DNA of 64,000 bases from Cellvibrio sp. PSBB023. GTDB lineage: Bacteria > Pseudomonadota > Gammaproteobacteria > Pseudomonadales > Cellvibrionaceae. The translations under genes and the position numbers were made by a program. The notes beneath the pieces are model-generated. The model was not told the origin of the DNA and searched no databases. It worked only from the letters and a program-made list of their open reading frames with translations. Within the stretch, counting starts at the first letter, position 1. Every line of letters begins with the position of its first letter. The DNA is taken from positions 1,798,001 to 1,862,000 of the forward strand of contig NZ_CP019799.1 in NCBI RefSeq assembly GCF_002007605.1, read 5' to 3'. Below are positions 1 to 64,000 of this stretch, one piece after another.

Positions 1-311
1 AACTCTGGGCGAAAGTGAAAGATAAGGAATTGCGTAAGCTCTTTGGACTCCAAAAACCCTGCAATAAGCGCCTTAAACGCAGTATCCACTGGGGCCTGTT
101 CAAGGTTGCAGTTCGCTATCGCCCTGCCGACGGTCACTGTTGCCTCATCTAATAAGCGCTCGATCAATGCCTCCCGCGTTGGACAAAACCGATACAGGGT
201 TGCCTTGCTCACACCTACAGCCTTGGCTAGCTCCTGCAAATTGGCTCGTGGTCGATGTACCAGTGCCACCGCCAATTGAAGCAGTAAAGGGTCGATCGCT
301 GTTGATGTCAC
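1..311 (-). CDS. TetR-family transcriptional repressor, partial
   Basis: The N-terminal half of a TetR/AcrR-type repressor; the C-terminal ligand-binding part lies beyond the left edge. A helix-turn-helix is readable (NLQELAKAVGVSKATLYRFC) followed by the family-typical 'TREALIERLL' helix. I chose the GTG at 311 because AGAGAGGAAG lies just upstream. An in-frame ATG at 344 would add 11 residues but has no clear ribosome-binding site. It is divergent from the RND pump operon that starts near 477, and a 28-bp palindrome lies between them, so it is probably the local repressor of that pump. The family call is secure; the regulatory target is inferred from position. Confidence 0.85.
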   Translation of the reverse strand, partial: MTSTAIDPLLLQLAVALVHRPRANLQELAKAVGVSKATLYRFCPTREALIERLLDEATVTVGRAIANCNLEQAPVDTAFKALIAGFLESKELTQFLIFHFRPE

Positions 312-396
312 AGTCTCTTCCTCTCTTTTAAATAAGACCGCCATTCTACGAGGCTAAATATCAATGTCCAGATGACACATATGAAATTAATTAAAT

Positions 397-424
397 TTAA
401 ATGAATCAATTTTGATTCATTTAA
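397..424. promoter_or_regulatory. Perfect 28-bp palindrome, probable TetR operator
   Basis: Two 13-bp arms, TTAAATGAATCAA and TTGATTCATTTAA, are separated by TT. The palindrome lies between the divergent TetR gene and the adaptor gene, about 50 bp before the adaptor start. Size, symmetry and position fit a TetR-family operator controlling both directions. Binding is inferred. Confidence 0.7.
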
Positions 425-476
425 GGCTTTTATGTATTATGCGCCACCTTGGAATCAGTCTCACTGGAGTTCATTA

Positions 477-1619
477 ATGATGAAACCTGTCTTTGCAAAC
501 ATCAGCCTGGCCATATCGGGCCTAACCCTGTTGGCTGTACTCACCGGCTGCGGCGAACAATCGATACAACAGGGCGAGGGGTTGCCCCATCAGGTTGAGG
601 TAGTCATCGCTGAACCTAAAGCCTTGTTAGTGACAGATTCATTGCCCGGCCGCGTCGTTCCCGTCCGGGAGTCCCAAGTGCGGGCACGAGTGGCAGGGAT
701 TGTGATGAAACGTCACTTTGAAGAAGGCAGCGACGTCACAGAGGGCCAATTGTTATTTGAACTGGATGCAGCTCCCTACAAAGTCGCTCTGGCAAAAGCG
801 GCTGCAGAACTCGCGCGCACCGAAGCCTTATTTACTGATGCACAAACCAGGGCCGTACGCGCTGAAGATCTGGCCAAAGTAAAAGCGATCAGCGTGCAAG
901 ATCTGGATAGCGCCCGCGCAACATTAGCCAGTGCACGTGCCAGCGTACTGGCAGCCAAAGCCGATGTGGATAGTGCGACATTGAATCTGGGATATACACG
1001 TATTACAGCGCCTATTTCAGGGCGAATCGGCAAAGCATTGGTGACCGAAGGCATGCTGGTTGGCCAAAACGAAGCGACGGAAGTTGCACACATCCAGCAA
1101 TTAAATCCGGTGTATGTGGATTTCTCTCACGCATTAAGTAACGAGTTGACCCGCCAGGAAGACAGCCGCACCGGCAAGCTGCTCGACGGCGATATTCTGG
1201 AAGCACGTGTAGAGGGAACCGGAATTCAGGTTAAAGGCAAACTGCATTTCACCGGCGCCGCCGTAGATCAAACGACCGGCACTATCGCCCTGCGCGGCGA
1301 GTTTCCCAACGACGATGGCCAACTATTGCCCGGCATGTATGTAACCGTGTTGACACGCTTACACAATCAACCCACTGCATTTCTCTTGCCGCAACGCGCT
1401 ATCAGTCGCGGTGCCGATGGCAATCCGCAAGTCTTGATTGCCGGCAAAGACGGCGTAGAAGTACGCCCCATTCAAACCGGAAAAATGATCGGTGCCGAGT
1501 GGCACATTCTCTCCGGCCTTAATGCGGGCGATAAGGTCATTATCGGCGGTAGCACCACGCTGCAACCGGGTGACAAGGTTGAACCTGTAATCAAGCAACA
1601 ATCCCACACCAGCACTTAA
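477..1619 (+). CDS. RND efflux periplasmic adaptor (MexA/AcrA-type lipoprotein)
   Basis: Membrane-fusion protein of a tripartite RND drug pump, linking the inner-membrane transporter to an outer-membrane channel. The ATG at 477 is chosen (ATG 480 is equivalent) because GGAG precedes it by about 8 bases and the protein then begins with a hydrophobic signal ending in the lipobox LTGC. The longer ORF start at 432 lacks such support. About 380 residues: barrel-sandwich half ('RVRARVAGIV'), alpha-hairpin rich in Ala/Lys/Glu, then 'LNLGYTRITAPISGRIG', which is diagnostic of the HlyD/AcrA fold. The RND transporter follows 16 bp downstream. No outer-membrane factor gene is present, so a TolC/OprM-type channel must be encoded elsewhere. 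Confidence 0.93.
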   Translation: MMKPVFANISLAISGLTLLAVLTGCGEQSIQQGEGLPHQVEVVIAEPKALLVTDSLPGRVVPVRESQVRARVAGIVMKRHFEEGSDVTEGQLLFELDAAPYKVALAKAAAELARTEALFTDAQTRAVRAEDLAKVKAISVQDLDSARATLASARASVLAAKADVDSATLNLGYTRITAPISGRIGKALVTEGMLVGQNEATEVAHIQQLNPVYVDFSHALSNELTRQEDSRTGKLLDGDILEARVEGTGIQVKGKLHFTGAAVDQTTGTIALRGEFPNDDGQLLPGMYVTVLTRLHNQPTAFLLPQRAISRGADGNPQVLIAGKDGVEVRPIQTGKMIGAEWHILSGLNAGDKVIIGGSTTLQPGDKVEPVIKQQSHTST

Positions 1620-1635
1620 TTGGGGACACCACACC

Positions 1636-4600
1636 ATGCCTGATTTTTTTATTGCACGCCCCAAATTTGCCTGGGTCGTGGCGATTTTTATCGCACTCGC
1701 CGGTTTGCTGGCGTTACCCCAACTACCTGTAGCACAGTACCCGGTTGTAGCACCGCCGCAAATCGCACTCTATGCCACCTACCCCGGTGCATCTGCATCG
1801 GTATTAGTGGACTCAGTAACCAGCGTGATTGAAGAAGAACTCAATGGCACTAAAGGGTTGTTGTATTTTGAGTCCTCCAGTAACTCCAACGGTATTGCGG
1901 AAATCACAGCAACCTTTCAACCAGGGACCAACCCATCGTTCGCCCAGATGGAAGTGCAAAACCGCCTGAAAAAAGCCGAATCGCGTTTACCTGCAGCGGT
2001 AATCACGCAAGGTATTCAGGTGGAAGAAGCCAATGCTGATTTCTTAATGTTTTACGCACTCACTTATAAAGATGGCAGCGAACATAAAGACGTGACCGGC
2101 CTTGCCGATTACGCCGCGCGTTACATTAACAATGAAGTGCGCCGTGTAAATGGTGTTGGTAAATTGCAATTTTTCGCCTCGGAAGCGGCAATGCGTATTT
2201 GGGTTGACCCACAAAAACTCATCGGCTATGGCCTGAGTATTGACGATGTAAACAACGCAATTGCTGCACAAAATATCCAGGTGCCCGCTGGCAGTTTTGG
2301 TTCAACACCCACCGGCCAATCACAAGAACTCACAGCAAATATTAATGTAAAAGGCACGCTGAGTGATCCGCGCGAATTCGGCAAAATTATGCTCGCCACA
2401 CTGACGAGCGGTGCCAGTGTGTTATTGCAAGATGTTGCACGTATTGAAATCGGGCAGCAGGATTACAACTTTGAATCGCGTTTAAATGGCAAGCCTTCAG
2501 CAATTGCTGCGGTGCAATTAGCACCGGGGGCAAATGCCATGCAAACCGTGGAAGCGATTAAAAAACGCTTGGATGAACTGTCCGTCAACTTTCCGGATGA
2601 TATTGAATTATCAGTCCCTTACGACACCTCACGTTTTGTTGATGCAGCCATTACCAAAGTAATACACACCTTGATCGAAGCCATTATTCTGGTGTTTTTA
2701 GTCATGCTGTTATTCCTGCAAAGTGTTCGCTACACCTTGATTCCAACAATCGTAGTGCCGGTATGTTTACTCGGCACTCTCGCCGTCATGTATGTGATTG
2801 GTTTTTCAGTCAACATGATGACCATGTTCGGCATGGTGCTGGCAATTGGTATTTTGGTAGACGATGCGATTGTGGTAGTGGAAAACGTCGAACGACTAAT
2901 GGCCGAGGAAAAGCTTGCGCCAAAAGAAGCAACGATTAAAGCCATGAAGCAAGTATCCGGTGCCATTGTGGGAATTACGCTTGTGCTCTCTGCGGTATTT
3001 ATTCCACTGGCACTGATGAGTGGATCCGTCGGCGTTATTTATCAACAGTTCTCGGTATCCCTCGCCGTCTCGATTTTATTTTCCGGTTTCCTTGCACTCA
3101 CGCTCACACCGGCGCTTTGTGCCACCTTACTTAAACCGGTTGACGCAGGTCATCACCACAAGACCGGTTTTTATGGTTGGTTTAATCGGAAATTCCAAAC
3201 ACTAACCAATCGTTACTCACAGCTGAATCATCAACTGGTGCGCAAAACCGGCCGCTATATGCTGATGTATCTTGTTATCGTCGGCGTGCTTGCTTTCTTT
3301 TATATGCGCTTGCCACAGGCATTTGCGCCCCAGGAAGACCAAGGCTACATGATTATCGATGTGCAATTACCCGCAGGCGCCACCACCGCGAGAACCCGTG
3401 CAACTACCATAGAATTGGAAAACTATTTAATCAGTCGCCCAGCGATGGATTCTGTCACATCCATTCTCGGATTTAGTTTTTCCGGTATGGGCCCCAATGC
3501 CGGATTGATGTTTCCGACCCTGAAAGATTGGAGTGAACGCGGTGCCGGTCAATCAGCTGCCGATGAAGCCAATGCCTTTAATGGTCACTTTGCCTCAGTG
3601 AGCGACGGTGCAGTAATGGCCGTCACACCCCCACCGGTTGAGGGCTTGGGAAATTCCGGCGGCTTCTCTTTGCGCCTGCAAGATCGCGCAGGCTTGGGCC
3701 GTGAAGCACTCACGGCTGCGCTTGGCGAAGTATTGGGGCGCGCTAATCAATCACCCATTATTGCCTACGCCATGCTGGAAGGATTACAGGATGCCCCCGA
3801 ACTCAAACTGAATATTGATCGGTCAAAAGCAGCGGCCATGGGCGTGAGTTTTCCTGTCATCAGCCAAACAATTTCCGCGGCCTTTGGTTCTGCCACAATT
3901 AATGACTTCAACAATCAAGGGCGCCAGCAGCGCGTGGTTGTACAAGCAGATGTTGAAGCGCGTATGACACCGGAAGCGCTGCTGAAGCTACACGTGCCAA
4001 CCTCGACCGGGCAACAGGTTCCGCTCAGCGCGTTTGTGACCGCAGCGTGGGATTTTGGCCCGGTGCAGTTGTCGCGCTACAACGGCTACCCCACCTTCAA
4101 AATTGCTGGTGATGCAAACCCCGGCCATAGCACTGGCGATGTCCTCGCGGAAATTGAACGCATTATTGCCGAGCTCCCCAAGGGTATCGGCTACGAGTGG
4201 ACGGGACTTTCCTATCAGGAAAAATTATCCGGTGCGCAAGCACCTATCCTGATAAGCCTTTCTATTTTGGTCGTGTTTTTAATTCTGGTTGCGCTGTATG
4301 AAAGCTGGTCCATTCCGCTCACCGTGTTATTGATTGTCCCTATTGGTGCCTTGGGTGCAGTGTTAGCAGTCAGTTTGATGGGCATGTCCAACGATGTGTA
4401 TTTCAAAGTCGGTTTGATCACCATCATCGGGCTCGCCGCGAAAAATGCCATTTTAATTGTGGAGTTCGCAAAGGAGCTGCACGCCGCCGGTGAAACACTG
4501 GCCGACGCCGCTGTTAAAGCGGCAAAGTTGCGTTTCCGCCCGATCATCATGACCTCTATGGCATTTATCCTCGGCGTTTTACCGCTGACCATTGCCACTG

Positions 4601-4767
4601 GGGCCGGTGCATCCAGCCAACAGGCCATTGGCACCAGTGTCATGGGTGGCATGATTACCGCAACACTGCTCGGCGTTATTTTTGTACCCGTGTTTTTTGT
4701 ATGGGTCTTATCGCGCTTCCATAGTCGTAACGACGGCAGTGAATCAATAGCGATAAAGGCGCCGTGA
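1636..4767 (+). CDS. RND multidrug efflux transporter (AcrB/MexB-type, HAE1)
   Basis: Proton-driven inner-membrane efflux transporter of 1043 residues, the normal size for AcrB/MexB. It has the two-fold repeat of one N-terminal TM helix, a large periplasmic porter domain and a bundle of TM helices. The proton relay is intact: adjacent Asp409-Asp410 in 'ILVDDAIVVVENVER' (TM4) and Lys936 in 'LAAKNAILIVEFAKEL' (TM10). It follows its adaptor closely, so the two form an operon, probably repressed by the divergent TetR protein. A strong terminator follows. Substrates cannot be predicted from sequence; the HAE1 clade generally exports hydrophobic drugs, dyes and detergents. Confidence 0.95.
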   Translation: MPDFFIARPKFAWVVAIFIALAGLLALPQLPVAQYPVVAPPQIALYATYPGASASVLVDSVTSVIEEELNGTKGLLYFESSSNSNGIAEITATFQPGTNPSFAQMEVQNRLKKAESRLPAAVITQGIQVEEANADFLMFYALTYKDGSEHKDVTGLADYAARYINNEVRRVNGVGKLQFFASEAAMRIWVDPQKLIGYGLSIDDVNNAIAAQNIQVPAGSFGSTPTGQSQELTANINVKGTLSDPREFGKIMLATLTSGASVLLQDVARIEIGQQDYNFESRLNGKPSAIAAVQLAPGANAMQTVEAIKKRLDELSVNFPDDIELSVPYDTSRFVDAAITKVIHTLIEAIILVFLVMLLFLQSVRYTLIPTIVVPVCLLGTLAVMYVIGFSVNMMTMFGMVLAIGILVDDAIVVVENVERLMAEEKLAPKEATIKAMKQVSGAIVGITLVLSAVFIPLALMSGSVGVIYQQFSVSLAVSILFSGFLALTLTPALCATLLKPVDAGHHHKTGFYGWFNRKFQTLTNRYSQLNHQLVRKTGRYMLMYLVIVGVLAFFYMRLPQAFAPQEDQGYMIIDVQLPAGATTARTRATTIELENYLISRPAMDSVTSILGFSFSGMGPNAGLMFPTLKDWSERGAGQSAADEANAFNGHFASVSDGAVMAVTPPPVEGLGNSGGFSLRLQDRAGLGREALTAALGEVLGRANQSPIIAYAMLEGLQDAPELKLNIDRSKAAAMGVSFPVISQTISAAFGSATINDFNNQGRQQRVVVQADVEARMTPEALLKLHVPTSTGQQVPLSAFVTAAWDFGPVQLSRYNGYPTFKIAGDANPGHSTGDVLAEIERIIAELPKGIGYEWTGLSYQEKLSGAQAPILISLSILVVFLILVALYESWSIPLTVLLIVPIGALGAVLAVSLMGMSNDVYFKVGLITIIGLAAKNAILIVEFAKELHAAGETLADAAVKAAKLRFRPIIMTSMAFILGVLPLTIATGAGASSQQAIGTSVMGGMITATLLGVIFVPVFFVWVLSRFHSRNDGSESIAIKAP

Positions 4768-4827
4768 CCTTATCAGTAGTGTGACCTGTCAGTTCGGTTA
4801 CCGACCGGATTGACTCTGCGATCTATC

Positions 4828-4860
4828 AAAACCCGAGACTGAAAAGCCTCGGGTTTTTTA
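4828..4860 (+). terminator. Rho-independent terminator of first RND operon
   Basis: Stem AAAACCCGAG / CTCGGGTTTT with a 10-base loop, followed by a T-run, about 60 bp after the transporter stop codon. Confidence 0.85.
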
Positions 4861-4907
4861 TTGTGCGTTCAGGCGTCACACACCAGTCGCTTAAATCATT
4901 AAATAAA

Positions 4908-4922
4908 TGAGATTGATTATCA
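4908..4922. promoter_or_regulatory. Fur-box-like sequence before second RND operon
   Basis: TGAGATTGATTATCA matches the 7-1-7 Fur consensus TGATAATnATTATCA at 12 of 14 defined positions. It lies 54 bp before the adaptor start in an AT-rich promoter region, which would suit iron-dependent repression. A single site found by eye, so only moderate confidence. Confidence 0.45.
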
Positions 4923-4975
4923 AATGATATCCATTAATATAGCCGCCCTGATACTTACTGAAATAATGAGGATTT

Positions 4976-6073
4976 ATGCGGCGCCTGCTCTTAACCACCA
5001 GCCTGTTTCTGCCATTGTTGACCATTTCCCATTCGATTAAGGCTCAACCCAACGAACTGCAGGTTGTGACACATCGCTTGCAAACCACAGCGATGGGCAG
5101 TGAGCTGGAGCTAAGCGGCACACTGCGCGCCCTGCGCGACTCCAATCTGTCAGTTGCAGTGAACGCGCTGGTCAAGCAGCTGCATGTAGATCTTGGCAGC
5201 CATGTCAAACAGGGTGACTTGCTACTGGAGCTGGATGACAAGATCGCCAAACAGGAACACCAGCGTGCACTTGCACAGCTGTCAGCCGCTGAAACCGCCG
5301 CCACCGAAGCCGCTCGCCTGCGCGATGAAGCCCTGCGGTTGAAACAACAGAGCCATATTGCCCAAAGCGAGGTCAGCGCCCGTGAAAGCGCCGCCACACT
5401 GGCCGTAGCACGACTACAAGAAGCCCGTGCCGACGCCGGTATCGCCGCCGAGCAATTGGCCAGACATCAATTGAAAGCCCCCTTTGATGGCGTGATCAGT
5501 GCGCGCTGGACCGATCTCGGCCAGTGGCTGACCCCCGGCGATCAGGTCTTTACCCTGGTCTCCACCGATGAATTGCGCCTGGACGTGCAACTACCCCAGG
5601 AGCACTTGCCCAGCATCGACCAGATCCATGCCGTGCAGATACGCCCGGATTCCCAACCCACCCTGCACATTCCCGCGCGGGTTGACGCCATAGTGCCGGT
5701 GGGCGATGCCTCACGCAGCTTCCTACTGCGCCTCGTGGCAACGGACAGTTCGCCAGCGCTGGTACCCGGCGCCTCTGCCCGTGCGCACCTGACATTCCAA
5801 CAGGCGAAGACGGCGGTGTTATTGCCACGCGATGCCGTGCTGCGCAATGCCGACGGCAACTTCAGTGTCTTTGTGGTGGAAAACGGCAAAGCCAAACGCC
5901 GCCAGATTGCACTCGGCAATACCAGGCGCGATGGGTATTTAGTGGAACAGGGGCTGGAGGCCGGTGAGCAGGTGGTGATTCGCGGCAACGAACTGCTGAG
6001 CGATGACCAATCAGTGACTGTCGCCAGCACTGGCGCCCCGTCAACCAACGCGCAGGGCCAGACTAATGATTGA
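4976..6073 (+). CDS. RND efflux periplasmic adaptor (HlyD family)
   Basis: Second membrane-fusion protein, 365 residues, with a cleavable signal peptide (RLLLTTSLFLPLLTISHSIKAQ) and no lipobox. Lipoyl-like motif 'LKQLHVDLGSHVKQGDLLLELD' elements are split around a long Ala/Glu/Arg alpha-hairpin, then 'HQLKAPFDGVISAR' and a C-terminal beta-barrel with 'LLPRDAVLRNADGNFSVFVV'. The stop codon overlaps the next gene by 8 bases, so adaptor and transporter are translationally coupled. A Fur-like box precedes the gene. No outer-membrane factor follows. The family is certain; the exported compound is unknown. Confidence 0.92.
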   Translation: MRRLLLTTSLFLPLLTISHSIKAQPNELQVVTHRLQTTAMGSELELSGTLRALRDSNLSVAVNALVKQLHVDLGSHVKQGDLLLELDDKIAKQEHQRALAQLSAAETAATEAARLRDEALRLKQQSHIAQSEVSARESAATLAVARLQEARADAGIAAEQLARHQLKAPFDGVISARWTDLGQWLTPGDQVFTLVSTDELRLDVQLPQEHLPSIDQIHAVQIRPDSQPTLHIPARVDAIVPVGDASRSFLLRLVATDSSPALVPGASARAHLTFQQAKTAVLLPRDAVLRNADGNFSVFVVENGKAKRRQIALGNTRRDGYLVEQGLEAGEQVVIRGNELLSDDQSVTVASTGAPSTNAQGQTND

Positions 6074-9000
6074 AAAATGGGTTCTTCAAGGGCGCTTGCT
6101 GAGCATTATTGTATTGATTGTGTGTGTACTGGGCTTTGCTGCCGCACGGCAGATGCCGGTGCAGATGATTCCCAACCTGGATACTCGCATCATCACTGTA
6201 GTCACCGGTTGGTCGGGGGCGACGCCGCAGGACGTTGAAAAGGAAATCCTGCTGGAACAGGAGCGCTACCTGCGCTCGCTGCCCAATCTCAGCCGCATGC
6301 AATCCTTCGCCTCCATGGGTGAAGCTGTGATCGAGCTGGAATTCCCTATTGGCGTCGAAGCCAATGAAGCGCTTATCCGCGTTTCCAATGCGCTAAGCCA
6401 AGTGCCTAACTACCCCGAAAACGTTGACCAACCGCGCCTGTACAGCGAATCCTTTTCTGAAAGTGCATTTATGTACTTCGCGGTATTGCCCGAGATTGGC
6501 AACCCGCGCCAGTTGGATATGGACATGATCAGCGACTTTATCGACGACAACCTGCGCCCGCGCATGGAACGGGTTGCCGGTGTGTCGCAGGTTGAGATGA
6601 GCAATACCTTGCGCCAGATCCAAATCCACGTTGATCCGGCGCGGCTCGCCCAGCGCAACCTGAGCTTGGAAGATGTGAGCAGCGCCATTCGCGCGCGCAA
6701 CCGCGATGTGTCCGCCGGTGATATCAACGACGGCAAACGCCGCTACCTGCTGCGAACTACCAGCCGTTTTGATGACATCAACGACCTGCAAAACCTGATT
6801 ATCACCCACCAGGATGGCAGCCATATCCGCCTGGCCGATGTGGCCGACATCCGCCTGGATCACTACGAAAAACGCAGCTATTCCATCGTTAACGGCGAAG
6901 AAGCGCTGACACTGGCGGTCAAACGCCAGCAGGGATCCAATGTTATCGACATCAAACGCGCCATGCTCGCGGAGATAGACAAAATCCGCGCAGACCTGTT
7001 GGAACCCCATGGCCTGCGCATCTTGATGATTAGCGACGACGTGCGCTACGTGGAAGATTCCATCAGCAACGTGTTTTCCAACCTGTGCATTGGTGCCTTT
7101 CTCTCCACGCTGGTGATGTACCTGTTCCTGCGCTCCGGCCGCGCCACCCTTATCTGCCTGCTGGGTATTCCGGTCTGTACTATCGCCTCCTTTATCGGTC
7201 TGGCCGCCTTTGACCGCACCATTAACGTCATCTCCCTCGCCGGCATTGCCTTTGCAATTGGCATGACAGTGGACAACAGTATTGTGGTGCTGGAGAGTAT
7301 CGAACAGGCGCGGCGACGCGGGCTGGATCGTATAGAAGCCGCCGTCACTGGCGTGCGCGAAGTATGGAGTGCGGTCATAGCCTCCAGTACCACCACCGTT
7401 TTGGTATTTGCGCCGGTACTCTTTATCACCGAAGAAGCGGGCCAACTCTATTCCGATATCGCACTGGCTATTTCTGCCTCCATTTTTGCCTCCATGCTGT
7501 TTGCATTGTTTGTGGTACCAGCGGCCAGCGCAGCTATTGGTGGGCGCATGGACATGGGCGAAGGCTCCAAACGCGAAGCCACAATTCTCAAGATAACCGA
7601 CTGGCTCTGCCACAACCTCAAACGCCGTTACCTGACCATGGCGCTCACACTCGTTTGCAGCCTCGGTTTAGCCTGGGTATTTATGCCCGCCGCCGAATAC
7701 CTACCGGAAGGTGAAGAACCCAAGGCATTCACCATGATGTTTGCGCCACCGGGCTATAACATTGAGGAAATGCACAAGATCAGCACTGAAATTCAGGCCG
7801 AGCTGGATAAAGCCATCCAACCTGATGCGGATGGCAGCAATGGCATACCGCCGCTGGCCTACTATTTTTTACGCATCAGCGCCGGTCAACTTTGGCTCAT
7901 GAGCGAGCCGCGCAGCGCTGCCAATATCGATCTCATGATGGATGTACTGGTGAAGCGCTTTGAAAGCTACCCCGGCATGCGGGCCTTCTCCGCGCGCGGC
8001 TCGATTATCTCCAGCAATCAGGGAGGCACCCGCGCCGTCGAACTGAACCTCACCGGCCCCGATCTGGCAGAGCTCTACGACACCGCACGCCATGTAATGC
8101 GCCGCGCAGACGAGGTATTCACAGAGCCGCGTATCGATTCATCGCCCTCATCCCTGTCTCTCGACCAACCGTTAATTGAAATCCGCCCGCGCTGGGAGCG
8201 TCTGGCTGAACTCGGGTTTAGTCCGGCCGAATTCGGCTTTATTGTCGCGGCTTATAGCGACGGTGCCTTTGTGGGTGAATTTATTGATGGCGACGACAAA
8301 ATCGATATGTTCTTGTTCAGCAGTGCCGGTAATCGCCAACAACTCAACGAATTAGCACAAGTGCCCATTCGCACACCCAAAGGGCAAGTCCTGCCGCTCT
8401 CGGCACTCGCCGAACTGCGCGAAACGGTAGACAGCGAAGAACTGCGCCGCGTCAATGGTCAGCGCACCGTATCGGTTTATATTATTCCCGCCGACGATGT
8501 CGCACTGGAAACCGCCGTGGATAAAATGCGCACCGAATTAATCCCGGCCATGAAACTCGCGGGCGAGTTACCCGCCCGCGTCGCCCTCAGCATTACCGGC
8601 GCCGCTGATGATCTCGCCGCAACCCGCGCCTCTTTGCTCAATAATTTCGTCGTCGCCATAGTGCTGATTTACCTGATGCTGGTCGCTATCTTCTCGCACT
8701 GGGGTTATCCATTGCTGATTATGACAACCGTACCGCTGGGAATGGCCGGCGGCTTGGTCGGATTGGTGGGGCTCAATGGTCTGAGCGCACTGTTGGCCAC
8801 CATCGGCTTCAGCGGCAACCATCAAGCATTGGACATGATCACCATGCTCGGTTTTGTGATTTTGCTGGGAACGGTGATCAACAATCCCATCCTGATCGTG
8901 GAAAAAACGCGCCGCAATCTGGACGAACGCCAAATGACAATCACCGAGGCCGTACGCGACGCCGTTTCAAGCCGCCTGCGCCCTATATTAATGTCCACCG

Positions 9001-9209
9001 CCACCACCATTTTCGGCCTCGCACCACTGGTACTGATTCCCGGCGCGGGCACAGAGCTGTATCGCGGCGTAGGCATAGTCGTCCTTTGCGGCCTCACTGC
9101 CTCCATGCTACTCACGCTGAGTTTTTTACCCTGCTTATTAATAGAAGTATTAGACCCGCAAGCACGCTGGCGACATACATTAGCGCCGCTCTTATCGCGC
9201 AAAAAATAA
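6066..9209 (+). CDS. RND efflux transporter permease, non-canonical proton-relay residues
   Basis: Inner-membrane RND transporter, 1047 residues, starting inside the last codons of its adaptor (8-base overlap). The fold markers are present ('FAIGMTVDNSIVVLESIE', 'LLGTVINNPILIVEK'). The AcrB Asp-Asp pair is Asp403-Asn404 here, and the TM10 lysine is replaced by Asn (Asn939-Asn940). Such variants occur in a distinct clade of RND permeases, so the protein need not be inactive. An opposite-strand ORF of about 400 codons within it is a codon-usage shadow. Transcription ends at a strong hairpin just downstream. With the Fur-like box upstream, export of a metal chelator or siderophore is possible but is inference only. 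Confidence 0.92.
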   Translation: MIEKWVLQGRLLSIIVLIVCVLGFAAARQMPVQMIPNLDTRIITVVTGWSGATPQDVEKEILLEQERYLRSLPNLSRMQSFASMGEAVIELEFPIGVEANEALIRVSNALSQVPNYPENVDQPRLYSESFSESAFMYFAVLPEIGNPRQLDMDMISDFIDDNLRPRMERVAGVSQVEMSNTLRQIQIHVDPARLAQRNLSLEDVSSAIRARNRDVSAGDINDGKRRYLLRTTSRFDDINDLQNLIITHQDGSHIRLADVADIRLDHYEKRSYSIVNGEEALTLAVKRQQGSNVIDIKRAMLAEIDKIRADLLEPHGLRILMISDDVRYVEDSISNVFSNLCIGAFLSTLVMYLFLRSGRATLICLLGIPVCTIASFIGLAAFDRTINVISLAGIAFAIGMTVDNSIVVLESIEQARRRGLDRIEAAVTGVREVWSAVIASSTTTVLVFAPVLFITEEAGQLYSDIALAISASIFASMLFALFVVPAASAAIGGRMDMGEGSKREATILKITDWLCHNLKRRYLTMALTLVCSLGLAWVFMPAAEYLPEGEEPKAFTMMFAPPGYNIEEMHKISTEIQAELDKAIQPDADGSNGIPPLAYYFLRISAGQLWLMSEPRSAANIDLMMDVLVKRFESYPGMRAFSARGSIISSNQGGTRAVELNLTGPDLAELYDTARHVMRRADEVFTEPRIDSSPSSLSLDQPLIEIRPRWERLAELGFSPAEFGFIVAAYSDGAFVGEFIDGDDKIDMFLFSSAGNRQQLNELAQVPIRTPKGQVLPLSALAELRETVDSEELRRVNGQRTVSVYIIPADDVALETAVDKMRTELIPAMKLAGELPARVALSITGAADDLAATRASLLNNFVVAIVLIYLMLVAIFSHWGYPLLIMTTVPLGMAGGLVGLVGLNGLSALLATIGFSGNHQALDMITMLGFVILLGTVINNPILIVEKTRRNLDERQMTITEAVRDAVSSRLRPILMSTATTIFGLAPLVLIPGAGTELYRGVGIVVLCGLTASMLLTLSFLPCLLIEVLDPQARWRHTLAPLLSRKK

Positions 9210-9218
9210 TGCGCCAAT

Positions 9219-9260
9219 AAAAAACGGGCAGAAAGTTTCAATTTCTGCCCGTTTTTTATT
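9219..9260 (+). terminator. Rho-independent terminator of second RND operon
   Basis: A 16-bp stem (AAAAAACGGGCAGAAA with its complement) and a 7-base loop, followed by T-rich sequence, directly after the permease gene. The symmetric A and T flanks would allow function on both strands. Confidence 0.9.
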
Positions 9261-9363
9261 TTTGACAACCACCCTGCAAGAGCACGCAACCTTAAGCTCG
9301 CCGATTCGCCTCCCCCATCTCTGACCGAAAAATGTAAAACAACGGGTATAGACTTCTTTTTCC

Positions 9364-9393
9364 TTGGGCAATTGGGATAGTTTCCTGTATATT
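9364..9393 (+). promoter_or_regulatory. Possible sigma70 promoter for EF-G gene
   Basis: TTGGGC and TATATT are separated by 18 bp, ending 57 bp before the EF-G start codon. The -10 is good and the -35 imperfect. Predicted by eye. Confidence 0.35.
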
Positions 9394-9450
9394 ACGCCGC
9401 TATTTTCCAACCCTGTTTTATCTAACCTTGCATAACATTAAGAGAGTCCT

Positions 9451-11544
9451 ATGGCTGACTTATCCCTTTACAGAAACATCGGTATCTTCGCTCACGTGGA
9501 CGCCGGTAAGACCACTACCACCGAGCGTATCCTCAAGCTCACTGGTCGTATCCACAAACTTGGTGAAGTTCACGAAGGTGAATCTACTACTGACTTTATG
9601 GAACAGGAAGCTGAGCGCGGTATTACCATTCAGTCAGCAGCAGTAAGCTGTTTCTGGAAGGGTCACCGTTTCAACGTTATCGATACCCCCGGACACGTTG
9701 ACTTCACCGTAGAAGTGTACCGTTCATTGAAAGTACTCGATGGCGGTATCGGCGTATTCTGTGGTTCAGGCGGCGTAGAGCCTCAGTCAGAAACCAACTG
9801 GCGCTATGCGAACGACGCAAAAGTATCGCGTCTGATCTTCGTAAACAAACTGGACCGTATCGGCGCTGACTTCCTGCGCGTTACCGATCAAGTGAAAAAA
9901 GTATTGGGCGCCAAGCCACTGATCATGACCTTGCCAATCGGCCGCGAAGACACCTTCGTCGGTGTGGTTGACCTGTTGACCCGCAAAGCTTACGTATGGG
10001 ATGACTCTGGCATTCCAGAAAACTACACCATCACCGACGTACCAGCCGACATGGTTGATGACGTAGAAATGTACCGCGACCAAATGGTTGAAAACGCGGT
10101 AGAAATGGACGACGACCTGCTGATGGCCTACATGGAAGGCGAACAACCTTCTATCGAAGACATCAAGCGCTGCATCCGTAAAGGTACCCGCGACCTGGCC
10201 TTCTTCCCAACCTTCTGCGGTTCAGCCTTTAAAAACAAAGGTATGCAACTTGTGTTGGATGCGGTAGTTGATTATCTGCCAGCACCACAAGAAGTAAATC
10301 CACAGCCTTTGACTGACGAAGAAGGTAATCCAAACGGTCAATTTGCTCTTGTTGATGCCAATGAGCCGTTCCGCGCACTGGCGTTCAAAATCATGGACGA
10401 CCGTTTCGGCGCCCTGACTTTCGTACGTATCTACTCAGGCGTATTGAACAAAGGCGACACCATCCTCAACTCATTCACCGGTAAAAGTGAACGTGTTGGC
10501 CGTATGGTTGAAATGCATGCGAACGAGCGTACCGATCTGACTACCGCACAAGCCGGTGACATTATTGCATTGGTAGGTTTGAAGAACGTGCAAACCGGTC
10601 ATACCCTGTGTGATCCAAAGCACCCATGTACGCTTGAGCCAATGATTTTCCCTGAGCCAGTAATCTCCATCTCAGTAACGCCGAAAGACAAAGCTGGCGT
10701 TGAGAAAATGGGTATCGCCATTGGCAAAATGGTTTCAGAAGACCCAACCTTCCGTGTTGAAACCGATATCGATTCAGGCGAAACCATCCTGAAAGGTATG
10801 GGTGAATTGCACTTGGATATTAAAGTAGACATTCTGAAACGTACTTACGGCGTTGAGTTGATCGTAGGTCAACCACAGGTTGCTTACCGCGAAACCATTA
10901 CCCGCGAAATCGAAGACAGCTACACCCACAAGAAGCAGTCAGGTGGTTCTGGTCAATACGGCAAGATCGACTACCGCATCAAGCCGGGCGAACCAAACAC
11001 TGGCTTCGTATTCAAGACTTCTGTTGTTGGTGGTAGCGTTCCAAAAGAATTCTACCCTGCAATTGAAAAGGGCTTTAAGTCAATGATGTCGACTGGCCCA
11101 TTGGCTGGCTTCCCTGTATTGGACGTAGAAGTTGACCTGTTTGACGGTGCATTCCACGCCGTTGACTCCTCGGCAATTGCGTTTGAAATCGCGGCAAAAG
11201 GCGCTTTCCGTCAATCTATGCCGAAAGCGGGCCCGCAACTGCTTGAACCAATCATGAAAGTAGATGTGTTCACCCCAGAAGATCACGTAGGTGATGTAAT
11301 TGGTGACTTGAACCGTCGTCGCGGCATGATCTCTGGTCAAGAAGCTGGCGTTACTGGCGTTCGCATCAAAGCAGACGTTCCGCTGTCAGAAATGTTTGGT
11401 TACATCAGCACTCTGCGTACCATGACCTCTGGTCGCGGTCAGTTCTCTATGGAGTTCTCGCACTACTCTGCATGCCCATCGAACGTGTCTGAAGCGGTAA
11501 TTGCTAAAGAGAAAGAAAAGAAAGCAGCAGCTGCTAAAAACTAA
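9451..11544 (+). CDS. fusA: Elongation factor G, second-paralogue type
   Basis: Translational GTPase of 697 residues that drives ribosome translocation and/or recycling. G1 is 'AHVDAGKT' at residues 14-21; '[10 protein letters not shown]' (G2), 'DTPGHVDF' (G3) and '[11 protein letters not shown]' (G4) follow, then domains II-V with '[10 protein letters not shown]' in domain IV. It stands alone with its own terminator instead of lying in the rpsL-rpsG-fusA-tuf operon. It resembles the extra EF-G of pseudomonads, where two paralogues divide translocation and recycling. Assignment to that second class is from memory of the family. The codon choice is strongly biased, as expected for a highly expressed gene. 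Confidence 0.93.
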
Positions 11545-11610
11545 GGTTTAAGCAAGCGTTGCCTCTCCTGCGCATCCATGCAGGAGCAGTTTTCTGCATG
11601 TTCGCCTTGA

Positions 11611-11656
11611 ACATAAAAAAGCCCCGCCAGTGCAAACTGGCGGGGCTTTTTTATGT
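11611..11656. terminator. Strong bidirectional terminator after EF-G
   Basis: A perfect inverted repeat with 20-bp arms (ACATAAAAAAGCCCCGCCAG and its complement) and a 6-base loop, with A and T runs at the base of the stem. A weaker hairpin, CTCCTGC/GCAGGAG, lies just before it at 11565-11586. Confidence 0.92.
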
Positions 11657-11760
11657 GGCGCGTAAGTCTTATTTGCCCTATCGCAGGCATCATCGCAAGA
11701 ATCGGGTCGCGCTCGCCTATCGGCTTCTGCATACTAGTTGTCATCTATGACTAACACTTG

Positions 11761-12621
11761 ATGAGAATCTATCCTGTGATACAGCAACAGATCGATTACG
11801 CCCGCATTGAAACGGCTATTTACTACATTAAGGATCACCTGCAAGACCAACCCTCACTGGAAGAAATAGCCGCTACTGTGCAGCTAAGTCCATCTCACTT
11901 CCAAAAGCTGTTTACCGCATGGGCTGGTGTAAGCCCCAAAAAGTTCATGCAATATTTGAGCATCGAATACGCTAAGTCCCTGCTGCAAAATCCGGCAGCA
12001 CGCTTGCTGGATACCGCTCACGCCACCGGATTATCCGGCACCAGTCGGCTGCATGATTTGTTTATCACCATCGAAGGCATGACCCCCGGCGAATTTAAAC
12101 AGGGCGGTGCAGGTCTGCACATTAATTACAGTTTTGCCGACAGCCCTTTTGGGCAACTCATCATAGCCTCCACCACCAAAGGGATATGCCACCTGTTTTT
12201 CGCAACTGACAAACAGCAAGCAGTAGATAACCTGCGCTCGCGGTTTCCGCAAGCCACACTCCACCCTGCAACAGATAAACTCCAACAAAATGCCTTGGGT
12301 ATTTTTCATAAAGACTGGCGCCAGCTGGATCAAATCAAATTGCATTTAGCCGGTACGCCTTTTCAGCTTAAAGTGTGGGAAAGTTTGCTTAAAATACCGC
12401 AGGGAAATCTGGTGACCTACGGTGATATTGCACAACACATCGACAAACCCAGTGCCGCCAGAGCCGTGGGTACGGCAATTGGCAGCAACCCGATTGCCTT
12501 TTTAATTCCCTGCCACAGGGTGATACAAAACACCGGACGGCTTGGCGGTTACATGTGGGGAGAAACCCGGAAGACCGCAATAATCGGTTGGGAGGCCGCG
12601 CAGCAAAGCGCTGGGGAATAA
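11761..12621 (+). CDS. Ada-like AraC regulator / O6-methylguanine-DNA methyltransferase
   Basis: Two-domain protein of 286 residues. The N-terminal AraC helix-turn-helix (about residues 5-105: 'PSLEEIAATVQLSPSHFQKLF') is joined to a C-terminal Ogt-type methyltransferase (about 120-286) with the active-site motif IPCHRVI, acceptor Cys251, preceded by 'ARAVGTAIGSNP'. It repairs O6-alkylguanine by suicidal transfer to the cysteine. Unlike E. coli Ada it lacks the N-terminal zinc domain that senses methylphosphotriesters, so classical Ada self-activation cannot operate here. An alkB-like gene follows 42 bp downstream, making an alkylation-damage operon. Start at ATG 11761; there is no strong ribosome-binding site. 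Confidence 0.9.
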   Translation: MRIYPVIQQQIDYARIETAIYYIKDHLQDQPSLEEIAATVQLSPSHFQKLFTAWAGVSPKKFMQYLSIEYAKSLLQNPAARLLDTAHATGLSGTSRLHDLFITIEGMTPGEFKQGGAGLHINYSFADSPFGQLIIASTTKGICHLFFATDKQQAVDNLRSRFPQATLHPATDKLQQNALGIFHKDWRQLDQIKLHLAGTPFQLKVWESLLKIPQGNLVTYGDIAQHIDKPSAARAVGTAIGSNPIAFLIPCHRVIQNTGRLGGYMWGETRKTAIIGWEAAQQSAGE

Positions 12622-12662
12622 ACTTAAAATGTCATTAAATTGCCCATCAGCAAACACAGAGT

Positions 12663-13289
12663 ATGTGTATGGATCTTTTTGAAACCTTGACTGCAGAGCC
12701 GCACAATCTATTGCCTCAGGACGGCACAGTGCTCTACTACGGAAAAATACTCAGCAGCGCACAAGCAACCTATTATTTTCATCAATTGCTACAACACATA
12801 CGCTGGGAAAATGATAAAGCTATCATCATGGGGCGAGAAATAATTACCAAACGCAAAGTCGCATGGTATGCAGATGCGCCCTTCAACTATGCCTATTCCG
12901 GCACCACTAAAACTGCCCTTCCCTGGATTGATGAACTACTGGCGCTAAAACAATTGGCAGAGGCAACCAGCCATGAATCATACAACTCCTGTTTACTCAA
13001 TTTGTATCACTCTGGCGAAGAAGGTATGACCTGGCATAGTGATGCCGAAATTGCGTTAAAAAAACAGGGCGCCATTGCATCACTGAGTTTTGGCGCTGAA
13101 AGAAAATTTTCCTTTAAACATAAAAAAACCAAAAACACCCTATCCGTAACACTGGAACATGGCAGCCTGCTGGTCATGAAAGGGGAAACACAAACCCATT
13201 GGTTGCACAGCCTACCCACGACAAAAAAAGTATTTACACCGCGCATTAACCTCACCTTTCGTTGCATTGTCCAGCCCCAGGCTTTGTAG
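12663..13289 (+). CDS. alkB: AlkB-like 2-oxoglutarate/Fe(II) DNA dioxygenase
   Basis: 208-residue oxidative demethylase of the AlkB/ALKBH2 type, which removes 1-methyladenine and 3-methylcytosine lesions. Iron ligands are visible as the H-x-D motif in 'WHSDAE' (His125, Asp127) and a distal histidine in 'HWLHSLP' (His182). The 2-oxoglutarate-binding arginines are in 'PRINLTFR'. 'LNLYHSGEEGMTWHSD' is very close to the family core. It follows the Ada-like gene on the same strand and is probably co-transcribed. The start may be ATG 12663 or ATG 12669. The symbol is by family and not necessarily the E. coli orthologue. Confidence 0.88.
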   Translation: MCMDLFETLTAEPHNLLPQDGTVLYYGKILSSAQATYYFHQLLQHIRWENDKAIIMGREIITKRKVAWYADAPFNYAYSGTTKTALPWIDELLALKQLAEATSHESYNSCLLNLYHSGEEGMTWHSDAEIALKKQGAIASLSFGAERKFSFKHKKTKNTLSVTLEHGSLLVMKGETQTHWLHSLPTTKKVFTPRINLTFRCIVQPQAL

Positions 13290-13406
13290 AAACTCCGTGC
13301 TTTGTGGTTCATTACTCCTGGGCTCAACAAATTGACTCCAGTACAGAGCAATATGCGCTATTAGTAATAAAAACCAAATCGCGAATTTTTTTACGGAAAA
13401 GTACAT
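13212..13406 (-). CDS. Possible small single-pass membrane protein (64 aa)
   Basis: Short ORF beginning MYFSVKKFAIWFLLLIAHIA, i.e. a basic N-terminus and one hydrophobic segment (about residues 8-24), then a polar tail. The case for a real gene is a near-perfect ribosome-binding site, AAGGAGGA, 8 bases before the ATG, inside the gap between alkB and the divergent WYL regulator. Against it, the last 78 bases overlap the alkB 3' end in antisense, and no homologue is recognised. Function unknown. Confidence 0.45.
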   Translation of the reverse strand: MYFSVKKFAIWFLLLIAHIALYWSQFVEPRSNEPQSTEFLQSLGLDNATKGEVNARCKYFFCRG

Positions 13407-13460
13407 TTGTCATATCCTCCTTAAGTGGTGATTGCCGGGAGTTCCTATACTATCGGCAAA

Positions 13461-13479
13461 GGTGTCAAAATATGTCACC
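13461..13479. promoter_or_regulatory. Candidate operator of the WYL regulator
   Basis: GGTGTCAAAATATGTCACC: a repeated TGTCA at 10-bp spacing, bounded by complementary GGTG and CACC, 19 bp before the regulator start and between it and the divergent small ORF. Position and partial symmetry suggest an autoregulatory site. Confidence 0.4.
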
Positions 13480-13497
13480 AAATAAAAGGGGCGCATC

Positions 13498-14235
13498 ATG
13501 GGCAAAAGTAATACCTATTCACAAATCGATCGCCATGATCAGTTACTGGGATTATTAAAGTCAGCCGACGGCCATAAGGTGGACGATCTTGCATTGTCGT
13601 TAACGGTTAGCCGTCGCACGCTTTTGCGAGATCTGGATTTACTGAAACAACGTGGCTACCCCATAGAAACTGAAGCGGGTCGTGGCGGCGGTGTGCGACT
13701 CTATAAGCACTGGGGAATCGGGCGATTACAGTTAAACTATCAAGAAGTAATAGACTTGTTGCTATCCATATCCATTATGGAAAAACTCAACTCACCTATT
13801 TTCCTCACCCATTTAAACAGTATTAAACACAAACTCTTTGCCAGCTTTCCTGCCGAACAGCAAGCACGTATTAAAAAAGTACGGGAACGGTTACTGATCG
13901 GCGAGCTAGCTTCCGATTTTGTCACCAGCAATTACAAAGCTATCGCAAGCAATGCCACCACCCAACAAATCAGCACGGCCTTTTTTGAACAGAAAATCTT
14001 GTATATTGAATATTGCGATGAGAAAAAGAATCACAGCAAACGCTGCATAGAGCCACACTATTTATTTTTGAACTGGCCGGTTTGGTACATACTGGCGTGG
14101 GATATAGATAAAGATGCATCACGCTGCTTCAGGCTGGATCGCATCCAAAAAGCAAATACCGAAAAAGATAGCTTTCGCCTCAAAAGAGCTAATGTATTAA
14201 TGGAAGAAGCAGAAAAATACGCTAGAAAATTGTAG
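13498..14235 (+). CDS. YafY-type HTH/WYL-domain transcriptional regulator
   Basis: 245-residue DNA-binding regulator. The N-terminal winged helix-turn-helix is of the DeoR/HTH_11 kind ('HKVDDLALSLTVSRRTLLRDLDLL' region, residues 20-60, then 'RGGGVRLYK'). The C-terminal WYL domain has 'IEPHYLFLNWPVWYILAWD' and 'CFRLDRI'. WYL domains sense small ligands or nucleic acids. The ATG has AAAGGGG about 7 bases upstream. It is divergent from a small membrane ORF across a repeated TGTCA motif; these YafY-like proteins commonly control a neighbouring divergent gene. Ligand and targets are unknown. Confidence 0.85.
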   Translation: MGKSNTYSQIDRHDQLLGLLKSADGHKVDDLALSLTVSRRTLLRDLDLLKQRGYPIETEAGRGGGVRLYKHWGIGRLQLNYQEVIDLLLSISIMEKLNSPIFLTHLNSIKHKLFASFPAEQQARIKKVRERLLIGELASDFVTSNYKAIASNATTQQISTAFFEQKILYIEYCDEKKNHSKRCIEPHYLFLNWPVWYILAWDIDKDASRCFRLDRIQKANTEKDSFRLKRANVLMEEAEKYARKL

Positions 14236-14347
14236 CGGATGAATAGCTACACTGCGCTCATAAGCATGCATGACATCATTCAGATCAGTGCTGGCAGGTT
14301 TTCTTAAATAGACCATGCTAGGCGCTCATTTAAAGGGACTTTATTCA

Positions 14348-14683
14348 TCACTCCGCTAACAAATCGATAGTGCGCAGCTCATCGGCCGCAGTCAGTAACT
14401 GGAATTGTGCTGTTTCTCCCTGCTCTACATTCATCATGCGCTTCGCTTTAAAAGCCGAACAACCAGGTATGTTGCAGCCATTAATGGACACAATTTTATC
14501 GCCCACCTGAACACCCGCTCGATCCGCAGAGGAGCCTTCTTTTACGGTAGCGACCGTGACTGATTCAAGTTTTGGGGGAAACAAGCCAATGGTGGTAACA
14601 TCCACCTCCACTCCAAAGTCGCCTGTGCTCGCCAAAATAGCGGGCGATAAGAAACAGCAGATAAACCATAAAATATATTTCAC
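14348..14683 (-). CDS. Small exported PDZ-domain protein
   Basis: 111 residues: signal peptide (YILWFICCFLSPAILAS) followed by a single PDZ domain ('SVTVATVKEGSSADRAGVQV', 'GDKIVSINGCNI'). There is no protease domain, so it is probably a periplasmic peptide-binding or scaffold protein. Two cysteines around the 'GCNIPGC' turn could form a disulfide after export. The start codon is GTG at 14683 with AAGGAT upstream. It is monocistronic, flanked by genes on the other strand. Confidence 0.75.
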   Translation of the reverse strand: MKYILWFICCFLSPAILASTGDFGVEVDVTTIGLFPPKLESVTVATVKEGSSADRAGVQVGDKIVSINGCNIPGCSAFKAKRMMNVEQGETAQFQLLTAADELRTIDLLAE

Positions 14684-14792
14684 GTGTAGATCCTTTTTGT
14701 GATGATTGGAAAAACCTTAACGAGGTTCAAGTATATATTAATCAAAACCGCACATCCAAGGAGACGCGGGCAAGCGCAATGGGAACACATTT

Positions 14793-15518
14793 GTGAAATT
14801 GGGTAAGCGCTTAAAACAGATTGAGTCTCTTGTAGGCACTGGCTACACCCACATATGGGACTGCTGTTGTGACCACGGCCTTTTGGGGGCTGCGCTGCTA
14901 TCGCGCCGTGCGGCGCCTCATATTCATTTTGTCGATATTGTGCCAGCACTCATGACGTCGTTGGAAAACAAGCTGATGACATTTTTTCCGCCCAATAAAA
15001 CACTGCATGACAGCAGCACCAATTCCCAATGGCATATGCACTGCATGGACACAGCACTGCTCCCGCTGAATCAGGAGGATGGAAAACACTTGGTGATTAT
15101 CGCTGGCGTTGGCGGTGATTTGATGACGGACTTTATTAGCGCGATCTGCAAGCGCCACCCAAACCTTGAATTGGATTTTTTACTTTGCCCGGTACACCAC
15201 CATTTCACCCTTAGGCAGCAATTAATCCAGCACCAATTCAACTTACTGCACGAAGTGCTAATTGAAGAGAACCAACGGTTCTATGAGATTTTATTAGTCA
15301 CAAAAACATCGGGCAACACACTGCCAACCTCACCCATCAGCCCGGTTGGCCATCAAATATGGCACTGCACTAACGCCGCACAAACAGCCATAGCGCATCG
15401 CTATTTACAAAAAACGATTGCCCATTACCAACGAATGCAACTACGCCCCAATGTTGATGTGCAGCATATTATTCAGGCTTATGAAGCCATTAATGAAAGG
15501 TTTTTTGCTATAGCCTAA
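14793..15518 (+). CDS. trmK: tRNA (adenine(22)-N1)-methyltransferase family (TrmK)
   Basis: 241-residue SAM-dependent methyltransferase. The family signature is at the N-terminus ('LGKRLKQIESLV' then 'IWDCCCDHGLLGAALL', an SAM-binding loop equivalent to DIGTDHAYLP in Bacillus TrmK) with 'IIAGVGGDLMTDFI' further on. TrmK methylates N1 of A22 in tRNA; the proteobacterial branch is less well characterised, so exact substrate identity is uncertain. Start is GTG 14793 with a weak ribosome-binding site. The 3' end overlaps the convergent helix-hairpin-helix gene by 4 bases. Confidence 0.75.
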   Translation: MKLGKRLKQIESLVGTGYTHIWDCCCDHGLLGAALLSRRAAPHIHFVDIVPALMTSLENKLMTFFPPNKTLHDSSTNSQWHMHCMDTALLPLNQEDGKHLVIIAGVGGDLMTDFISAICKRHPNLELDFLLCPVHHHFTLRQQLIQHQFNLLHEVLIEENQRFYEILLVTKTSGNTLPTSPISPVGHQIWHCTNAAQTAIAHRYLQKTIAHYQRMQLRPNVDVQHIIQAYEAINERFFAIA

Positions 15519-15751
15519 CAGCCCTGCCGGGCCCGCAAAATAGCACCTTCAATAGCCGCCAGTGCTTGCGGGCTGTTTTTCCAGCAAGTCGTTTTCAGCA
15601 TGGAGGCCACCATTTCTGCAATGGTTTTCGCATCCTGAACGGCCAGTTTTTCAAAGGAATCAATCCCTATTTCTTCAAACCGCTTGATCACCGTTGGCCC
15701 GACACCTTTCACGCTCAATAACGCATTTTTTTCTACCGCTGAAAACGCCAT
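15515..15751 (-). CDS. Small helix-hairpin-helix protein
   Basis: 78 residues with one helix-hairpin-helix motif ('LLSVKGVGPTVIKRFEEIGI', then 'DSFEKLA'), a module for non-specific DNA contact or protein interaction. It lies 39 bp after the DUF934 gene on the same strand and is probably the last gene of the cysI operon, although no functional tie to sulfite reduction is known. No catalytic domain. Confidence 0.7.
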   Translation of the reverse strand: MAFSAVEKNALLSVKGVGPTVIKRFEEIGIDSFEKLAVQDAKTIAEMVASMLKTTCWKNSPQALAAIEGAILRARQGC

Positions 15752-15790
15752 TCTTACCTCTGAATAATGTACAACTGCTGCGCAATAATA

Positions 15791-16309
15791 TTAACGCCGT
15801 CGATACAATGGCAGCGGCTCAATAACTGATCGACCATATAATACACTGATGCCCGATAACCCCTTGAGCGCATCAACAACCGATTTGTCAGCGCGGACAG
15901 CAAAGCTGGTAAAACCGCACTGCCGCATATGGCTTAATTGATCGCGCAACACATCACCGACAGCGCGCAACTCACCGCCCCACCCCAACCGCGTGCGCAG
16001 TACATAGGCTTGCGTGTAGGCGCGGCCGTCGCGAAAGCTGGGGAATTGTAAAGCAATTAAGGGAACAACACCCAACCAGGGCACTGCAGATTCTTCCTCT
16101 TCATCGGGCGCAAGCCAAAAACCCTGTGCGCTTTGTTGCTCTCCGCGCATTACTGCCGCTGGCTGCATTTTTTGCCACAAACCAAAAGGCAAAATGTATT
16201 TTCCATCAGCATGATAATCTGTTAATTCAGCATCGGATTGAATGAAAATCCATGGATCCTGTTCAACAAGATACGCGCCTGCCTGACCCAGACCAATCAC
16301 ATTATTCAT
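15791..16309 (-). CDS. DUF934 protein associated with sulfite reductase
   Basis: 172 residues of the DUF934 family, which nearly always follows the single-subunit nitrite/sulfite reductase gene in proteobacteria. Recognisable segments are 'GVVPLIALQFPSFRDGRAYT', 'LRTRLGWGGELRAVGDVLRD' and 'CGFTSFAVR'. Its start overlaps the cysI stop by 4 bases (translational coupling). The role is thought to be in assimilatory sulfite reduction, as an accessory or electron-transfer-linked protein, but the biochemical function is unsettled. Confidence 0.88.
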   Translation of the reverse strand: MNNVIGLGQAGAYLVEQDPWIFIQSDAELTDYHADGKYILPFGLWQKMQPAAVMRGEQQSAQGFWLAPDEEEESAVPWLGVVPLIALQFPSFRDGRAYTQAYVLRTRLGWGGELRAVGDVLRDQLSHMRQCGFTSFAVRADKSVVDALKGLSGISVLYGRSVIEPLPLYRRR

Positions 16310-17997
16310 TGTGCCACCTCCACAGCAGTTTGCACTGATGTTGAATTGACATAGAGATGTTCTTTGAATGGCTCAAGACCAATACGCTGCACCACAGCAA
16401 GAAATGTTTCGTCCAATTCCCGATAATTTTTATAAGTCGCCAGGACTTTTTCAATCACATCAGGCATTTCTGTGGCTGAAAACGCCGGGCCAATTACCTT
16501 GCCCAAACAACTGTCATTACCCTGACTGCCACCCAGGGTGACTTGATAAAACTCGCTACCGTTTTTGTCCACACCCAGCACACCAATATTGCCAATGTGA
16601 TGATGGCCACAGGCATTCATACACCCGGAAATATTTAAACTGATATCGCCAAGGTCGTGCAAATAATCCAAATCTTCAAACCGCTGTTGAATCGCTTGGG
16701 CAATCGGAATGGATTTGGCATTGGCGAGCGAACAGTAATCGCCACCCGGGCAGGCAATAATATCGGTTAGCAAACCGGCGTTGGGAGTTGCCATGCCGAT
16801 TAAATCCAGCGCTTGCCATAGATTAAATAAATACGCTTTGCGCACATCGGGTAGCACCAGGTTTTGCTCATGGGCAACGCGTATCTCACCAAAACCAAAT
16901 TGCTCTGCCAATAAGGCAATCACATCCATTTGCTCAGCAGTAACATCCCCGGGAGGTGCGCTTGTACCGGGTTTGGTGGATATAACAACAGACGCATAAC
17001 CGGTCACTTTATGTGCGACAACATTGCGCGCTACCCAGCGAGAAAACGGCGGGTGTGAGAATAAAGCGGTGTTGTAATCAATATCCACCGCAGGCAAGCA
17101 CTCATAGGCTGGCGCGGTAAAGGCAGCAGCAATACGCTGGTATTCCTGATCGGTAACTTCGGCAGGCCCAGAGTTAATCGCTTGCCATTCGCGCTCTACC
17201 TCGTCGGCAAATGCTGAAATTCCCAGCGCTTTCACCAGAATTTTAATCCGCGCTTTGTATTTGTTATCACGCCGCCCATGACGATTGTAAACACGCAAAA
17301 TAGCTTCTACATAGGAGAGTAAATGCCGCCAGGGCAAATCGTTTTTAATCGCCAAACCGATAATCGGTGTGCGCCCCAAACCGCCGCCTACGTAAACACG
17401 CAGTAGCATTTCGCCGCTGTTATCGCGATACAGATGCAACCCAATGTCGTGCACTTTGATTGCAGCGCGATCTTGCTCTGCTGAGGAAATCGCAATTTTA
17501 AATTTGCGGGGCAAAAATAAAAATTCCGGGTTGATGGTTGACCATTGGCGCAACAACTCTGCCAAAGGTCGCGGGTCGATGATTTCATCGGCAGCGACGC
17601 CGGCGAAGGCTTCGGTGGTTACGTTGCGCACACAGTTGCCCGAAGTTTGAATCGCATGCATTTGTGCGGCAGCCAGGCAATCCAGAATATCCGGCGCCTG
17701 CTCTAATTGGATCCAATTGAATTGAATATTCTGGCGCGTCGTGAAATGCCCGTAACCTTTATCATAAGTGCGTGCAATATGCGCCAGCGTCCGCAGCTGA
17801 TGGCTGGATAAAACACCATAGGGAATTGCCGCCCGCAACATATAGGCGTGTTTTTGCAAATACAGACCATTTTGCAAACGCAGCGGGAGAAATTCCTCTT
17901 CTGATAACTCGCCATTCAAACGGCGCGCTACCTGATCCCTGAATTGATCCACCCGTTCACGCACCAGTGCGTAGTCGTAATCGTCGTAGCTATACAT
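16306..17997 (-). CDS. cysI: Nitrite/sulfite reductase hemoprotein (CysI-type)
   Basis: 563-residue siroheme/[4Fe-4S] enzyme that reduces sulfite to sulfide (or nitrite to ammonia). Cluster-ligating cysteines are in 'ACPGGDYCSLA' (C-x5-C) and 'NISGCMNACGHHH' (C-x3-C), with ferredoxin-like half domains before them ('KHAYMLRAAIPYGVL', 'GNCVRNVTTEAFAGV'). The DUF934 partner immediately downstream points to assimilatory sulfite reduction. Divergent from ccoG across a 230-bp region rich in inverted repeats that may hold regulatory sites. Confidence 0.92.
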   Translation of the reverse strand: MYSYDDYDYALVRERVDQFRDQVARRLNGELSEEEFLPLRLQNGLYLQKHAYMLRAAIPYGVLSSHQLRTLAHIARTYDKGYGHFTTRQNIQFNWIQLEQAPDILDCLAAAQMHAIQTSGNCVRNVTTEAFAGVAADEIIDPRPLAELLRQWSTINPEFLFLPRKFKIAISSAEQDRAAIKVHDIGLHLYRDNSGEMLLRVYVGGGLGRTPIIGLAIKNDLPWRHLLSYVEAILRVYNRHGRRDNKYKARIKILVKALGISAFADEVEREWQAINSGPAEVTDQEYQRIAAAFTAPAYECLPAVDIDYNTALFSHPPFSRWVARNVVAHKVTGYASVVISTKPGTSAPPGDVTAEQMDVIALLAEQFGFGEIRVAHEQNLVLPDVRKAYLFNLWQALDLIGMATPNAGLLTDIIACPGGDYCSLANAKSIPIAQAIQQRFEDLDYLHDLGDISLNISGCMNACGHHHIGNIGVLGVDKNGSEFYQVTLGGSQGNDSCLGKVIGPAFSATEMPDVIEKVLATYKNYRELDETFLAVVQRIGLEPFKEHLYVNSTSVQTAVEVAQ

Positions 17998-18049
17998 TGC
18001 AGAATCGCCCCATTGGCAGCCAAGGTTAATTGCTTACCTTAGTCCTGCT

Positions 18050-18251
18050 CTGTACTGGAAAACAGTTGCAGATAACCAGAATAACTACAGATCAGATGCT
18101 ATATAAGGCATCTGTAACAGCCCTATCTGATACGGTGTTTTTCACCGAAACTGAATCTGTTTCCAGTACAGATGGAATCCCATACTGACAGCACGCACCC
18201 AACCGACCATCAAGCGAGTCGTCCAGTATGAGCGAACATATTCCAGTACAG
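18050..18251. repeat. Inverted and direct repeats between cysI and ccoG
   Basis: CTGTACTGGAAA at 18050-18061 recurs inverted as TTTCCAGTACAG at 18160-18171. TTCCAGTACAG occurs again at 18241-18251, just inside the ccoG coding region and exactly 80 bp after the second copy. Between the first two copies lies a separate palindrome at 18093-18114 (CAGATGC, 8 bp, GCATCTG) around a TATATAA sequence. No ORF occupies this intergenic region. The arrangement resembles multiple protein-binding sites controlling two divergent genes; the binding factor is unknown. Confidence 0.5.
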
Positions 18252-19667
18252 CAGTTACCGCACCAACCCCGCACACACAAGCCCACTCCCGCCGAGCGCG
18301 GTGGAAAAATTCACACCCGCAGTTTTAGCGGTATTTTTCGTCGCTTGCGTATGACCATTGCAGGCGCCTTGGCCCTATTGTTTTTTGGTACCGCCTGGAT
18401 CAATTGGGACGGTCACCAAGCCGTACTCTGGGATTTAGCCGAACGAAAATTTTATGTGTTCGGCACCACGTTTTTACCCGAAGATTTTCTCTTGCTCGCC
18501 TTTGTGATGAGTATTAGTGCTTTTTTATTGTTGGCGGTAACAGTTGTAGCTGGTCGCGTATGGTGCGGCTATGCCTGCCCGCAAAGCACATGGACCTGGG
18601 CTTTTATGTGGATGGAAAAAATCACCGAGGGCGATAGTTACCAGCGAGTAAAACTGGATGCAGCGCCCTGGTCATTGGATAAACTTTTCCGTCGCAGTAG
18701 TAAACATGCGTTATGGATACTGGCCTCACTGGCAACAGGTATCGCTTTTATGGGTTACTTTATGCCAGTGCGCACCTTAGTCAGTGATTTGGCAAGCGCA
18801 CAATTGGAGATAAATTATTCATTCTGGGTATTTTTTATCGCGGCAATGACTTACCTCAATGCAGGCTGGCTGCGCGAAAAAGTCTGTACCCATATGTGCC
18901 CTTACGCGCGCTTTCAAAGTGTGATGTTTGATAAAGACACATTAATTATTGGTTACGATACCCAGCGCGGGGAGAGCCGCGGTTCGCGCCGTAAGGATGA
19001 AGACTATCAAGCAAAAGGCTTGGGCGATTGTATTGATTGCCACTTGTGTGTGCAGGTTTGTCCAACCGGAATTGATATTCGCAACGGCTTGCAAATGGAT
19101 TGTATTGGTTGTGCGGCCTGTGTGGATGCCTGCGATTCCGTGATGGACAAAATGGGCTATGCACGCGGTCTGGTGAGCTATACCAGTGAACGTCAATTGG
19201 AAAGTTCACCTGCTCAACGCAAAAGCACAAAACCGGGTATTCGCTGGCGCACCAGTCTGGTGGCCTATGGGGTTGCGATTGTCGCGCTGCTGGCAATACT
19301 GGCGATAAGTTTGCAAGCGCGTGAACAAATGGCACTGAGTGCCTATCGCGATAGAAGTGTCTTGCGCATCAATTCACTGGGCGAACCGGTCAATGTTTAT
19401 CGCTTGAAGTTGACCAACAAAACCCAGCAGACACAAACCTATCAACTAAGCTTGGAAAGCGACAGTTCACTGTACCTGACCAAAACCTATCAATTGACAC
19501 TGATAGCGGGCGAGCGTGTCGAATTGCCCGTGGCGGTAGCCTTAAAACACAATGATCCCATCCATAACACCGGTGGCCATATCGATTTTCGTTTTCACAT
19601 GAGCAATATCAATCAGCCAGAGCAAACCATTTATCAATCCGCCAGTTTTCTCTACCGAGGTAAATAG
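18228..19667 (+). CDS. ccoG: Cytochrome c oxidase accessory protein CcoG (RdxA/FixG)
   Basis: 479-residue membrane-bound iron-sulfur protein needed for cbb3-type oxidase assembly; the family acts as a Cu(II) reductase. Several TM helices bracket 'RVWCGYACPQSTWTW'. Two ferredoxin-type cluster motifs follow ('CIDCHLCVQVCPTGIDI', 'CIGCAACVDACD'), and a C-terminal immunoglobulin-like periplasmic domain ends the protein. Unusually there are no ccoNOPQ or ccoHIS genes next to it. A MocR-type gene follows 51 bp downstream. Divergent from cysI. Confidence 0.93.
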   Translation: MSEHIPVQQLPHQPRTHKPTPAERGGKIHTRSFSGIFRRLRMTIAGALALLFFGTAWINWDGHQAVLWDLAERKFYVFGTTFLPEDFLLLAFVMSISAFLLLAVTVVAGRVWCGYACPQSTWTWAFMWMEKITEGDSYQRVKLDAAPWSLDKLFRRSSKHALWILASLATGIAFMGYFMPVRTLVSDLASAQLEINYSFWVFFIAAMTYLNAGWLREKVCTHMCPYARFQSVMFDKDTLIIGYDTQRGESRGSRRKDEDYQAKGLGDCIDCHLCVQVCPTGIDIRNGLQMDCIGCAACVDACDSVMDKMGYARGLVSYTSERQLESSPAQRKSTKPGIRWRTSLVAYGVAIVALLAILAISLQAREQMALSAYRDRSVLRINSLGEPVNVYRLKLTNKTQQTQTYQLSLESDSSLYLTKTYQLTLIAGERVELPVAVALKHNDPIHNTGGHIDFRFHMSNINQPEQTIYQSASFLYRGK

Positions 19668-19718
19668 GCGATGACGCAACGACTATCCTGAAACCGGGGG
19701 CTGGCTTATCATTCGCTT

Positions 19719-21143
19719 ATGAAGCTCTACGAACACTTTGCAGAAAACATCGCGGAATTAATTCGCACCGGCACACTGAAACCGGGCGAAAAAATTCCGT
19801 CGGTGCGCACCGCCAGCCGCACTCACAACATCAGCGCCGCTACCGTTTTTCAGGCCTATTATTTATTGGAGCGACGCGGGCTGATTGAAGCGCGCGCGCG
19901 TTCGGGTTATGTGGTACGCAACAATGCAGGTAGCCTGCTTGCAGCCCCACAATTAAGCGATAACGTCCAGGCACGCCATGAAATCGCCGCCACCGAGGTA
20001 GATGTGAGCGAGCTGGTTTTTTCGGTGCTGGACTCCATCAAAGACCCTCACACAACCCCCTTGGGTTCCGCATTTCCCAGCCCGGATTTATTTCCCCTGC
20101 CACGCCTTGCGCGCTCTATGCATAAAGCACTGCGCGATATGTCACCGCACGCCATAGTGAGCGACATGACCAGCGGCAACGCCAATTTACGCAGGCAAAT
20201 TTTGCTGCGCGCCATGTCGGCAGGCAACAAATACACCGCCGATGAATTGATTATCACCAGCGGGGCATTAGAAGCGCTTAGCTTGTCGCTGCAGACGGTC
20301 ACCAACCCTGGCGATATGGTAGCCATTGAATCACCGGCCTTTTATGCCAGCTTACAAGTATTGGAGCGCTTGAAATTAAAAGCGGTAGAAATTCCGGTTC
20401 ATCCCAGCGAAGGAATGGATCTGGACATTCTGGCCGATAGCCTCACCCGCCTGCCAATAAAAGCCATATGGGTGATGAGCAGCTACCATAATCCGCTTGG
20501 CGCAAGCATGAGCGATGAAAAGAAAAAAGCGTTTTGCGATCTGATCGCAGAGCACCAAACGCCAACCATCGAAGACGATGTTTACGCCGAATTGTATTTC
20601 GGCAACCAGCAAGCAAAGCCCTTAAAAAGTTTTGACCAACACAATTTAATTATGTATTGCAGCTCTTTTTCTAAAAGCCTTGCACCGGGTTATAGAGTTG
20701 GCTGGGTAGCTGGCGGAAAGTTTTCGGAAAAAATAGCGCGCTTGCAACTCATGAGTACTATTTCCCCATCGGTGCCTGCACAAGCAGCTATTGCCGATTA
20801 TTTACAACACGGCGGTTTTGATCGTCACCTGCGCAAACTGCGCGACACATTAGAAGCGCAGCAACAAAAAATGTTGCTGGCAATAGAAAAGTATTTCCCC
20901 ACCGGCACTCGCGCAACCCAACCTAACGGCGGTTATTTTTTATGGGTGGAACTCCCACCCCATGTGGATTCCTTGCAACTCTTCAAACTCGCCCTCGCCC
21001 AAGGCATCAGCATAGCCCCCGGCCCCATCTTCTCCGCCTCCCGCCGTTTCCGCCACTGCATTCGCTTGAACTACGGTAATAGCTGGACACCACATATAGA
21101 AGAAGCCATGAAAATTCTTGGGCGGCTAATAGCGTCTTTTTAA
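19719..21143 (+). CDS. MocR-family regulator (GntR HTH + PLP aminotransferase fold)
   Basis: 474 residues: N-terminal GntR winged helix ('LKPGEKIPSVRTASRTHNIS', residues 20-45) fused to a class I aminotransferase-like domain. The PLP-lysine region is 'MYCSSFSKSLAPGYRVGW', with substrate-binding arginine near the C-terminus ('FRHCIRLNYG'). MocR proteins use PLP, with or without an amino compound, as effector (PdxR, GabR). No pyridoxal, GABA or taurine genes lie nearby, so the target is open. The gene is convergent with an SDR gene. Confidence 0.9.
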   Translation: MKLYEHFAENIAELIRTGTLKPGEKIPSVRTASRTHNISAATVFQAYYLLERRGLIEARARSGYVVRNNAGSLLAAPQLSDNVQARHEIAATEVDVSELVFSVLDSIKDPHTTPLGSAFPSPDLFPLPRLARSMHKALRDMSPHAIVSDMTSGNANLRRQILLRAMSAGNKYTADELIITSGALEALSLSLQTVTNPGDMVAIESPAFYASLQVLERLKLKAVEIPVHPSEGMDLDILADSLTRLPIKAIWVMSSYHNPLGASMSDEKKKAFCDLIAEHQTPTIEDDVYAELYFGNQQAKPLKSFDQHNLIMYCSSFSKSLAPGYRVGWVAGGKFSEKIARLQLMSTISPSVPAQAAIADYLQHGGFDRHLRKLRDTLEAQQQKMLLAIEKYFPTGTRATQPNGGYFLWVELPPHVDSLQLFKLALAQGISIAPGPIFSASRRFRHCIRLNYGNSWTPHIEEAMKILGRLIASF

Positions 21144-21169
21144 TATAAAGATTGAACGGGATGCAAAGA

Positions 21170-21922
21170 CTAGATCCCACCTGTCGCATCGATAAAACTG
21201 CCGGTGACAAATGAAGATTTTTCAGACGCCAGCCAAAAAATAGCTTCTGCAATTTCTTTTACCTCACCACCGCGCTGAAGCGGAATTTTATTTTTTAATC
21301 GATCCACCCGGCCAGGCTCACCGCCTGATGCATGCATATCGGTATAAACCAGCGCGGGGCGGACGCCATTGACACGGATGCCCTCTGCCGCCACTTCCAA
21401 TGCAAGACCGCGCGTCAAGGTATCCATCGCGCCTTTGGAGGCTGCATAGTCAACATACTCATTGGGAGAACCGCTTTTAGCCGCACCGGAAGACACATTG
21501 ACAATTGCACCACCAACACCGCCATACTTATTCGACATACGTTTAACGGCTTCCTTACTACAGAGAAAACAACTCATCACATTCACATGTAATATCTCTG
21601 AAAAACGCTCTGCGCTGATTTCATCCAAGCGGCATTGTTGCTTTAAAATTCCCGCATTATTTACCAAAACAGATACGCGCCCCAGCGCCACATCAACGGT
21701 TTCAAATAACCGTTTAACTTCATGCTCTTTGGAAACATCAGCCTTAACACTGATGCAATGACCACCAGATTGTACAATCTCCCGTTTAACATGCTCGGCC
21801 GCATCGTCGTTTGAGACATAGTTTATACAAACTGCAAAACCATTCTGTGCAAATAGTTTTGCCGCCTCAGCACCAATACCACGGCTACCGCCCGTAATAA
21901 TAACAACGTTGGATGCCTGCAT
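21170..21922 (-). CDS. SDR-family oxidoreductase
   Basis: 250-residue short-chain dehydrogenase/reductase of the classical FabG-like type. It has the nucleotide-binding motif TGGSRGIG at residues 10-17, NNAG near residue 90, the catalytic serine in 'IVNVSSGAAKSG' and Y-x-x-x-K in 'YAASKGAMD'. The second residue set (N-Y at 'CINYVSNDD') suggests NADP(H) preference. Substrate unknown; this subfamily includes 3-oxoacyl and sugar reductases. The ORF ends 27 bp from the convergent MocR gene. Confidence 0.88.
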   Translation of the reverse strand: MQASNVVIITGGSRGIGAEAAKLFAQNGFAVCINYVSNDDAAEHVKREIVQSGGHCISVKADVSKEHEVKRLFETVDVALGRVSVLVNNAGILKQQCRLDEISAERFSEILHVNVMSCFLCSKEAVKRMSNKYGGVGGAIVNVSSGAAKSGSPNEYVDYAASKGAMDTLTRGLALEVAAEGIRVNGVRPALVYTDMHASGGEPGRVDRLKNKIPLQRGGEVKEIAEAIFWLASEKSSFVTGSFIDATGGI

Positions 21923-22004
21923 TTTCCGTTCCTGTGAGTCCGCTCAAAACAGCAGTTTTACCGATCGAAATACAACATGCAATCCTTGGCTTGAATTAAT
22001 CGCC

Positions 22005-22041
22005 ATAAAAAACGCCACAAAAGAAAATACTTTGTGGCGTT
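22005..22041 (-). terminator. Terminator of the GGDEF gene
   Basis: Read on the minus strand, stem AACGCCACAAA / TTTGTGGCGTT with a short loop is followed by a T-run, 25 bp after the diguanylate cyclase stop. Confidence 0.8.
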
Positions 22042-22065
22042 ATTGATGATTGCAAAATAAAACGC

Positions 22066-23061
22066 TTAATCCGGCTGATAAATGCTAATAGCATCACGCC
22101 CGCTGGCTTTGCTCATGTAGAGCGCTTCGTCGGCAAAGCGGATCAGTTCTTCCGGGGCGCCCTGACGTGAGCAGGCGATGCCTACACTGAGTGAGCAAGG
22201 ACGCTGTAATTGACTGCTGCGCTGTTTAACAAAATCCTTTAATCGCTCTGCCAATAATTTCAGGCCCTCACTATCGGTATTTAGTGCGGCCAGTAAAAAT
22301 TCGTCACCGCCGACGCGACAGGGAATATCGGTGCTACGCGCGATATATTGCAGTCCCTCACCCACTATTTTGATAATAGCATCACCAGTTTCATGGCCAA
22401 ATTCATCGTTAAATTGTTTGAATCCATCAATGTCGATCATCATGATTGAAAGCGGTTGCTTGGTGCGTTTACTGAGTTTGATAGCAAACTCATAGCGGTG
22501 CTGAAAGGCGCGGCGATTAAGCAGACCAGTGAGTGGATCGGTATTGGCAAGCGCGGCAAGGTTTTCAATTTGATCGCGCAGGGAATCGACCTTGGCCTCT
22601 GCCTTGCGGGTATCGATTAACAGTTTTAACTGTAACGAAAGTGCATCGGCAATAAAACCCAGGCTGGCAATGTGATGTTCGGTTAATTCGATTTTTTCTT
22701 CGCTGGCACCACAAAGTGTACCAATCGTTTCGTCTGCCACCTTGATGGGCAACACCACAAAACTTTCCATACCGGCAGCTGCACCACGACTGTCAGGAAA
22801 AAGGAGTTTCACCTGACTGGTTGCAGTGAGTTGTTGGTTAATCATGAGATTGCACATGGATTCTGACCAGGATGTTTGCGAGTCAGTTTCCACCAGTGGG
22901 CTGCCGGAATTTTGCGCAACAATAACCATTTGTTGCTGTTGCTGCCAATCGATTGCGGTAACAAAGGATGTTTTTAAACCCGTGATATGCGTAATTAATT
23001 GCAGTAGCGGCAACGCAGCACTCATAAATGCATTGCGCTCTATTACATCCAGGCTGTTCAT
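22066..23061 (-). CDS. GAF-GGDEF diguanylate cyclase
   Basis: 331 residues, no membrane segment. The N-terminal GAF-like sensor (about 1-155) is followed by a short coiled coil ('EAKVDSLRDQIENLAALA') and a GGDEF domain (about 170-331). The active-site motif is intact ('CRVGGDEFLLAA'). The product-inhibition I-site RxxD is present five residues before it (RSTD). It should synthesise cyclic di-GMP in the cytosol in response to a ligand or redox cue at the GAF domain. Monocistronic with its own terminator. Confidence 0.92.
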   Translation of the reverse strand: MNSLDVIERNAFMSAALPLLQLITHITGLKTSFVTAIDWQQQQQMVIVAQNSGSPLVETDSQTSWSESMCNLMINQQLTATSQVKLLFPDSRGAAAGMESFVVLPIKVADETIGTLCGASEEKIELTEHHIASLGFIADALSLQLKLLIDTRKAEAKVDSLRDQIENLAALANTDPLTGLLNRRAFQHRYEFAIKLSKRTKQPLSIMMIDIDGFKQFNDEFGHETGDAIIKIVGEGLQYIARSTDIPCRVGGDEFLLAALNTDSEGLKLLAERLKDFVKQRSSQLQRPCSLSVGIACSRQGAPEELIRFADEALYMSKASGRDAISIYQPD

Positions 23062-23158
23062 TTATAGTCGCCCTCAAATATCAGCCCAATGTGCAGCGGA
23101 TGGGAAGTAAAGGCAAAAACTCGCCCTTACCTCCAACAACAATCTTTTACCGGATCAT

Positions 23159-23731
23159 TTATTTTTGTACCCATATCTCCTGCAAGGGTTTACGTGGCGA
23201 GGGCACTTCCTTACTGCGCAGCGCTTCAGGTAAATCGGCAGTGTTGCCTAGCTTACCCAACGCAAATGCCATGATTAATTCATCGCTATTATTATCCAGT
23301 GCAAAAAATGCGTTGGCGGCATCTTTATGGATGCCCGCCATGCCATGGCAGTGCAAACCTTCATGCTGTGCTTGCAGCACCATGCTCATCCATGCGGCAC
23401 CAGAATCGAAACCGCTGTGTGCATTGGGTTTGCCGTTGTGCTCAAAATTCTTTTTCGCGACCAGAAATCCAATCACTGCGGCTTCTTTGGCCCAAAGTTG
23501 ATTAGCATCGACCAAGAGTGCCAAATAATCAGCGAAGTTACTGTCATTCGAGGTGTAAAAACGCCAAGGCTGCGCATTAAAACAAGAGGGAGCAAAACGC
23601 GCAGCATCAATAATACGAGCCAGTACCTCTGGCGCCAGACTGGTTTCGGTAAAGGCACGTGGTGACCAACGGTGCGAGAGCTGTTCCACAACCCCAGGCA
23701 GTGGATCACGCAAAGAGAAATCAATTGACAT
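23159..23731 (-). CDS. Nitroreductase-family flavoprotein
   Basis: 190-residue FMN-dependent oxidoreductase. Family motifs: 'HRWSPRAFTE' (FMN phosphate-binding arginines), 'RFAPSCFNAQPWRFY', and 'GAAWMSMVLQAQHEGLHCHGM'. The ATG at 23731 is preferred over the upstream TTG because GGGAGGAT precedes it by about 5 bases. These enzymes use NAD(P)H to reduce nitroaromatics or quinones; the native substrate is unknown. A separate transcription unit between the GGDEF gene and a periplasmic binding protein. Confidence 0.88.
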   Translation of the reverse strand: MSIDFSLRDPLPGVVEQLSHRWSPRAFTETSLAPEVLARIIDAARFAPSCFNAQPWRFYTSNDSNFADYLALLVDANQLWAKEAAVIGFLVAKKNFEHNGKPNAHSGFDSGAAWMSMVLQAQHEGLHCHGMAGIHKDAANAFFALDNNSDELIMAFALGKLGNTADLPEALRSKEVPSPRKPLQEIWVQK

Positions 23732-23872
23732 AACATCCTCCCAAATCAAACACGGTTAATTAGACTCTTACGACACAATACACAGAATCGATGACAGGCG
23801 TACAGATTTATCCAGTCTTTTCTGCTCATCTCAAGACGTATTTACTCGTCCTTAATCACGGGTCACATGATT

Positions 23873-24793
23873 TTACGGTGTGGGAAATGGCGTTGTGGGT
23901 GGCCACCAGGAAGGTTTTACCAAGGGTGTATCAACAGATAATAAGGGGTTATGCAGTAGGACAATGTGACGCTTATCCAAAGCCGCGCGCGCAATATTTG
24001 CACCAAAATGTTGCTGGAAATGCCGCTTAAATTCGCCGTTGGCTTGTAGCCGCTTGAGCCCTAACTCAAGCCGGGATGCAAGCCGTTCGTTATCTTTATG
24101 CACAAAAAAATACACCGGGTAGGGGTAATAAAAGGCGAAGCGTTTTTCTACTTGCAGATCAGGATATTGTTTGTTGAATTCGTCCAACTCGCGCCAGACT
24201 TCGGTCAGACCACGGGGGAAAAAATCGAAACGCCCTGAGGACAACATTTTAAATAACAGGTTGTATTTAGTGGCAGGTGCCAGCTTAAAGCCATTGTGTT
24301 GATAGACCGGATAATCCCCCCAGAGTGGATTAAACCCGACAAGAAAATCACTGCGCAGCTGGTCATCGCTCTGGACACCATCAAACCGGGGTTGGGTATT
24401 TTTGTTAATCATTAACAGGCGCAGCCCTAACAACCCCTCTTCCAATGCAATAGGTACTGCGCGAAATTGCGTTTCACGGATATAGCTGACCGATAAAAAA
24501 ATCACCTGAATGCGTTTTTGTTTTAGCAGCGATAAACCGCGAGCCTCAGTGGCATTGTTGTCGCCCGGGTTGTACATGGCGGGTACCGCCGCACCGTATT
24601 CCGGTGTCGTGATTTCCAGCGCCCGGTTTAATAAGGTTTGGTAGTAACCGTAGGAGCCATCTTTTTGGTAATAGTAAATGGACTCAACGTCGCTCATTGC
24701 CTGCGCCGGATTGGCAAGAATGCAGGTAGCAGCCCATAGCAAACCGGTCGCTACTGATCTGACAATATTAACAACAGCATAAGAGTCCCGCAT
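23873..24793 (-). CDS. Periplasmic solute-binding-like protein
   Basis: 306 residues with an N-terminal signal ending in 'ANPAQAM' and a bacterial extracellular solute-binding (family 3-like) fold ('YYYQKDGSYGYYQTLLNRAL', 'RFDFFPRGLTEVWRELDEF', 'FAFYYPYPVYFFVHKDN'). No transporter permease or ATPase gene is near. Orphan proteins of this kind in Cellvibrio and relatives may act as sensors or scavengers. Ligand unknown. The C-terminal 20 residues are Pro/Trp-rich. Confidence 0.7.
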   Translation of the reverse strand: MRDSYAVVNIVRSVATGLLWAATCILANPAQAMSDVESIYYYQKDGSYGYYQTLLNRALEITTPEYGAAVPAMYNPGDNNATEARGLSLLKQKRIQVIFLSVSYIRETQFRAVPIALEEGLLGLRLLMINKNTQPRFDGVQSDDQLRSDFLVGFNPLWGDYPVYQHNGFKLAPATKYNLLFKMLSSGRFDFFPRGLTEVWRELDEFNKQYPDLQVEKRFAFYYPYPVYFFVHKDNERLASRLELGLKRLQANGEFKRHFQQHFGANIARAALDKRHIVLLHNPLLSVDTPLVKPSWWPPTTPFPTP

Positions 24794-24900
24794 AACACAA
24801 CCAGCCTTCAGTCAACCTCACAAACGGCGCTTCCCGCACCTCAACCCGAAGAGTATAGACAATCTATGAATGTTTCAGCGCCCAATAGATTATTGGTACC

Positions 24901-25173
24901 CTATGGATAGCTTAGTACCGCTTTTAACTCCGCCAGATTTTCCTCCACCCACTGGACATTCACCGCCCCCCAATCGGCAACACGATAAACCCCATTGTTA
25001 TTTTCCAGCTGGATAGCGAGTTCATGAATGGCGGCCAAGGTATCCTGCGCGGTACGTCGGGGCATGCCGGTGGCGGCAATCACCTTAGGCACGGTATTGA
25101 TCCCCTGGGTAATTAAATAGGCCACATAAATGCGGCGATAAAAACTGGTTTTGGTTTTACTGGGTTCATTCAT
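24901..25173 (-). CDS. Small winged-helix DNA-binding protein
   Basis: 90 residues. 'YLITQGINTVPKVIAATGMP' followed by 'RRTAQDTLAAIHELAIQLE' reads as a helix-turn-helix and recognition helix, then a short wing ('NNGVYRVADWG'). Similar small proteins are widespread in pseudomonads without a defined role. It is alone between a binding-protein gene and the divergent corA gene. A DNA-binding role is inferred from the fold only. Confidence 0.65.
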   Translation of the reverse strand: MNEPSKTKTSFYRRIYVAYLITQGINTVPKVIAATGMPRRTAQDTLAAIHELAIQLENNNGVYRVADWGAVNVQWVEENLAELKAVLSYP

Positions 25174-25305
25174 ACTCGTGACCTGTATAGCCTATTAGTA
25201 GATTTGACTTGCACTTATTGCCCCTACTCTGGATAGTCGACATTTTGCACTAGACTAGCCTGATAACAGGTATTTATTAGCGTATTGCGATTGGAGACTT
25301 TACCC

Positions 25306-26271
25306 ATGCTCATAAACTGTGTGGCTTATCAGGAAGGGAAAAAACTGTGCAATGTCCCGGTGGAAGCGATAAGCGATTATGTCAAAAAAGATGGCTGTTT
25401 TGTGTGGGTCGCCCTGAAAGATGCAGAACCCGGTGAACTGGAACAAATGCAGCAGGAATTTGGTTTGCACGAACTGGCGGTGGAGGATGCACACACCGGT
25501 CACCAGCGCCCCAAAATCGAAGAGTATGGAGACTCCCTCTTTGCGGTGATGCACACCGTTGAGTTTACCGATGGCGAATTAAACATTGGCGAGGTGGATG
25601 TGTTTGTCGGTGAAAATTATGTGCTATCCACCCGCAATCGCACCCGCGAAGGTTTTCTGGGTGTGCGTGCCCGTTGTGAACGCGAGCCTCATCATCTGGC
25701 TCAGGGTTCCGCCTTTGTTTTTTATGCCTTGATGGACGCGGTGGTAGATCGCTACTTTCCCGTGGTGGTGGCATTTGAAACGGAACTGGAAATTATTGAA
25801 GACCAGATTTTTACCAAAGGGTCACAACGCAACAATATTGAGCGGCTGTACGAACTAAAACGCAAAGTCACCATATTGAAACATGCCGTTGCACCACTAC
25901 TGGAAGCCGTAGGCAAGCTGGACGGCGGGCGGGTGCCGCCCATTGTGGCCAATACCAAGGATTATTTTCGCGATGTGCACGATCACCTCTATCGCATTAA
26001 CGCTTCCATTGATGCAATTCGCGATACCATTGGCACTGCCATTCAAGTGAATTTATCCATGGTGAGTATCGACGAAAGTGAAGTGAATAAACGCTTGGCC
26101 GCCTGGGCAGCTATTTTTGCGGTAGCGACAGCATTTGTGGGTATTTGGGGAATGAACTTTGAACACATGCCCGAGCTAAAATGGAAATATGGTTACCCCA
26201 TATCGCTCAGTGTGGTGTCTGTGATTTGTGTGTATTTGTATTACCGGTTTAAAAAATCCGGCTGGCTGTAA
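25306..26271 (+). CDS. corA: CorA-family magnesium/cobalt transporter
   Basis: 321-residue pentameric Mg2+ channel. The cytoplasmic N-terminal domain has 'HELAVEDAHTGHQRPKIEEYGD'. Two C-terminal TM helices flank the selectivity motif GMN in 'GIWGMNFEHMPEL'. The ATG at 25306 is chosen over the in-frame TTG at 25285 because GGAG lies about 10 bases before it. A 13-bp inverted repeat follows, shared with the convergent cyclase gene. Confidence 0.93.
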   Translation: MLINCVAYQEGKKLCNVPVEAISDYVKKDGCFVWVALKDAEPGELEQMQQEFGLHELAVEDAHTGHQRPKIEEYGDSLFAVMHTVEFTDGELNIGEVDVFVGENYVLSTRNRTREGFLGVRARCEREPHHLAQGSAFVFYALMDAVVDRYFPVVVAFETELEIIEDQIFTKGSQRNNIERLYELKRKVTILKHAVAPLLEAVGKLDGGRVPPIVANTKDYFRDVHDHLYRINASIDAIRDTIGTAIQVNLSMVSIDESEVNKRLAAWAAIFAVATAFVGIWGMNFEHMPELKWKYGYPISLSVVSVICVYLYYRFKKSGWL

Positions 26272-26272
26272 T

Positions 26273-26302
26273 ATTGATCGCACACCCGTGTGTGCGATCA
26301 AT
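26273..26302. terminator. Bidirectional hairpin between corA and cyclase gene
   Basis: ATTGATCGCACAC and its perfect complement with loop CCGT occupy nearly the whole gap between two convergent genes. No T-run on either side, so termination may be Rho-assisted or the hairpin may protect the 3' ends. Confidence 0.6.
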
Positions 26303-26311
26303 CGCTGGCAA

Positions 26312-28045
26312 TTACGCCAGCATTTCCTGAATATTTTTTACCGTGTGCACGGCAAAACATTCAATGGTCTCCCCTTGGGCAAGGCTGCCAATGGATTTTT
26401 TAAGCGGTACATGGCGTGGAGTGAACTGGAATAATTCACTGCGCTCGGCATAGTGGCGCACGCGCTGGCTGACTAACACTTCGCCCGGCTCTGCTGCCGC
26501 TTCCATCCGCGCGGCCATGCTAACGGCAACCCCTTCCAGATCCGGCACATCAGTCACTTCGTTGTGCACCACCAATACTTCCCCCAACTCCACACCGATG
26601 CGTAACTCAAAACCGGCAGCATTGAGTACATTGCGAATCATGCAGGCGCAAGAGACACCCGCCGTCGCATTGGTAAAGGTGACGCGCAGGGAATCTCCCT
26701 CCATATTCGGGTGCCCGGCTGAAAACTTTTTGAGGATGGGTTTTACCAAGCCGCGAAACAGTGACAGCTTTTCAGAGAGTTCGCCGTCTGACCATTTGGA
26801 AAAGCCCTTGAGATCCATAAACAAAATGGTGAGGTTGCGCACCTGCTCGTGCTCGTGGTCTACCGCCAACTCCAATAAACGCGGCCAGAATTCTTCGCGA
26901 ATGGCAGCAACCTTTTCCTTGAGTTGCAAATGCAATTGGGTGTTGTTGCGCAGCATTAATTGCGCTAATTGAATGCGCTCTGCTTCAGCCTGCAACTGGT
27001 TTTTTAATTCCGTAGGATTGTGGCTACCCACTTCTTCCACCACAAATTTAACCAGCGCGCCGCCCGCTACATCGCTAATGGATTTCAAGCGCAAAATGGT
27101 GCCCCAATGCACCGCGGCCAAATGCTCCATAAAAATAGGCAGCGTCGCCAATTCATGGTCGGCAAGGCGATAGGGGTAGCGCAATTCAATGGTGATGGCT
27201 TCTGCAAAAATTCGTTCAAACTCATGCATCCGGTAGGCGGTTTTTTGCTTACCTGCTTTATCCCAATAACTGTGCGTACAGCGGATATTATTGATAAGCC
27301 AACCTGTTGTATTGGTGTCCCAGAGTTTTGCACCGCTGAGGTCGGTATTCATCAGTTTGGCTTTGCTCAGGCTGGCACTGCGCAAATCGCAATCGCTGAG
27401 ATCGGCATTGGAAAAATCAACTTTGTGTAAATCCATACCGGACAAATCAACACCGGAAAAATTGGCGGATTTACACAGCGCGCCGCTCAAGCGTGCGCCT
27501 TGGAAATTGCAGTTAATTAAGCGGGCGCCGGCCAGTAACGCATTGCTTAAATCGGCATCCTGCAAATTGGCGCCTTCCAGATTGGTATTGGTCAAATCCA
27601 CACGCGCCAATTGTTGCCCGGTCAAATTACTCCCCACCAAAGAAACATCGCGCAGCATTAAGCCGCTAATATCCTGTCCGCGAAAATCAATGTAATCCAA
27701 AATAGCATTAGTGGTATTGGCGGTGAGCAGGTTGGCCAAGCGCAATTGTGAATGGCTTAAATTGCAACGTGTCAGATTAGTGGCAATTAATTTGGCCTGG
27801 GAGAAATCGTTATGCTGCAACAGCGAGCCTTCGCAGTTGACCCAGATTAAATCTGTATGCTTAAAAACACAGTGGGTAATGGTGGCGTAGCGCAGCGAGA
27901 TTTTGGAGAAATCATAGTGGCTCAAATCCATGCCGTGCAATTCAATGCCGTCCAGATTAATGTCGCCAGGCGCGTTTTGCTTGCGCCATAAGTTCCAGGC
28001 GCTAGCTCCTTTGTTCAATTCATGAAGTATCCGTTCTTGGTTCAT
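26312..28045 (-). CDS. Pentapeptide-repeat protein fused to class III nucleotidyl cyclase domain
   Basis: 577 residues. About residues 35-250 are pentapeptide repeats (A(D/N)LxX type, e.g. 'ANLQDADLSNALLAGARL'), predicted to form a right-handed beta-helix. A helical linker follows, then a class III cyclase domain (about 400-560). Both metal-binding aspartates are present ('LFMDLKGFSK', 'MEGDSLRVTF'). The purine-specifying lysine position is Asn ('PNMEGD' instead of K-x-x-GD), and the transition-state Asn of VNxAAR is Ser ('VSMAARME'), while its Arg is kept. No membrane segment. It may make cAMP weakly, use another substrate, or serve as a nucleotide-binding regulator. The fold is clear; activity is uncertain. 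Confidence 0.85.
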   Translation of the reverse strand: MNQERILHELNKGASAWNLWRKQNAPGDINLDGIELHGMDLSHYDFSKISLRYATITHCVFKHTDLIWVNCEGSLLQHNDFSQAKLIATNLTRCNLSHSQLRLANLLTANTTNAILDYIDFRGQDISGLMLRDVSLVGSNLTGQQLARVDLTNTNLEGANLQDADLSNALLAGARLINCNFQGARLSGALCKSANFSGVDLSGMDLHKVDFSNADLSDCDLRSASLSKAKLMNTDLSGAKLWDTNTTGWLINNIRCTHSYWDKAGKQKTAYRMHEFERIFAEAITIELRYPYRLADHELATLPIFMEHLAAVHWGTILRLKSISDVAGGALVKFVVEEVGSHNPTELKNQLQAEAERIQLAQLMLRNNTQLHLQLKEKVAAIREEFWPRLLELAVDHEHEQVRNLTILFMDLKGFSKWSDGELSEKLSLFRGLVKPILKKFSAGHPNMEGDSLRVTFTNATAGVSCACMIRNVLNAAGFELRIGVELGEVLVVHNEVTDVPDLEGVAVSMAARMEAAAEPGEVLVSQRVRHYAERSELFQFTPRHVPLKKSIGSLAQGETIECFAVHTVKNIQEMLA

Positions 28046-28171
28046 GTGTTCCGTAAGGCCAGTAATGAGTGGAAGTTGTTGTGTATGCCTTGTTGTTATT
28101 GATTGTTATGGGTGCTTGCTGGCGCGCATTTTACGCTCAATTGCCCAGCAGAGCCATGCGTAGGCGAAGAT

Positions 28172-29047
28172 TCACTCAAGCTGCCAGTCGCTGCCGTAAG
28201 TTTTAACCAGCTCCGCCTGTAATTGGGTCAGCACCATCAGCGCGGGATAAGGCAAATGCAGGACATTCGCCTCTGTTGTTAATTCATCGTTAGGATTAAT
28301 GCGGATAATTCGCGCGTGGTGTTCGTGCTGGATACGCGCCGAAAAATGGCGCGCCGAGGGCACCGCCGTGCCCGCCCCTATCTCAATCACCAATGGGTGC
28401 GCAACCCGCGCCAGCCAGCGCTCCTGGTATAAATGCTGTTTACGCGTGCGCTCATAGACCCAATCCACATCGTCGAACATCAGGATATTCGGGCGCGCCA
28501 AGCGACCACAATGGGTACAGCGCGGCGTATGGCTGCGCAGCCGGCACAAATTTTCATCGACCTCGGGCTGAAACTCCACTGCGCTCCACACAAAATTGCC
28601 ACAGGGCTCAAGGCATTGCAGGTAGTGGATGGAGCCATGGCATTCATGCACGCGCATCAAATCAAACCCGGCCTTAAAAAAATGCCCATCTACATTACTG
28701 GTAAATACCTGATAGTGATTGGGCATCTTATGCCCCCAATGCAGCAGCAGGCCATAACCGGCGTGGGGCTCGGTGCGGCGGTACAAATTCAGGCGATGCC
28801 CATAAAACCCCCAGGCGCGCTCGGGGTTATCATAAAACGCTCTGGGGTTGGCGATATCGGTAAACCCCAATTGTTCTCGCCCCAGTGCGGGGTATGCCCG
28901 CCAAAATCCTTCCGGGCCGCGAAAATCCGGCAGGCCCGAATCCACCGACATACCGGCGCCAGTGCTAATCACCAGCGAATCTGCCTCGGCGATCCAACTG
29001 GCGGCTTGGGAAAGCGCTTGTTCAAGGTTAATCGGGTGATGGCTCAT
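28172..29047 (-). CDS. SIR2-family NAD-dependent protein deacylase
   Basis: 291-residue sirtuin. NAD-binding motifs 'VISTGAGMSVDSGLPDFRG' and 'FTSNVDGHF', catalytic His in 'VHECHGSIHYLQC', and two cysteine pairs for zinc ('LQCLEPCG' and 'CTHCG'). 'PNILMFDDVDW' matches the family core ('RPNVVWFGE' region). Sirtuins remove acyl groups from lysine using NAD. Here the second zinc pair is far from the first, separated by an insertion of about 35 residues. The start at 29047 is divergent from ettA. Confidence 0.88.
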   Translation of the reverse strand: MSHHPINLEQALSQAASWIAEADSLVISTGAGMSVDSGLPDFRGPEGFWRAYPALGREQLGFTDIANPRAFYDNPERAWGFYGHRLNLYRRTEPHAGYGLLLHWGHKMPNHYQVFTSNVDGHFFKAGFDLMRVHECHGSIHYLQCLEPCGNFVWSAVEFQPEVDENLCRLRSHTPRCTHCGRLARPNILMFDDVDWVYERTRKQHLYQERWLARVAHPLVIEIGAGTAVPSARHFSARIQHEHHARIIRINPNDELTTEANVLHLPYPALMVLTQLQAELVKTYGSDWQLE

Positions 29048-29168
29048 AGTGTGGTTTTCCGGGGCAATGCTTTAACTCAAGGGATGCTTTCTTTATAGTA
29101 CGCCCGCTGAAAAAATTCCCTGTCATCGGCGCAAGGCCGATGACTTTTTCTACCGAGGTATAGCCCCC

Positions 29169-30833
29169 ATGGCTCAATACGTATACAGCATGCACCGGCT
29201 TGGCAAAGTTGTGCCACCCAAGCGTGAAATTTTGAAAGATATTTCCCTGTCGTTTTTCCCCGGCGCCAAGATCGGCGTACTCGGCCTGAACGGCTCAGGT
29301 AAATCCACCCTGTTGCGCATTATGGCGGGCGTTGATCAGGATTTTAATGGCGAAGCGCGCCCCATGCCCGGCATCAAAATCGGTTATTTACCCCAAGAGC
29401 CGCAGCTTGACCCCGCCAAAGATGTACTGGGCAACGTGCAAGATGGCGTGCGTGAAGCCGTAGATGCACTGGCCGAGCTGGATGCCATCTACGCGGCCTA
29501 CGCCGAACCCGATGCCGACTTCGATGACCTGGCCAAAAAACAAGCCAAGTGCGAAGACATCATCCAGGCCTGGGATGCCCATAACCTGCAACACACGCTG
29601 GAAGTGGCCGCCGATGCCCTGCGCCTGCCGCCGTGGGATGCGGATGTAACCAAACTCTCCGGCGGTGAGCGCCGCCGTGTGGCCCTGTGCCGCTTGCTGC
29701 TGTCGCGCCCCGATATGCTGCTGTTGGACGAACCGACCAACCACTTGGACGCCGAATCCGTTTACTGGTTGGAGCAATTCCTGCACAGTTTCAGCGGCAC
29801 CGTCGTGGCGATTACCCACGACCGCTACTTCCTCGATAACGCCGCCGGTTGGATTCTGGAACTCGACCGCGGCCACGGTATTCCGTACGAAGGTAACTAC
29901 ACCAGTTGGCTGGAGCAAAAAGATGCCCGTTTGGAGCAAGAACAACGTGCAGAAGCCGCTCACCAGAAAGCCTTGAAAACCGAATTGGAATGGGTTCGCC
30001 AAAATCCAAAAGGCCGCCAAGCCAAGAGCAAGGCGCGTCTGGCCCGCTTTGATGAATTGCAATCGCAAGAATTCCAGGCGCGCAACGAAACCAACGAGAT
30101 CTACATCCCGCCGGGTGAGCGCCTGGGCGATAAAGTCATTGTGTTAGAAAACGTCAGCAAGGGTTATGGCGATCGCCTACTGATCGACAACCTGTCGCTC
30201 AGTATTCCCAAAGGCGCGGTGGTGGGGATTGTCGGCGGTAACGGTGCGGGTAAATCCACCCTGTTCCGTATGATTGCCGGCACCGAGCAACCCGATAGCG
30301 GCACCGTAACCATTGGCGATACCGTGAAAGTCGCTTATGTAGAGCAAAGCCGTGAAAATCTGGACGATAAAAAATCCGTGTGGGAAGCCGTATCCGACGG
30401 CTTGGATATTCTGAAAATCGGCAACTATGAAGTGAACTCGCGCTCCTACGTGGGCCGCTTTAACTTCAAAGGCTCAGATCAACAAAAGCGCGTGGGCGAA
30501 CTCTCGGGCGGTGAACGCGGCCGTTTGCACTTGGCCAACACCTTGAAACAAGGCGCTAACGTGCTGTTACTCGACGAACCCTCCAACGATTTGGACATCG
30601 AAACCCTGCGCGCCCTGGAAGATGCGATCCTCGCCTTCCCCGGCTGTGTTCTGGTGATCTCGCATGACCGCTGGTTCCTCGACCGTATCGCCACCCACAT
30701 CCTCGCCTACGAAGGCGATTCCGATATTGTCTTCTTTGAGGGTAACTACACGGAATACCACGAGGATTTCGTCAAACGCAAAGGCCACGACTCACAGCCC
30801 AAGCGCATGAAGTACAAACCGCTCAAGGCGTAA
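29169..30833 (+). CDS. ettA: Energy-dependent translational throttle protein EttA
   Basis: 554-residue ABC-F protein with two ATPase cassettes and no membrane domain. Walker A motifs are 'GLNGSGKSTLL' and 'GGNGAGKSTLF', signatures 'LSGGERRRVALC' and 'LSGGERGRLHLA', Walker B 'LLLDEPTNHLD' and 'LLLDEPSNDLD'. The linker is rich in Glu/Lys/Gln as in EttA, which binds the ribosomal E site and gates early elongation according to ADP/ATP ratio. Length and the opening 'YVYSMHRLGKVVPPKREIL' are typical of EttA rather than Uup or YbiT. A terminator follows. Confidence 0.95.
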   Translation: MAQYVYSMHRLGKVVPPKREILKDISLSFFPGAKIGVLGLNGSGKSTLLRIMAGVDQDFNGEARPMPGIKIGYLPQEPQLDPAKDVLGNVQDGVREAVDALAELDAIYAAYAEPDADFDDLAKKQAKCEDIIQAWDAHNLQHTLEVAADALRLPPWDADVTKLSGGERRRVALCRLLLSRPDMLLLDEPTNHLDAESVYWLEQFLHSFSGTVVAITHDRYFLDNAAGWILELDRGHGIPYEGNYTSWLEQKDARLEQEQRAEAAHQKALKTELEWVRQNPKGRQAKSKARLARFDELQSQEFQARNETNEIYIPPGERLGDKVIVLENVSKGYGDRLLIDNLSLSIPKGAVVGIVGGNGAGKSTLFRMIAGTEQPDSGTVTIGDTVKVAYVEQSRENLDDKKSVWEAVSDGLDILKIGNYEVNSRSYVGRFNFKGSDQQKRVGELSGGERGRLHLANTLKQGANVLLLDEPSNDLDIETLRALEDAILAFPGCVLVISHDRWFLDRIATHILAYEGDSDIVFFEGNYTEYHEDFVKRKGHDSQPKRMKYKPLKA

Positions 30834-30855
30834 AAATCCGCGTAAAAAAACGCAT

Positions 30856-30886
30856 AAAAGGCAGCCACACTGGCTGCCTTTTTTTT
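30856..30886 (+). terminator. Rho-independent terminator of ettA
   Basis: AAAAGGCAGCCA, CAC loop, TGGCTGCC followed by eight T residues, just after ettA. Confidence 0.9.
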
Positions 30887-30956
30887 CACCTGTGTCACAC
30901 TCAAGCACCTGCATAACTCACAAATACAACAATCGCCACACACTTGGGGAGCTTTC

Positions 30957-32402
30957 ATGCTGCAACAACGCTCATTATTGGTATTGCTGTTTCTGGGCTG
31001 GTGTACCTCGGCAAACGCTGCTTCCACTGGGTTGGATTTAACCAACAGCCTGGCAGGCTGGTTTTGTGTCGGCTTGTTTGTGATTGCCTATGCATTTGTG
31101 ATGTTGGAAGAAAAACTGCACCTGCGCAAATCCAAACCGGTACTGGCTGCCGCCGGTATCATCTGGGTCGTTATTGGCTGGGTTTACACGCAGCACGAAC
31201 AATCCGCTCTTGCGGAGCAAGCCTTTCGCCATACCCTGCTTGAATTTGCCGAACTGATGTTATTTTTGCTAGTCGCCATGACATACATTAATGCCATGGA
31301 TGAACGCGGCTTATTCAACGCCTTGCGCGGATGGATGATTAAAAAAGGCTTTACCTATCGCCAACTGTTTTGGATTACCGGCTTGATGGCATTTTTTATA
31401 TCGCCCATTGCCGACAACCTCACCACCGCATTGCTGATGTGCGCAGTAGTATTAAAAATCGCTGAAAATGAAAAAGCCTTTATCAATATGTGCTGCGTCA
31501 ACATTATTGTCGCCGCCAACGCAGGCGGCGCTTTCAGCCCATTTGGTGACATCACCACACTCATGGTATGGCAAGCGGGAAAAGTCGACTTTTTTACCTT
31601 CTTCCATTTATTCATCCCCTCGCTGGTCAACTTTGCCCTACCCGCCGCGATTATGAGTTTTTTCATCAACAATAAAAAACCACACAAAGATGAAGAGGAT
31701 TTATTTCTGGAAACCCTCACCTACAAAGAGGGCGCCTTTCCAATCCTGTTTTTATTTTTAGCCACCATCGCCAGTGCAGTACTCGGTCACATCCTCATTC
31801 ATATGCCACCAGTGCTCGGCATGATGCTGGGCTTGGCCTACCTGAAAATTTACGGTTTCTATTTGCGCAAAAAAGGCATAGTAGATTTAAAAAATGCAGA
31901 GCAAAGTGCCTCTGACTTCATGCCGAAAAATGACGAAAACCCCATCACCAAAGTGCCCCTCCCCTTTGATGTATTTCAACCCCTGGCCCGCCTGGAATGG
32001 GACACGCTGTTATTTTTCTACGGTGTGATTATGTGTGTCGGTGGTTTAGGTTTTATGGGCTACTTAACACTGCTGTCAGAATCGCTCTACGGCAATTTCA
32101 GCCACACCGTCTCCAACGTGAGCCTCGGTTTGATCTCCGCCGTCATCGACAACATCCCCGTCATGTACGCCGTACTTACCATGGCTCCGGACTTCTCCCA
32201 AGGCCAATGGCTGCTTATTACTTTAACAACCGGTGTCGGCGGCAGCATGCTATCAATCGGTTCCGCCGCCGGTGTCGCTCTCATGGGCCAAGCCCGCGGC
32301 TACTACAGTTTTCTCGGCCATTTAAAATGGACGCCGGTAGTCGCCTTGGGTTATGTCGCCAGTATTTATTCACACCTGTGGTTAAATGCTTCCATTATGT
32401 AA
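30957..32402 (+). CDS. nhaD: Na+/H+ antiporter NhaD
   Basis: 481-residue ion-transporter-superfamily antiporter that exports Na+ or Li+ in exchange for protons. It has an N-terminal signal-like segment ending 'TSANAAS', then about 12 TM helices. Family motifs: 'FFISPIADNLTTALLMC', 'ANAGGAFSPFGDITTLMVW' and 'SAVIDNIPVMYAVLTM', with the conserved acidic and polar residues. GGGGAG precedes the ATG. It is the last ordinary chromosomal gene before the cassette array; its stop is about 20 bp from the first repeat. Confidence 0.92.
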   Translation: MLQQRSLLVLLFLGWCTSANAASTGLDLTNSLAGWFCVGLFVIAYAFVMLEEKLHLRKSKPVLAAAGIIWVVIGWVYTQHEQSALAEQAFRHTLLEFAELMLFLLVAMTYINAMDERGLFNALRGWMIKKGFTYRQLFWITGLMAFFISPIADNLTTALLMCAVVLKIAENEKAFINMCCVNIIVAANAGGAFSPFGDITTLMVWQAGKVDFFTFFHLFIPSLVNFALPAAIMSFFINNKKPHKDEEDLFLETLTYKEGAFPILFLFLATIASAVLGHILIHMPPVLGMMLGLAYLKIYGFYLRKKGIVDLKNAEQSASDFMPKNDENPITKVPLPFDVFQPLARLEWDTLLFFYGVIMCVGGLGFMGYLTLLSESLYGNFSHTVSNVSLGLISAVIDNIPVMYAVLTMAPDFSQGQWLLITLTTGVGGSMLSIGSAAGVALMGQARGYYSFLGHLKWTPVVALGYVASIYSHLWLNASIM

Positions 32403-32417
32403 AGTTGGGCAGGTTAA

Positions 32418-32502
32418 AAGTAATGACTGTGTTGAATGCTATAACGCATGGTAATTGCGAGTGCGCGTAAGCTAAATTGGCGCGGAAGGTATTGGTTTTT
32501 TG
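32418..32502. repeat. Left copy of long imperfect repeat (partial attC-like end)
   Basis: About 85 bp starting AAAAGTAATGACT aligns, with small gaps, to 34915-34998 ('TTGAATGC', 'TGCGAGTG', 'GCTAAATT', 'GGTATTG' blocks in the same order). It covers the right half of what is a complete attC-like site at the other copy. Here the matching left half is replaced by the 3' end of the DJ-1-like gene, whose last codons and TAG lie inside the repeat. It marks the left boundary of the cassette region. Confidence 0.55.
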
Positions 32503-33266
32503 GATTTTCCACTTTTCTCGAGCAAAATAATCATTTCTTTCGCCACCAATGCAGCAGAAGGGAGGAACATTGTGGAAACAATACGTCCATCAATAATGAC
32601 ATCATGTTTATCCGCGATGTTATCTTTATTGATTATCCGCGCCCCATTCTTGCGAAGCTGTTTTTCGACGAAAAATGGGAGGAGCGAGCCTTGTTTGGCC
32701 CATGACTTTTCTTTTTCGGTAGAGTCAGGAAATCCGGCGACTTGCTTTCCCTCAACCAGAAACTTTCCGCTACTCAGTTTTACATTTGCAAAACCGCCAG
32801 CACCATGCCCACTGCTACCGATCACGCCGCCTTTCTCATAAATCGCTGCCATGACATTTAACAGCTTTTTATTTGAAGCTACATCGAACAGTGTTCCGTA
32901 TCCTCCGCCAATAAAAACGGCTGCGTATTCATCAGGCTTTATCTGATCCGGCGCCAGAGAACTATTGGCCCGCTCTAAAAAACCTTCATATTTTATGGTG
33001 TAGCTACTAATGCCTACTGGCTCCATCATAAACGGCACGACGTCTCCCGAGGGGGATGCAAATTCCACATCATATCCATGAGAGACAAAAACGTGATATG
33101 GGGGCGCGTACTCCCATAGATTATTCCTGGCATCATGTTTATCAGGATCACCCATATCTTCAACATTAGAGGCAATAATCAGAATTTTCTTAAGATCATT
33201 AGATTGTGCGGGCACAGAAAAAAATGCCAGTAGGATTAGTGCTATTAATAGATTTTTCATTTTCAC
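32472..33266 (-). CDS. Exported DJ-1/PfpI-like protein lacking the nucleophilic Cys
   Basis: 264 residues with a signal peptide ('NLLIALILLAFFSVPAQSN') and a DJ-1/PfpI (Hsp31-like) fold: 'KILIIASNVEDMGDPDKHDA', 'GYDVEFASPSGDVVPF', 'YAAVFIGGGYGTLFDV'. At the nucleophile elbow the usual AxCHG is 'IGSSGHGAGG': cysteine is replaced by glycine (codon GGG), while the following His is kept. The enzyme class normally needs this Cys for glyoxalase, deglycase or hydrolase activity, so this may be a binding protein or use different chemistry. Its 3' end merges with an attC-like repeat, suggesting it arrived as a cassette or was trimmed by recombination. Confidence 0.85.
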   Translation of the reverse strand: MKMKNLLIALILLAFFSVPAQSNDLKKILIIASNVEDMGDPDKHDARNNLWEYAPPYHVFVSHGYDVEFASPSGDVVPFMMEPVGISSYTIKYEGFLERANSSLAPDQIKPDEYAAVFIGGGYGTLFDVASNKKLLNVMAAIYEKGGVIGSSGHGAGGFANVKLSSGKFLVEGKQVAGFPDSTEKEKSWAKQGSLLPFFVEKQLRKNGARIINKDNIADKHDVIIDGRIVSTMFLPSAALVAKEMIILLEKSGKSKKPIPSAPI

Positions 33267-33298
33267 TCCATTGATACAAGTTATTTTCTTTCATTTTC

Positions 33299-33349
33299 AG
33301 TCGAGCCGCATATACCAAGTGCCTCAATATGCTGCAATTCCACACGACT
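33299..33349. other. Palindrome between beta-lactamase and DJ-1-like genes
   Basis: Nested complementary arms AGTCG/CGACT and GCCGCATAT/ATATGCTGC surround a 13-base loop. It begins at the beta-lactamase stop codon. It lacks attC-type AAC/GTT ends in the right orientation and lacks a T-run. It could be a transcript 3' hairpin or a degenerate recombination site. Confidence 0.4.
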
Positions 33350-34250
33350 AACCTATGGCCCATTCCGCCGCAATCTTCCCCACCTCAGCGAGAACAGCTT
33401 CATGCCTTGCTTCTATTTTTTCCGTGTATTCACCACTATCAAAATAGGCTGCAATGATGATGGGGTTCTTACCAGGGGGAAAAGTAATAGCAACGTCATT
33501 GCACTTATTAGTCGTTCCTTCATCGCGCCCGGTTCCAGTCTTGTTCCCAGTACGCCATTCAGTGGGAAGACCAGCTCGCAACCGCCGAGCACCCGTAGTT
33601 GTATTTCGTGCCCACTCCAGAAGTCGTTCGCGCGAATCTGGCCGTAAAATGCTGCCAGTCAAAATTCGACTGACAAGCTGGGCATAAGCAAGAGGTGAAG
33701 TAGTGTCGCGAGTATCGGCAGAAAGAACCAAACCTAGATCCGGCTCATAACGATCCAGGCGAGTGACAGTATCACCCATCTCTCTGAACTTTGCGGTGAC
33801 AGCCTTAGGGCCGCCCAAGCGCTTAACTAAAAGGTTCGCCGCAACGCCATCGCTCTTTTCTTGAGCCGCTTGCGCCAAGGTGGCAATACTTAAACCTCCC
33901 TTGGCAAGATGCTCTCTAGTGACCGGCGCCCAAGGAAGAAGATCCGCCGCTGAATAAGGCAATATCTCATCCAGACTCAACCGCCCGTTATCGGCCTCGC
34001 GCAGGCAAGCGGCAACCATCGCCAGTTTGAATGACGAACACATCGCAAAGCGCTCCTCGATACGATTACCACTGACCTCACCGGTAACTGTGTCAAGGAA
34101 ACAAACTCCGAGGCGCGCCTGCCCCACTTCCAACATCTGAAGCCGCTCAGCGGCATCAAAACGGCGCTTGGCAGGCTTTGATGCAACAGGCATTGCCAGA
34201 ATTGTGCCTGCCACCACGGAGGCAATCAAAAAGTCGCGTCTATTAAACAT
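33348..34250 (-). CDS. Class A beta-lactamase with Tat signal
   Basis: 300 residues; hydrolyses beta-lactams in the periplasm. The N-terminus carries a twin-arginine signal (NRRDFLIASVVAG). Class A motifs: S72-S-F-K75 (Ambler 70-73) preceded by Cys71 (Ambler 69); S132-D-G134 where most enzymes have SDN; omega-loop Glu168 in 'RYEPDLG', with Gly at the Ambler 170 position normally Asn; K236-T-G. SDG is known from mycobacterial BlaC and Gly170 from GES enzymes; both affect spectrum and deacylation. There is no Ambler 238 Cys partner for Cys69. It lies within the cassette array on the cassette strand. Enzyme class certain, spectrum unknown. Confidence 0.93.
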   Translation of the reverse strand: MFNRRDFLIASVVAGTILAMPVASKPAKRRFDAAERLQMLEVGQARLGVCFLDTVTGEVSGNRIEERFAMCSSFKLAMVAACLREADNGRLSLDEILPYSAADLLPWAPVTREHLAKGGLSIATLAQAAQEKSDGVAANLLVKRLGGPKAVTAKFREMGDTVTRLDRYEPDLGLVLSADTRDTTSPLAYAQLVSRILTGSILRPDSRERLLEWARNTTTGARRLRAGLPTEWRTGNKTGTGRDEGTTNKCNDVAITFPPGKNPIIIAAYFDSGEYTEKIEARHEAVLAEVGKIAAEWAIG

Positions 34251-34401
34251 TCAACTGATCCTATTGTGATTAAATAAATTCCTATTTGTTGTAAAATTTG
34301 GCGACCTAATACCAAGTTCAACGGTAATTTTTCAAGAGGAACTGCTTTTAACTTTTATCATAAGCACACCCCATAATTACATTACTTTTGTTGGGGAATA
34401 C

Positions 34402-34776
34402 TTAAGCCGACTGAACATGGCTTGTTGTAACTTCTGCTATTAGCTTACCGGATACATCAATAACCGTTGTTTTAACTACACTAACAGTGCGTCCTTTTTT
34501 GACATAATTTGATTTTGCCACAAAGGTTCCTGCCGTATTATTCCCTAATAAGTTGGCATTAATATTTATTGCCAATGGAAAGCCTTTCATACCCTGCTCA
34601 GGATTAACTCCTTCAAGAACAAGTACAGATGCGGTTACATCAGCGAGCCACAAAGTAGCACCCGCATTAACAGTACCAAAAGGATTCAATATGCCGGGCT
34701 GTATCGGCATTTCAGAAATAACTTCATCTGATGATCTTGCAGTAACCGTAAACTTAATATGACCTTGAACTTCCAT
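34402..34776 (-). CDS. PaaI-type hotdog thioesterase
   Basis: 124 residues with the hotdog-fold signature of PaaI/4HBT thioesterases ('PFGTVNAGATLWLADVTAS', 'KSNYVKKGRTVSVVKTTV'). It probably hydrolyses acyl-CoA. The gene lies in the cassette strand direction, 151 bp before the beta-lactamase. The intervening AT-rich stretch has no clear attC, so it is not certain that it is a separate cassette. Substrate unknown. Confidence 0.8.
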   Translation of the reverse strand: MEVQGHIKFTVTARSSDEVISEMPIQPGILNPFGTVNAGATLWLADVTASVLVLEGVNPEQGMKGFPLAININANLLGNNTAGTFVAKSNYVKKGRTVSVVKTTVIDVSGKLIAEVTTSHVQSA

Positions 34777-34914
34777 ACTTACACCTTACCTACAACCAAT
34801 GAATTAACAATTAGCCAACTTATCCTAAGTGTTCTTAGGTTTTCAACAAACCTTATAAGAAGCTCGTCGAGCAGGGTAAATACAAGAAAAATTCACTTAC
34901 GACCTGCATACGAA

Positions 34915-35020
34915 AAATAATGACGATCTTGAATGCCATGGTGAGCGATAACTGCGAGTGGCAGGCTAACTAAATTTGCGCCGTAGGTATTGATTTTCTA
35001 CCACAGTCGCTTGTTAGAGT
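34915..35020. repeat. attC-like site with flanking repeat (right copy)
   Basis: From 34966 to 35020 the sequence has integron attC form in minus-strand reading: CTCTAAC directly after the stop of the gene ending at 35014, AAGCGAC, a weak stem (GTAG/CTAC, GCG/CGC), then GTTAGCC. The stretch 34915-34998 is the partner of the imperfect repeat at 32418-32502. Short for an attC (about 55 bp), so moderately confident. Confidence 0.5.
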
Positions 35021-35460
35021 TCTTCTTTCTCTGCACACTTTAGTTTTTCGTTACCCAGCTCTAGGTCTGCACTAAAGTTTTTGGATTCAACCGATTGAAA
35101 GCAAACCAACTCATGATTTTGACCAAACTCCGAAATTTGGTATTGGGCATCTGCGTCAGTCAGCAGCTTATTTAAACGGACAACTACACCTTTATGATCA
35201 TTTTTTCTTAGCGCATGCCTTCCATAAATTACTGTGAATTTATTTTCAGGTAGGTTTCCACTTACTATTTTTTTAACCTTTGCTTCGTACAAATAAAATG
35301 TGGACCACGTATGACAATCTTCTTCATTGTCTCCGTAGCACATAACACCAGCTGTCTTTCCAGTGTCTTTGATAAACTTTAGGTCAAGTTTTGCAATTAG
35401 CTCTTCAGAATGGCAGAAGCTTGAAAACAGAACTGCAACGATAGCGATTATTTTTTTCAT
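35014..35460 (-). CDS. Cassette gene: exported protein of unknown function
   Basis: 148 residues with a signal peptide (KKIIAIVAVLFSSFCHSEE; SSFC could be a weak lipobox). The mature part is mixed alpha/beta with three further cysteine-containing patches ('VMCYGDNEEDCHTW', 'LVCFQSV', 'LKCAEK'), suggesting disulfides in the periplasm. Not recognised. Its stop codon overlaps an attC-like site, and only 33 bp of half-attC separate it from the preceding cassette gene. Confidence 0.65.
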   Translation of the reverse strand: MKKIIAIVAVLFSSFCHSEELIAKLDLKFIKDTGKTAGVMCYGDNEEDCHTWSTFYLYEAKVKKIVSGNLPENKFTVIYGRHALRKNDHKGVVVRLNKLLTDADAQYQISEFGQNHELVCFQSVESKNFSADLELGNEKLKCAEKEEL

Positions 35461-35493
35461 TGATAACTCTAAGGCCGCGATAAACGGTGGTTT
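35461..35493. repeat. Half attC remnant between two cassette genes
   Basis: The 33 bp, with the preceding codons, match the right half of the full attC at 38897-39010 (minus-strand reading TTAAAAACCACCG, then TTATCGC, then TTA). The complementary left half is missing, so two cassettes seem to have been fused by a deletion. The stop codon TAA of the upstream gene lies inside the remnant. Confidence 0.6.
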
Positions 35494-35928
35494 TTAAGGC
35501 TCTTCGTACTCTACTTCAATTTCAAATGGCGCCCTTGCTTTACAGTCTTCAGGGAAGATTCGTTCTATTTTTTTAATGCTTTTAATTTCTACGTTTCTTT
35601 CCCATGGCTCACCAGCCAATCCCCACCCTGCGCGCCCCTCTCCTGCTATACGCCCCACAAACTCTACATAAATAGGTTCTCGTATTTTGGCTTTTCGAAG
35701 AGCGTACTCATTTGAAATGTTCGTATTACCCACGTCAGTGAAACTCATTCCTTTGCTACCCGAGCACGAGAAAAAGCCGATAAGTTCTTCGTCATCAATA
35801 ACATAACCAGAAAATGCACTCCACTGATCCGAATAGCTCTTTTCATGGAAAACATACATGCCTGCTCCAGTAAAAACAGTAAGAACAGCGCATATATAAA
35901 AATAAGTAGAAATTTGGTTAAAGTTCAT
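35494..35928 (-). CDS. Cassette gene: membrane-anchored protein of unknown function
   Basis: 144 residues starting at the ATG at 35928, which immediately follows an attC site; the longer ORF would run through the attC palindrome. One N-terminal membrane segment ('FYICAVLTVFTGAGMYVFH') and a polar domain ('LIGFFSCSGSKGMSFTDVGN', 'EPIYVEFVGRIAGEG', 'EDCKARAPFEIEVEY'). Similar short anchored proteins occur often in integron cassettes of marine and soil bacteria. No function recognised. The 3' end runs into a half attC, so the last codons may not be original. Confidence 0.65.
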   Translation of the reverse strand: MNFNQISTYFYICAVLTVFTGAGMYVFHEKSYSDQWSAFSGYVIDDEELIGFFSCSGSKGMSFTDVGNTNISNEYALRKAKIREPIYVEFVGRIAGEGRAGWGLAGEPWERNVEIKSIKKIERIFPEDCKARAPFEIEVEYEEP

Positions 35929-35934
35929 GACTGC

Positions 35935-36018
35935 CTTAACGCCCGTAGCACGCGCGGCCTTGTAGTGGAGGCGCAGCCGCAACGAAAAGGCCGTCGCTGT
36001 ACCTGCGCTTGTTAAGAG
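35935..36018 (-). repeat. attC site of the GNAT cassette
   Basis: In minus-strand reading TCTTAAC AAGCGCAGG ... CTACGGGC GTTAAGG, with complementary internal arms (GGCC/GGCC, GCGCAG/CGCGTG region) and a loop near 'TTCGTTGCGGC'. The GNAT stop codon TAA is part of the first core box, as typical for cassettes. About 84 bp. Confidence 0.8.
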
Positions 36019-36476
36019 GCGACCTGCTTGCACATGACATCGACCGTCACTCCTTTATATTCGCATCGCTCCATATGACGCCAGCCCAGCTTCTCATAAA
36101 GCTTCGAGGCGAACTCGGTGTAGAGATACCATGTACTGATATTTGAGCGAACCGCCTCATCTTCGCATCGAATAATCAATTCGGTTGCTATCCCTTGATG
36201 CCGGAAGCCCTCCTTTACGTAGACGGCCGCCAACCAAGGGGATAGATCTGGTTTGGAGTCCATATCGTTCTTTACAAGCGCAGCGGAACCAACAAGCTGA
36301 TTTCCTGATATTGCAATAAAGATTGAAGGAATACCCTCTCGCCCCGCGGCGTTAGCGATTGCTTCTGCTCGCCCGTCCAAAGTAAGCGATGGATTCAAAT
36401 GCTTCCATTCTGCATGGTGGAGCTCAGCCAACTCAGCAATGAACTCTTTTTTATCAGCCAGAGGAACGATTTCCAC
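36012..36476 (-). CDS. Cassette gene: GNAT-family N-acetyltransferase
   Basis: 154 residues with the GNAT acetyl-CoA-binding motif ('AAVYVKEGFRHQGIATELI', Q-x-x-G-x-A) and the C-terminal 'ASKLYEKLGWRHMER'. 'ELAELHHAEWKHLNP' at the N-terminus is common in one acetyltransferase subgroup found in integrons. GTG at 36476 is chosen because AGAGG lies 8 bases upstream and an insertion sequence begins 18 bp before it; the ORF's longer TTG start lies in IS DNA. Substrate unknown; aminoglycoside or amino-acid acetylation is possible. Its attC follows. Confidence 0.85.
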   Translation of the reverse strand: MEIVPLADKKEFIAELAELHHAEWKHLNPSLTLDGRAEAIANAAGREGIPSIFIAISGNQLVGSAALVKNDMDSKPDLSPWLAAVYVKEGFRHQGIATELIIRCEDEAVRSNISTWYLYTEFASKLYEKLGWRHMERCEYKGVTVDVMCKQVAS

Positions 36477-36519
36477 AGTCTTTGCCTCTGGTCCTACCCA
36501 CAAAAAGTAGACACTCTAA

Positions 36520-37389
36520 CTATGCAGCTAGCGCTGCCCTTCGTTCAAACTCAGCGGGTGCCACATAACCAATACTGGAATGTCGGCGCAAGCGATTGTA
36601 GAACACTTCAATGTATTCAAAGATACTGGATTTAGCCTCATCAATCGAGTGAAATTGCTGGGTATAAATCAACTCTACTTTCAAGCGACTAAAGAAGGAT
36701 TCCATCGGCGCATTATCCCAACAGTTGCCTTTCCTACTCATACTCGGAGTGGCTCCATGACGCACCATAAAATCAATATATTTTTGCGCCCGATATTGAA
36801 CACCTCGATCAGAGTGGATGATTAGTCCAGGTTGAGTTTCCCGACGTTCAAACGCCATGCGTAATGCATTGGTGACCAGCGCCTCTGTCATACTGGTATC
36901 CAGCGACCAACCGACAATACTGCGCGAATATAGATCCATTACCACCGCCAAATAGAGCCACTGCTTTTCAACCCAGATATACGTAATATCCGTTGTCCAC
37001 TTCTCATTAGGTTTGTTCGCGCCAAAGCGACGCCAGAGTAGATTCTCTGACACGTTGTGCATCGTCAAGGCATGGCTTCCATAATTAAACGCCTTACCGT
37101 TGTGGGCCTTTAAACCCTGTAGTTTCAGCACATTGGCAACAAAGTTCACTGAACAAGGATAACCTATGGCCTGCAACTCTTTGGCGATGCGCGGCGCACC
37201 ATAGCGTGCTTTGTAAGTCGCATAGGTGTCCATAATCTGACGCTCGCGGCACTCCCGCTTCTGCTGCCGCTGGCTCTTTTCCCCCCGAACAGCCCAGCGA
37301 TAAAAGCCACTGCGAGAAACGGACAATACACGGCACATTAGCGTTACCGAAAATGCCTCCAGATGCTCACGAATTAATGCGTACTTCAC
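36520..37389 (-). CDS. IS3-family transposase OrfB (integrase core)
   Basis: 289 residues with the DDE catalytic triad in an rve domain: Asp in 'WTTDITYIWVEKQWLY', Asp in 'IIHSDRGVQYRAQKY', Glu in 'APMESFFSRLKVELI'. The N-terminal HTH_21 segment begins 'YALIREHLEAFSVTLMCRVL'. The GTG start overlaps the OrfA stop (GTGA). It can also be produced as an OrfAB fusion by -1 frameshifting at the slippery site in orfA, since the -1 frame is open into this gene. The reading frame is uninterrupted. Confidence 0.93.
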   Translation of the reverse strand: MKYALIREHLEAFSVTLMCRVLSVSRSGFYRWAVRGEKSQRQQKRECRERQIMDTYATYKARYGAPRIAKELQAIGYPCSVNFVANVLKLQGLKAHNGKAFNYGSHALTMHNVSENLLWRRFGANKPNEKWTTDITYIWVEKQWLYLAVVMDLYSRSIVGWSLDTSMTEALVTNALRMAFERRETQPGLIIHSDRGVQYRAQKYIDFMVRHGATPSMSRKGNCWDNAPMESFFSRLKVELIYTQQFHSIDEAKSSIFEYIEVFYNRLRRHSSIGYVAPAEFERRAALAA

Positions 37390-37694
37390 TCGTGCTGGTT
37401 CGCAAAGTACGCAGCTGCCTTTTTTAAGAAGGCCAACTCTTTTTCAAGCTCTGCATTTCTTCGCTTTAATTGACGCAGCTCATCACTTTCATTTTTTGAA
37501 TAATCGACCCCCGCCACCGAATTGAATTGCTTTTCAGAAAGACGGGTAAACTGACGGCGCCAGTTGTAAATTTGCTGTGCACTAATACCGAGATCCCGCG
37601 CTACTGAAGCAGTGGTATTGCCCTCCTGCTCTGCGCGTTTAACGGCTTCGCGGCGAAACTCTTCGGTATAAGCTTGTGTTTTTTTACGTGCCAT
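37386..37694 (-). CDS. IS3-family OrfA (HTH_8 DNA-binding subunit)
   Basis: 102 residues. Helix-turn-helix 'NTTASVARDLGISAQQIYNW' for terminal-repeat recognition, then a leucine-zipper-like helix ('ESDELRQLKRRNAELEKELAFL'-type heptads) for multimerisation. ATG 37694 has GGAGG about 9 bases upstream. The slippery heptamer A-AAA-AAG lies in phase at 37419-37425, 30 bp before the orfB start codon, which is the classical -1 frameshift signal of this IS family. Confidence 0.9.
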   Translation of the reverse strand: MARKKTQAYTEEFRREAVKRAEQEGNTTASVARDLGISAQQIYNWRRQFTRLSEKQFNSVAGVDYSKNESDELRQLKRRNAELEKELAFLKKAAAYFANQHE

Positions 37695-37760
37695 AGTGAG
37701 CACCTCCATATAGGGTTTTCTAACTATACAGGGTGTCTACAATTGGTGGGTAACTCGGCC

Positions 37761-37893
37761 TCTTAACGCCTAGTTCAGCGGCAGTTTTTAAGTTGTGGTT
37801 TTATGGAATACTTTTGCGCAGCAAAACCATAAAGCCGCGACTTAAAAACTTTCCAGCACACGAAGTGTGCGATGCTGGAACGACTTGTTATGT
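37761..37893 (-). repeat. attC site (133 bp)
   Basis: Minus-strand reading: ACATAAC, AAGTCGTTCCAGC, a long imperfect palindrome (AAGTCGCGGCTTTATGG against its complement, loop near TGCTGCGC), GCTGAACTAGGC, GTTAAGA. Core boxes and L boxes pair as in integron attC sites. It begins 2 bp from the stop of the gene ending at 37895. Confidence 0.85.
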
Positions 37894-37894
37894 G

Positions 37895-38344
37895 CTATAC
37901 ATATTTTGGTCTTTTTCCAGCTTTAATTTGACGCGCAAGCCAAATTATTATTGGCGTGCCGAGAATGCTTGGTAAGAACCATATAAAAATATTACCGGAG
38001 CCAAAATTTACAACTAAAACTGCTGTAGCCATGGCTATAAAAGAGCCTGCTTGACCTGTTAAGTGAAACCGAAGCCAATTACGCCATTTTAATTTGGCCG
38101 CAAGAAAGCCAACCAGGGCAAAAGCATAGGAAAAAAGTGCAATAGGTAAAAACCACCATAGGCGCTCCCAATTTAGCAAGGATAATGCTACAGCCGATAG
38201 AGAAAGCATTAGAAATAGCCAGTGGTAAATATTACCCAAAAGCGTATGTATGCCTTTACGCTTTTTAGATGCAAATGCACCGAAGCCGATTACCAAGCCT
38301 GCGGCTCCGCAAAATATATGCAAAATTAATATTATAATTTCCAT
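37895..38344 (-). CDS. Cassette gene: multipass membrane protein (DUF2306-like)
   Basis: 149 residues with four or five TM helices. The pattern 'LHIFCGAAGLVIGFGAF' then 'KKRKGIHTLLGNIYHW' (conserved His and Gly spaced as in DUF2306 proteins) suggests that family; a second His-Gly pair is in 'FHLTGQAGSFIAM'. Function of the family is unknown. Followed directly by attC, preceded by attC, so a textbook single-gene cassette. Confidence 0.7.
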   Translation of the reverse strand: MEIIILILHIFCGAAGLVIGFGAFASKKRKGIHTLLGNIYHWLFLMLSLSAVALSLLNWERLWWFLPIALFSYAFALVGFLAAKLKWRNWLRFHLTGQAGSFIAMATAVLVVNFGSGNIFIWFLPSILGTPIIIWLARQIKAGKRPKYV

Positions 38345-38372
38345 ATTTAAGATAATTTTTCAGCCTAAGAAA

Positions 38373-38502
38373 ACATAACGTTAAGCACAACGGCAGTTTG
38401 TAAATTGCGCGTTGTGAAATACTTTTGCGTAGCAAAACAACATAAGCGCGACTTACAAACTGTTCAGCACACGAAGTGTGCGTGCTGCAACGCTTGTTAT
38501 GA
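38373..38502 (-). repeat. attC site (130 bp)
   Basis: Very similar in form to the site at 37761-37893: minus-strand TCATAAC, AAGCGTTGCAGCACGC, palindrome with AAGTCGCGCTTATG / TTGTAAATTGCGCG arms and the shared 'CACACTTCGTGTGC' loop-proximal hairpin, then CGTTATGT. It starts 3 bp after the stop at 38506. Confidence 0.85.
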
Positions 38503-38505
38503 GTT

Positions 38506-38883
38506 TTACTTTCCACCAAACAGCCTTGATATAAAACCTTTTTTTGGTTTTTTGTTTTCTCTAATACTCTCAATCTCTTGCCATACAGGATTAGCTGCTT
38601 TTTCTAAGGGGTCATGTATTTCAATAAGTTTATTTACCAGATTAAATGTTGTTTCATAATTTGATATTTCGTGCTCACAAACTTCTATTGATTTATCAAA
38701 AATGTAGGGAAATATTTTGCACCACACGGAGTAATATTTTCGACAGTATGTCTCTGTTCCGAATATTTGACCATGCGGGCCACATATAAGTGCGTGAGTT
38801 ATTGTTTTACGCCGGCCATTTATTTCTTTTGCTTTTTCGATTTGAGATTCGTTTAAAGTAACAAGAGTTAAATTATATTTCAT
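38506..38883 (-). CDS. Cassette gene: soluble protein of unknown function
   Basis: 125 residues from ATG 38883 (the longer ORF would extend into the neighbouring attC). There is no signal or membrane segment. Features: 'ITHALICGPHGQIFGTETYC', aromatic-rich 'KYYSVWCKIFPYIFDKS', and a basic C-terminus ('KPKKGFISRLFGGK'). AT-rich with codon use unlike the flanking chromosomal genes. Not recognised. Confidence 0.65.
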   Translation of the reverse strand: MKYNLTLVTLNESQIEKAKEINGRRKTITHALICGPHGQIFGTETYCRKYYSVWCKIFPYIFDKSIEVCEHEISNYETTFNLVNKLIEIHDPLEKAANPVWQEIESIRENKKPKKGFISRLFGGK

Positions 38884-38896
38884 TTTTGTGGTTTTC

Positions 38897-39010
38897 TCAT
38901 AACGTTGCGATAACCGGTGGTTTTTAAGTAGCACTTTTGCCATAAAATGGAGCGAAGCGGAATGGCAAAAATGCTACTTAAAAACCATCCGGTTGATTGC
39001 CTTGTTAGCT
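38897..39010 (-). repeat. attC site (114 bp)
   Basis: Minus-strand reading: AGCTAAC, AAGGCAATC, then an almost perfect long stem (ACCGGATGGTTTTTAAGTAGC against its complement) capped by a 'CGCTTCGCT' loop, ending CGCAAC GTTATGA. The best-formed palindrome in the array. Starts 3 bp after the stop at 39013. Confidence 0.88.
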
Positions 39011-39012
39011 GC

Positions 39013-39387
39013 TTACTGCCAATTTTTAATTGCTCTTTCTATATGCTTTTTCTCAACCAATTCAAAATTACTTAGGCACCATTTTAAAAAAGACAGCACG
39101 GTTGATTTTTGCTGGCTGTTACAGAGGTGCTTGAAATTAAGGTGACTATTTGCAGTGTCTTTAGCTCTACCATATTCGGAAAGACAACTCAAAGTATATG
39201 AGCAGACAAGATTACCGTTTTCTTCTCCGTGCTTCATGCACCATTTCAAATAAGCTGGAACAATAACCATAAGGTCTAGTTCACCCTCAATTTCCATTAA
39301 ATTCGGGTTGCGCTCAATAAATTCTTCCGTTATGACTCCGTCAGAGAATTTACCGAATGCATTTTCTATTTCTTGCGATATATTCAT
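39013..39387 (-). CDS. Cassette gene: soluble protein of unknown function
   Basis: 124 residues, no signal, predicted mostly helical ('SQEIENAFGKFSDGVITEEF', 'MVIVPAYLKWCMKHGEENGN', 'LSFLKWCLSNFELVEKKHIE'). The two W-C-x helices look like a repeated unit. Not recognised. Most upstream cassette still carrying a gene; its own attC follows, and a further attC lies before it. Confidence 0.65.
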   Translation of the reverse strand: MNISQEIENAFGKFSDGVITEEFIERNPNLMEIEGELDLMVIVPAYLKWCMKHGEENGNLVCSYTLSCLSEYGRAKDTANSHLNFKHLCNSQQKSTVLSFLKWCLSNFELVEKKHIERAIKNWQ

Positions 39388-39399
39388 TTTTTTGGGTTC

Positions 39400-39543
39400 A
39401 GCTAACAGTTTATTAGACGGCTACAGCCGTATATCACTTTTATTTGACTTCACCAAATTGAATTAGTCAATTGTTTCTATTGGCATTTATTGGAATGCTA
39501 AAGCCTCAATAAATCAGATATACGGCGCGAGCCGTTTATAGCG
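39400..39543 (-). repeat. attC-like site at the right end of the array
   Basis: A long imperfect palindrome: GGCTACAGCCGTATATC on one arm and GATATACGGCGCGAGCC on the other, with terminal AGCTAAC (plus strand) and GTTTATAGC. Loop of about 100 bases is AT-rich. It would be the attC of a cassette whose gene has been lost; to its right begins the xylan cluster and no integrase gene is found. Confidence 0.6.
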
Positions 39544-39621
39544 AAAGACCAATTAAAGACTATCACACAAGCGAGCGCCAACAAAAATTTCACCTTATTA
39601 CCTACCCCCTTTAAAAAGGGC

Positions 39622-39648
39622 AAAAAAAACCCGGCGCGAAGCCGGGTA
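39622..39648 (-). terminator. Terminator of the esterase gene and xylan cluster
   Basis: Minus-strand ACCCGGC, TTCGC, GCCGGGT followed by eight T residues, 30 bp after the CE1 esterase stop. Confidence 0.88.
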
Positions 39649-39677
39649 AGCGTGGGGTGTACGACTACTGTTAAAGG

Positions 39678-41519
39678 TTAGAACTGACTGATAAATTTCC
39701 AGGCTTCTTGTGGAATCCAACTTTCTGGTTGACCAGCATCGTGTTGCGATGGCCAGTGTCCGCCATCAAATGCACACCAACGTACCGGGTAGCCCGCTGT
39801 ACAGCCCTGATAAGAGGTGCATATGTGCGTGCCGCTTCCGCGTGATGGTTCAAGCGGGTTTTGTGCGGTACATCTGTTGTTTCTGACAAAGCGATCACGC
39901 AGAGAGCGACCTTGGGAAATGCTCAGCACATTGTCATCCAAACCATGGGTCGCGAAATATGCGATTGGTAAGGTTCCGCCGTCACAACCGCTTAGCTGTG
40001 CGCCTGCATAGAGTGCAACACCACGGAAAACATTGGCGCGTGCACAGGCTACTGCATTTGACATGCCTGCACCGTAGCTAAAGCCGGTAGCAAAGATTCT
40101 GCTTTTATCGATACAGAAGTTGGACTGGATTTGATTCAAAATAGCATCGGTAAATGCAAGATCACGGCCACCGCTATTTGCCCAGCCTTTATCTATGCCT
40201 TCCGGTGCAATAAAGATTGTGCTGTTTTGCGCGAGGTTCCACAGGCCGTAATAAGGTGTTTCGGTTGCAGAACCATTACCGCCATTGGCAACTTGTGTAG
40301 CATCGCCGTTTAACCAGTGGTAACCAATAATCAAACGATAGGGATTTTGATTATTGTAGTTGTCCGGTACGCGCAGAATATATGAACGATTCAATCCATT
40401 CACATTGAGATTATGGCGGCCATTTTGTTGGCTGCGAGCTTTACCACATCCGTCACTGGGTATAGCGCCATTTGGATTGGTGGGTGTTGTCGGCGGATCT
40501 ATAACACCTGAGTATGGACCAATATGTACCCAATCCAGGTCTACATAATCTGTCGCGCCGACAGTGACGCGAATTTTTTGATAACCGGGTTTCAAGCGAA
40601 CCTTGCCCGCTGACCAGGTTTTAAATTCACCCCAGTTATTAACGTTCGGCACCTGGAAGGATTCAATCAGCGTGGTGTTGCACTGTGAGATTTTTAATGT
40701 GCGCCCCGTACCTACAGCACCGGAACGAATGATTACATCGTAATCGCCTTCCGTTTCGACGTAGACAGTGTATTCAAGCCATTCACCAGCAGTCATCCAG
40801 CCAACGGCGTGACCATTAGTAATGGTTTTGATGTCTACGCCGGTATCTGTGCGATAAGCACCGCCTTCGTTGGCCGCTGTGCTATCAAAGTAACCGGCAG
40901 GATCAAAATCTTCCGCCTGGATTGTTGCCGGGATACGTGGCGCCAGCATTTGAAATGCATTCTCTACCTGACTTGGACAGGCATTACTCGCCACACTCGA
41001 TGAGGTACGCGAGGACGATGAACTGGTACGCGATGATGAAGCAACAACAATAGATGAACTTGAACTGGAAGAGCTGACGACTGGCGTACTGCTTACCGAA
41101 GAGCTTGCTGGCGCAGTACCGCACAAGGTGCCATTAATTTGTGGACGCTCAGCGCTATTGCCGGTTTTTGTTCCCTGGAATCCAAATGAAATAGATTGAC
41201 CGGCAGCAATGTTGCCATTCCAGGATACGTTGGTTGCCGTGTATGGATTGTTACCCGATAGATTGGCATTCCAGCTATTGGTAATACGATTGTTGGCATA
41301 TTGCCAATTTACGCTCCAATTGTTGACGGCTGCGCCTGTATCATTTTTTACCGTAATACTTGCTACGAAGCCATTGGACCATTCATTGTCGACTTGGTAA
41401 GTACAAGCAGCCGATGCTGTTTGTGTCGCGAGGGCGATAGTAGCAGCCACCCCAAAATAGAATAACGATCGTTTTACATTACGCCAATTATCTGGGGAGG
41501 ATTGGTTTGATTTATACAT
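39678..41519 (-). CDS. Secreted CBM2-CBM6-CE1 esterase (feruloyl/acetyl-xylan type)
   Basis: 613 residues: signal peptide (1-37), CBM2 (about 39-133, cellulose/xylan binding), polyserine linker (135-178), CBM6 (about 185-335, 'TIQAEDFDPAGYFDST' to 'DLDWVHIGPY'), Pro/Thr linker, and a CE1 alpha/beta-hydrolase domain (about 355-613). The nucleophile is Ser481 in 'ATGFSYGAGMSNAV'; a His near 'CAFDGGHWPSQHD' completes the triad. It should remove feruloyl or acetyl esters from arabinoxylan. GGAT lies about 7 bases before the ATG. Last gene of the xylan cluster; a 230-bp AT-rich region upstream may hold its own promoter. Confidence 0.9.
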   Translation of the reverse strand: MYKSNQSSPDNWRNVKRSLFYFGVAATIALATQTASAACTYQVDNEWSNGFVASITVKNDTGAAVNNWSVNWQYANNRITNSWNANLSGNNPYTATNVSWNGNIAAGQSISFGFQGTKTGNSAERPQINGTLCGTAPASSSVSSTPVVSSSSSSSSIVVASSSRTSSSSSRTSSSVASNACPSQVENAFQMLAPRIPATIQAEDFDPAGYFDSTAANEGGAYRTDTGVDIKTITNGHAVGWMTAGEWLEYTVYVETEGDYDVIIRSGAVGTGRTLKISQCNTTLIESFQVPNVNNWGEFKTWSAGKVRLKPGYQKIRVTVGATDYVDLDWVHIGPYSGVIDPPTTPTNPNGAIPSDGCGKARSQQNGRHNLNVNGLNRSYILRVPDNYNNQNPYRLIIGYHWLNGDATQVANGGNGSATETPYYGLWNLAQNSTIFIAPEGIDKGWANSGGRDLAFTDAILNQIQSNFCIDKSRIFATGFSYGAGMSNAVACARANVFRGVALYAGAQLSGCDGGTLPIAYFATHGLDDNVLSISQGRSLRDRFVRNNRCTAQNPLEPSRGSGTHICTSYQGCTAGYPVRWCAFDGGHWPSQHDAGQPESWIPQEAWKFISQF

Positions 41520-41550
41520 AATTCAAATCCTTAGCGAATAATGAAGAAAT

Positions 41551-41573
41551 CCGCGAATGTTAACCATTCGCGG
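41551..41573. other. Perfect hairpin in leader of the esterase gene
   Basis: CCGCGAATG and CATTCGCGG with loop TTAAC, about 32 bp before the esterase start codon. It may be an mRNA leader stem or an operator. The AT-rich stretch 41590-41670 upstream is a probable promoter region. Confidence 0.5.
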
Positions 41574-41680
41574 CGATAGGATTGGGGTTTGCCGAGACCT
41601 GTTAATTTATTGTTATGATTTTTAATTTTTATTCATTCGATAAAATAAAAATTTTTATATCGCATTTATAGTGAGGGGAA

Positions 41681-41712
41681 TCTCCTATCCCTATATCAAT
41701 CGGGATAGGAGA
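41681..41712. other. Hairpin after the GH62 gene
   Basis: CTCCTATCCC and GGGATAGGAG with a 10-base loop, 40 bp after the GH62 stop. There is no T-run, so it may be an mRNA 3' processing or stabilising structure, or a Rho-dependent end. Confidence 0.5.
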
Positions 41713-41751
41713 AGTCTTATTGTGAAGAGTCACAAACCTTTACGATTTATG

Positions 41752-43680
41752 TTATTTCTTCAGTCGCAACAAACCCAATTTATAAGGAATAGTGTTGTAA
41801 GTTGAGCCTGTGCCTGATTCGCCTTGATAGAGGAATTCAAGGTTGCATGGATCAACCGTCAGACGCTCATCGTAACCGGAACGAACGAGTTCGCCATGGC
41901 TGATACCATTAGCCCACTTACCAGTTGGCCACTCCACATTGTTATTACCTGCAAATGGGTTTGCATCAGTATCTGCCAGTGGCGTCCATGGGCCATCCAG
42001 ACTGGATGATGTCCATGAGCGGAACATACGTGGGCCACTTGGCCAGGCTTCAACCAACAACAAATATTTATTTTGTCCATCCAATTTATAAACGTTAGGC
42101 GCTTCAAATAAATACTGGTTGCCATTGCCACGATGATCTTCCATCACGATGGAATAACCGGAGAAATTGGGGAAATTGCCGATAGTGGTTTTGGATACAT
42201 ACAACACACCGTCGTCGCGTGAGAAATATAAATAGCAGTGGGTATCATTACAAATCACCCAGAAATCCAAGGCGCCATTAGGTTCACCTTGCAGCAAGCG
42301 CTGCTTGGCTGACCAATTGGGGTTTCTAATGTCGTCCGTTGTGGCATAAGTACCCGGCCACTGGGTAATCAAATACCATTTGTTATGTGGACGGAAGAAA
42401 AATACCTGTGGTGCAACAGCGTTGCCAACACGAGTACCATTCATGGAAGTATGCGGTGCTTGTTGTGCATTGTTCCAATCAGTGAAGCTGGTGTACATGG
42501 ATTTGTAGGAGGTGTCATAGTAGGTCGCATACACATGGTAAGTACCGTTATATTTCACAACCGACGGATCTTTAATAGATACCCAACCCTGGTTTTTTGG
42601 ACTGATTAATGGACCAGTCGATGTCCATCTCAGCGGCGCTTTTAATTCACAGGTCTGGCCCGTACTGCTGCTGGAACTGCTTGAGCTACTGGAAGAACTG
42701 GAGCCAGGAACAACATCACCCGTGATGAAAAAATCATCCGCATAATAACTAATGGTGGTCTCTGTCGCTTCAATAATGAAATGCTGGAATGCTGTGGAAC
42801 CTAACTGAGTGTAATAACCTTGCAGCAAACGCCACTCGGTAGATGATGCAGTGATGGTCGCCACACGAGTGTATTCGTTATAGGTTGTGGTATCCGAATC
42901 ATCCAGGCGTTTTGCTGTCAGGCTGATAACACTATCCGGTGTGCCGGGCGCTAGTTTTACCCATACACCCACATCATACTGGTTGCCGTTAGTGAGAGAA
43001 CCCACATTAAATGTCAAACCATTCCACGCCGCTGTGCGCCCGGTAATTAATGCACTGGCAGAACCACTGCGCTTATCGGCTGTTGAACGAGCAACAGTTC
43101 CTGCGGTGGTTCCCCAATTAGTCAGGCCAGATTCCACGCCACCATTTTGTGCAAAGTTATTGGCTGGTAATGAAGCATTTGCCGATGAAGCAACGCTGCT
43201 ACGCACGCTGGATGCAACCATTGAACTGGAGCTTGAATTAGCGCTTGAACTGGAGCGTGGTACAGAACTGGTAGCAGCGCTACACAAAGCACCATTCACA
43301 CTGGGGCGCTCAGCGCTTCCACCACGTTTATCAACCTGAAAACCAAATGATACAGACTGACCTGCAGCAATATTGCCATTCCAACTCATATTGGTGGCCG
43401 TATAGGGACTGCTGCCAGAAAAATTGGCATTCCAACCGCTAGTCATACGATTGGTAGCGTATTGCCAATTTACACTCCAATTATTAACTGCTGCATTGGT
43501 ATCATTTTTTACTGTGATATTAGCAACATAACCACTCGACCATTCACTTTCAATCGAGTAAGTACATGCTGCCGACACCGCCGAGGATGCAACCATAAGG
43601 CCCATCCCCAAACCAATTACACCGCAGGTATTGCGCAAGATTTGCGATAGTAAATTGGCGGAGTATTTTTGCTTATTCAT
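41752..43680 (-). CDS. Secreted CBM2-CBM(4/9/22)-GH62 alpha-L-arabinofuranosidase
   Basis: 642 residues: signal peptide, CBM2 (about 39-133), polyserine linker, a CBM4/9/22-type beta-sandwich (about 175-325, 'NNFAQNGGVESGLTNWG' to 'TTISYYADDFF'), a second polyserine linker and a GH62 domain (about 350-640). GH62 marks: 'WVSIKDPSVVKYNGTYHVYA', 'GALDFWVICNDTHCYLYFS', 'YLFEAPNVYKLDG', 'ISHGELVRSGYDERL'. It releases arabinose side chains from arabinoxylan. The N-terminal half is nearly the same as in the GH10 xylanase two genes upstream. The corresponding pair in Cellvibrio japonicus (XYLB/XYLC) is known to share N-termini. Confidence 0.93.
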   Translation of the reverse strand: MNKQKYSANLLSQILRNTCGVIGLGMGLMVASSAVSAACTYSIESEWSSGYVANITVKNDTNAAVNNWSVNWQYATNRMTSGWNANFSGSSPYTATNMSWNGNIAAGQSVSFGFQVDKRGGSAERPSVNGALCSAATSSVPRSSSSANSSSSSMVASSVRSSVASSANASLPANNFAQNGGVESGLTNWGTTAGTVARSTADKRSGSASALITGRTAAWNGLTFNVGSLTNGNQYDVGVWVKLAPGTPDSVISLTAKRLDDSDTTTYNEYTRVATITASSTEWRLLQGYYTQLGSTAFQHFIIEATETTISYYADDFFITGDVVPGSSSSSSSSSSSSSTGQTCELKAPLRWTSTGPLISPKNQGWVSIKDPSVVKYNGTYHVYATYYDTSYKSMYTSFTDWNNAQQAPHTSMNGTRVGNAVAPQVFFFRPHNKWYLITQWPGTYATTDDIRNPNWSAKQRLLQGEPNGALDFWVICNDTHCYLYFSRDDGVLYVSKTTIGNFPNFSGYSIVMEDHRGNGNQYLFEAPNVYKLDGQNKYLLLVEAWPSGPRMFRSWTSSSLDGPWTPLADTDANPFAGNNNVEWPTGKWANGISHGELVRSGYDERLTVDPCNLEFLYQGESGTGSTYNTIPYKLGLLRLKK

Positions 43681-43729
43681 AATTCATCTCCGTTAATGGA
43701 TTAAGTTATTTCACTTTATAGATTTTTAT

Positions 43730-45757
43730 TTATTGACCGAGCCGATAATAATCAAAGTCCACATAACCACCGGTAGATTGTGTGGCGTAATTGAAAAGAG
43801 CAAAGCGATAACCCATAAAATGCTTCAGGTCATAGGTCATGCGTAAGGTGCTACCAATCACAGTCCAGTTATTACCATCAAGACTGTAGTAAAACCTTCC
43901 CTGATCAGTTTGGTTACGAAAATCCATATCAATGCGGAAATACACGCGATCCTGGTTTAAACCAATGCGAGTAATTTCTTGTGGCGAGCCGGATGTGGTG
44001 TCCACCATGACAATGGATTTATTACCTCCCGTTTTGTTTACACCAACAAAACCGTAACGCGTTTGCAATGCGCCAAGCCCGGCATAATCACCGTCTTTCA
44101 TGCCGGCAGTTTCCATGGCAATGCGCGCTGAGCTTTGCGGGCCGAATGTACGCTGTGTAAGACTATTGCGTGCCACTTCAAAATTAGCAGCGGTGCGCTT
44201 GGTAGTAAGGCGCAAGTAACCAGGGCGATTCAATAACGACCAACCACTGTTATCCGGGTTGTGATTCCATTGCCATTGCAATGGCAAGCTGGAGGAACCT
44301 TGCGAACCTTGGTTAAACTCATCGGCAGTGACTATGCCTCGCAGATTTTTATCCTCTACGACGAATCCCAACTTTTGAGGAACCTTGCCACTAACTCCCA
44401 TTACCGGCCAACCATCTTGCCAGCTCACAGGAACCAAATAAGGAATTCGCCCTACTGCACCGGAATCGCGGAATAAAAAGGCATACCAATTTCCAGTGGG
44501 CGTATCAACCAATCCACCTTGCGCTACACCTTGATCCTGTAATGCAATGCGCCCCTCGTAAGGCCCCGTTAAATTATTGGAACGGAAAATTAATTGTGTC
44601 CGCGATTTTCCTGATGGCCAAGTAATTAAAGAGATGTAATAGCGACCATTGATTTTCTGCAAATGCGTGCCCTCTGGACGAACAATAAAGTTTGTTCCCG
44701 CCACAGAAGACGATTTGGTAATGATGGTCTGGTTTAATCCACCCGGTTTAATTGCTGATGCATCCGCCGTTAGCTCGATAATTTTTATATCATCAATACC
44801 ATAAGCCAAAAATGCGCGACCATTTTCAAAAAACAATGAGCTGTCGTGATACAAGCCATTCAAGGCGGAAACTGTCCAAGGGCCATTTTCAATATCGCGG
44901 GTTTTGTAGATATAGGTTTTATTCGTGGTGTACGAGAAGGTACTGACGTAGTAAGTACCATCCACGTAGCGAATACTGCTAGCCCAGGAACCTTTTCCAT
45001 AGGCATTTTGACCATTCTCCAAATTAAGCGCGCTGGTGTTATCCAATGTGCTGTAGGCGTAATTAATCAGCGACCAATTTACAAGATCCGTTGATTTCAT
45101 GATGGGCACACCGGGACTCATGTGCATGGTTGTGCTACTCATATAATAAGTATTACCCACACGAATCACCGAAGGATCTGGAACATCTGCCCAAATTGTT
45201 GGATTGCTCGCCTCAACCAGATTAAATGCTGACGATGAACTTGCAGCATTGCTGGATATTCTTGAACTACTACTCATCGCCACTGAAGATGCAGGTCGGG
45301 ACGACGAAGTAGTCGTCGCATTTGATGAACTGCTCGCTGCACGCGACGAAGAAGTGACGGAACCACCACAAGGTGCGCCATTAATCACAGGGACTTCTGC
45401 GGCCGCAGTACCTTTGGTGCCTTGAAAACCAAACTCTACAGTCTGATTCGGTTGAATAGTGGCATTCCATGAAAGATTGCTGGCGGAATATGGATTAGCG
45501 CCAGACAAGTTGGCATTCCAGCTATTGGTGATACGGTTATCACCAGAGTACTGCCAATTAACTGACCAATTATTAATCGCACCAGTACCAGTGTTAGTAA
45601 TTTTTATTGCTGCAGTAAAACCATTATTCCATTGATTAGTGACTTGGTATTGGCAGCTTGCGTGTACATTCCACGCAAAAAGCAGCGCAAAAAAACTGCC
45701 ACCTATTTTTATACGCGATACTGCATAGCGAGCACTTACCTTGTTATTTGCGCGCAT
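43730..45757 (-). CDS. Secreted CBM2-GH43 xylosidase/arabinofuranosidase
   Basis: 675 residues: signal peptide (cleavage near 'NVHAS'), CBM2 (about 34-132), Ser/Arg linker, GH43 five-bladed propeller (about 185-480) and a C-terminal concanavalin-like beta-sandwich (about 490-675). GH43 catalytic residues lie in '[13 protein letters not shown]' (base Asp), '[12 protein letters not shown]' (pKa Asp) and '[11 protein letters not shown]' (acid Glu). Probably releases xylose or arabinose from xylo-oligosaccharides; GH43 specificity cannot be fixed by motif. 49 bp before the GH62 gene, so likely co-transcribed. Confidence 0.92.
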
Positions 45758-45817
45758 GGGAATTCTCCCTGATTATTATGAATGGGTTGGGTGTTTGACG
45801 AAGGGATTAAGAGGAGC

Positions 45818-45843
45818 GGCTCATAAAATCCTTTCCATGAGCC
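45818..45843. other. Intercistronic hairpin between GH10 and GH43 genes
   Basis: GGCTCAT and ATGAGCC with a 12-base loop in the 109-bp gap, no T-run. Possibly an mRNA-stability or partial termination element separating expression levels of the two genes. Confidence 0.4.
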
Positions 45844-45866
45844 ACCAAAAACCAAATTACTTTCTA

Positions 45867-47729
45867 TTACTTCCTAATATAATTATTCAGCAGCCAAGTC
45901 ATTGCGGGGCGCGGCGTACCGTTTTCGGAAATCAAGCCGGAGCCTTCAATCCAGGTTCTGCCGTTTACATATCCCCAAATGGTGATGCCTTTAACGTGTG
46001 GATGGTCCCAGAATACGGGGAAATGTGCCTGGAAGTTCTGCAGCTGAACCTGGTCATTGGTATCGCCAATATCGTATTCAGAAATGTAAATAGGCTTGCC
46101 TACTTGATTCCAAATATTGTCGATTGCCGTTTTAACTTGTGCAGCTGTCATACCCTTCAACTCGTGCGCCTGCAGGCCAACTGCATCAATGTAATTACCT
46201 TGTGCTTTGGCGAGCGCAATAAACTCATTGTGCTGCCAACGAATATTGTTGTAGTCGTTCAGGATAAGAATAGAGTTGGGGCAATATTGGCGCGCTAATT
46301 GGAATACACGTTGAATCCAGTTATTACCAAACGCCCGTTGTGCATAACCTGCTGGCTGATGACCAGGTACAGCTTCGTTCACCACATCGATCATCGCGGT
46401 ATCCGGGTAGCGGGCGCAGTAATCGCGAATCCATTCTTCAATTTCTGCAGCAGTTTCCGTCGCACTCAAATTGTTGAGCCATGAAGGCGACTGCGCACCC
46501 CATATAAAGGTGTGTGCTTTTACCGGGATATTGTGTTGGCGTGCGTAGGCATAAATGCGATCAACCGGCGCCCAGTTGTAAACATCACGGGTACCTTCCA
46601 CTGAGCCCCACTTACCTTCATTTTCGCCGGTAATTTGATTCCAGTAATTAATGAAGTCAGAGCGAACCGCACCTGAGGTAGTGATATTGCCGATAAATTT
46701 GCGTGTGGTGCCGCCCGTTGAGCTACTGCTGGAGCTGCTACTGGACGAGGCCGCTTGCCCACCGATGGAGAAATCATCAGCGTAATAGCTCACCGTTGTA
46801 CTCTCGGCTTCAATAATAAAATGTTGGAACCCGGTGGTGCCGCTTTGGGTGTAATAACCCTGCAACAAACGCCACTCAGTGGACGATGCCGTCACGGTAG
46901 AGACACGGGTATATTCGTTGTAGGTTGTGCTGTCGCTATCATCCAGACGTTTGCCGGTGAGGTGGATAACACTGTCAGGTGTGCCCGGTGCCAATTTCAC
47001 CCACACCGCCACATCGTACTGGTTGCCACTGACCAATGAACCCACATTAAATGTAATGCCATGCCAGTTGGCAGTGCGGCCGGAAATTAACGCACTTGCA
47101 GCACCGCTGCGTTTGTCTTGTGTGCTGCGCGTAACTGTTGCTGCGGTACTGCCCCAATTGGTCAAATTATTTTCCACACCGCCATTTTGCGCAAAATTGT
47201 TCGCAGGAACGGTATAACCACCGGATGAAGATGAACTGCTGGAAGTGCCCGGCATAGAACTGGGCACAGAGCTTGAAGACGGCGGCACTGAGCTAGGCGC
47301 TGAACTTGCCGATGAAGCTGTTGCACCACCACAGGCTGCACCATTAATAGTAGGACGCTCAGCCTGCCCACCATTTTTATTCCCTTGGAAACCAAAAGTA
47401 ACAGACTGACCGGCAGCAAGGCTTCCGTTCCAGTTCATATTGCTTGCAGTGTAGGGATTATTACCTGAAAAATTGGCGTTCCAACCACTGCTCATCCGGT
47501 TGTTAACGTACTGCCAATTTACAGACCAATTATTAAGTGCTGCACCGGTATCATTTTTAATAGTGATGTTGGCAACAAAACCACTGTTCCATTCACTTTC
47601 AATCGCGTAGGTACAAGCTGCAAATGCCGACTGCGATAACACAGCCAACGCAGCACTTGTACCCATCACAGCGCAGGTTCGTTTAACCAGGCTGCGTAAT
47701 ACAGGATGAGGTAATTTTGATTTATGCAT
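45867..47729 (-). CDS. Secreted CBM2-CBM(4/9/22)-GH10 endo-xylanase
   Basis: 620 residues: signal peptide, CBM2 (about 39-133), Ser/Pro linker, CBM4/9/22-type module (about 175-325), polyserine linker, and a compact GH10 TIM barrel (about 345-620). Acid/base Glu452 in 'IDVVNEAVPG' and nucleophile Glu551 in 'IYISEYDIGD' are intact; 'AHTFIWGAQSPSWL' is the GH10 subsite region. It cleaves the beta-1,4-xylan backbone. Architecture matches C. japonicus xylanase B. GGAG about 9 bases before the ATG. A terminator-like hairpin separates it from the upstream GH30 gene. Confidence 0.93.
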   Translation of the reverse strand: MHKSKLPHPVLRSLVKRTCAVMGTSAALAVLSQSAFAACTYAIESEWNSGFVANITIKNDTGAALNNWSVNWQYVNNRMSSGWNANFSGNNPYTASNMNWNGSLAAGQSVTFGFQGNKNGGQAERPTINGAACGGATASSASSAPSSVPPSSSSVPSSMPGTSSSSSSSGGYTVPANNFAQNGGVENNLTNWGSTAATVTRSTQDKRSGAASALISGRTANWHGITFNVGSLVSGNQYDVAVWVKLAPGTPDSVIHLTGKRLDDSDSTTYNEYTRVSTVTASSTEWRLLQGYYTQSGTTGFQHFIIEAESTTVSYYADDFSIGGQAASSSSSSSSSSTGGTTRKFIGNITTSGAVRSDFINYWNQITGENEGKWGSVEGTRDVYNWAPVDRIYAYARQHNIPVKAHTFIWGAQSPSWLNNLSATETAAEIEEWIRDYCARYPDTAMIDVVNEAVPGHQPAGYAQRAFGNNWIQRVFQLARQYCPNSILILNDYNNIRWQHNEFIALAKAQGNYIDAVGLQAHELKGMTAAQVKTAIDNIWNQVGKPIYISEYDIGDTNDQVQLQNFQAHFPVFWDHPHVKGITIWGYVNGRTWIEGSGLISENGTPRPAMTWLLNNYIRK

Positions 47730-47770
47730 TTTTTGAAATCTCCATTGTTATTAGAAAAGCACAGGAACGA

Positions 47771-47800
47771 ACTTAAAAACGCCCGGATCGAAGACCGGGC
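47771..47800 (-). terminator. Terminator or attenuator after GH30 gene
   Basis: Minus-strand GCCCGG, 8-base loop, CCGGGC then GTTTTTAAG, in the 95-bp gap between GH30 and GH10. A plausible intrinsic terminator that would lower read-through into the GH10-GH43-GH62 genes. Confidence 0.7.
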
Positions 47801-47824
47801 AAAGGGACCTAACGACGAAAAACA

Positions 47825-49504
47825 TTACTTGCACACACTGCCACTTACCGTGGGAATGGAAGGGTTACCATTATTTTTTGTTCCCTGAAATCCGAACTCG
47901 ACGGTTTGGCCGGGCGAGATACTTGAGTTCCAACTCAGCCCGGTAGCCGCGTAAGGGTTACTGCCAGTGAGCGTGGCATTCCAACTATTGGTAATGCGCG
48001 TACTATCGGCGTAGCTCCAGTTCACACTCCAGTTGTTAATTGCACTGGTGCCATTGTTGCGAATGCGAATAGCCGCGGTATAGCCACTACCCCAATCGCT
48101 GGTAACCACATAACTACAGCTTGCATTGGCGGCGCTATTGGCAGAGGAAGAACTACTGCTGGTGGTAACAGGAGAACTGCTGCTGGAGCGCGGAATGGAA
48201 GACGAAGATATCGCCACCGAACTGGACGCTACCGAACTGCGTGAGGATGAACTGGATGAGGTAGTCGCACCTGAACCTTCACTTTCAAAGGTGGCGATAC
48301 TTTGTGGCTCAACGTACAAAGTGACAGCACCATTATTCACTCTGGTCGTTCCACCATAACCAACGCTCAGCGTGCTGGATGTGCTGTACTTGATAAAGTT
48401 TCCAACACTGCCATTTTGCAGGTTTACATTCAGGCTACGAGATACCGTGCCGTTGTTAACAACCACCATCACGATTTTATTATTAGGGCCCTTGTACGCA
48501 CTGACCAACACATCGGAGTATGGTTTTTCTGTTACCGCAATGCGCTTAAAACCCGGGCGCACAAAGCGTGCGTATTGGGACATGATGTAACCACGCTTGG
48601 TGACTGTGCCATCTTCTGCCAAAAAGCCGTAGAAGCGACGAACATACCACCAGATATAAGCATTGAAGTTTGCCACCATACTTCTGTGCAACTCGGTACC
48701 CACATCCAACGCCAGAGGCCATACATTGGCATCACTTTTACTGTCTGTGTAATGCTCCGTCATCCACACTTCTTTGCCTTTACTGCGCGCTAAAGGGTAA
48801 TCCTGTGGAACAGCACCGTATAAATGCCCTGCAATAATGTCGGCATGCTGTACTGCTGTTGGGCTATTTAATACCGGGTCGGTAAAACGCTTGGCGAATC
48901 CCACCGCTTCGCCTACCGCCACATTGATACTGGAGTCAAAACGAGAACCCTGCGAATTGAGGAAATTCACAAAATCGTCACCACTCCAATCGCATGATTC
49001 ATAGTCCGGATGCCAATCCGGTTCATTTTGTACGGATACCGAATAGAGCGATGCGCCGTTACGCGACATAAAATCCACAAAGCTCAATAAGTGTGTTGCG
49101 TAGTCGCCGTAATATTCCGGCTTGAGCTTTCCACCATTGATCAAACTGTTATTGGTTTTCATATGTGCCGGTGGAGACCAGGGCGTTGCTAATAATATGG
49201 CGCCCTTTTGCTTGGCACGAACAGCAGCGGGAACTTGTAAGCGCCAATTTGCTGAATTTGGGTCAATTCGCATCCGCATAATGGACAAACCGATTTGCCC
49301 TGGCTCGGAGCCATAAGCGGCATCAATTTGGGCTGGTGTGAGGTCGCCAATCCAACCTACTCCATTCATTCCTCCAAACCCGCGTATGGTTTGATATTCA
49401 ACCGCCGGATTCAGTGTGACTGATTGTGCTAATGCTTGGACGCAGGACAGACAGGCACCGACTATGGATAGCAATAAAGTGCGGTAAACAATTTTTTTAT
49501 TCAT
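47825..49504 (-). CDS. Secreted GH30 glucuronoxylanase with C-terminal CBM2
   Basis: 559 residues: signal peptide (to 'ALAQS'), GH30 subfamily-8-type catalytic barrel plus beta-sandwich (about 30-415), polyserine linker and a C-terminal CBM2 (about 460-559), the reverse order of the neighbours. Acid/base Glu161 in '[11 protein letters not shown]', nucleophile Glu250 in 'VWMTEHYTD'. '[15 protein letters not shown]' carries the arginine that in XynC-type enzymes reads the methylglucuronic acid branch. It cuts glucuronoxylan next to MeGlcA substituents. First gene of the cluster; a shared 19-bp motif lies 166 bp upstream. Confidence 0.93.
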
Positions 49505-49864
49505 GACGGAACGCCCAGATAAAAATCAATTATTAGAATAGAACCAAACGGCAATCAGACAGTGGCCGTTGAGAAACGCGAGAATAAGGAAGCGAAGATA
49601 ATAAGAATGGAAGTTTTGAATGATTTCTTACAAAACTGTAAAAAATTGAAGCATTACTGCAATTATTTTAATGCAATTTTTGACGACAACCCGCAAAATG
49701 ATAACCAGGTTGCACAGAGATTGTGGAAGGGTCGAAAGAAGATCTATTTCATATCAGTGTGTAAAAAAGTAGCTTACACAAAACAATAATAAAATAGCAC
49801 GCCCGTGTTGAGTAAAAAATAAACGCAGCTGTATTTTTTATAGCCTTTTCTGCTACAAAATTTC
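49505..49864 (-). promoter_or_regulatory. Promoter region of GH30 gene, with shared 19-bp motif
   Basis: 360 bp, AT-rich, no convincing gene (a 75-codon ORF on the plus strand lacks a ribosome-binding site or homology). It contains AATGCAATTTTTGACGACA at 49670-49688, identical to 51408-51426 upstream of the AraC-type regulator gene. A related TGCAATTATT lies 14 bp away at 49658. Probably the activator-binding region for the xylan cluster. Confidence 0.5.
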
Positions 49865-51025
49865 TCATGAAATTTCTTTGAATGGATACAAAACCTTAAA
49901 GGTTTTTGGAACACACCCATACTCTACTTTAAATAATTTATTGAAATAGGAAACATTGTTGTAACCAACAGAATAGGCAATCTCTGACACATTTGCCTCT
50001 TCATTTTCTGACAGCAATCGCGCCGCCTCTGTGAGGCGTAGCTTGTTCAAGTAGGCACTAAAGGTGAGACCCAATTCATCTTTTAGTATGTCGTTAATTT
50101 TTGTTCGATTTACCCCCAAGGCTGTCGCAGCCATTTCCAGACTCAACTCGGGGTTAGCATACTCTGTTGCCATGTATCGCAATACTGCACTTTTTTCTTT
50201 ATCTTTTTGCGGCTCAATCGATAGTTTTTTATAAGCCATTAATGGCTGATCCAACCTCACCTTTTCACGAATATCCACTTTCAATACTGCAACGTACTGG
50301 CGCAATAAAAAAATGAGACATACAACCCATAAAAATACGACGCCTATCACAGCACTGTACACACAACCAAAATCATTACCGAGTAATTTCACATCCGTTA
50401 ATTTTACATAGGAAGACGTATCGAGCGGGCTTTGCAGCGAGTTCACCCAAGCGAATCCCATGGTTTTATCGAGCCTATAGCCTGTATCACTGTGCTCAAA
50501 GCCATAGCGCCCCAGCCACCAATAAGGAGTATCCAGTTCATCAAACCGAATGTTTACCGTGGCCCAATGGCTATCGCACGAAAACGCTGTTGATGACACA
50601 CGACGCGTCACCGCATTATTGATATCGGTGACTTTGTCATCGAAACTGAATAGTACGAATAGCAGGACATTCTTGGGGTCGCACAGGATTTTAAACGACA
50701 CACTGCTGTATTTCGTTAAATCAACCAACCTGTAGGGCTGTATGGAATCGATAAAAGCAATAGTGAAGTGCGCATAGGGAAAGGGCTTGTCGGGGTCGAG
50801 GAAGAACTCATACTCAAACGCACCGACATCATTGCGTAATGTCACCTGTGTTTTGCCCACAGGCGATTGCGGCTCTATATCAGATGCCCATAAATAATTG
50901 TCGTCGCGCGCGGGGAATAGCGATGCCGTTAAATTGGATTTGGTGTATCCAAGATACAAAATTGCGCCGGACACCATGATAAGCGCAACAAATATAGCGA
51001 TGGCATTTCTATAAAACTTCAGCAT
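49865..51025 (-). CDS. Transmembrane AraC-family regulator with periplasmic sensor domain
   Basis: 386 residues: TM helix (about 8-27), a periplasmic beta-rich domain of about 190 residues ('YLWASDIEPQSPVGKTQVTL', 'FAWVNSLQSPLDTSSYVKLT'; resembles a carbohydrate-binding jelly roll), a second TM helix ('AVIGVVFLWVVCLIFLL', about 222-243) and a cytoplasmic AraC HTH domain (about 285-380: 'ELSLEMAATALGVNRTKIND', 'ANVSEIAYSVGYNNVSYFNKLF'). The likely role is one-step signal transduction: sensing polysaccharide fragments in the periplasm and activating the adjacent GH30-GH10-GH43-GH62-CE1 genes. The two-TM topology and HTH are seen; the ligand and target are inferred from context and a shared upstream motif. 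Confidence 0.82.
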   Translation of the reverse strand: MLKFYRNAIAIFVALIMVSGAILYLGYTKSNLTASLFPARDDNYLWASDIEPQSPVGKTQVTLRNDVGAFEYEFFLDPDKPFPYAHFTIAFIDSIQPYRLVDLTKYSSVSFKILCDPKNVLLFVLFSFDDKVTDINNAVTRRVSSTAFSCDSHWATVNIRFDELDTPYWWLGRYGFEHSDTGYRLDKTMGFAWVNSLQSPLDTSSYVKLTDVKLLGNDFGCVYSAVIGVVFLWVVCLIFLLRQYVAVLKVDIREKVRLDQPLMAYKKLSIEPQKDKEKSAVLRYMATEYANPELSLEMAATALGVNRTKINDILKDELGLTFSAYLNKLRLTEAARLLSENEEANVSEIAYSVGYNNVSYFNKLFKVEYGCVPKTFKVLYPFKEIS

Positions 51026-51445
51026 AGTTAACCGCGGCCATTAAGTTTAAGCAAATTACCCGGCGGCTATGTCACACAGCCGCTGCGACTTAACAGTGTT
51101 TCACCACATAACCATCAGATGTGCCTGAGCCACACCCTAATAGCGATTAGATGTAAAAACACAGTCATGGGAATCAATGCAATTAAACCAGAATATTTTT
51201 ATTATGCTGACCAAATACTATAAAACCAATTACGATAAGGCTGGAACAAACGCGCAAAATCACTGACAGGGACGCATAGGAGCCAGACATACTTTTTATT
51301 ATTGAGCTGTTGAATATCACAACAGTCGTCATGATTGCGCGAACATCATGTCACATCGCCTGCCTCATAAGCAACGGCAGAAGTCAAACAAATAGCATCA
51401 TCACATAAATGCAATTTTTGACGACAGAGTGGCGATGCAAATCAT
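51026..51445 (-). promoter_or_regulatory. Upstream region of the AraC-type regulator gene
   Basis: 420 bp without a gene. Holds AATGCAATTTTTGACGACA at 51408-51426 (identical to the GH30 upstream copy, same orientation). A shorter inverted relative, GTCGTCATGATTGC, lies at 51325-51338. A GCGGCT/AGCCGC hairpin is at 51063-51083, near the regulator start. Presumed autoregulatory region. Confidence 0.45.
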
Positions 51446-52690
51446 CTATTGAACCAGGGATAAAACCTTTTCCACATCGATACCAAAAATCATTACCCCC
51501 AAGGGTTCAAGTTTCTGCTCGCTATACAAGGGCACGCTCAAATGCAACTGAAAGCGTTTGGTGGATTCATCGTAACTAATATTGCCAAAGCTAATAGTGT
51601 TTGCCGGTTTGCCATAGACATTGATGAACTTTTCTTCATCGCCCTGCCAATAGTCCGATGTCATGTCGCTGATCGCGACATTCAAACCGCGGTTATCGGT
51701 GACTATGACTTCCGTAATCATATCCTGTGACTGCTTTTTGATTTCACGCAGCTCGGCAGACATAGGCTGATCCACCAAACCGATTGAATAGCCATAGTCA
51801 TTTTCTGCAAAGGCGCGCATCCACTTTTTATCCCGCGCATTAATTTCTTGCTGACTTAAGCCATGTGTCTTTTTATTGGCGGCAATAAGCATAGGTTCCA
51901 GGTTGGGCAGGCGTTTCCAGCGCTCTATTTTACGCCCCAGCAATTCCTGAATCTGCAGTCGCTCATAATCGGTAACGGCAAAGCTCACAGTGGAGCAACG
52001 GGTAATTTGCTGGTTAAAGGCCAATAAGAAGCCTGGATTCTGATTGAGGAACTGCTCGTTAAAATAAACGCCCAAGGGGACATAACGAAAAAAGCGCGAT
52101 TGGAAGTGGTTGATATCCAGCTTCAGTTCTTTAGCGGCCTGCATAAAGTGTTCACGATCGGCCAGGATCACATCGATGCGCTTTGATTGCAGCAGCTTGA
52201 TTAACTGGGGCAAGTTGTTGCCAGTCATCTCTACCTTATACCCGGCCTCGGCAAGCCAGGTTTCCTGCTGGCTCCCCAAAATGGAACCCAGTTTGTAGCC
52301 CTCACGCCAGGATTCGGGGGCAATGGTATCGGTGCGCCAAAACCAGTACCAATTCTCCAGCACCAAGGGCGATGACAAGACCGCATAAGGGTCAATCTGA
52401 CGCATGGGAATCGCGGTAAAGAAACCATCGATGCGATTGCTTTTGACATCCTGATAGGCACGGCGCCAAGGCATGATCTGTACGGAGTAATCGCGCTGCA
52501 TTTGTTTGAAGATGCATTGCAGGTGTGGCAGTAAGGTCTGCTCGTAAGCCGTTGCGGGGTCAGCACTGTAAGCAGATGAAATATTGGTCGCAAGGTTAAC
52601 CGTGGTATTGGCGGGCTCAGCCTGATTGGCACTGCTGTGCGCCGTGCACAAGGTCGCGAAGATCAATACCCATAAAGACACACAGCGCAT
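51446..52690 (-). CDS. Periplasmic SBP-family-3 domain fused to Cache-like domain
   Basis: 414 residues with a signal peptide ('WVLIFATLCTAHSSANQ') and no TM anchor. Residues about 30-240 form a solute-binding family 3 domain ('IMPWRRAYQDVKSNRIDGFF', 'LIKLLQSKRIDVILADREHF'). About 265-414 match a Cache/PDC-type sensor ('LNVAISDMTSDYWQGDEEKF', 'GVMIFGIDVEKVLSLV'), normally found outside a membrane receptor. A free periplasmic fusion of both is unusual; it could present ligands to a receptor encoded elsewhere. No transporter genes adjacent. Domain calls are from readable motifs. Confidence 0.7.
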   Translation of the reverse strand: MRCVSLWVLIFATLCTAHSSANQAEPANTTVNLATNISSAYSADPATAYEQTLLPHLQCIFKQMQRDYSVQIMPWRRAYQDVKSNRIDGFFTAIPMRQIDPYAVLSSPLVLENWYWFWRTDTIAPESWREGYKLGSILGSQQETWLAEAGYKVEMTGNNLPQLIKLLQSKRIDVILADREHFMQAAKELKLDINHFQSRFFRYVPLGVYFNEQFLNQNPGFLLAFNQQITRCSTVSFAVTDYERLQIQELLGRKIERWKRLPNLEPMLIAANKKTHGLSQQEINARDKKWMRAFAENDYGYSIGLVDQPMSAELREIKKQSQDMITEVIVTDNRGLNVAISDMTSDYWQGDEEKFINVYGKPANTISFGNISYDESTKRFQLHLSVPLYSEQKLEPLGVMIFGIDVEKVLSLVQ

Positions 52691-52861
52691 ATCGGTGCTC
52701 CTTCCTGATTAACTCGTCAACTAACCCGCTTGAGTATAGGCCCGATACGCCTGTTTGCACGCCAGCGCAAATAGGTGCTGCGAGCAGCGGTCATTACGCT
52801 TGTCGCGCAGGCAGGTAAACAGGTTACAATGCGCCCAACATTTTGTATTAAGTTACCGATT

Positions 52862-53818
52862 ATGAAGAAAGAGTATATTTGGCCAGTTGTCGGGCTCGGC
52901 GCCGTTATCTTTTCTGTCTACTTGCTGTACCACCAGTTAAAAGGCATTTCTTACGATGATATTGTCAACAGCCTGCAAGCGATTCCGCTCAATGGCTGGC
53001 TGTTAGCCGCTCTGGCGACTGTAGGAGCCTATGTCGCTCTTGCCGGTTATGATCGCATCGCCTTGTTACACCTGCGCAAAAAGATCTCCTGGCGCTTCAT
53101 TACCATCGCTTCTTTTACTGCCTATGCCATAGGACACAACCTCGGCGCCTCGGTGTTTTCCGGTGGTGTTGTGCGTTATCGGGCTTATTCTTCACAAGGC
53201 TTAAGTGGCGCAGATGTCGGTATTTTGGTCGCTTTTTGCTCATTCACCTTTGCACTGGGCAGCATTTTATTAGGTGGCATTGTGCTGGTGATTCAGCCCT
53301 CCATGCTGAACCGTTTCAATGAAGACCTGCCAACATGGGTTGGACTGGGTGCCGGCATTGGCATGCTGACACTGGTCGCCTTGTATGTGCTGGGCAGTGT
53401 GCTTAAATTTCGCGCGTTGAAAATCCGCCACTTCACTCTGGAATATCCGGCAATACCCGTCGTATGGCGCCAGTTGTTGATAGGACCACTAGAGCTCTTG
53501 GCCGCCGCGGCCATCATTTATTTTGCCCTCCCCGCCGACAGTAACCCTGGGTACCTGTTAGTGCTGGGAATCTTCCTGGCCTCTTTTTCGGCGGCATTGA
53601 TTTCCCATGCGCCTGGAGGATTGGGTGTGTTGGAGGTTTTATTCCTGCTGGCCCTGCCCGATGTTAATCCAGCCGATGTGGTCGCGGCCCTGCTAGTATT
53701 CCGTTTGTTTTATCTACTGATTCCCTTTGCGGTTTCACTGGTTTTTGTTGTGTTGTTTGAGCATGACCAGTGGATCAATCGGTTCCGAAACCGCAGCAAA
53801 CACACGGATCAATCCTAA
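52862..53818 (+). CDS. YbhN/UPF0104-type membrane protein (LPG synthase TM domain)
   Basis: 318 residues, eight or so TM helices, of the family related to the flippase domain of MprF ('GHNLGASVFSGGVVRYRAYS', 'ALISHAPGGLGVLEVLFLLA'). Start at ATG 52862 chosen because the upstream extension is unlike a membrane N-terminus. It is a paralogue of the N-terminal part of the MprF gene 1.6 kb downstream, with cobQ between on the other strand. Likely handles a phospholipid or isoprenoid lipid in the inner membrane; function unproven. Confidence 0.82.
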   Translation: MKKEYIWPVVGLGAVIFSVYLLYHQLKGISYDDIVNSLQAIPLNGWLLAALATVGAYVALAGYDRIALLHLRKKISWRFITIASFTAYAIGHNLGASVFSGGVVRYRAYSSQGLSGADVGILVAFCSFTFALGSILLGGIVLVIQPSMLNRFNEDLPTWVGLGAGIGMLTLVALYVLGSVLKFRALKIRHFTLEYPAIPVVWRQLLIGPLELLAAAAIIYFALPADSNPGYLLVLGIFLASFSAALISHAPGGLGVLEVLFLLALPDVNPADVVAALLVFRLFYLLIPFAVSLVFVVLFEHDQWINRFRNRSKHTDQS

Positions 53819-53856
53819 CTACCGGTTTGTCACCAACCGATAGGCATTGAATGGAT

Positions 53857-55326
53857 TCAGGTTGGTGACCACTGGTCAAGGAAATCGGCTGCGAACACAG
53901 CCTCCACTTCCTTGGCCAATCGCTCAATAGATATTTCACGTTGCTGATTAATATCCACCACTTCTGCCTTGGTCACACCAGCCCAGAGCAAAAGTTGCTG
54001 CAATGTCTCGGGCCGGTCAAATAGGCCGTGCAGGTAGGTTCCTATAATAGCCTTGTCCTGGCTTATCGCCCCATCCGGCACCAGCCCATCGGCGTTCTGG
54101 AAATAACAGGCAGGTTGCAGCAGCGCATCGCCGCTACTTATCCCCGTGTGAATTTCATAACCGACAACCGGCGTGTTTTTATCCCATAAGAACCCGTGAC
54201 GCTGCAGCAATATTTTGTCGCGTTGTAATTGGGTATGCATGGAAAAATAGCCCAAACCGCTGGAACTCCCCGGCGCAGACTCTACACCCTCCGGGTCATG
54301 AATCTGCTCGCCCAACATTTGAAAACCACCGCAAATCCCCAACAGCTTGCCGCCATAGCGCAGGTGCGTCTGAATCGCACTTTCCCAACCTTGGGCCCGT
54401 ACAAAATCCAGATCGGCACGGGTATTTTTACTGCCAGGAATAATCAATAAATCGCAAGGAGGAACCTGCTGATTAGGGCCAACCCAGTGAAAATTAATCT
54501 GCGGATGCAGTCGCAGCGGATCAAAATCCGTGTGATTGGAAATACGCGGCAACGCCAGTACTGCAACATTTAACAACGCATCGGCGTTGGATGATGATGA
54601 GGTGGTTAAAGCGTCTTCCGCATCCAGATACAGGCCTTGCAAATAAGGGATCACGCCCAGCACCGGCTTACCGGTTTTTTGTTCAAGCCAGTCCAGGCCC
54701 GATTGCAATAAACTGATGTCACCACGAAAGCGATTAATCACAAAACCCACAACACGTTTACGTTCAGACTCACTCAGCAATTCCAGCGTCCCTACCAAAT
54801 GGGCAAACACACCACCGCGATCAATATCGGCAATTAAAATAACCGGGCAATCCACCGCCTCCGCAAAACCCATGTTGGCAATATCGCGCTCGCGCAAATT
54901 AATTTCAGCCGGACTGCCAGCGCCTTCCACCACAATCACATTGTACTGCTGTTGCAAGCGCGCAAAGGAATCCAGCACATAACCCATGGCTTCAGTTTTG
55001 TAATGGTGATAAACCGCAGCATCCATATCGGTAATTGCCCGACCTTGCACAATAATTTGTGCGCGGGTATCGCTGGTGGGTTTAATCAGGATCGGATTCA
55101 TGTCTGTATGGGGTTCAAGCCCGGCAGCTTGTGCCTGCAATGCCTGGGCACGCCCGATTTCACCGCCATCAACCGTCACCGCAGAATTCAATGCCATATT
55201 CTGGGGCTTAAACGGTGCCACTGATATACCGCGATTTTTCAAAATACGACAAAGCGCTGCCACCAGAGTGGATTTACCTGCATCAGATGTGGTGCCTTGT
55301 ACCATTAGTGTTTTGCCAAGTGGCAT
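53857..55326 (-). CDS. cobQ: Cobyric acid synthase (CobQ/CbiP)
   Basis: 489 residues. Amidates four side chains of adenosylcobyrinic diamide with glutamine and ATP. The N-terminal P-loop-type ATPase has '[21 protein letters not shown]', and the C-terminal class I glutamine amidotransferase has the nucleophile Cys in '[12 protein letters not shown]' and the distal His in '[10 protein letters not shown]'. ATG 55326 is chosen (AGG upstream; it starts immediately before the ATPase motif); the longer ORF adds an Arg/Phe-rich stretch unlike the family. Separated from the btuB-cobO pair by mprF-acvB. Confidence 0.93.
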
Positions 55327-55471
55327 AGGTTCAGCCTGTAAAAAAAATGAAAAAAGACGTCTTATCCACTCGCGGAAAAAGAAACCGAATTGCACCCTCA
55401 GTGTCATTGGTGCATAGTTTGTGCGCGACGGGATATTCGCTGTCGCCTTCCAACACCTAGGTGGTTCAATC

Positions 55472-58054
55472 TTGAAACTCTCGCGCACGTTGATTAATGG
55501 AATTTCCTTATTAGCTGCGATGGCAGCCTTTTACATGGTGTGGCGGGAAATAACAACCTATCAGGTAACCTGGGCTACCGTTGGTGAAATTGTTGCAGAT
55601 TTTTCATCATCCAGCTTGCTGTTAGCTTTTGCCGCCACCATCATGGGTTATCTGGTACTCGCCACCTATGACCTGTTGGCCATTCATCACTTGCAATACA
55701 AAATTGCATGGCATAAAACACTCTTAGCCAGTTTCCTGGGATTCGCCATCAGTAATAATGCGGGCCATGCGATTATCACCGGTGGTGCCGTGCGTTTTCG
55801 ATTTTATTCAAGCTGGGGATTGGATACTGCCGCAATTGGAAAAATTATTATTTTCTCCAGTGCCACCTACTTATTAGGCGCCGCTACTTTATTGTGTGCC
55901 GCTTATTTTTTTGCTCCGCAAGAGGAGTTACATAACCCGCAACTCTTGGGCGGCCACCTATCCTGGCTCATTGGAAGTGTCGCACTCTTACTGGCGATTT
56001 ATTGGTTGCTGATCCTCAGCGGACGGCATCAACTGCGCTGGAAAAAAATTAATATTAGCCTACCGCCTGCGCCTATTTCCGCACTGCAAACCATTGCCGG
56101 CATTTGCGATTTGGTATTTGCAGGCTTGGTGCTCTATTGCTTGTTACAACCCGCAACACAAATGCACTTTATGTGGTTTTTTACCCTGTATATTCTTGCG
56201 CAACTAACAGGGCTTTTTAGTCAGGTCCCCGGCGGGATAGGTATTTTTGAAAGCGCTTTTTTATTCCTGGTGGGCGACAACTACAATCACCAAATTATTT
56301 TGATTGCATTGCTAACCTACAGACTGATGTATTTTCTACTACCACTGGTGATTGCGCTTCTTATTTTTCTATTTACGCAGCGAAAAACGTTCATGCACCA
56401 TTGGCAGACATTACCGGGAGTGATTCAACTACAAAACACCGTCAAAACACTCAGCATTTTTTTGCATAAACGTTTACCACTTTTGCTATCCCTGTTGACG
56501 CTGGGCGCTGGCAGTATTCTATTGTTTTCAGGCAGCACACCGGACTTACCTGAACGGCTACATACCCTTCGTCACATTATTAATCTCCCGCTTATTGAAG
56601 CATCACACTTACTGGGCAGCGTGATTGGCGTGTTCCTGTTGATACTCGCACGTGCCATTTTATTGCGGATCAATGCCGCCTACCCCTTAACATTGTTACT
56701 GCTCGCAGCCGGTATTGTGCTGTCGCTAACAAAGGGGTTGGATTATGAAGAAGCATTATTTTTAACTGTGCTGTTCCTGCTATTTATTCCATGCAAGCCT
56801 TACTTTTACCGCAAATCCAATTTGGGTGCACATTTGCTTACACCGGGTTGGATAGCATTAATCATCAGCATTATTATATTCAGTATTGTAATTGGCTTTA
56901 TGGCCTACAAAGAAGTGAATTACGCCCATGAGCTGTGGTGGCAATTTGAGCAGGACGCCAATGCATCGCGCTTTTTACGCGCAACATTACTCATCAGTAT
57001 TATCGCTTGCGGAACATTATTGCATTACCTTTTATCCCGCGGACAATATAAACCACAACTCCCCTCTCCCGAAGAAATTGCTGAAGCCTATGCAATTATC
57101 AACACACAAAAGAATACCGAACACTATATTAGCCTGAGTGCTGACAAGTATCTTTTCTGGAGTGAAAACCGCGATAGTTTTATTGCCTATATAACAACGC
57201 CCAAATACTGGATTGCACTCAATGATCCCTGCGGTAATAAATCCACCTTTAAAAGCCTGGCCAAGGCGTTTCGCTCTCGCGCTGATTTACACGGCGCAAA
57301 GCCGGTGTTCTACCGTATTACCACTGAACACCTACCACTCTACGTTGACCTCGGCCTCAACCTGGTAAAACTTGGCGAAGAGGCTCATGTGGATTTAAGC
57401 AACTTTACGCTAAAAGGAAATGCCTGGACCTCATTTCGCAACACCATCAATAAAATAAACAAAGAGGGCTTTACCTTCAGGATAATTCCCGCTGCAGCAT
57501 GTGCAGATCACCTCGCTGCGCTGCAACAGGTTTCTGACCAATGGCTTGCACACAAAAAAACCCGGGAAAAAGGCTTTTCGCTGGGATTCTTTGACAAACA
57601 CTACTTGTCGCTTTTTGATATTGCTGTGGTGGAAAAAAATGATGAAATTGTTGCTTTTGCCAATGTATTGCATGGCGACCTGCCCAACGAAGTATCCATC
57701 GATTTAATGCGCTATGGCGATAAAGCGCCAAAAGGCGCAATGGATTTCTTGTTAACCAACATTATCCTTTGGGCAAAAGAACATCACTATTACACCTTCA
57801 ATCTGGGCATGGCACCACTTGCCGGGTTGGATGATGATGAATTGGCACCGTTTTGGCAGCGCTTGGGTTCATCGGTATTTCGCTTGGGCAACGAATTTTA
57901 TGATTTTCAGGGATTACACCACTATAAAGAAAAATTTCGCCCGCAATGGAACCCGGTTTATCTTGCACTGCCACGAGGCGGACACTTGGCACCGGTTATT
58001 TTTACCATCACCAATGCCATTTCCGGAGGAGTTAAAGGGAGCTTTTCCAAATGA
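55472..58054 (+). CDS. mprF: Lysylphosphatidylglycerol synthase/flippase (MprF/LpiA-type)
   Basis: About 860 residues: N-terminal flippase-like region with roughly 14 TM helices ('[21 protein letters not shown]'-type motif, '[20 protein letters not shown]') and a C-terminal DUF2156 aminoacyl-transfer domain (about 560-850: '[20 protein letters not shown]', '[20 protein letters not shown]'). It transfers lysine from lysyl-tRNA to phosphatidylglycerol, lowering surface charge and raising resistance to cationic peptides and acid. I prefer the TTG at 55472 with AGGTGG 7 bases before it; no ATG lies near the first TM helix. The stop overlaps acvB by 4 bases. Confidence 0.9.
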
Positions 58055-59385
58055 AACGGGTGCTGTCATTGTTTTTATGCGTGCTTAGCCTTAGCTGTGC
58101 GGCGCAGTATCAACCAGAAACCCTGGCATGGGGTGATTTTGGTAACACCATTGTTTATAACGGCGGCACAAAGGGCGTTGAGTTATTGTTAACTGACAAT
58201 CAACATCAACCCCAAGCCAAACTATTTGCCGAACAATTAAGCCAGCAGGGAAACCTGAGCGCTGTATTAAATATGGATAGTTATCTCACTGCTCTTGAGC
58301 GGCGACATGCCACCTGTTTTGATGCAGCAACACCACTGTCTGTCTATGCGCAAGATCTGCAACAACGCCATCGTTTCCCGCATTTTACCCAAGCCTTTAT
58401 CACTGGTTTTGGTACAGCAGGACACTATTTATATGCGATGCTAAGCCAAATACCCAAAGGCATGTTTCGCGGTGCTTACAGCATCAACCTTGAAACACAA
58501 TTCACCCTGCCTATTCCATTTTGCAAACCACTCCTCAACATTGCATGGGATAGTAAAACCCATAACGCCACCATTTTAGCTACCACACCGTTACAGACCC
58601 CATGGAAATTATTCAACACGACAATCTGGATTAACCAACTAATGCCACATTTTTCGCTTCTGGGCAATTGGCAACAAGATCGCCGTCAATTTGAGCAGGT
58701 ACTAGCAACCAAGCAAGCGACATCTGCAGACTCAGCAATATCACAACTTCCCTTGATTGAAATCCCCATGCACTTATCATCAACAACTCCCACTTCTAAT
58801 ACACTTGCCATTATTATTTCTGGTGATGGAGGTTGGGCTAATATCGATAAAGACATCGCCAATGCATTAGCTAGTAAAGGAATTGCGGTGGTTGGTTGGA
58901 ATTCGCTGGAATATTTTTGGGAGGAAAAAACACCCGACATTGCTGGAAAGGATTTACAAGGTGTTATTAACCATTACCTGAATGCCTGGAAAAAAACAAA
59001 GCTGATTATGATTGGTTTTTCTATGGGGGCAGACGTTATGCCCTTTATGGTGAACCGTTTAGATAAGGACACCCAGGCCAATATTCTGAGTGTGAATTTA
59101 CTAAATCCATCCACTAGCGTGGACTTTGTCTTTCACCTCAGCGGCTGGCTGCAAAATGACAAAGAGGCAAGCCATAAACTTTACCCGGAAGTAAAAGATT
59201 GGAAAGACTGGCCATCCAATTGCTTTTACAGTGAGACCAAAGAAAGCCTTTGCGAAAAAATTCAGGAAAATCTGGAACAAAAACCGGATAAACAACAACT
59301 CTTCTATTTACCCGGCGATCACCATTTTAATGGGAACTATCAACAACTTATCGAACTGATACTTAAAAACAGTACCGCACAGTGA
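58051..59385 (+). CDS. acvB: AcvB/VirJ-type periplasmic lysyl-phosphatidylglycerol hydrolase
   Basis: 444 residues with a signal peptide or lipobox-like N-terminus ('LFLCVLSLSCAAQ') and a two-part alpha/beta-hydrolase: 'ISGDGGWANIDKDIANAL' and the nucleophile Ser in 'MIGFSMGADVMPFMV', His near 'YLPGDHHFNGNY'. In rhizobia and Agrobacterium the lpiA-acvB operon pairs the synthase with this hydrolase, which removes lysine from LPG. Start overlaps mprF (ATGA), so the same coupling is seen here. Ends back-to-back with convergent cobO. Confidence 0.9.
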   Translation: MKRVLSLFLCVLSLSCAAQYQPETLAWGDFGNTIVYNGGTKGVELLLTDNQHQPQAKLFAEQLSQQGNLSAVLNMDSYLTALERRHATCFDAATPLSVYAQDLQQRHRFPHFTQAFITGFGTAGHYLYAMLSQIPKGMFRGAYSINLETQFTLPIPFCKPLLNIAWDSKTHNATILATTPLQTPWKLFNTTIWINQLMPHFSLLGNWQQDRRQFEQVLATKQATSADSAISQLPLIEIPMHLSSTTPTSNTLAIIISGDGGWANIDKDIANALASKGIAVVGWNSLEYFWEEKTPDIAGKDLQGVINHYLNAWKKTKLIMIGFSMGADVMPFMVNRLDKDTQANILSVNLLNPSTSVDFVFHLSGWLQNDKEASHKLYPEVKDWKDWPSNCFYSETKESLCEKIQENLEQKPDKQQLFYLPGDHHFNGNYQQLIELILKNSTAQ

Positions 59386-60024
59386 TTACCACTCAATTCC
59401 CTTTTGCGCTTTAACACCGGCATTAAATGCATGTTTAATTGCTTTTACCTCACTAAAGGTATCAGCGAGATCTTCCAGATATTTTTTAGCGCCGCGACCG
59501 GTGATAATCACATTTTGATTGCGCGGGCGGTTTTGGATAGCGGTAATAACCTTATCTTTATCCAGATATTTGTAATTGAGCATGTAGGTCAATTCATCCA
59601 GCAATACCAAGTGGATATCCGGGTCGCGAAAGACGTGTTCACACTCTTCCCATACTTTTTCAGCGGCAGCCTTATCTTGTTCAGCACTTTGGGTCTCCCA
59701 AGTGAAGCCTGTCCCCATCACAAAATACTCAAGTTGTGGGCTGGCACCACGAAAAACACTTTCCGTTAAAAAGTTTTTCTCACCGCATTCCCATGTGCCT
59801 TTAATAAATTGCACTATCGCGACTTTGTAACCGTGCCCGAGGCAGCGCAAGGCCGTTCCAAAACCGGACGAACTTTTCCCTTTACCATCACCGGTTAACA
59901 CAATCACTACACCGCGCTCTTCATCTGCACGCGCAATCGCCGCATCGACAATTTCTTTGCGCTGCTGCATGCGTTCTTGATGGCGCTTGGCTTTGTCGTT
60001 GCTATCGGTCTGGTTATCGGTCAT
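59386..60024 (-). CDS. cobO: Cob(I)yrinic acid a,c-diamide adenosyltransferase (CobO/BtuR)
   Basis: 212 residues. Adds the adenosyl group from ATP to reduced corrinoid. P-loop 'GDGKGKSSSGFGTALR', 'LGHGYKVAIVQFIKGTW', Walker-B-like 'HLVLLDELTYMLNY' and 'NVIITGRGAKKYL' are family hallmarks. Lies 61 bp after the btuB gene and is probably transcribed with it under the cobalamin riboswitch. The N-terminal 30 residues are charged and disordered as usual. Confidence 0.94.
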   Translation of the reverse strand: MTDNQTDSNDKAKRHQERMQQRKEIVDAAIARADEERGVVIVLTGDGKGKSSSGFGTALRCLGHGYKVAIVQFIKGTWECGEKNFLTESVFRGASPQLEYFVMGTGFTWETQSAEQDKAAAEKVWEECEHVFRDPDIHLVLLDELTYMLNYKYLDKDKVITAIQNRPRNQNVIITGRGAKKYLEDLADTFSEVKAIKHAFNAGVKAQKGIEW

Positions 60025-60085
60025 GGCAATTCTCTTTAATTAAACAAGGGTGGGTGTTGCTTTCGCTTCACCCACCTTACTGTAC

Positions 60086-62029
60086 TTAGAAGCGATAGGT
60101 AATACTGGCTTCGTAGTTACGTTCTGGTTGTGGGTATTGTCCCCAGGTCGAGTGATAACCTGCATACAATTCATTGGTAATATTATTGATACGGCCACTC
60201 ACTTCCAATTGACGATAAGTATAAACCGCCGCCAAATTGAATACGGTTAGAGGTGCAAGCATGCTACTGCTGTTGTTCTCATCACCTGATTTGTAACGTG
60301 AACCGGTATAAATACTTTCCAAAGAAAAGGTTAAGGGGGTAATTGGTGTGAATAATACCGTTACTGCCGCCGAATTTTCGGCAATAAATGGGACTTTCTT
60401 ACCTTTATAAGTACCATCAATGACTTCCGCGTCGGTATAGGTGTAATTAAAACGCAACGCCAGCTCATCACTCAAACGAGTGTCGGCATCCAGTGTAAGC
60501 CCCTGACGCTCTGAATCAGGCAAGTTAATATTAGCCCCGTTATAAAACTGATTGTTGGGAACAAATGGATCGTAAACGATCTCATCATTTAATGTCATAT
60601 GATAAAGCGCATAAGAAACCTGTGATTTCTCACCTTGCCATTGCGTACCAAGCTCAAAGGACTCGCCTGTTTGCGGCTTCAAAAAAATGACGTTTACAGG
60701 AACCAGATTATTATCATCCGGGTTTGCAAAACGGAAACTCTCGGCAAAGCGACCAAATACTCGCCACTCATTGCTGAGCTGGTAACTTAGACCAAATTCG
60801 CTTGCCGTCAGGTCGTCTTTTTGCTGCTCTGATTGCAATTGATTTTCATCATCCACTTCTGACTGGCGCACACCTATGGTTGCAGTCAATTTCGACAAAA
60901 CCGGATAAATCAACTGTGCATAATAACTACGCTGCTCTTGCGTAGAAGCAACAGGTGACCAAGCGTTATTGCTCTCATAATCACTTTCAATTTGGTCATA
61001 CCCCAGAGTCGCGACCATGGGACCATTTGCAAGTGCATATTCACCGACAATACGTGGCGTTAAACTTTTTACACGCATTGAATATTGGGTAGCATTAGGC
61101 GAATACATGTATTCACCTTCTTCATTACGATCAGAATATTCCGCCTGTACCGACCAATGGGCAGACACATTTACGCCACCACCAAACCGCCAGGTATCAG
61201 TATCCTGATTACTGTAATCGTTAGGACTATTCGTTTGACGGCGATCAACTGCTGCCTGGGCATCGCTAATAGAACCCGGGGTACGCAAATCATCTTTTAT
61301 TTGCTGGCCTTCAGCAAACACAAAACCGCGCTCATGATCGTAGCGCACATTCAGCAAGGCGCTTTCATAACCGGACTGGTTATTATCGCGATAGTTATCT
61401 GCATTGCGCTTTTGTCCTGACAGGCTATAGCTCACACCATTGGCAAAACCTTGACTCAGATTTACACCGTAATCTTCTAAATTATCGCTACCTGTGCGCG
61501 CAACAACTGAGCCAGTGGTTTCACCAGCCGCAGCGCGGCGTGTTATCACATTAATTACGCCACCTACGGCTTGATCGCCATAAAGCACACCCGCACTACC
61601 CTGCACAATCTCAATACGTTCAATATCGCGTACCGCAATAGCATTAATCGCAGGCGTCGCTTGGCTAGGGTTATTCAGCTTACGGCCGTCAACCAACACC
61701 AACACATTATTGGCTCCACTCAAACCACGCATGGAAATAGACACATTGCGCATGCCGCTGCCATCCATATCCGACAACTGTATGCCCGCCTGAGTGCGCA
61801 GAACCTCAGTTAATAATTTGGCACCACTTTGACGGATTTCTTCCCCGCCTATCACCTTAATCTGAGTGGCAACAGGTAAAGGGGCGGTTTCACTACGAGT
61901 AGCGCTCACATACACAGTTTCAAGCTTTTTTTCTGCTGCAACTGCAACAGGAGCAGTAATAGAAAGAATGGCAGCGCTCAGGCCACTGAGCAAAAACGCG
62001 GTAGACGGAACAGTTGATTGGCTAGACAT
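60086..62029 (-). CDS. btuB: TonB-dependent receptor, BtuB-like (cobalamin)
   Basis: 647 residues: signal peptide, TonB box ('LETVYVSATR'), plug ('MRNVSISMRGLSGANNVLVLVDGRKL', 'GSAGVLYGDQAVGGVINVITR') and a 22-strand barrel ending in the C-terminal Phe ('ASITYRF'). The ATG at 62029 is chosen because GAGGAAATC precedes it; the longer ORF start at 62203 lies in the riboswitch. The riboswitch upstream and cobO downstream identify the ligand as a corrinoid with fair confidence. Imports B12 through the outer membrane with TonB energy. Confidence 0.9.
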   Translation of the reverse strand: MSSQSTVPSTAFLLSGLSAAILSITAPVAVAAEKKLETVYVSATRSETAPLPVATQIKVIGGEEIRQSGAKLLTEVLRTQAGIQLSDMDGSGMRNVSISMRGLSGANNVLVLVDGRKLNNPSQATPAINAIAVRDIERIEIVQGSAGVLYGDQAVGGVINVITRRAAAGETTGSVVARTGSDNLEDYGVNLSQGFANGVSYSLSGQKRNADNYRDNNQSGYESALLNVRYDHERGFVFAEGQQIKDDLRTPGSISDAQAAVDRRQTNSPNDYSNQDTDTWRFGGGVNVSAHWSVQAEYSDRNEEGEYMYSPNATQYSMRVKSLTPRIVGEYALANGPMVATLGYDQIESDYESNNAWSPVASTQEQRSYYAQLIYPVLSKLTATIGVRQSEVDDENQLQSEQQKDDLTASEFGLSYQLSNEWRVFGRFAESFRFANPDDNNLVPVNVIFLKPQTGESFELGTQWQGEKSQVSYALYHMTLNDEIVYDPFVPNNQFYNGANINLPDSERQGLTLDADTRLSDELALRFNYTYTDAEVIDGTYKGKKVPFIAENSAAVTVLFTPITPLTFSLESIYTGSRYKSGDENNSSSMLAPLTVFNLAAVYTYRQLEVSGRINNITNELYAGYHSTWGQYPQPERNYEASITYRF

Positions 62030-62169
62030 GATTTCCTCAATCCAATGGGGATGAGGGAGGGAAAGCGGAAAATAGAGGCATGGGCTACAGACACAAGCCC
62101 AAAACACACACAGATTTCCACCGATGTTGCCCTCCGCGACATCGTGAACAAAAGGAGCTAGTGCTCCGG
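62030..62169 (-). promoter_or_regulatory. Expression platform of the cobalamin riboswitch
   Basis: Between aptamer and btuB start. Contains hairpins GGAGC/GCTCC (62154-62167) and CGATGT/ACATCG (62122-62144) that could switch with the aptamer. No obvious T-run terminator, so translational control at GAGGAAAT is plausible. Confidence 0.45.
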
Positions 62170-62320
62170 GTTTGAGGCTGGTATCGGACTCATCCTGCGG
62201 CATTTAAGCCGGCGTGGATTCACCGTTGCGGGGGCAGTGTCGGGATTACATCGCGCTGGTTTACGACCAGGCATGTGCACCGACTTCCCATTAACTCTGA
62301 TCCCAATGCTTGCGCACTCA
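62170..62320 (-). promoter_or_regulatory. Cobalamin (B12) riboswitch aptamer
   Basis: Minus-strand conserved blocks in the right order and spacing: AATGGGAAGTCGGTGC (62277-62292), GACACTGCCCCCGCAACGG (62223-62241) and the B12-box-type GGATGAGTCCGATACCAGCC (62176-62195). It lies upstream of btuB, the classical target. Representing the AdoCbl riboswitch family. Outer boundary approximate. Confidence 0.93.
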
Positions 62321-62517
62321 TCAGACACCTCGGGCGCGCAAGGTAAAGGCGAGCGTCACTCAAGTCAATGAATTCCTGCTTTCTCCACACGCCTTATGAC
62401 CCCAAAGCCGCCAAGATAGAAACCATTCTTTTTTCTATTTGCATTGACTTATTAAAACTCACTAGAATCTCATGCGTAAAAATATCGTAAACAACACTAC
62501 AGGTCAGGACACTTAAC

Positions 62518-64000
62518 ATGCCACGCGTATTCAGCTTAAGCCCCCTCGCCGCCAGTATCGCACTGGTATTCGCCGCACCCATGACTATGGCCGCTGACAC
62601 ACCGAATGAGCCAAAACTCAAGGCGATGCCCACCATCCAGATTTTTGCCGCACCGGAATTATTAGAAACCACACCCGGATCCGCTGAAGTGATCGATCGC
62701 AAAAAGCTCGACCAGCTACAGCCACTCAGCACTCAGGATGCGCTGCGCAAAAGCCCCGGCATCCACGCAGTCGATACTGAAGGCTATGGTTTTTACCCGC
62801 GTATCACCATTCGCGGACTGGGCTCGGACATGAGTAAAGGCGTACTTTTGGTAGAAGATGGCTCCCCCATCGCCCTTGGCCCTTATACCGACCCGGCTAC
62901 CTACTACAGCCCACCCATTGAGCGCATGGATAGTATTGAGGTGCTCAAAGGCAGCGGCGCGCTGCGCTATGGTCCATCGACCATCGGCGGTGCGATTAAC
63001 TACATCACCCGCAACCCAGAAGGCTTCCGCGTAAAAGCCACTGGCGGCAGCCTGGGCTACAACAGCTTGCTGGCTGAATATGGTGGTAACTGGGATAGCA
63101 CCACTGCCAGCATCAGCGCCCTGCGCAAAGAAGGTGATGGCTGGCGCGACATGCCATTTGAGGTAAACGATATTGTCGCCAAAGCAGGCACTGCTATTGG
63201 CGAGAGCCAATTTATCGGCATCAAGCTGACCCAATACAAACACGTCGCACAGCACACCTACCTCGGCCTCACCCAAAAAGAGTACGAGGAAGACTACAAA
63301 CAAAACAAAGCGAAGAATGATGAAATGCAGGTAGAGCGCACCGGCGTTGACCTGAACCATGAACTGGATCTGGGCGACGGCACCAGTATCAAAACCCTGC
63401 TTTACTGGAACAATGCCGAGCGCGATTGGTGGCGGGAAGGCCACAGCCAACCCACAACAGGTGCCAACGCGGGTTATTCCGTACTCAGCGGCCAGAGCGA
63501 TGGTCGCCTGCGTGAATTTACCGTGATGGGTATCGACAGTCGCTGGAGCCAGCCACATCAATTGTTTGGTTTGACCAACGAATTTGAACTCGGCCTGCGC
63601 CTGCACGATGAAGAAATGGAAAACCAACGCGTCCGTGGCCGTGCCGGTCAACCAGCCGATCACCGCGTTGACGTTACTATTAACAGCGCTGACTATAAAA
63701 ATGGGGTTCGCGAAGACGATACCCGCACCGCACAAGCTATTGCCCTATTTGCGCAAAACCGTTTCCACCTGAGCGACAGCTTCACTATCACTCCCGGGGT
63801 ACGGGTTGAAAAATACGAGCAAAAACGCGACATACGCGTCTGGCAATCACTCGCACCCTCTGTAGCCGAAGTGGATAACACCGAAGTAGTGCCCGGCATT
63901 GGCGCCACCTGGAAATTGAGTGCCGCTGCTACCCTGTTTGCCGGTGTGCACGAAGGATTTGCCCCTCCTCGCGTGGCGGATGCTGTGAGCAACAACGGCG
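62518..64000 (+). CDS. TonB-dependent receptor, FecA-like, truncated at right edge
   Basis: The first 494 residues of an outer-membrane receptor; the gene runs off the window. Signal peptide ('LSPLAASIALVFAAPMTMAAD'), plug domain ('GFYPRITIRGLGSDMSKGVL', 'GSGALRYGPSTIGGAINYIT'), then barrel strands. The sequence style resembles FecA (ferric citrate) receptors: 'PLSTQDALRKSPGIHAVDTEG' and 'FAGVHEGFAPPRVADAV'. There is no N-terminal signalling (STN) domain. AGGACA lies before the ATG. The ligand is uncertain; iron citrate or another chelate is the best guess. Opposite-strand ORFs here are shadows. Confidence 0.85.
   Translation, partial: MPRVFSLSPLAASIALVFAAPMTMAADTPNEPKLKAMPTIQIFAAPELLETTPGSAEVIDRKKLDQLQPLSTQDALRKSPGIHAVDTEGYGFYPRITIRGLGSDMSKGVLLVEDGSPIALGPYTDPATYYSPPIERMDSIEVLKGSGALRYGPSTIGGAINYITRNPEGFRVKATGGSLGYNSLLAEYGGNWDSTTASISALRKEGDGWRDMPFEVNDIVAKAGTAIGESQFIGIKLTQYKHVAQHTYLGLTQKEYEEDYKQNKAKNDEMQVERTGVDLNHELDLGDGTSIKTLLYWNNAERDWWREGHSQPTTGANAGYSVLSGQSDGRLREFTVMGIDSRWSQPHQLFGLTNEFELGLRLHDEEMENQRVRGRAGQPADHRVDVTINSADYKNGVREDDTRTAQAIALFAQNRFHLSDSFTITPGVRVEKYEQKRDIRVWQSLAPSVAEVDNTEVVPGIGATWKLSAAATLFAGVHEGFAPPRVADAVSNNG

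What the first reader, a model, noticed from the sequence alone, without database searches (positions are those of the whole stretch)
32418..39543. Integrase-less integron cassette array (CALIN)
At least four good attC palindromes (35935, 37761, 38373, 38897) and two or three weaker ones each lie immediately after a short minus-strand gene. No integrase gene is in the window. The array sits between nhaD and the xylan locus and carries several unknown genes plus resistance-type genes.
Basis: partly seen in the sequence, partly recalled or inferred. Interest (0 to 1): 0.75.

Follow-up and report, generated by a model that had tools for sequence, protein, structure and literature searches.

The report
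Integron array with orphan attI dock
This stretch of a Cellvibrio chromosome is a real gene-cassette array that lacks its own integrase but keeps its own cassette-insertion site, one of several such docks scattered around a genome in which only one integron integrase gene was found, far away.

Summary
Three attC sites in the window are found at E 5.7e-32 to 2.5e-24 by a covariance model built only from attC sites elsewhere in the genome. A fourth (35934) folds as an attC of another type. No integrase was found in the window; the only intI over cut-off lies about 1.53 Mb away, beside waaA, with 12 attC sites.

"CALIN" is incomplete. The array's proximal end (39403-39438) carries the attI core of that intI, which occurs exactly twice in the genome. 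Three more loci with attC and no intI begin at a second attI type (copies 91.7-94.5% identical). That type is dispersed in the genus: 33 matches in 11 of 21 genomes. 24 of 28 docks examined have attC on the cassette side, and none of 30 share their cassette-side flank. Microbulbifer yueqingensis has one intI and four docks of its own attI type.

Best reading: one integrase serving several attI docks in trans. The trans activity is inferred. The main rival is integrons that lost intI; relics in two relatives show that this happens. The beta-lactamase and PfpI genes are not shown to be cassettes.

The parts
39403..39438 (+). orphan attI core (type A): TAACAGTTTATTAGACGGCTACAGCCGTATATCACT; cassettes join at its TAAC end
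   Evidence: 0 mismatches to the attI core beside intI at C1:308585 in the defined pattern; only two copies in the 4.7-Mb genome at up to 3 mismatches; aligned
39508..39538 (-). inverted partner box of the attI region (GATATACGGC...), the same layout as attI regions that lie before intI in relatives
   Evidence: inverted repeat I2 with 39414-39444, 77% complementary; compared by eye with intI-adjacent attI regions printed; 39400-39545 folds with z -3.63
39548..39603 (+). short interspersed motif (CCAATTAAAGACTAT...ATTACC) next to the dock; possible target site
   Evidence: also present without a dock in G006
39013..39387 (-). cassette 1 gene, 124 aa, no Pfam or NCBIfam match
38897..39012 (+). 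attC of cassette 1; 96.6% identical over 119 bp to the attC of the first cassette of the home array
   Evidence: R1 104.6 bits, E 4e-25
38506..38883 (-). cassette 2 gene, 125 aa, no Pfam or NCBIfam match
38373..38504 (+). attC of cassette 2
   Evidence: R1 101.6 bits, E 2.5e-24
37895..38344 (-). cassette 3 gene, 149 aa, weak DUF2306-like membrane protein
   Evidence: PF10067 E 1.1e-4, below the curated cut-off
37761..37895 (+). attC of cassette 3
   Evidence: R1 130.5 bits, E 5.7e-32
36489..37750 (-). IS3-family insertion between cassette 3 and the GNAT cassette, immediately beside an attC (boundaries approximate)
   Evidence: NF033516 E 2.2e-99; copies beside attC also in L009 and L085
36012..36503 (-). 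cassette 4 gene: GNAT acetyltransferase, 163 aa, 5' end next to the IS
   Evidence: PF13508 E 8.1e-11; below cut-off for the named resistance acetyltransferases listed
35934..36018 (+). attC of the GNAT cassette, short type unlike the Cellvibrio attC
   Evidence: DNA fold z -2.50; not found by R1
35494..35928 (-). cassette 5 gene, 144 aa, no Pfam or NCBIfam match
35466..35498 (+). truncated half attC overlapping the 3' end of the cassette 5 gene
   Evidence: 96.7% to L009:15121-15150 over 30 bp; repeat family D2; no folding signal
35014..35460 (-). cassette 6 gene, 148 aa, no Pfam or NCBIfam match
34854..35017 (.). 3' end of an IS110/IS1111-type element in what is left of the cassette 6 attC
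   Evidence: 87-90% to the two IS copies in L009; one has an open 319-aa frame at L009:10122-11081 (family named from recall)
34402..34776 (-). hotdog-fold thioesterase gene, probable old cassette; 89.7% DNA identity in the G005 array at the same interval
   Evidence: TIGR00369 43.9 bits
34307..34338 (+). decayed attC remnant after the thioesterase gene
   Evidence: D1/D2 repeat member, 66-69%; no folding signal
33348..34250 (-). class A beta-lactamase-like gene in the interval; not shown to be a cassette
   Evidence: NF033103 253.8 bits, cut-off 200; 84.6% DNA block in G008 without R1 attC
32472..33266 (-). DJ-1/PfpI-family gene; not shown to be a cassette, but a 73% homologue lies about 0.9 kb from a dock in G005
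   Evidence: PF01965; L124:9920-10642, dock at L124:11561; no R1 attC on L124

Best explanation
The region is a secondary cassette array of a multi-dock chromosomal integron. Its core (34.3-39.54 kb) is a row of gene cassettes with attC sites that starts at a complete attI region (39403-39540) but has no integrase gene. I propose that the only intact integron integrase found in the genome, about 1.53 Mb away beside waaA, works in trans: it binds the orphan attI, which carries the same core as its own, and joins folded attC sites to the position at its TAAC end (G/TT on the cassette strand). New cassettes would thus enter next to the xylan gene as well as at home. The genome holds at least three more orphan docks of a second attI type, each beside attC. 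Related docks are dispersed in the genus, and many of them probably multiplied as intI-less units. Shown: attC sites, attI copies, exact junctions, dispersal, one intI over cut-off. Inferred: present activity in trans, and the way in which docks are copied.
For: attC: model built from 12 home sites, three out-of-sample hits at E<=2.5e-24; in an alignment of 30 chosen attC, 14 of 25 predicted pairs keep pairing through changes on both sides. attI: core present exactly twice in the genome, 0 mismatches, 0 in the reversed-pattern control; the same core with 1 mismatch in G006 beside an intI 84% identical. Integrase: TIGR02249, 425 bits against cut-off 265, the only match over the cut-off in G000. 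More docks: three type-B copies in G000 at C1:233704, 2675046 and 2865255, beside 4, 4 and 1 R1 attC, 91.7% identical over 276 bp or 93.9-94.5% over 165 bp. Dispersal: 61 BLAST rows in 13 of 21 genomes; 33 rows in 11 genomes begin at query position 1-4, i.e. at the cassette boundary; the other 28 are tail-only matches. Of the 33, 2 lie beside an intact intI, 24 were fetched (23 without an intI match at E<=1e-3, 1 with a relic) and 7 were not inspected. In 30 docks the conserved part starts TAACA, and their 250-bp cassette-side flanks show no similarity to each other at E<=1e-3. 24 of 28 docks have an R1 attC within 1.5 kb on the cassette side; the misses are L070:10440, L124, L140 and L141. 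A cassette gene of the 233-kb array is 93.6% identical over 109 aa to one in the G005 nhaD interval. Second genus: Microbulbifer yueqingensis has one intI whose attI core differs at 1-2 of 34 positions from four docks on four contigs; no intI on those four stretches; R1 attC at two of the four.
Against: No recombination was observed. The type-B docks of G000 have no type-B integrase in the genome, so the resident IntI may not use them. G005 has seven docks but no intI at E<=1e-60, and G014, G001, G010 and G015 carry type-B docks with a resident intI of a more distant clade (45-47% identity; G015 also a truncated one of the nearer clade), so many docks outlive their integrase. An intI relic (aa 172-291, 71%) follows one dock in G001 (L127), and a 40-aa relic (90%) is left at the waaA home of G005: plain loss of intI happens. 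Outside the core the window dock and the home attI region hardly align. Four of 28 docks have no R1 attC. The tail that I read as a sign of orphan-dock copying is in 14 of 22 aligned docks only; six orphan copies lack it or show it in part. In Alcanivorax DP30 the attI beside the only intI differs from the three docks. No cassette gene is shared between the window array and the home array.
Confidence: 0.6

Rival explanations
1. Vestigial integron: a complete integron (attI, intI, cassettes) once stood here and intI was deleted cleanly; the array is frozen and the attI is a fossil.
For: The window keeps the whole attI region including the inverted box that precedes intI in relatives. IntI relics exist beside a dock in G001 and at the home locus of G005. 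[quoted passage not shown] The hotdog gene is shared with G005 at the same interval, so part of the array is old.
Against: No intI fragment in the window, L070 or L044. Three type-B copies at separate loci in G000 and five in G005, all without an intI match, would need repeated clean losses. 14 orphan copies share a tail that the intI-bearing G007 copy lacks. The core at 39403 has not decayed from the home core, while two type-A docks of G005, which lost intI, have 2 and 4 mismatches (counted by eye).
Confidence: 0.3
2. Duplication or rearrangement: a piece of an integron (attI plus first cassettes) was copied to the nhaD-xylan interval by homologous, IS-mediated or attI x attI-like recombination.
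For: The attC next to the dock is 96.6% identical to the first attC of the home array, and both arrays carry IS3 copies beside attC. PMC10127599 describes attI x attI-like reactions by an integron integrase (passage). Complex class 1 integrons with a first and a second attI site are known (PMC7056807, passage).
Against: No window cassette gene has a tblastn match at E<=1e-6 in the home array. The attI regions align only over the core. It does not explain type-B docks that have no home copy in the genome.
Confidence: 0.07
3. Plain CALIN seeded by off-target (attG-type) insertion of cassettes by the distant IntI.
For: A remote intI and several scattered attC sites exist; single R1 attC sites without a recognised attI lie near C1:2317 kb, 2794 kb and 3984 kb.
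Against: The window array begins at an exact copy of the attI core, not at an arbitrary chromosomal site.
Confidence: 0.03

Closest known systems
CALIN (cluster of attC sites lacking an integron integrase)
   Same: Several attC sites and no intI nearby; IntegronFinder 2 reports CALINs from two attC sites (PMC9024848, passage); PMC12444791 says CALINs can be mobilised in trans (passage)
   Different: The array keeps its own attI at the proximal end. IntegronFinder does not detect attI outside class 1, where attI sites are poorly described (PMC9024848, passage), so such docks go unseen
Sedentary chromosomal integron (intI + attI + array)
   Same: attI, attC type and gene orientation as in the home integron beside waaA
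   Different: intI is absent here; one intI would have to serve several attI-headed loci
Complex class 1 integrons with two attI sites, such as In104 of SGI1 (PMC7056807, passages)
   Same: More than one attI-headed array
   Different: There both lie in one compact mobile element; here docks are spread over the chromosome, at different loci and in many copies
attI-like secondary sites (PMC10127599, one passage)
   Same: IntI reactions at sites that resemble attI; the paper says such sites are frequent across genomes
   Different: Here the sites are repeated copies of full attI regions of up to about 280 bp that head cassette arrays
Delta-attI-type gene cassettes of class 1 and 2 integrons (PMC12901181; outline, abstract and passages)
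   Same: attI sequence away from intI, functional with IntI1 in their assays
   Different: There attI fragments replace the attC downstream of an ORF inside arrays
CALINs of Xanthomonas away from ilvD (PMC12444791; passages)
   Same: Conserved secondary array positions apart from the intI home locus
   Different: The passages seen do not mention attI copies at those CALINs
attG sites (named in PMC12901181 and PMC12444791 passages; the original paper not read)
   Same: Chromosomal entry points for cassettes outside attI
   Different: attG sites are described there as neither attC nor attI

Membership tests
CALIN | two or more attC sites in a cluster | tested here: met
   3 R1 hits plus one folded attC of another type
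CALIN | no integron integrase nearby | tested here: met
   no tblastn hit in the window; the only match over the cut-off in the genome is at C1:308962-309897
Plain CALIN (attC sites alone, in the sense used here) | no attI belonging to the array | tested here: not met
   attI core at 39403-39438. The usual operational definition does not ask about attI, so the name CALIN still applies
Complete (sedentary chromosomal) integron | intI beside attI | tested here: not met
Complete (sedentary chromosomal) integron | attI directly joined to the first cassette at the recombination point | tested here: met
   alignment A2; the conserved part starts TAACA in 30 of 30 docks and cassette-side flanks are unrelated
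Delta-attI-type cassette | attI fragment downstream of an ORF in place of attC | tested here: not met
   the attI lies upstream of the first cassette gene, at the array head
attG-type insertion | entry site unrelated to attI and attC | tested here: not met
   entry site is an attI copy
Trans-acting multi-dock integron (proposed) | resident IntI recombines attC with the orphan attI | not testable with these tools
   needs an in vivo recombination assay

The most novel reading that the evidence does not exclude
In Cellvibrio, Microbulbifer and perhaps other gammaproteobacteria the integron is not one platform but a network: attI spreads as a dispersed intI-less dock, and a single integrase loads cassettes at several docks in trans. 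The genome would then have many expression contexts for captured genes, and some CALINs would be active outposts and not decayed or accidental arrays. Docks would be mobile elements in their own right that can outlive one integrase and be taken over by another. (Probability lowered from 0.4 to 0.35 on checking, because the shared tail is in 14 of 22 docks only and a preference for gene 3' ends is weak, 19 of 27.)
Probability: 0.35. Interest if true: 0.85.

Novelty: new variant of a known kind. Interest (0 to 1): 0.68.

Why it matters
CALINs are about as common as complete integrons in one large survey (2961 and 2760; PMC9024848, passage), and their origin is put down to off-target insertion, loss of intI or rearrangement (PMC8618304, passage). 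If arrays without integrase often carry their own attI, a fourth route (dispersed docks) becomes testable with existing genomes. It would also mean that one integrase can place a captured gene in several chromosomal contexts. In print I saw two-attI complex class 1 integrons and attI-like secondary sites, but no dispersed attI copies heading intI-less arrays; the searches were in an open-licence library, of which I opened six papers, passages only.

Tried and rejected
Rfam at gathering scores found no attC in the window, only a cobalamin riboswitch. My first hand-made attC scan separated only the best window site from shuffled sequence and was replaced by the covariance model. I first took 39544-39600 as conserved flank shared with G005; the same motif lies beside docks at other loci and also without a dock in G006, so I do not use it as plain flank. 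A note of mine says that all orphan docks lie behind the 3' end of a gene. I considered that docks might be ordinary MITE- or REP-like repeats: the tail does contain short repeats that occur elsewhere alone (28 of 61 rows), but the boundary at the cassette junction and attC on one side argue for attI. The beta-lactamase gene as a cassette could not be shown. In one search several intI queries were wrong ORFs; one search repeated the test with ORFs checked against the G000 IntI. The genome-wide attC scan scored 150 of 2381 candidates, so further sites may exist. Target-site duplications of the docks were looked for by eye and not resolved. One search gave 0 papers for Cellvibrio + integron + attC; (35 papers, 15 listed) showed none on this subject by title. 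The similarity of 32403-32510 to an IS1111-type end was seen by eye only and is not claimed. Pattern hits: 34 of 60 were displayed and 49 of 60 searched with R1; some are chance hits.
Full report
Setting. The window is bases 1798001-1862000 of a single 4,705,304-base contig, G000. The genus is Cellvibrio by inference: same-genus genomes G001, G006 and G010 have contigs of the same lengths as records titled Cellvibrio sp. UBA7671, OA-2007 and UBA8526 (contig lengths against titles). G000 itself is unnamed.

The observation. The minus-strand genes between nhaD (30957-32402, +) and an esterase-like gene (39678-41519, -) are separated by palindromes that repeat one another. I did not use these to build a test. 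The 12 attC-like repeats beside the distant intI (L009 9315-18080) were made into covariance model R1, and the window was searched with it. R1 finds 37761-37895, 38373-38504 and 38897-39012 at 102-130 bits and nothing else except their reverse strands. In an alignment of 30 attC sites that I chose from eleven loci, 14 of 25 predicted pairs have changes on both sides that keep the pair. The GNAT-cassette site at 35934 is of another type, is missed by R1, and rests on its fold (z -2.50). The sites at 35466 and 34307 are a half site and a relic without folding signal.

The integrase. TIGR02249 has eight matches in G000, one over its cut-off: 425 bits at C1:308962-309897. The frame is open and contains what I recall as the catalytic Arg, His-x-x-Arg-His and Tyr boxes of tyrosine recombinases. 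It lies next to waaA (L010:25-1266). waaA lies within the fetched flank of intI also in G001, G006, G010 and G019, out of 15 intI-bearing genomes of 21, so this is a recurrent home. The distance to the window dock is about 1.53 Mb.

The attI copy. Before intI, where attI is expected, stands TAACAGTTTATTAGACGGCTGAGGCCGTATATCACT. At the proximal end of the window array stands TAACAGTTTATTAGACGGCTACAGCCGTATATCACT (39403-39438), starting where the first cassette ends. A whole-genome scan with up to 3 mismatches finds exactly these two places, in the same orientation, and none for the reversed control. Among 21 genus genomes the pattern is found in two others: G006, beside an intI, and G005, at the head of a four-attC array. 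G005 has no intI match at E<=1e-60. The intI-adjacent attI regions printed (G000, G006, G007, G020, G011, G013, G012, G018) share TAACAGTTTATT or TAACAGTTTAAT, a TATA-containing box further on, and inverted TATA-containing boxes before the intI start, by eye. The intI of ten other loci belongs to other types or had no such motif at up to one mismatch. The window keeps an inverted box at 39508-39538 and then goes straight to the xylan side.

More docks. R1 finds other attC sites in G000: 230-233 kb (4), 2675-2680 kb (4), single ones near 2317, 2794, 2865 and 3984 kb, and a weak one near 3055 kb (150 of 2381 candidates scored). Three of these loci begin at a second attI type, B, at 233704, 2675046 and 2865255. 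The three copies are 91.7-94.5% identical over 165-276 bp from the cassette boundary, while the intI-adjacent type-B attI of G007 is 75-78% identical to them. Searching 21 genus genomes with the 233-kb copy gives 61 rows in 13 genomes: 33 rows in 11 genomes start at query position 1-4, and 28 rows are short tail matches. Of the 33, two lie beside an intact intI (G007, G020); 24 were fetched, 23 of them without an intI match at E<=1e-3 and one with a relic; 7 were not inspected. In 30 docks (4 type A, 26 type B) the conserved part starts TAACA, and no two of their 250-bp cassette-side flanks are similar at E<=1e-3: the shared sequence ends at the cassette junction, and each dock has its own first cassette. 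R1 attC sites lie within 1.5 kb on the cassette side in 24 of 28 docks.

How docks spread. In the alignment of 22 type-B docks, 14 orphan copies share a tail after position about 187 (compared). The intI-bearing copy of G007 and the relic-bearing copy of G001 lack it; six other orphan copies lack it or show it in part. This suggests, but does not prove, that many orphan docks descend from one that already lacked intI. 19 of 27 non-home docks lie behind the 3' end of the longest nearby frame and 8 before its 5' end, too weak for a rule.

Interval history. G006, G007, G008 and G014 have nhaD but no R1 attC after it in the fetched stretch. G001 also has none, but its contig ends about 6 kb past nhaD. 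G005 has an array in the same interval with the hotdog gene (89.7% DNA), a type-A dock at L070:10440 and a type-B dock at L070:16351; a third attI-like site at L070:13856 was seen by eye. G010 has a type-B dock at C18:14416 on a contig that also holds nhaD-like pieces and an esterase-like gene. The interval is thus a recurrent array site, occupied by different docks in different genomes. A cassette gene of the 233-kb array of G000 is 93.6% identical over 109 aa to one in the G005 nhaD interval, which indicates movement between docks or capture from one pool.

Loss of intI is real too. G005 keeps a 40-aa intI relic (90%) beside waaA, and the dock of G001 at L127 is followed by an intI relic (aa 172-291, 71%). 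Some docks therefore became orphans by losing intI.

Beyond Cellvibrio. The pattern TAACAGTTTATTM-N13-RTATAWY in one genome per species gives 60 stretches; I displayed 34, six of which I grouped as unrelated AT-rich chance hits. Microbulbifer yueqingensis has four on four contigs, with cores that differ from one another at 0-2 of 34 positions and with different neighbours. Its genome has one intI at E<=1e-60, whose attI core differs from the docks at 1-2 of 34 positions. No intI was found on the four dock stretches; R1 attC were found on two of them, L156 and L175. Alcanivorax sp. DP30 has three docks and one intI, but there the probable attI beside intI is of another type.

Mechanism. IntI recognises a double-stranded attI and a folded single-stranded attC (stated in PMC11023631, passage). 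With an intact-looking integrase in the genome and an undecayed attI core at the window array, I infer that cassettes can enter here in trans. Direct evidence is missing. The alternative, a fossil integron, is the main rival. The core at 39403 has no mismatch to the home core, while the two type-A docks in G005, which has lost intI, show 2 and 4 changes; this fits use in G000, but three docks are a small sample.

Gene content. The six cassette genes nearest the dock are four without family match, a weak DUF2306-like protein and a GNAT acetyltransferase below the cut-offs of named resistance enzymes. The class A beta-lactamase-like gene (254 bits, cut-off 200) lies beyond the last decayed attC. 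Its block occurs in G008 at 84.6% DNA identity without any R1 attC. It should not be listed as cassette-borne.

Literature. All papers were seen as passages, PMC12901181 also as outline and abstract. PMC8618304 lists off-target insertion, intI loss and rearrangement as CALIN origins. PMC9024848 gives the two-attC rule and says attI sites outside class 1 are poorly described and not detected. PMC12444791 reports secondary CALIN loci in Xanthomonas and says that CALINs can be mobilised in trans. PMC12901181 shows functional attI fragments inside class 1 and 2 arrays. PMC7056807 describes a first and second attI site in a complex class 1 integron, and PMC10127599 describes attI x attI-like reactions and calls attI-like sites frequent. 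So more than one attI in a genome is not new in itself; I saw no report of dispersed attI copies heading intI-less chromosomal arrays (most listed papers not opened).

Noticed in passing
window 39548-39603; G006 L072:6149: A short interspersed motif (CCAATTAAAGACYAT...GCGCCA...AATTACAGC.TATTACC) lies beside several docks (5 of 16 instances in six genomes within 500 bp on the far side) but also occurs without a dock.
   Followed up: partly
window 36489-37750; L009:11880-13145; L085:7326-8590: Three copies of an IS3-family element each sit immediately beside an attC site with similar outer flanks, as if the IS prefers that position.
   Followed up: partly
window 34854-35017; L009:8799-8962 and 10962-11125; L086: 3' ends of an IS110/IS1111-type element lie at attC sites in several arrays; attC-targeting IS1111 elements are known from recall.
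   Followed up: partly
window 62159-62347: Cobalamin riboswitch on the minus strand, 56.6 bits.
   Followed up: no
L010:3208-4590: An NhaD-like antiporter gene stands about 3 kb beyond the home intI, so both the home array and the window array have an nhaD-like gene nearby; probably coincidence.
   Followed up: no
G005 L070:13856: A third, diverged attI-like site in the middle of the G005 array, which makes that interval look like tandem dock blocks (by eye).
   Followed up: no
G000:C1:896376: A diverged type-B dock (71% over 163 bp) with no R1 attC beside it, perhaps an empty or decayed dock.
   Followed up: partly
L166 (JAUSMW010000237.1): A contig filed under a Saccharibacteria MAG carries two attC of the Cellvibrio type at 92-98 bits and a third at 45 bits; possibly a misbinned gammaproteobacterial contig.
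   Followed up: no
L194 (SEBV01000012.1): A gammaproteobacterial MAG contig with a dense row of at least 11 R1 attC next to an attI and the start of an intI.
   Followed up: no
window 41752-49504: Cluster of secreted glycoside-hydrolase-like genes with serine-rich linkers (by eye), conserved in part in G005 and G006.
   Followed up: no
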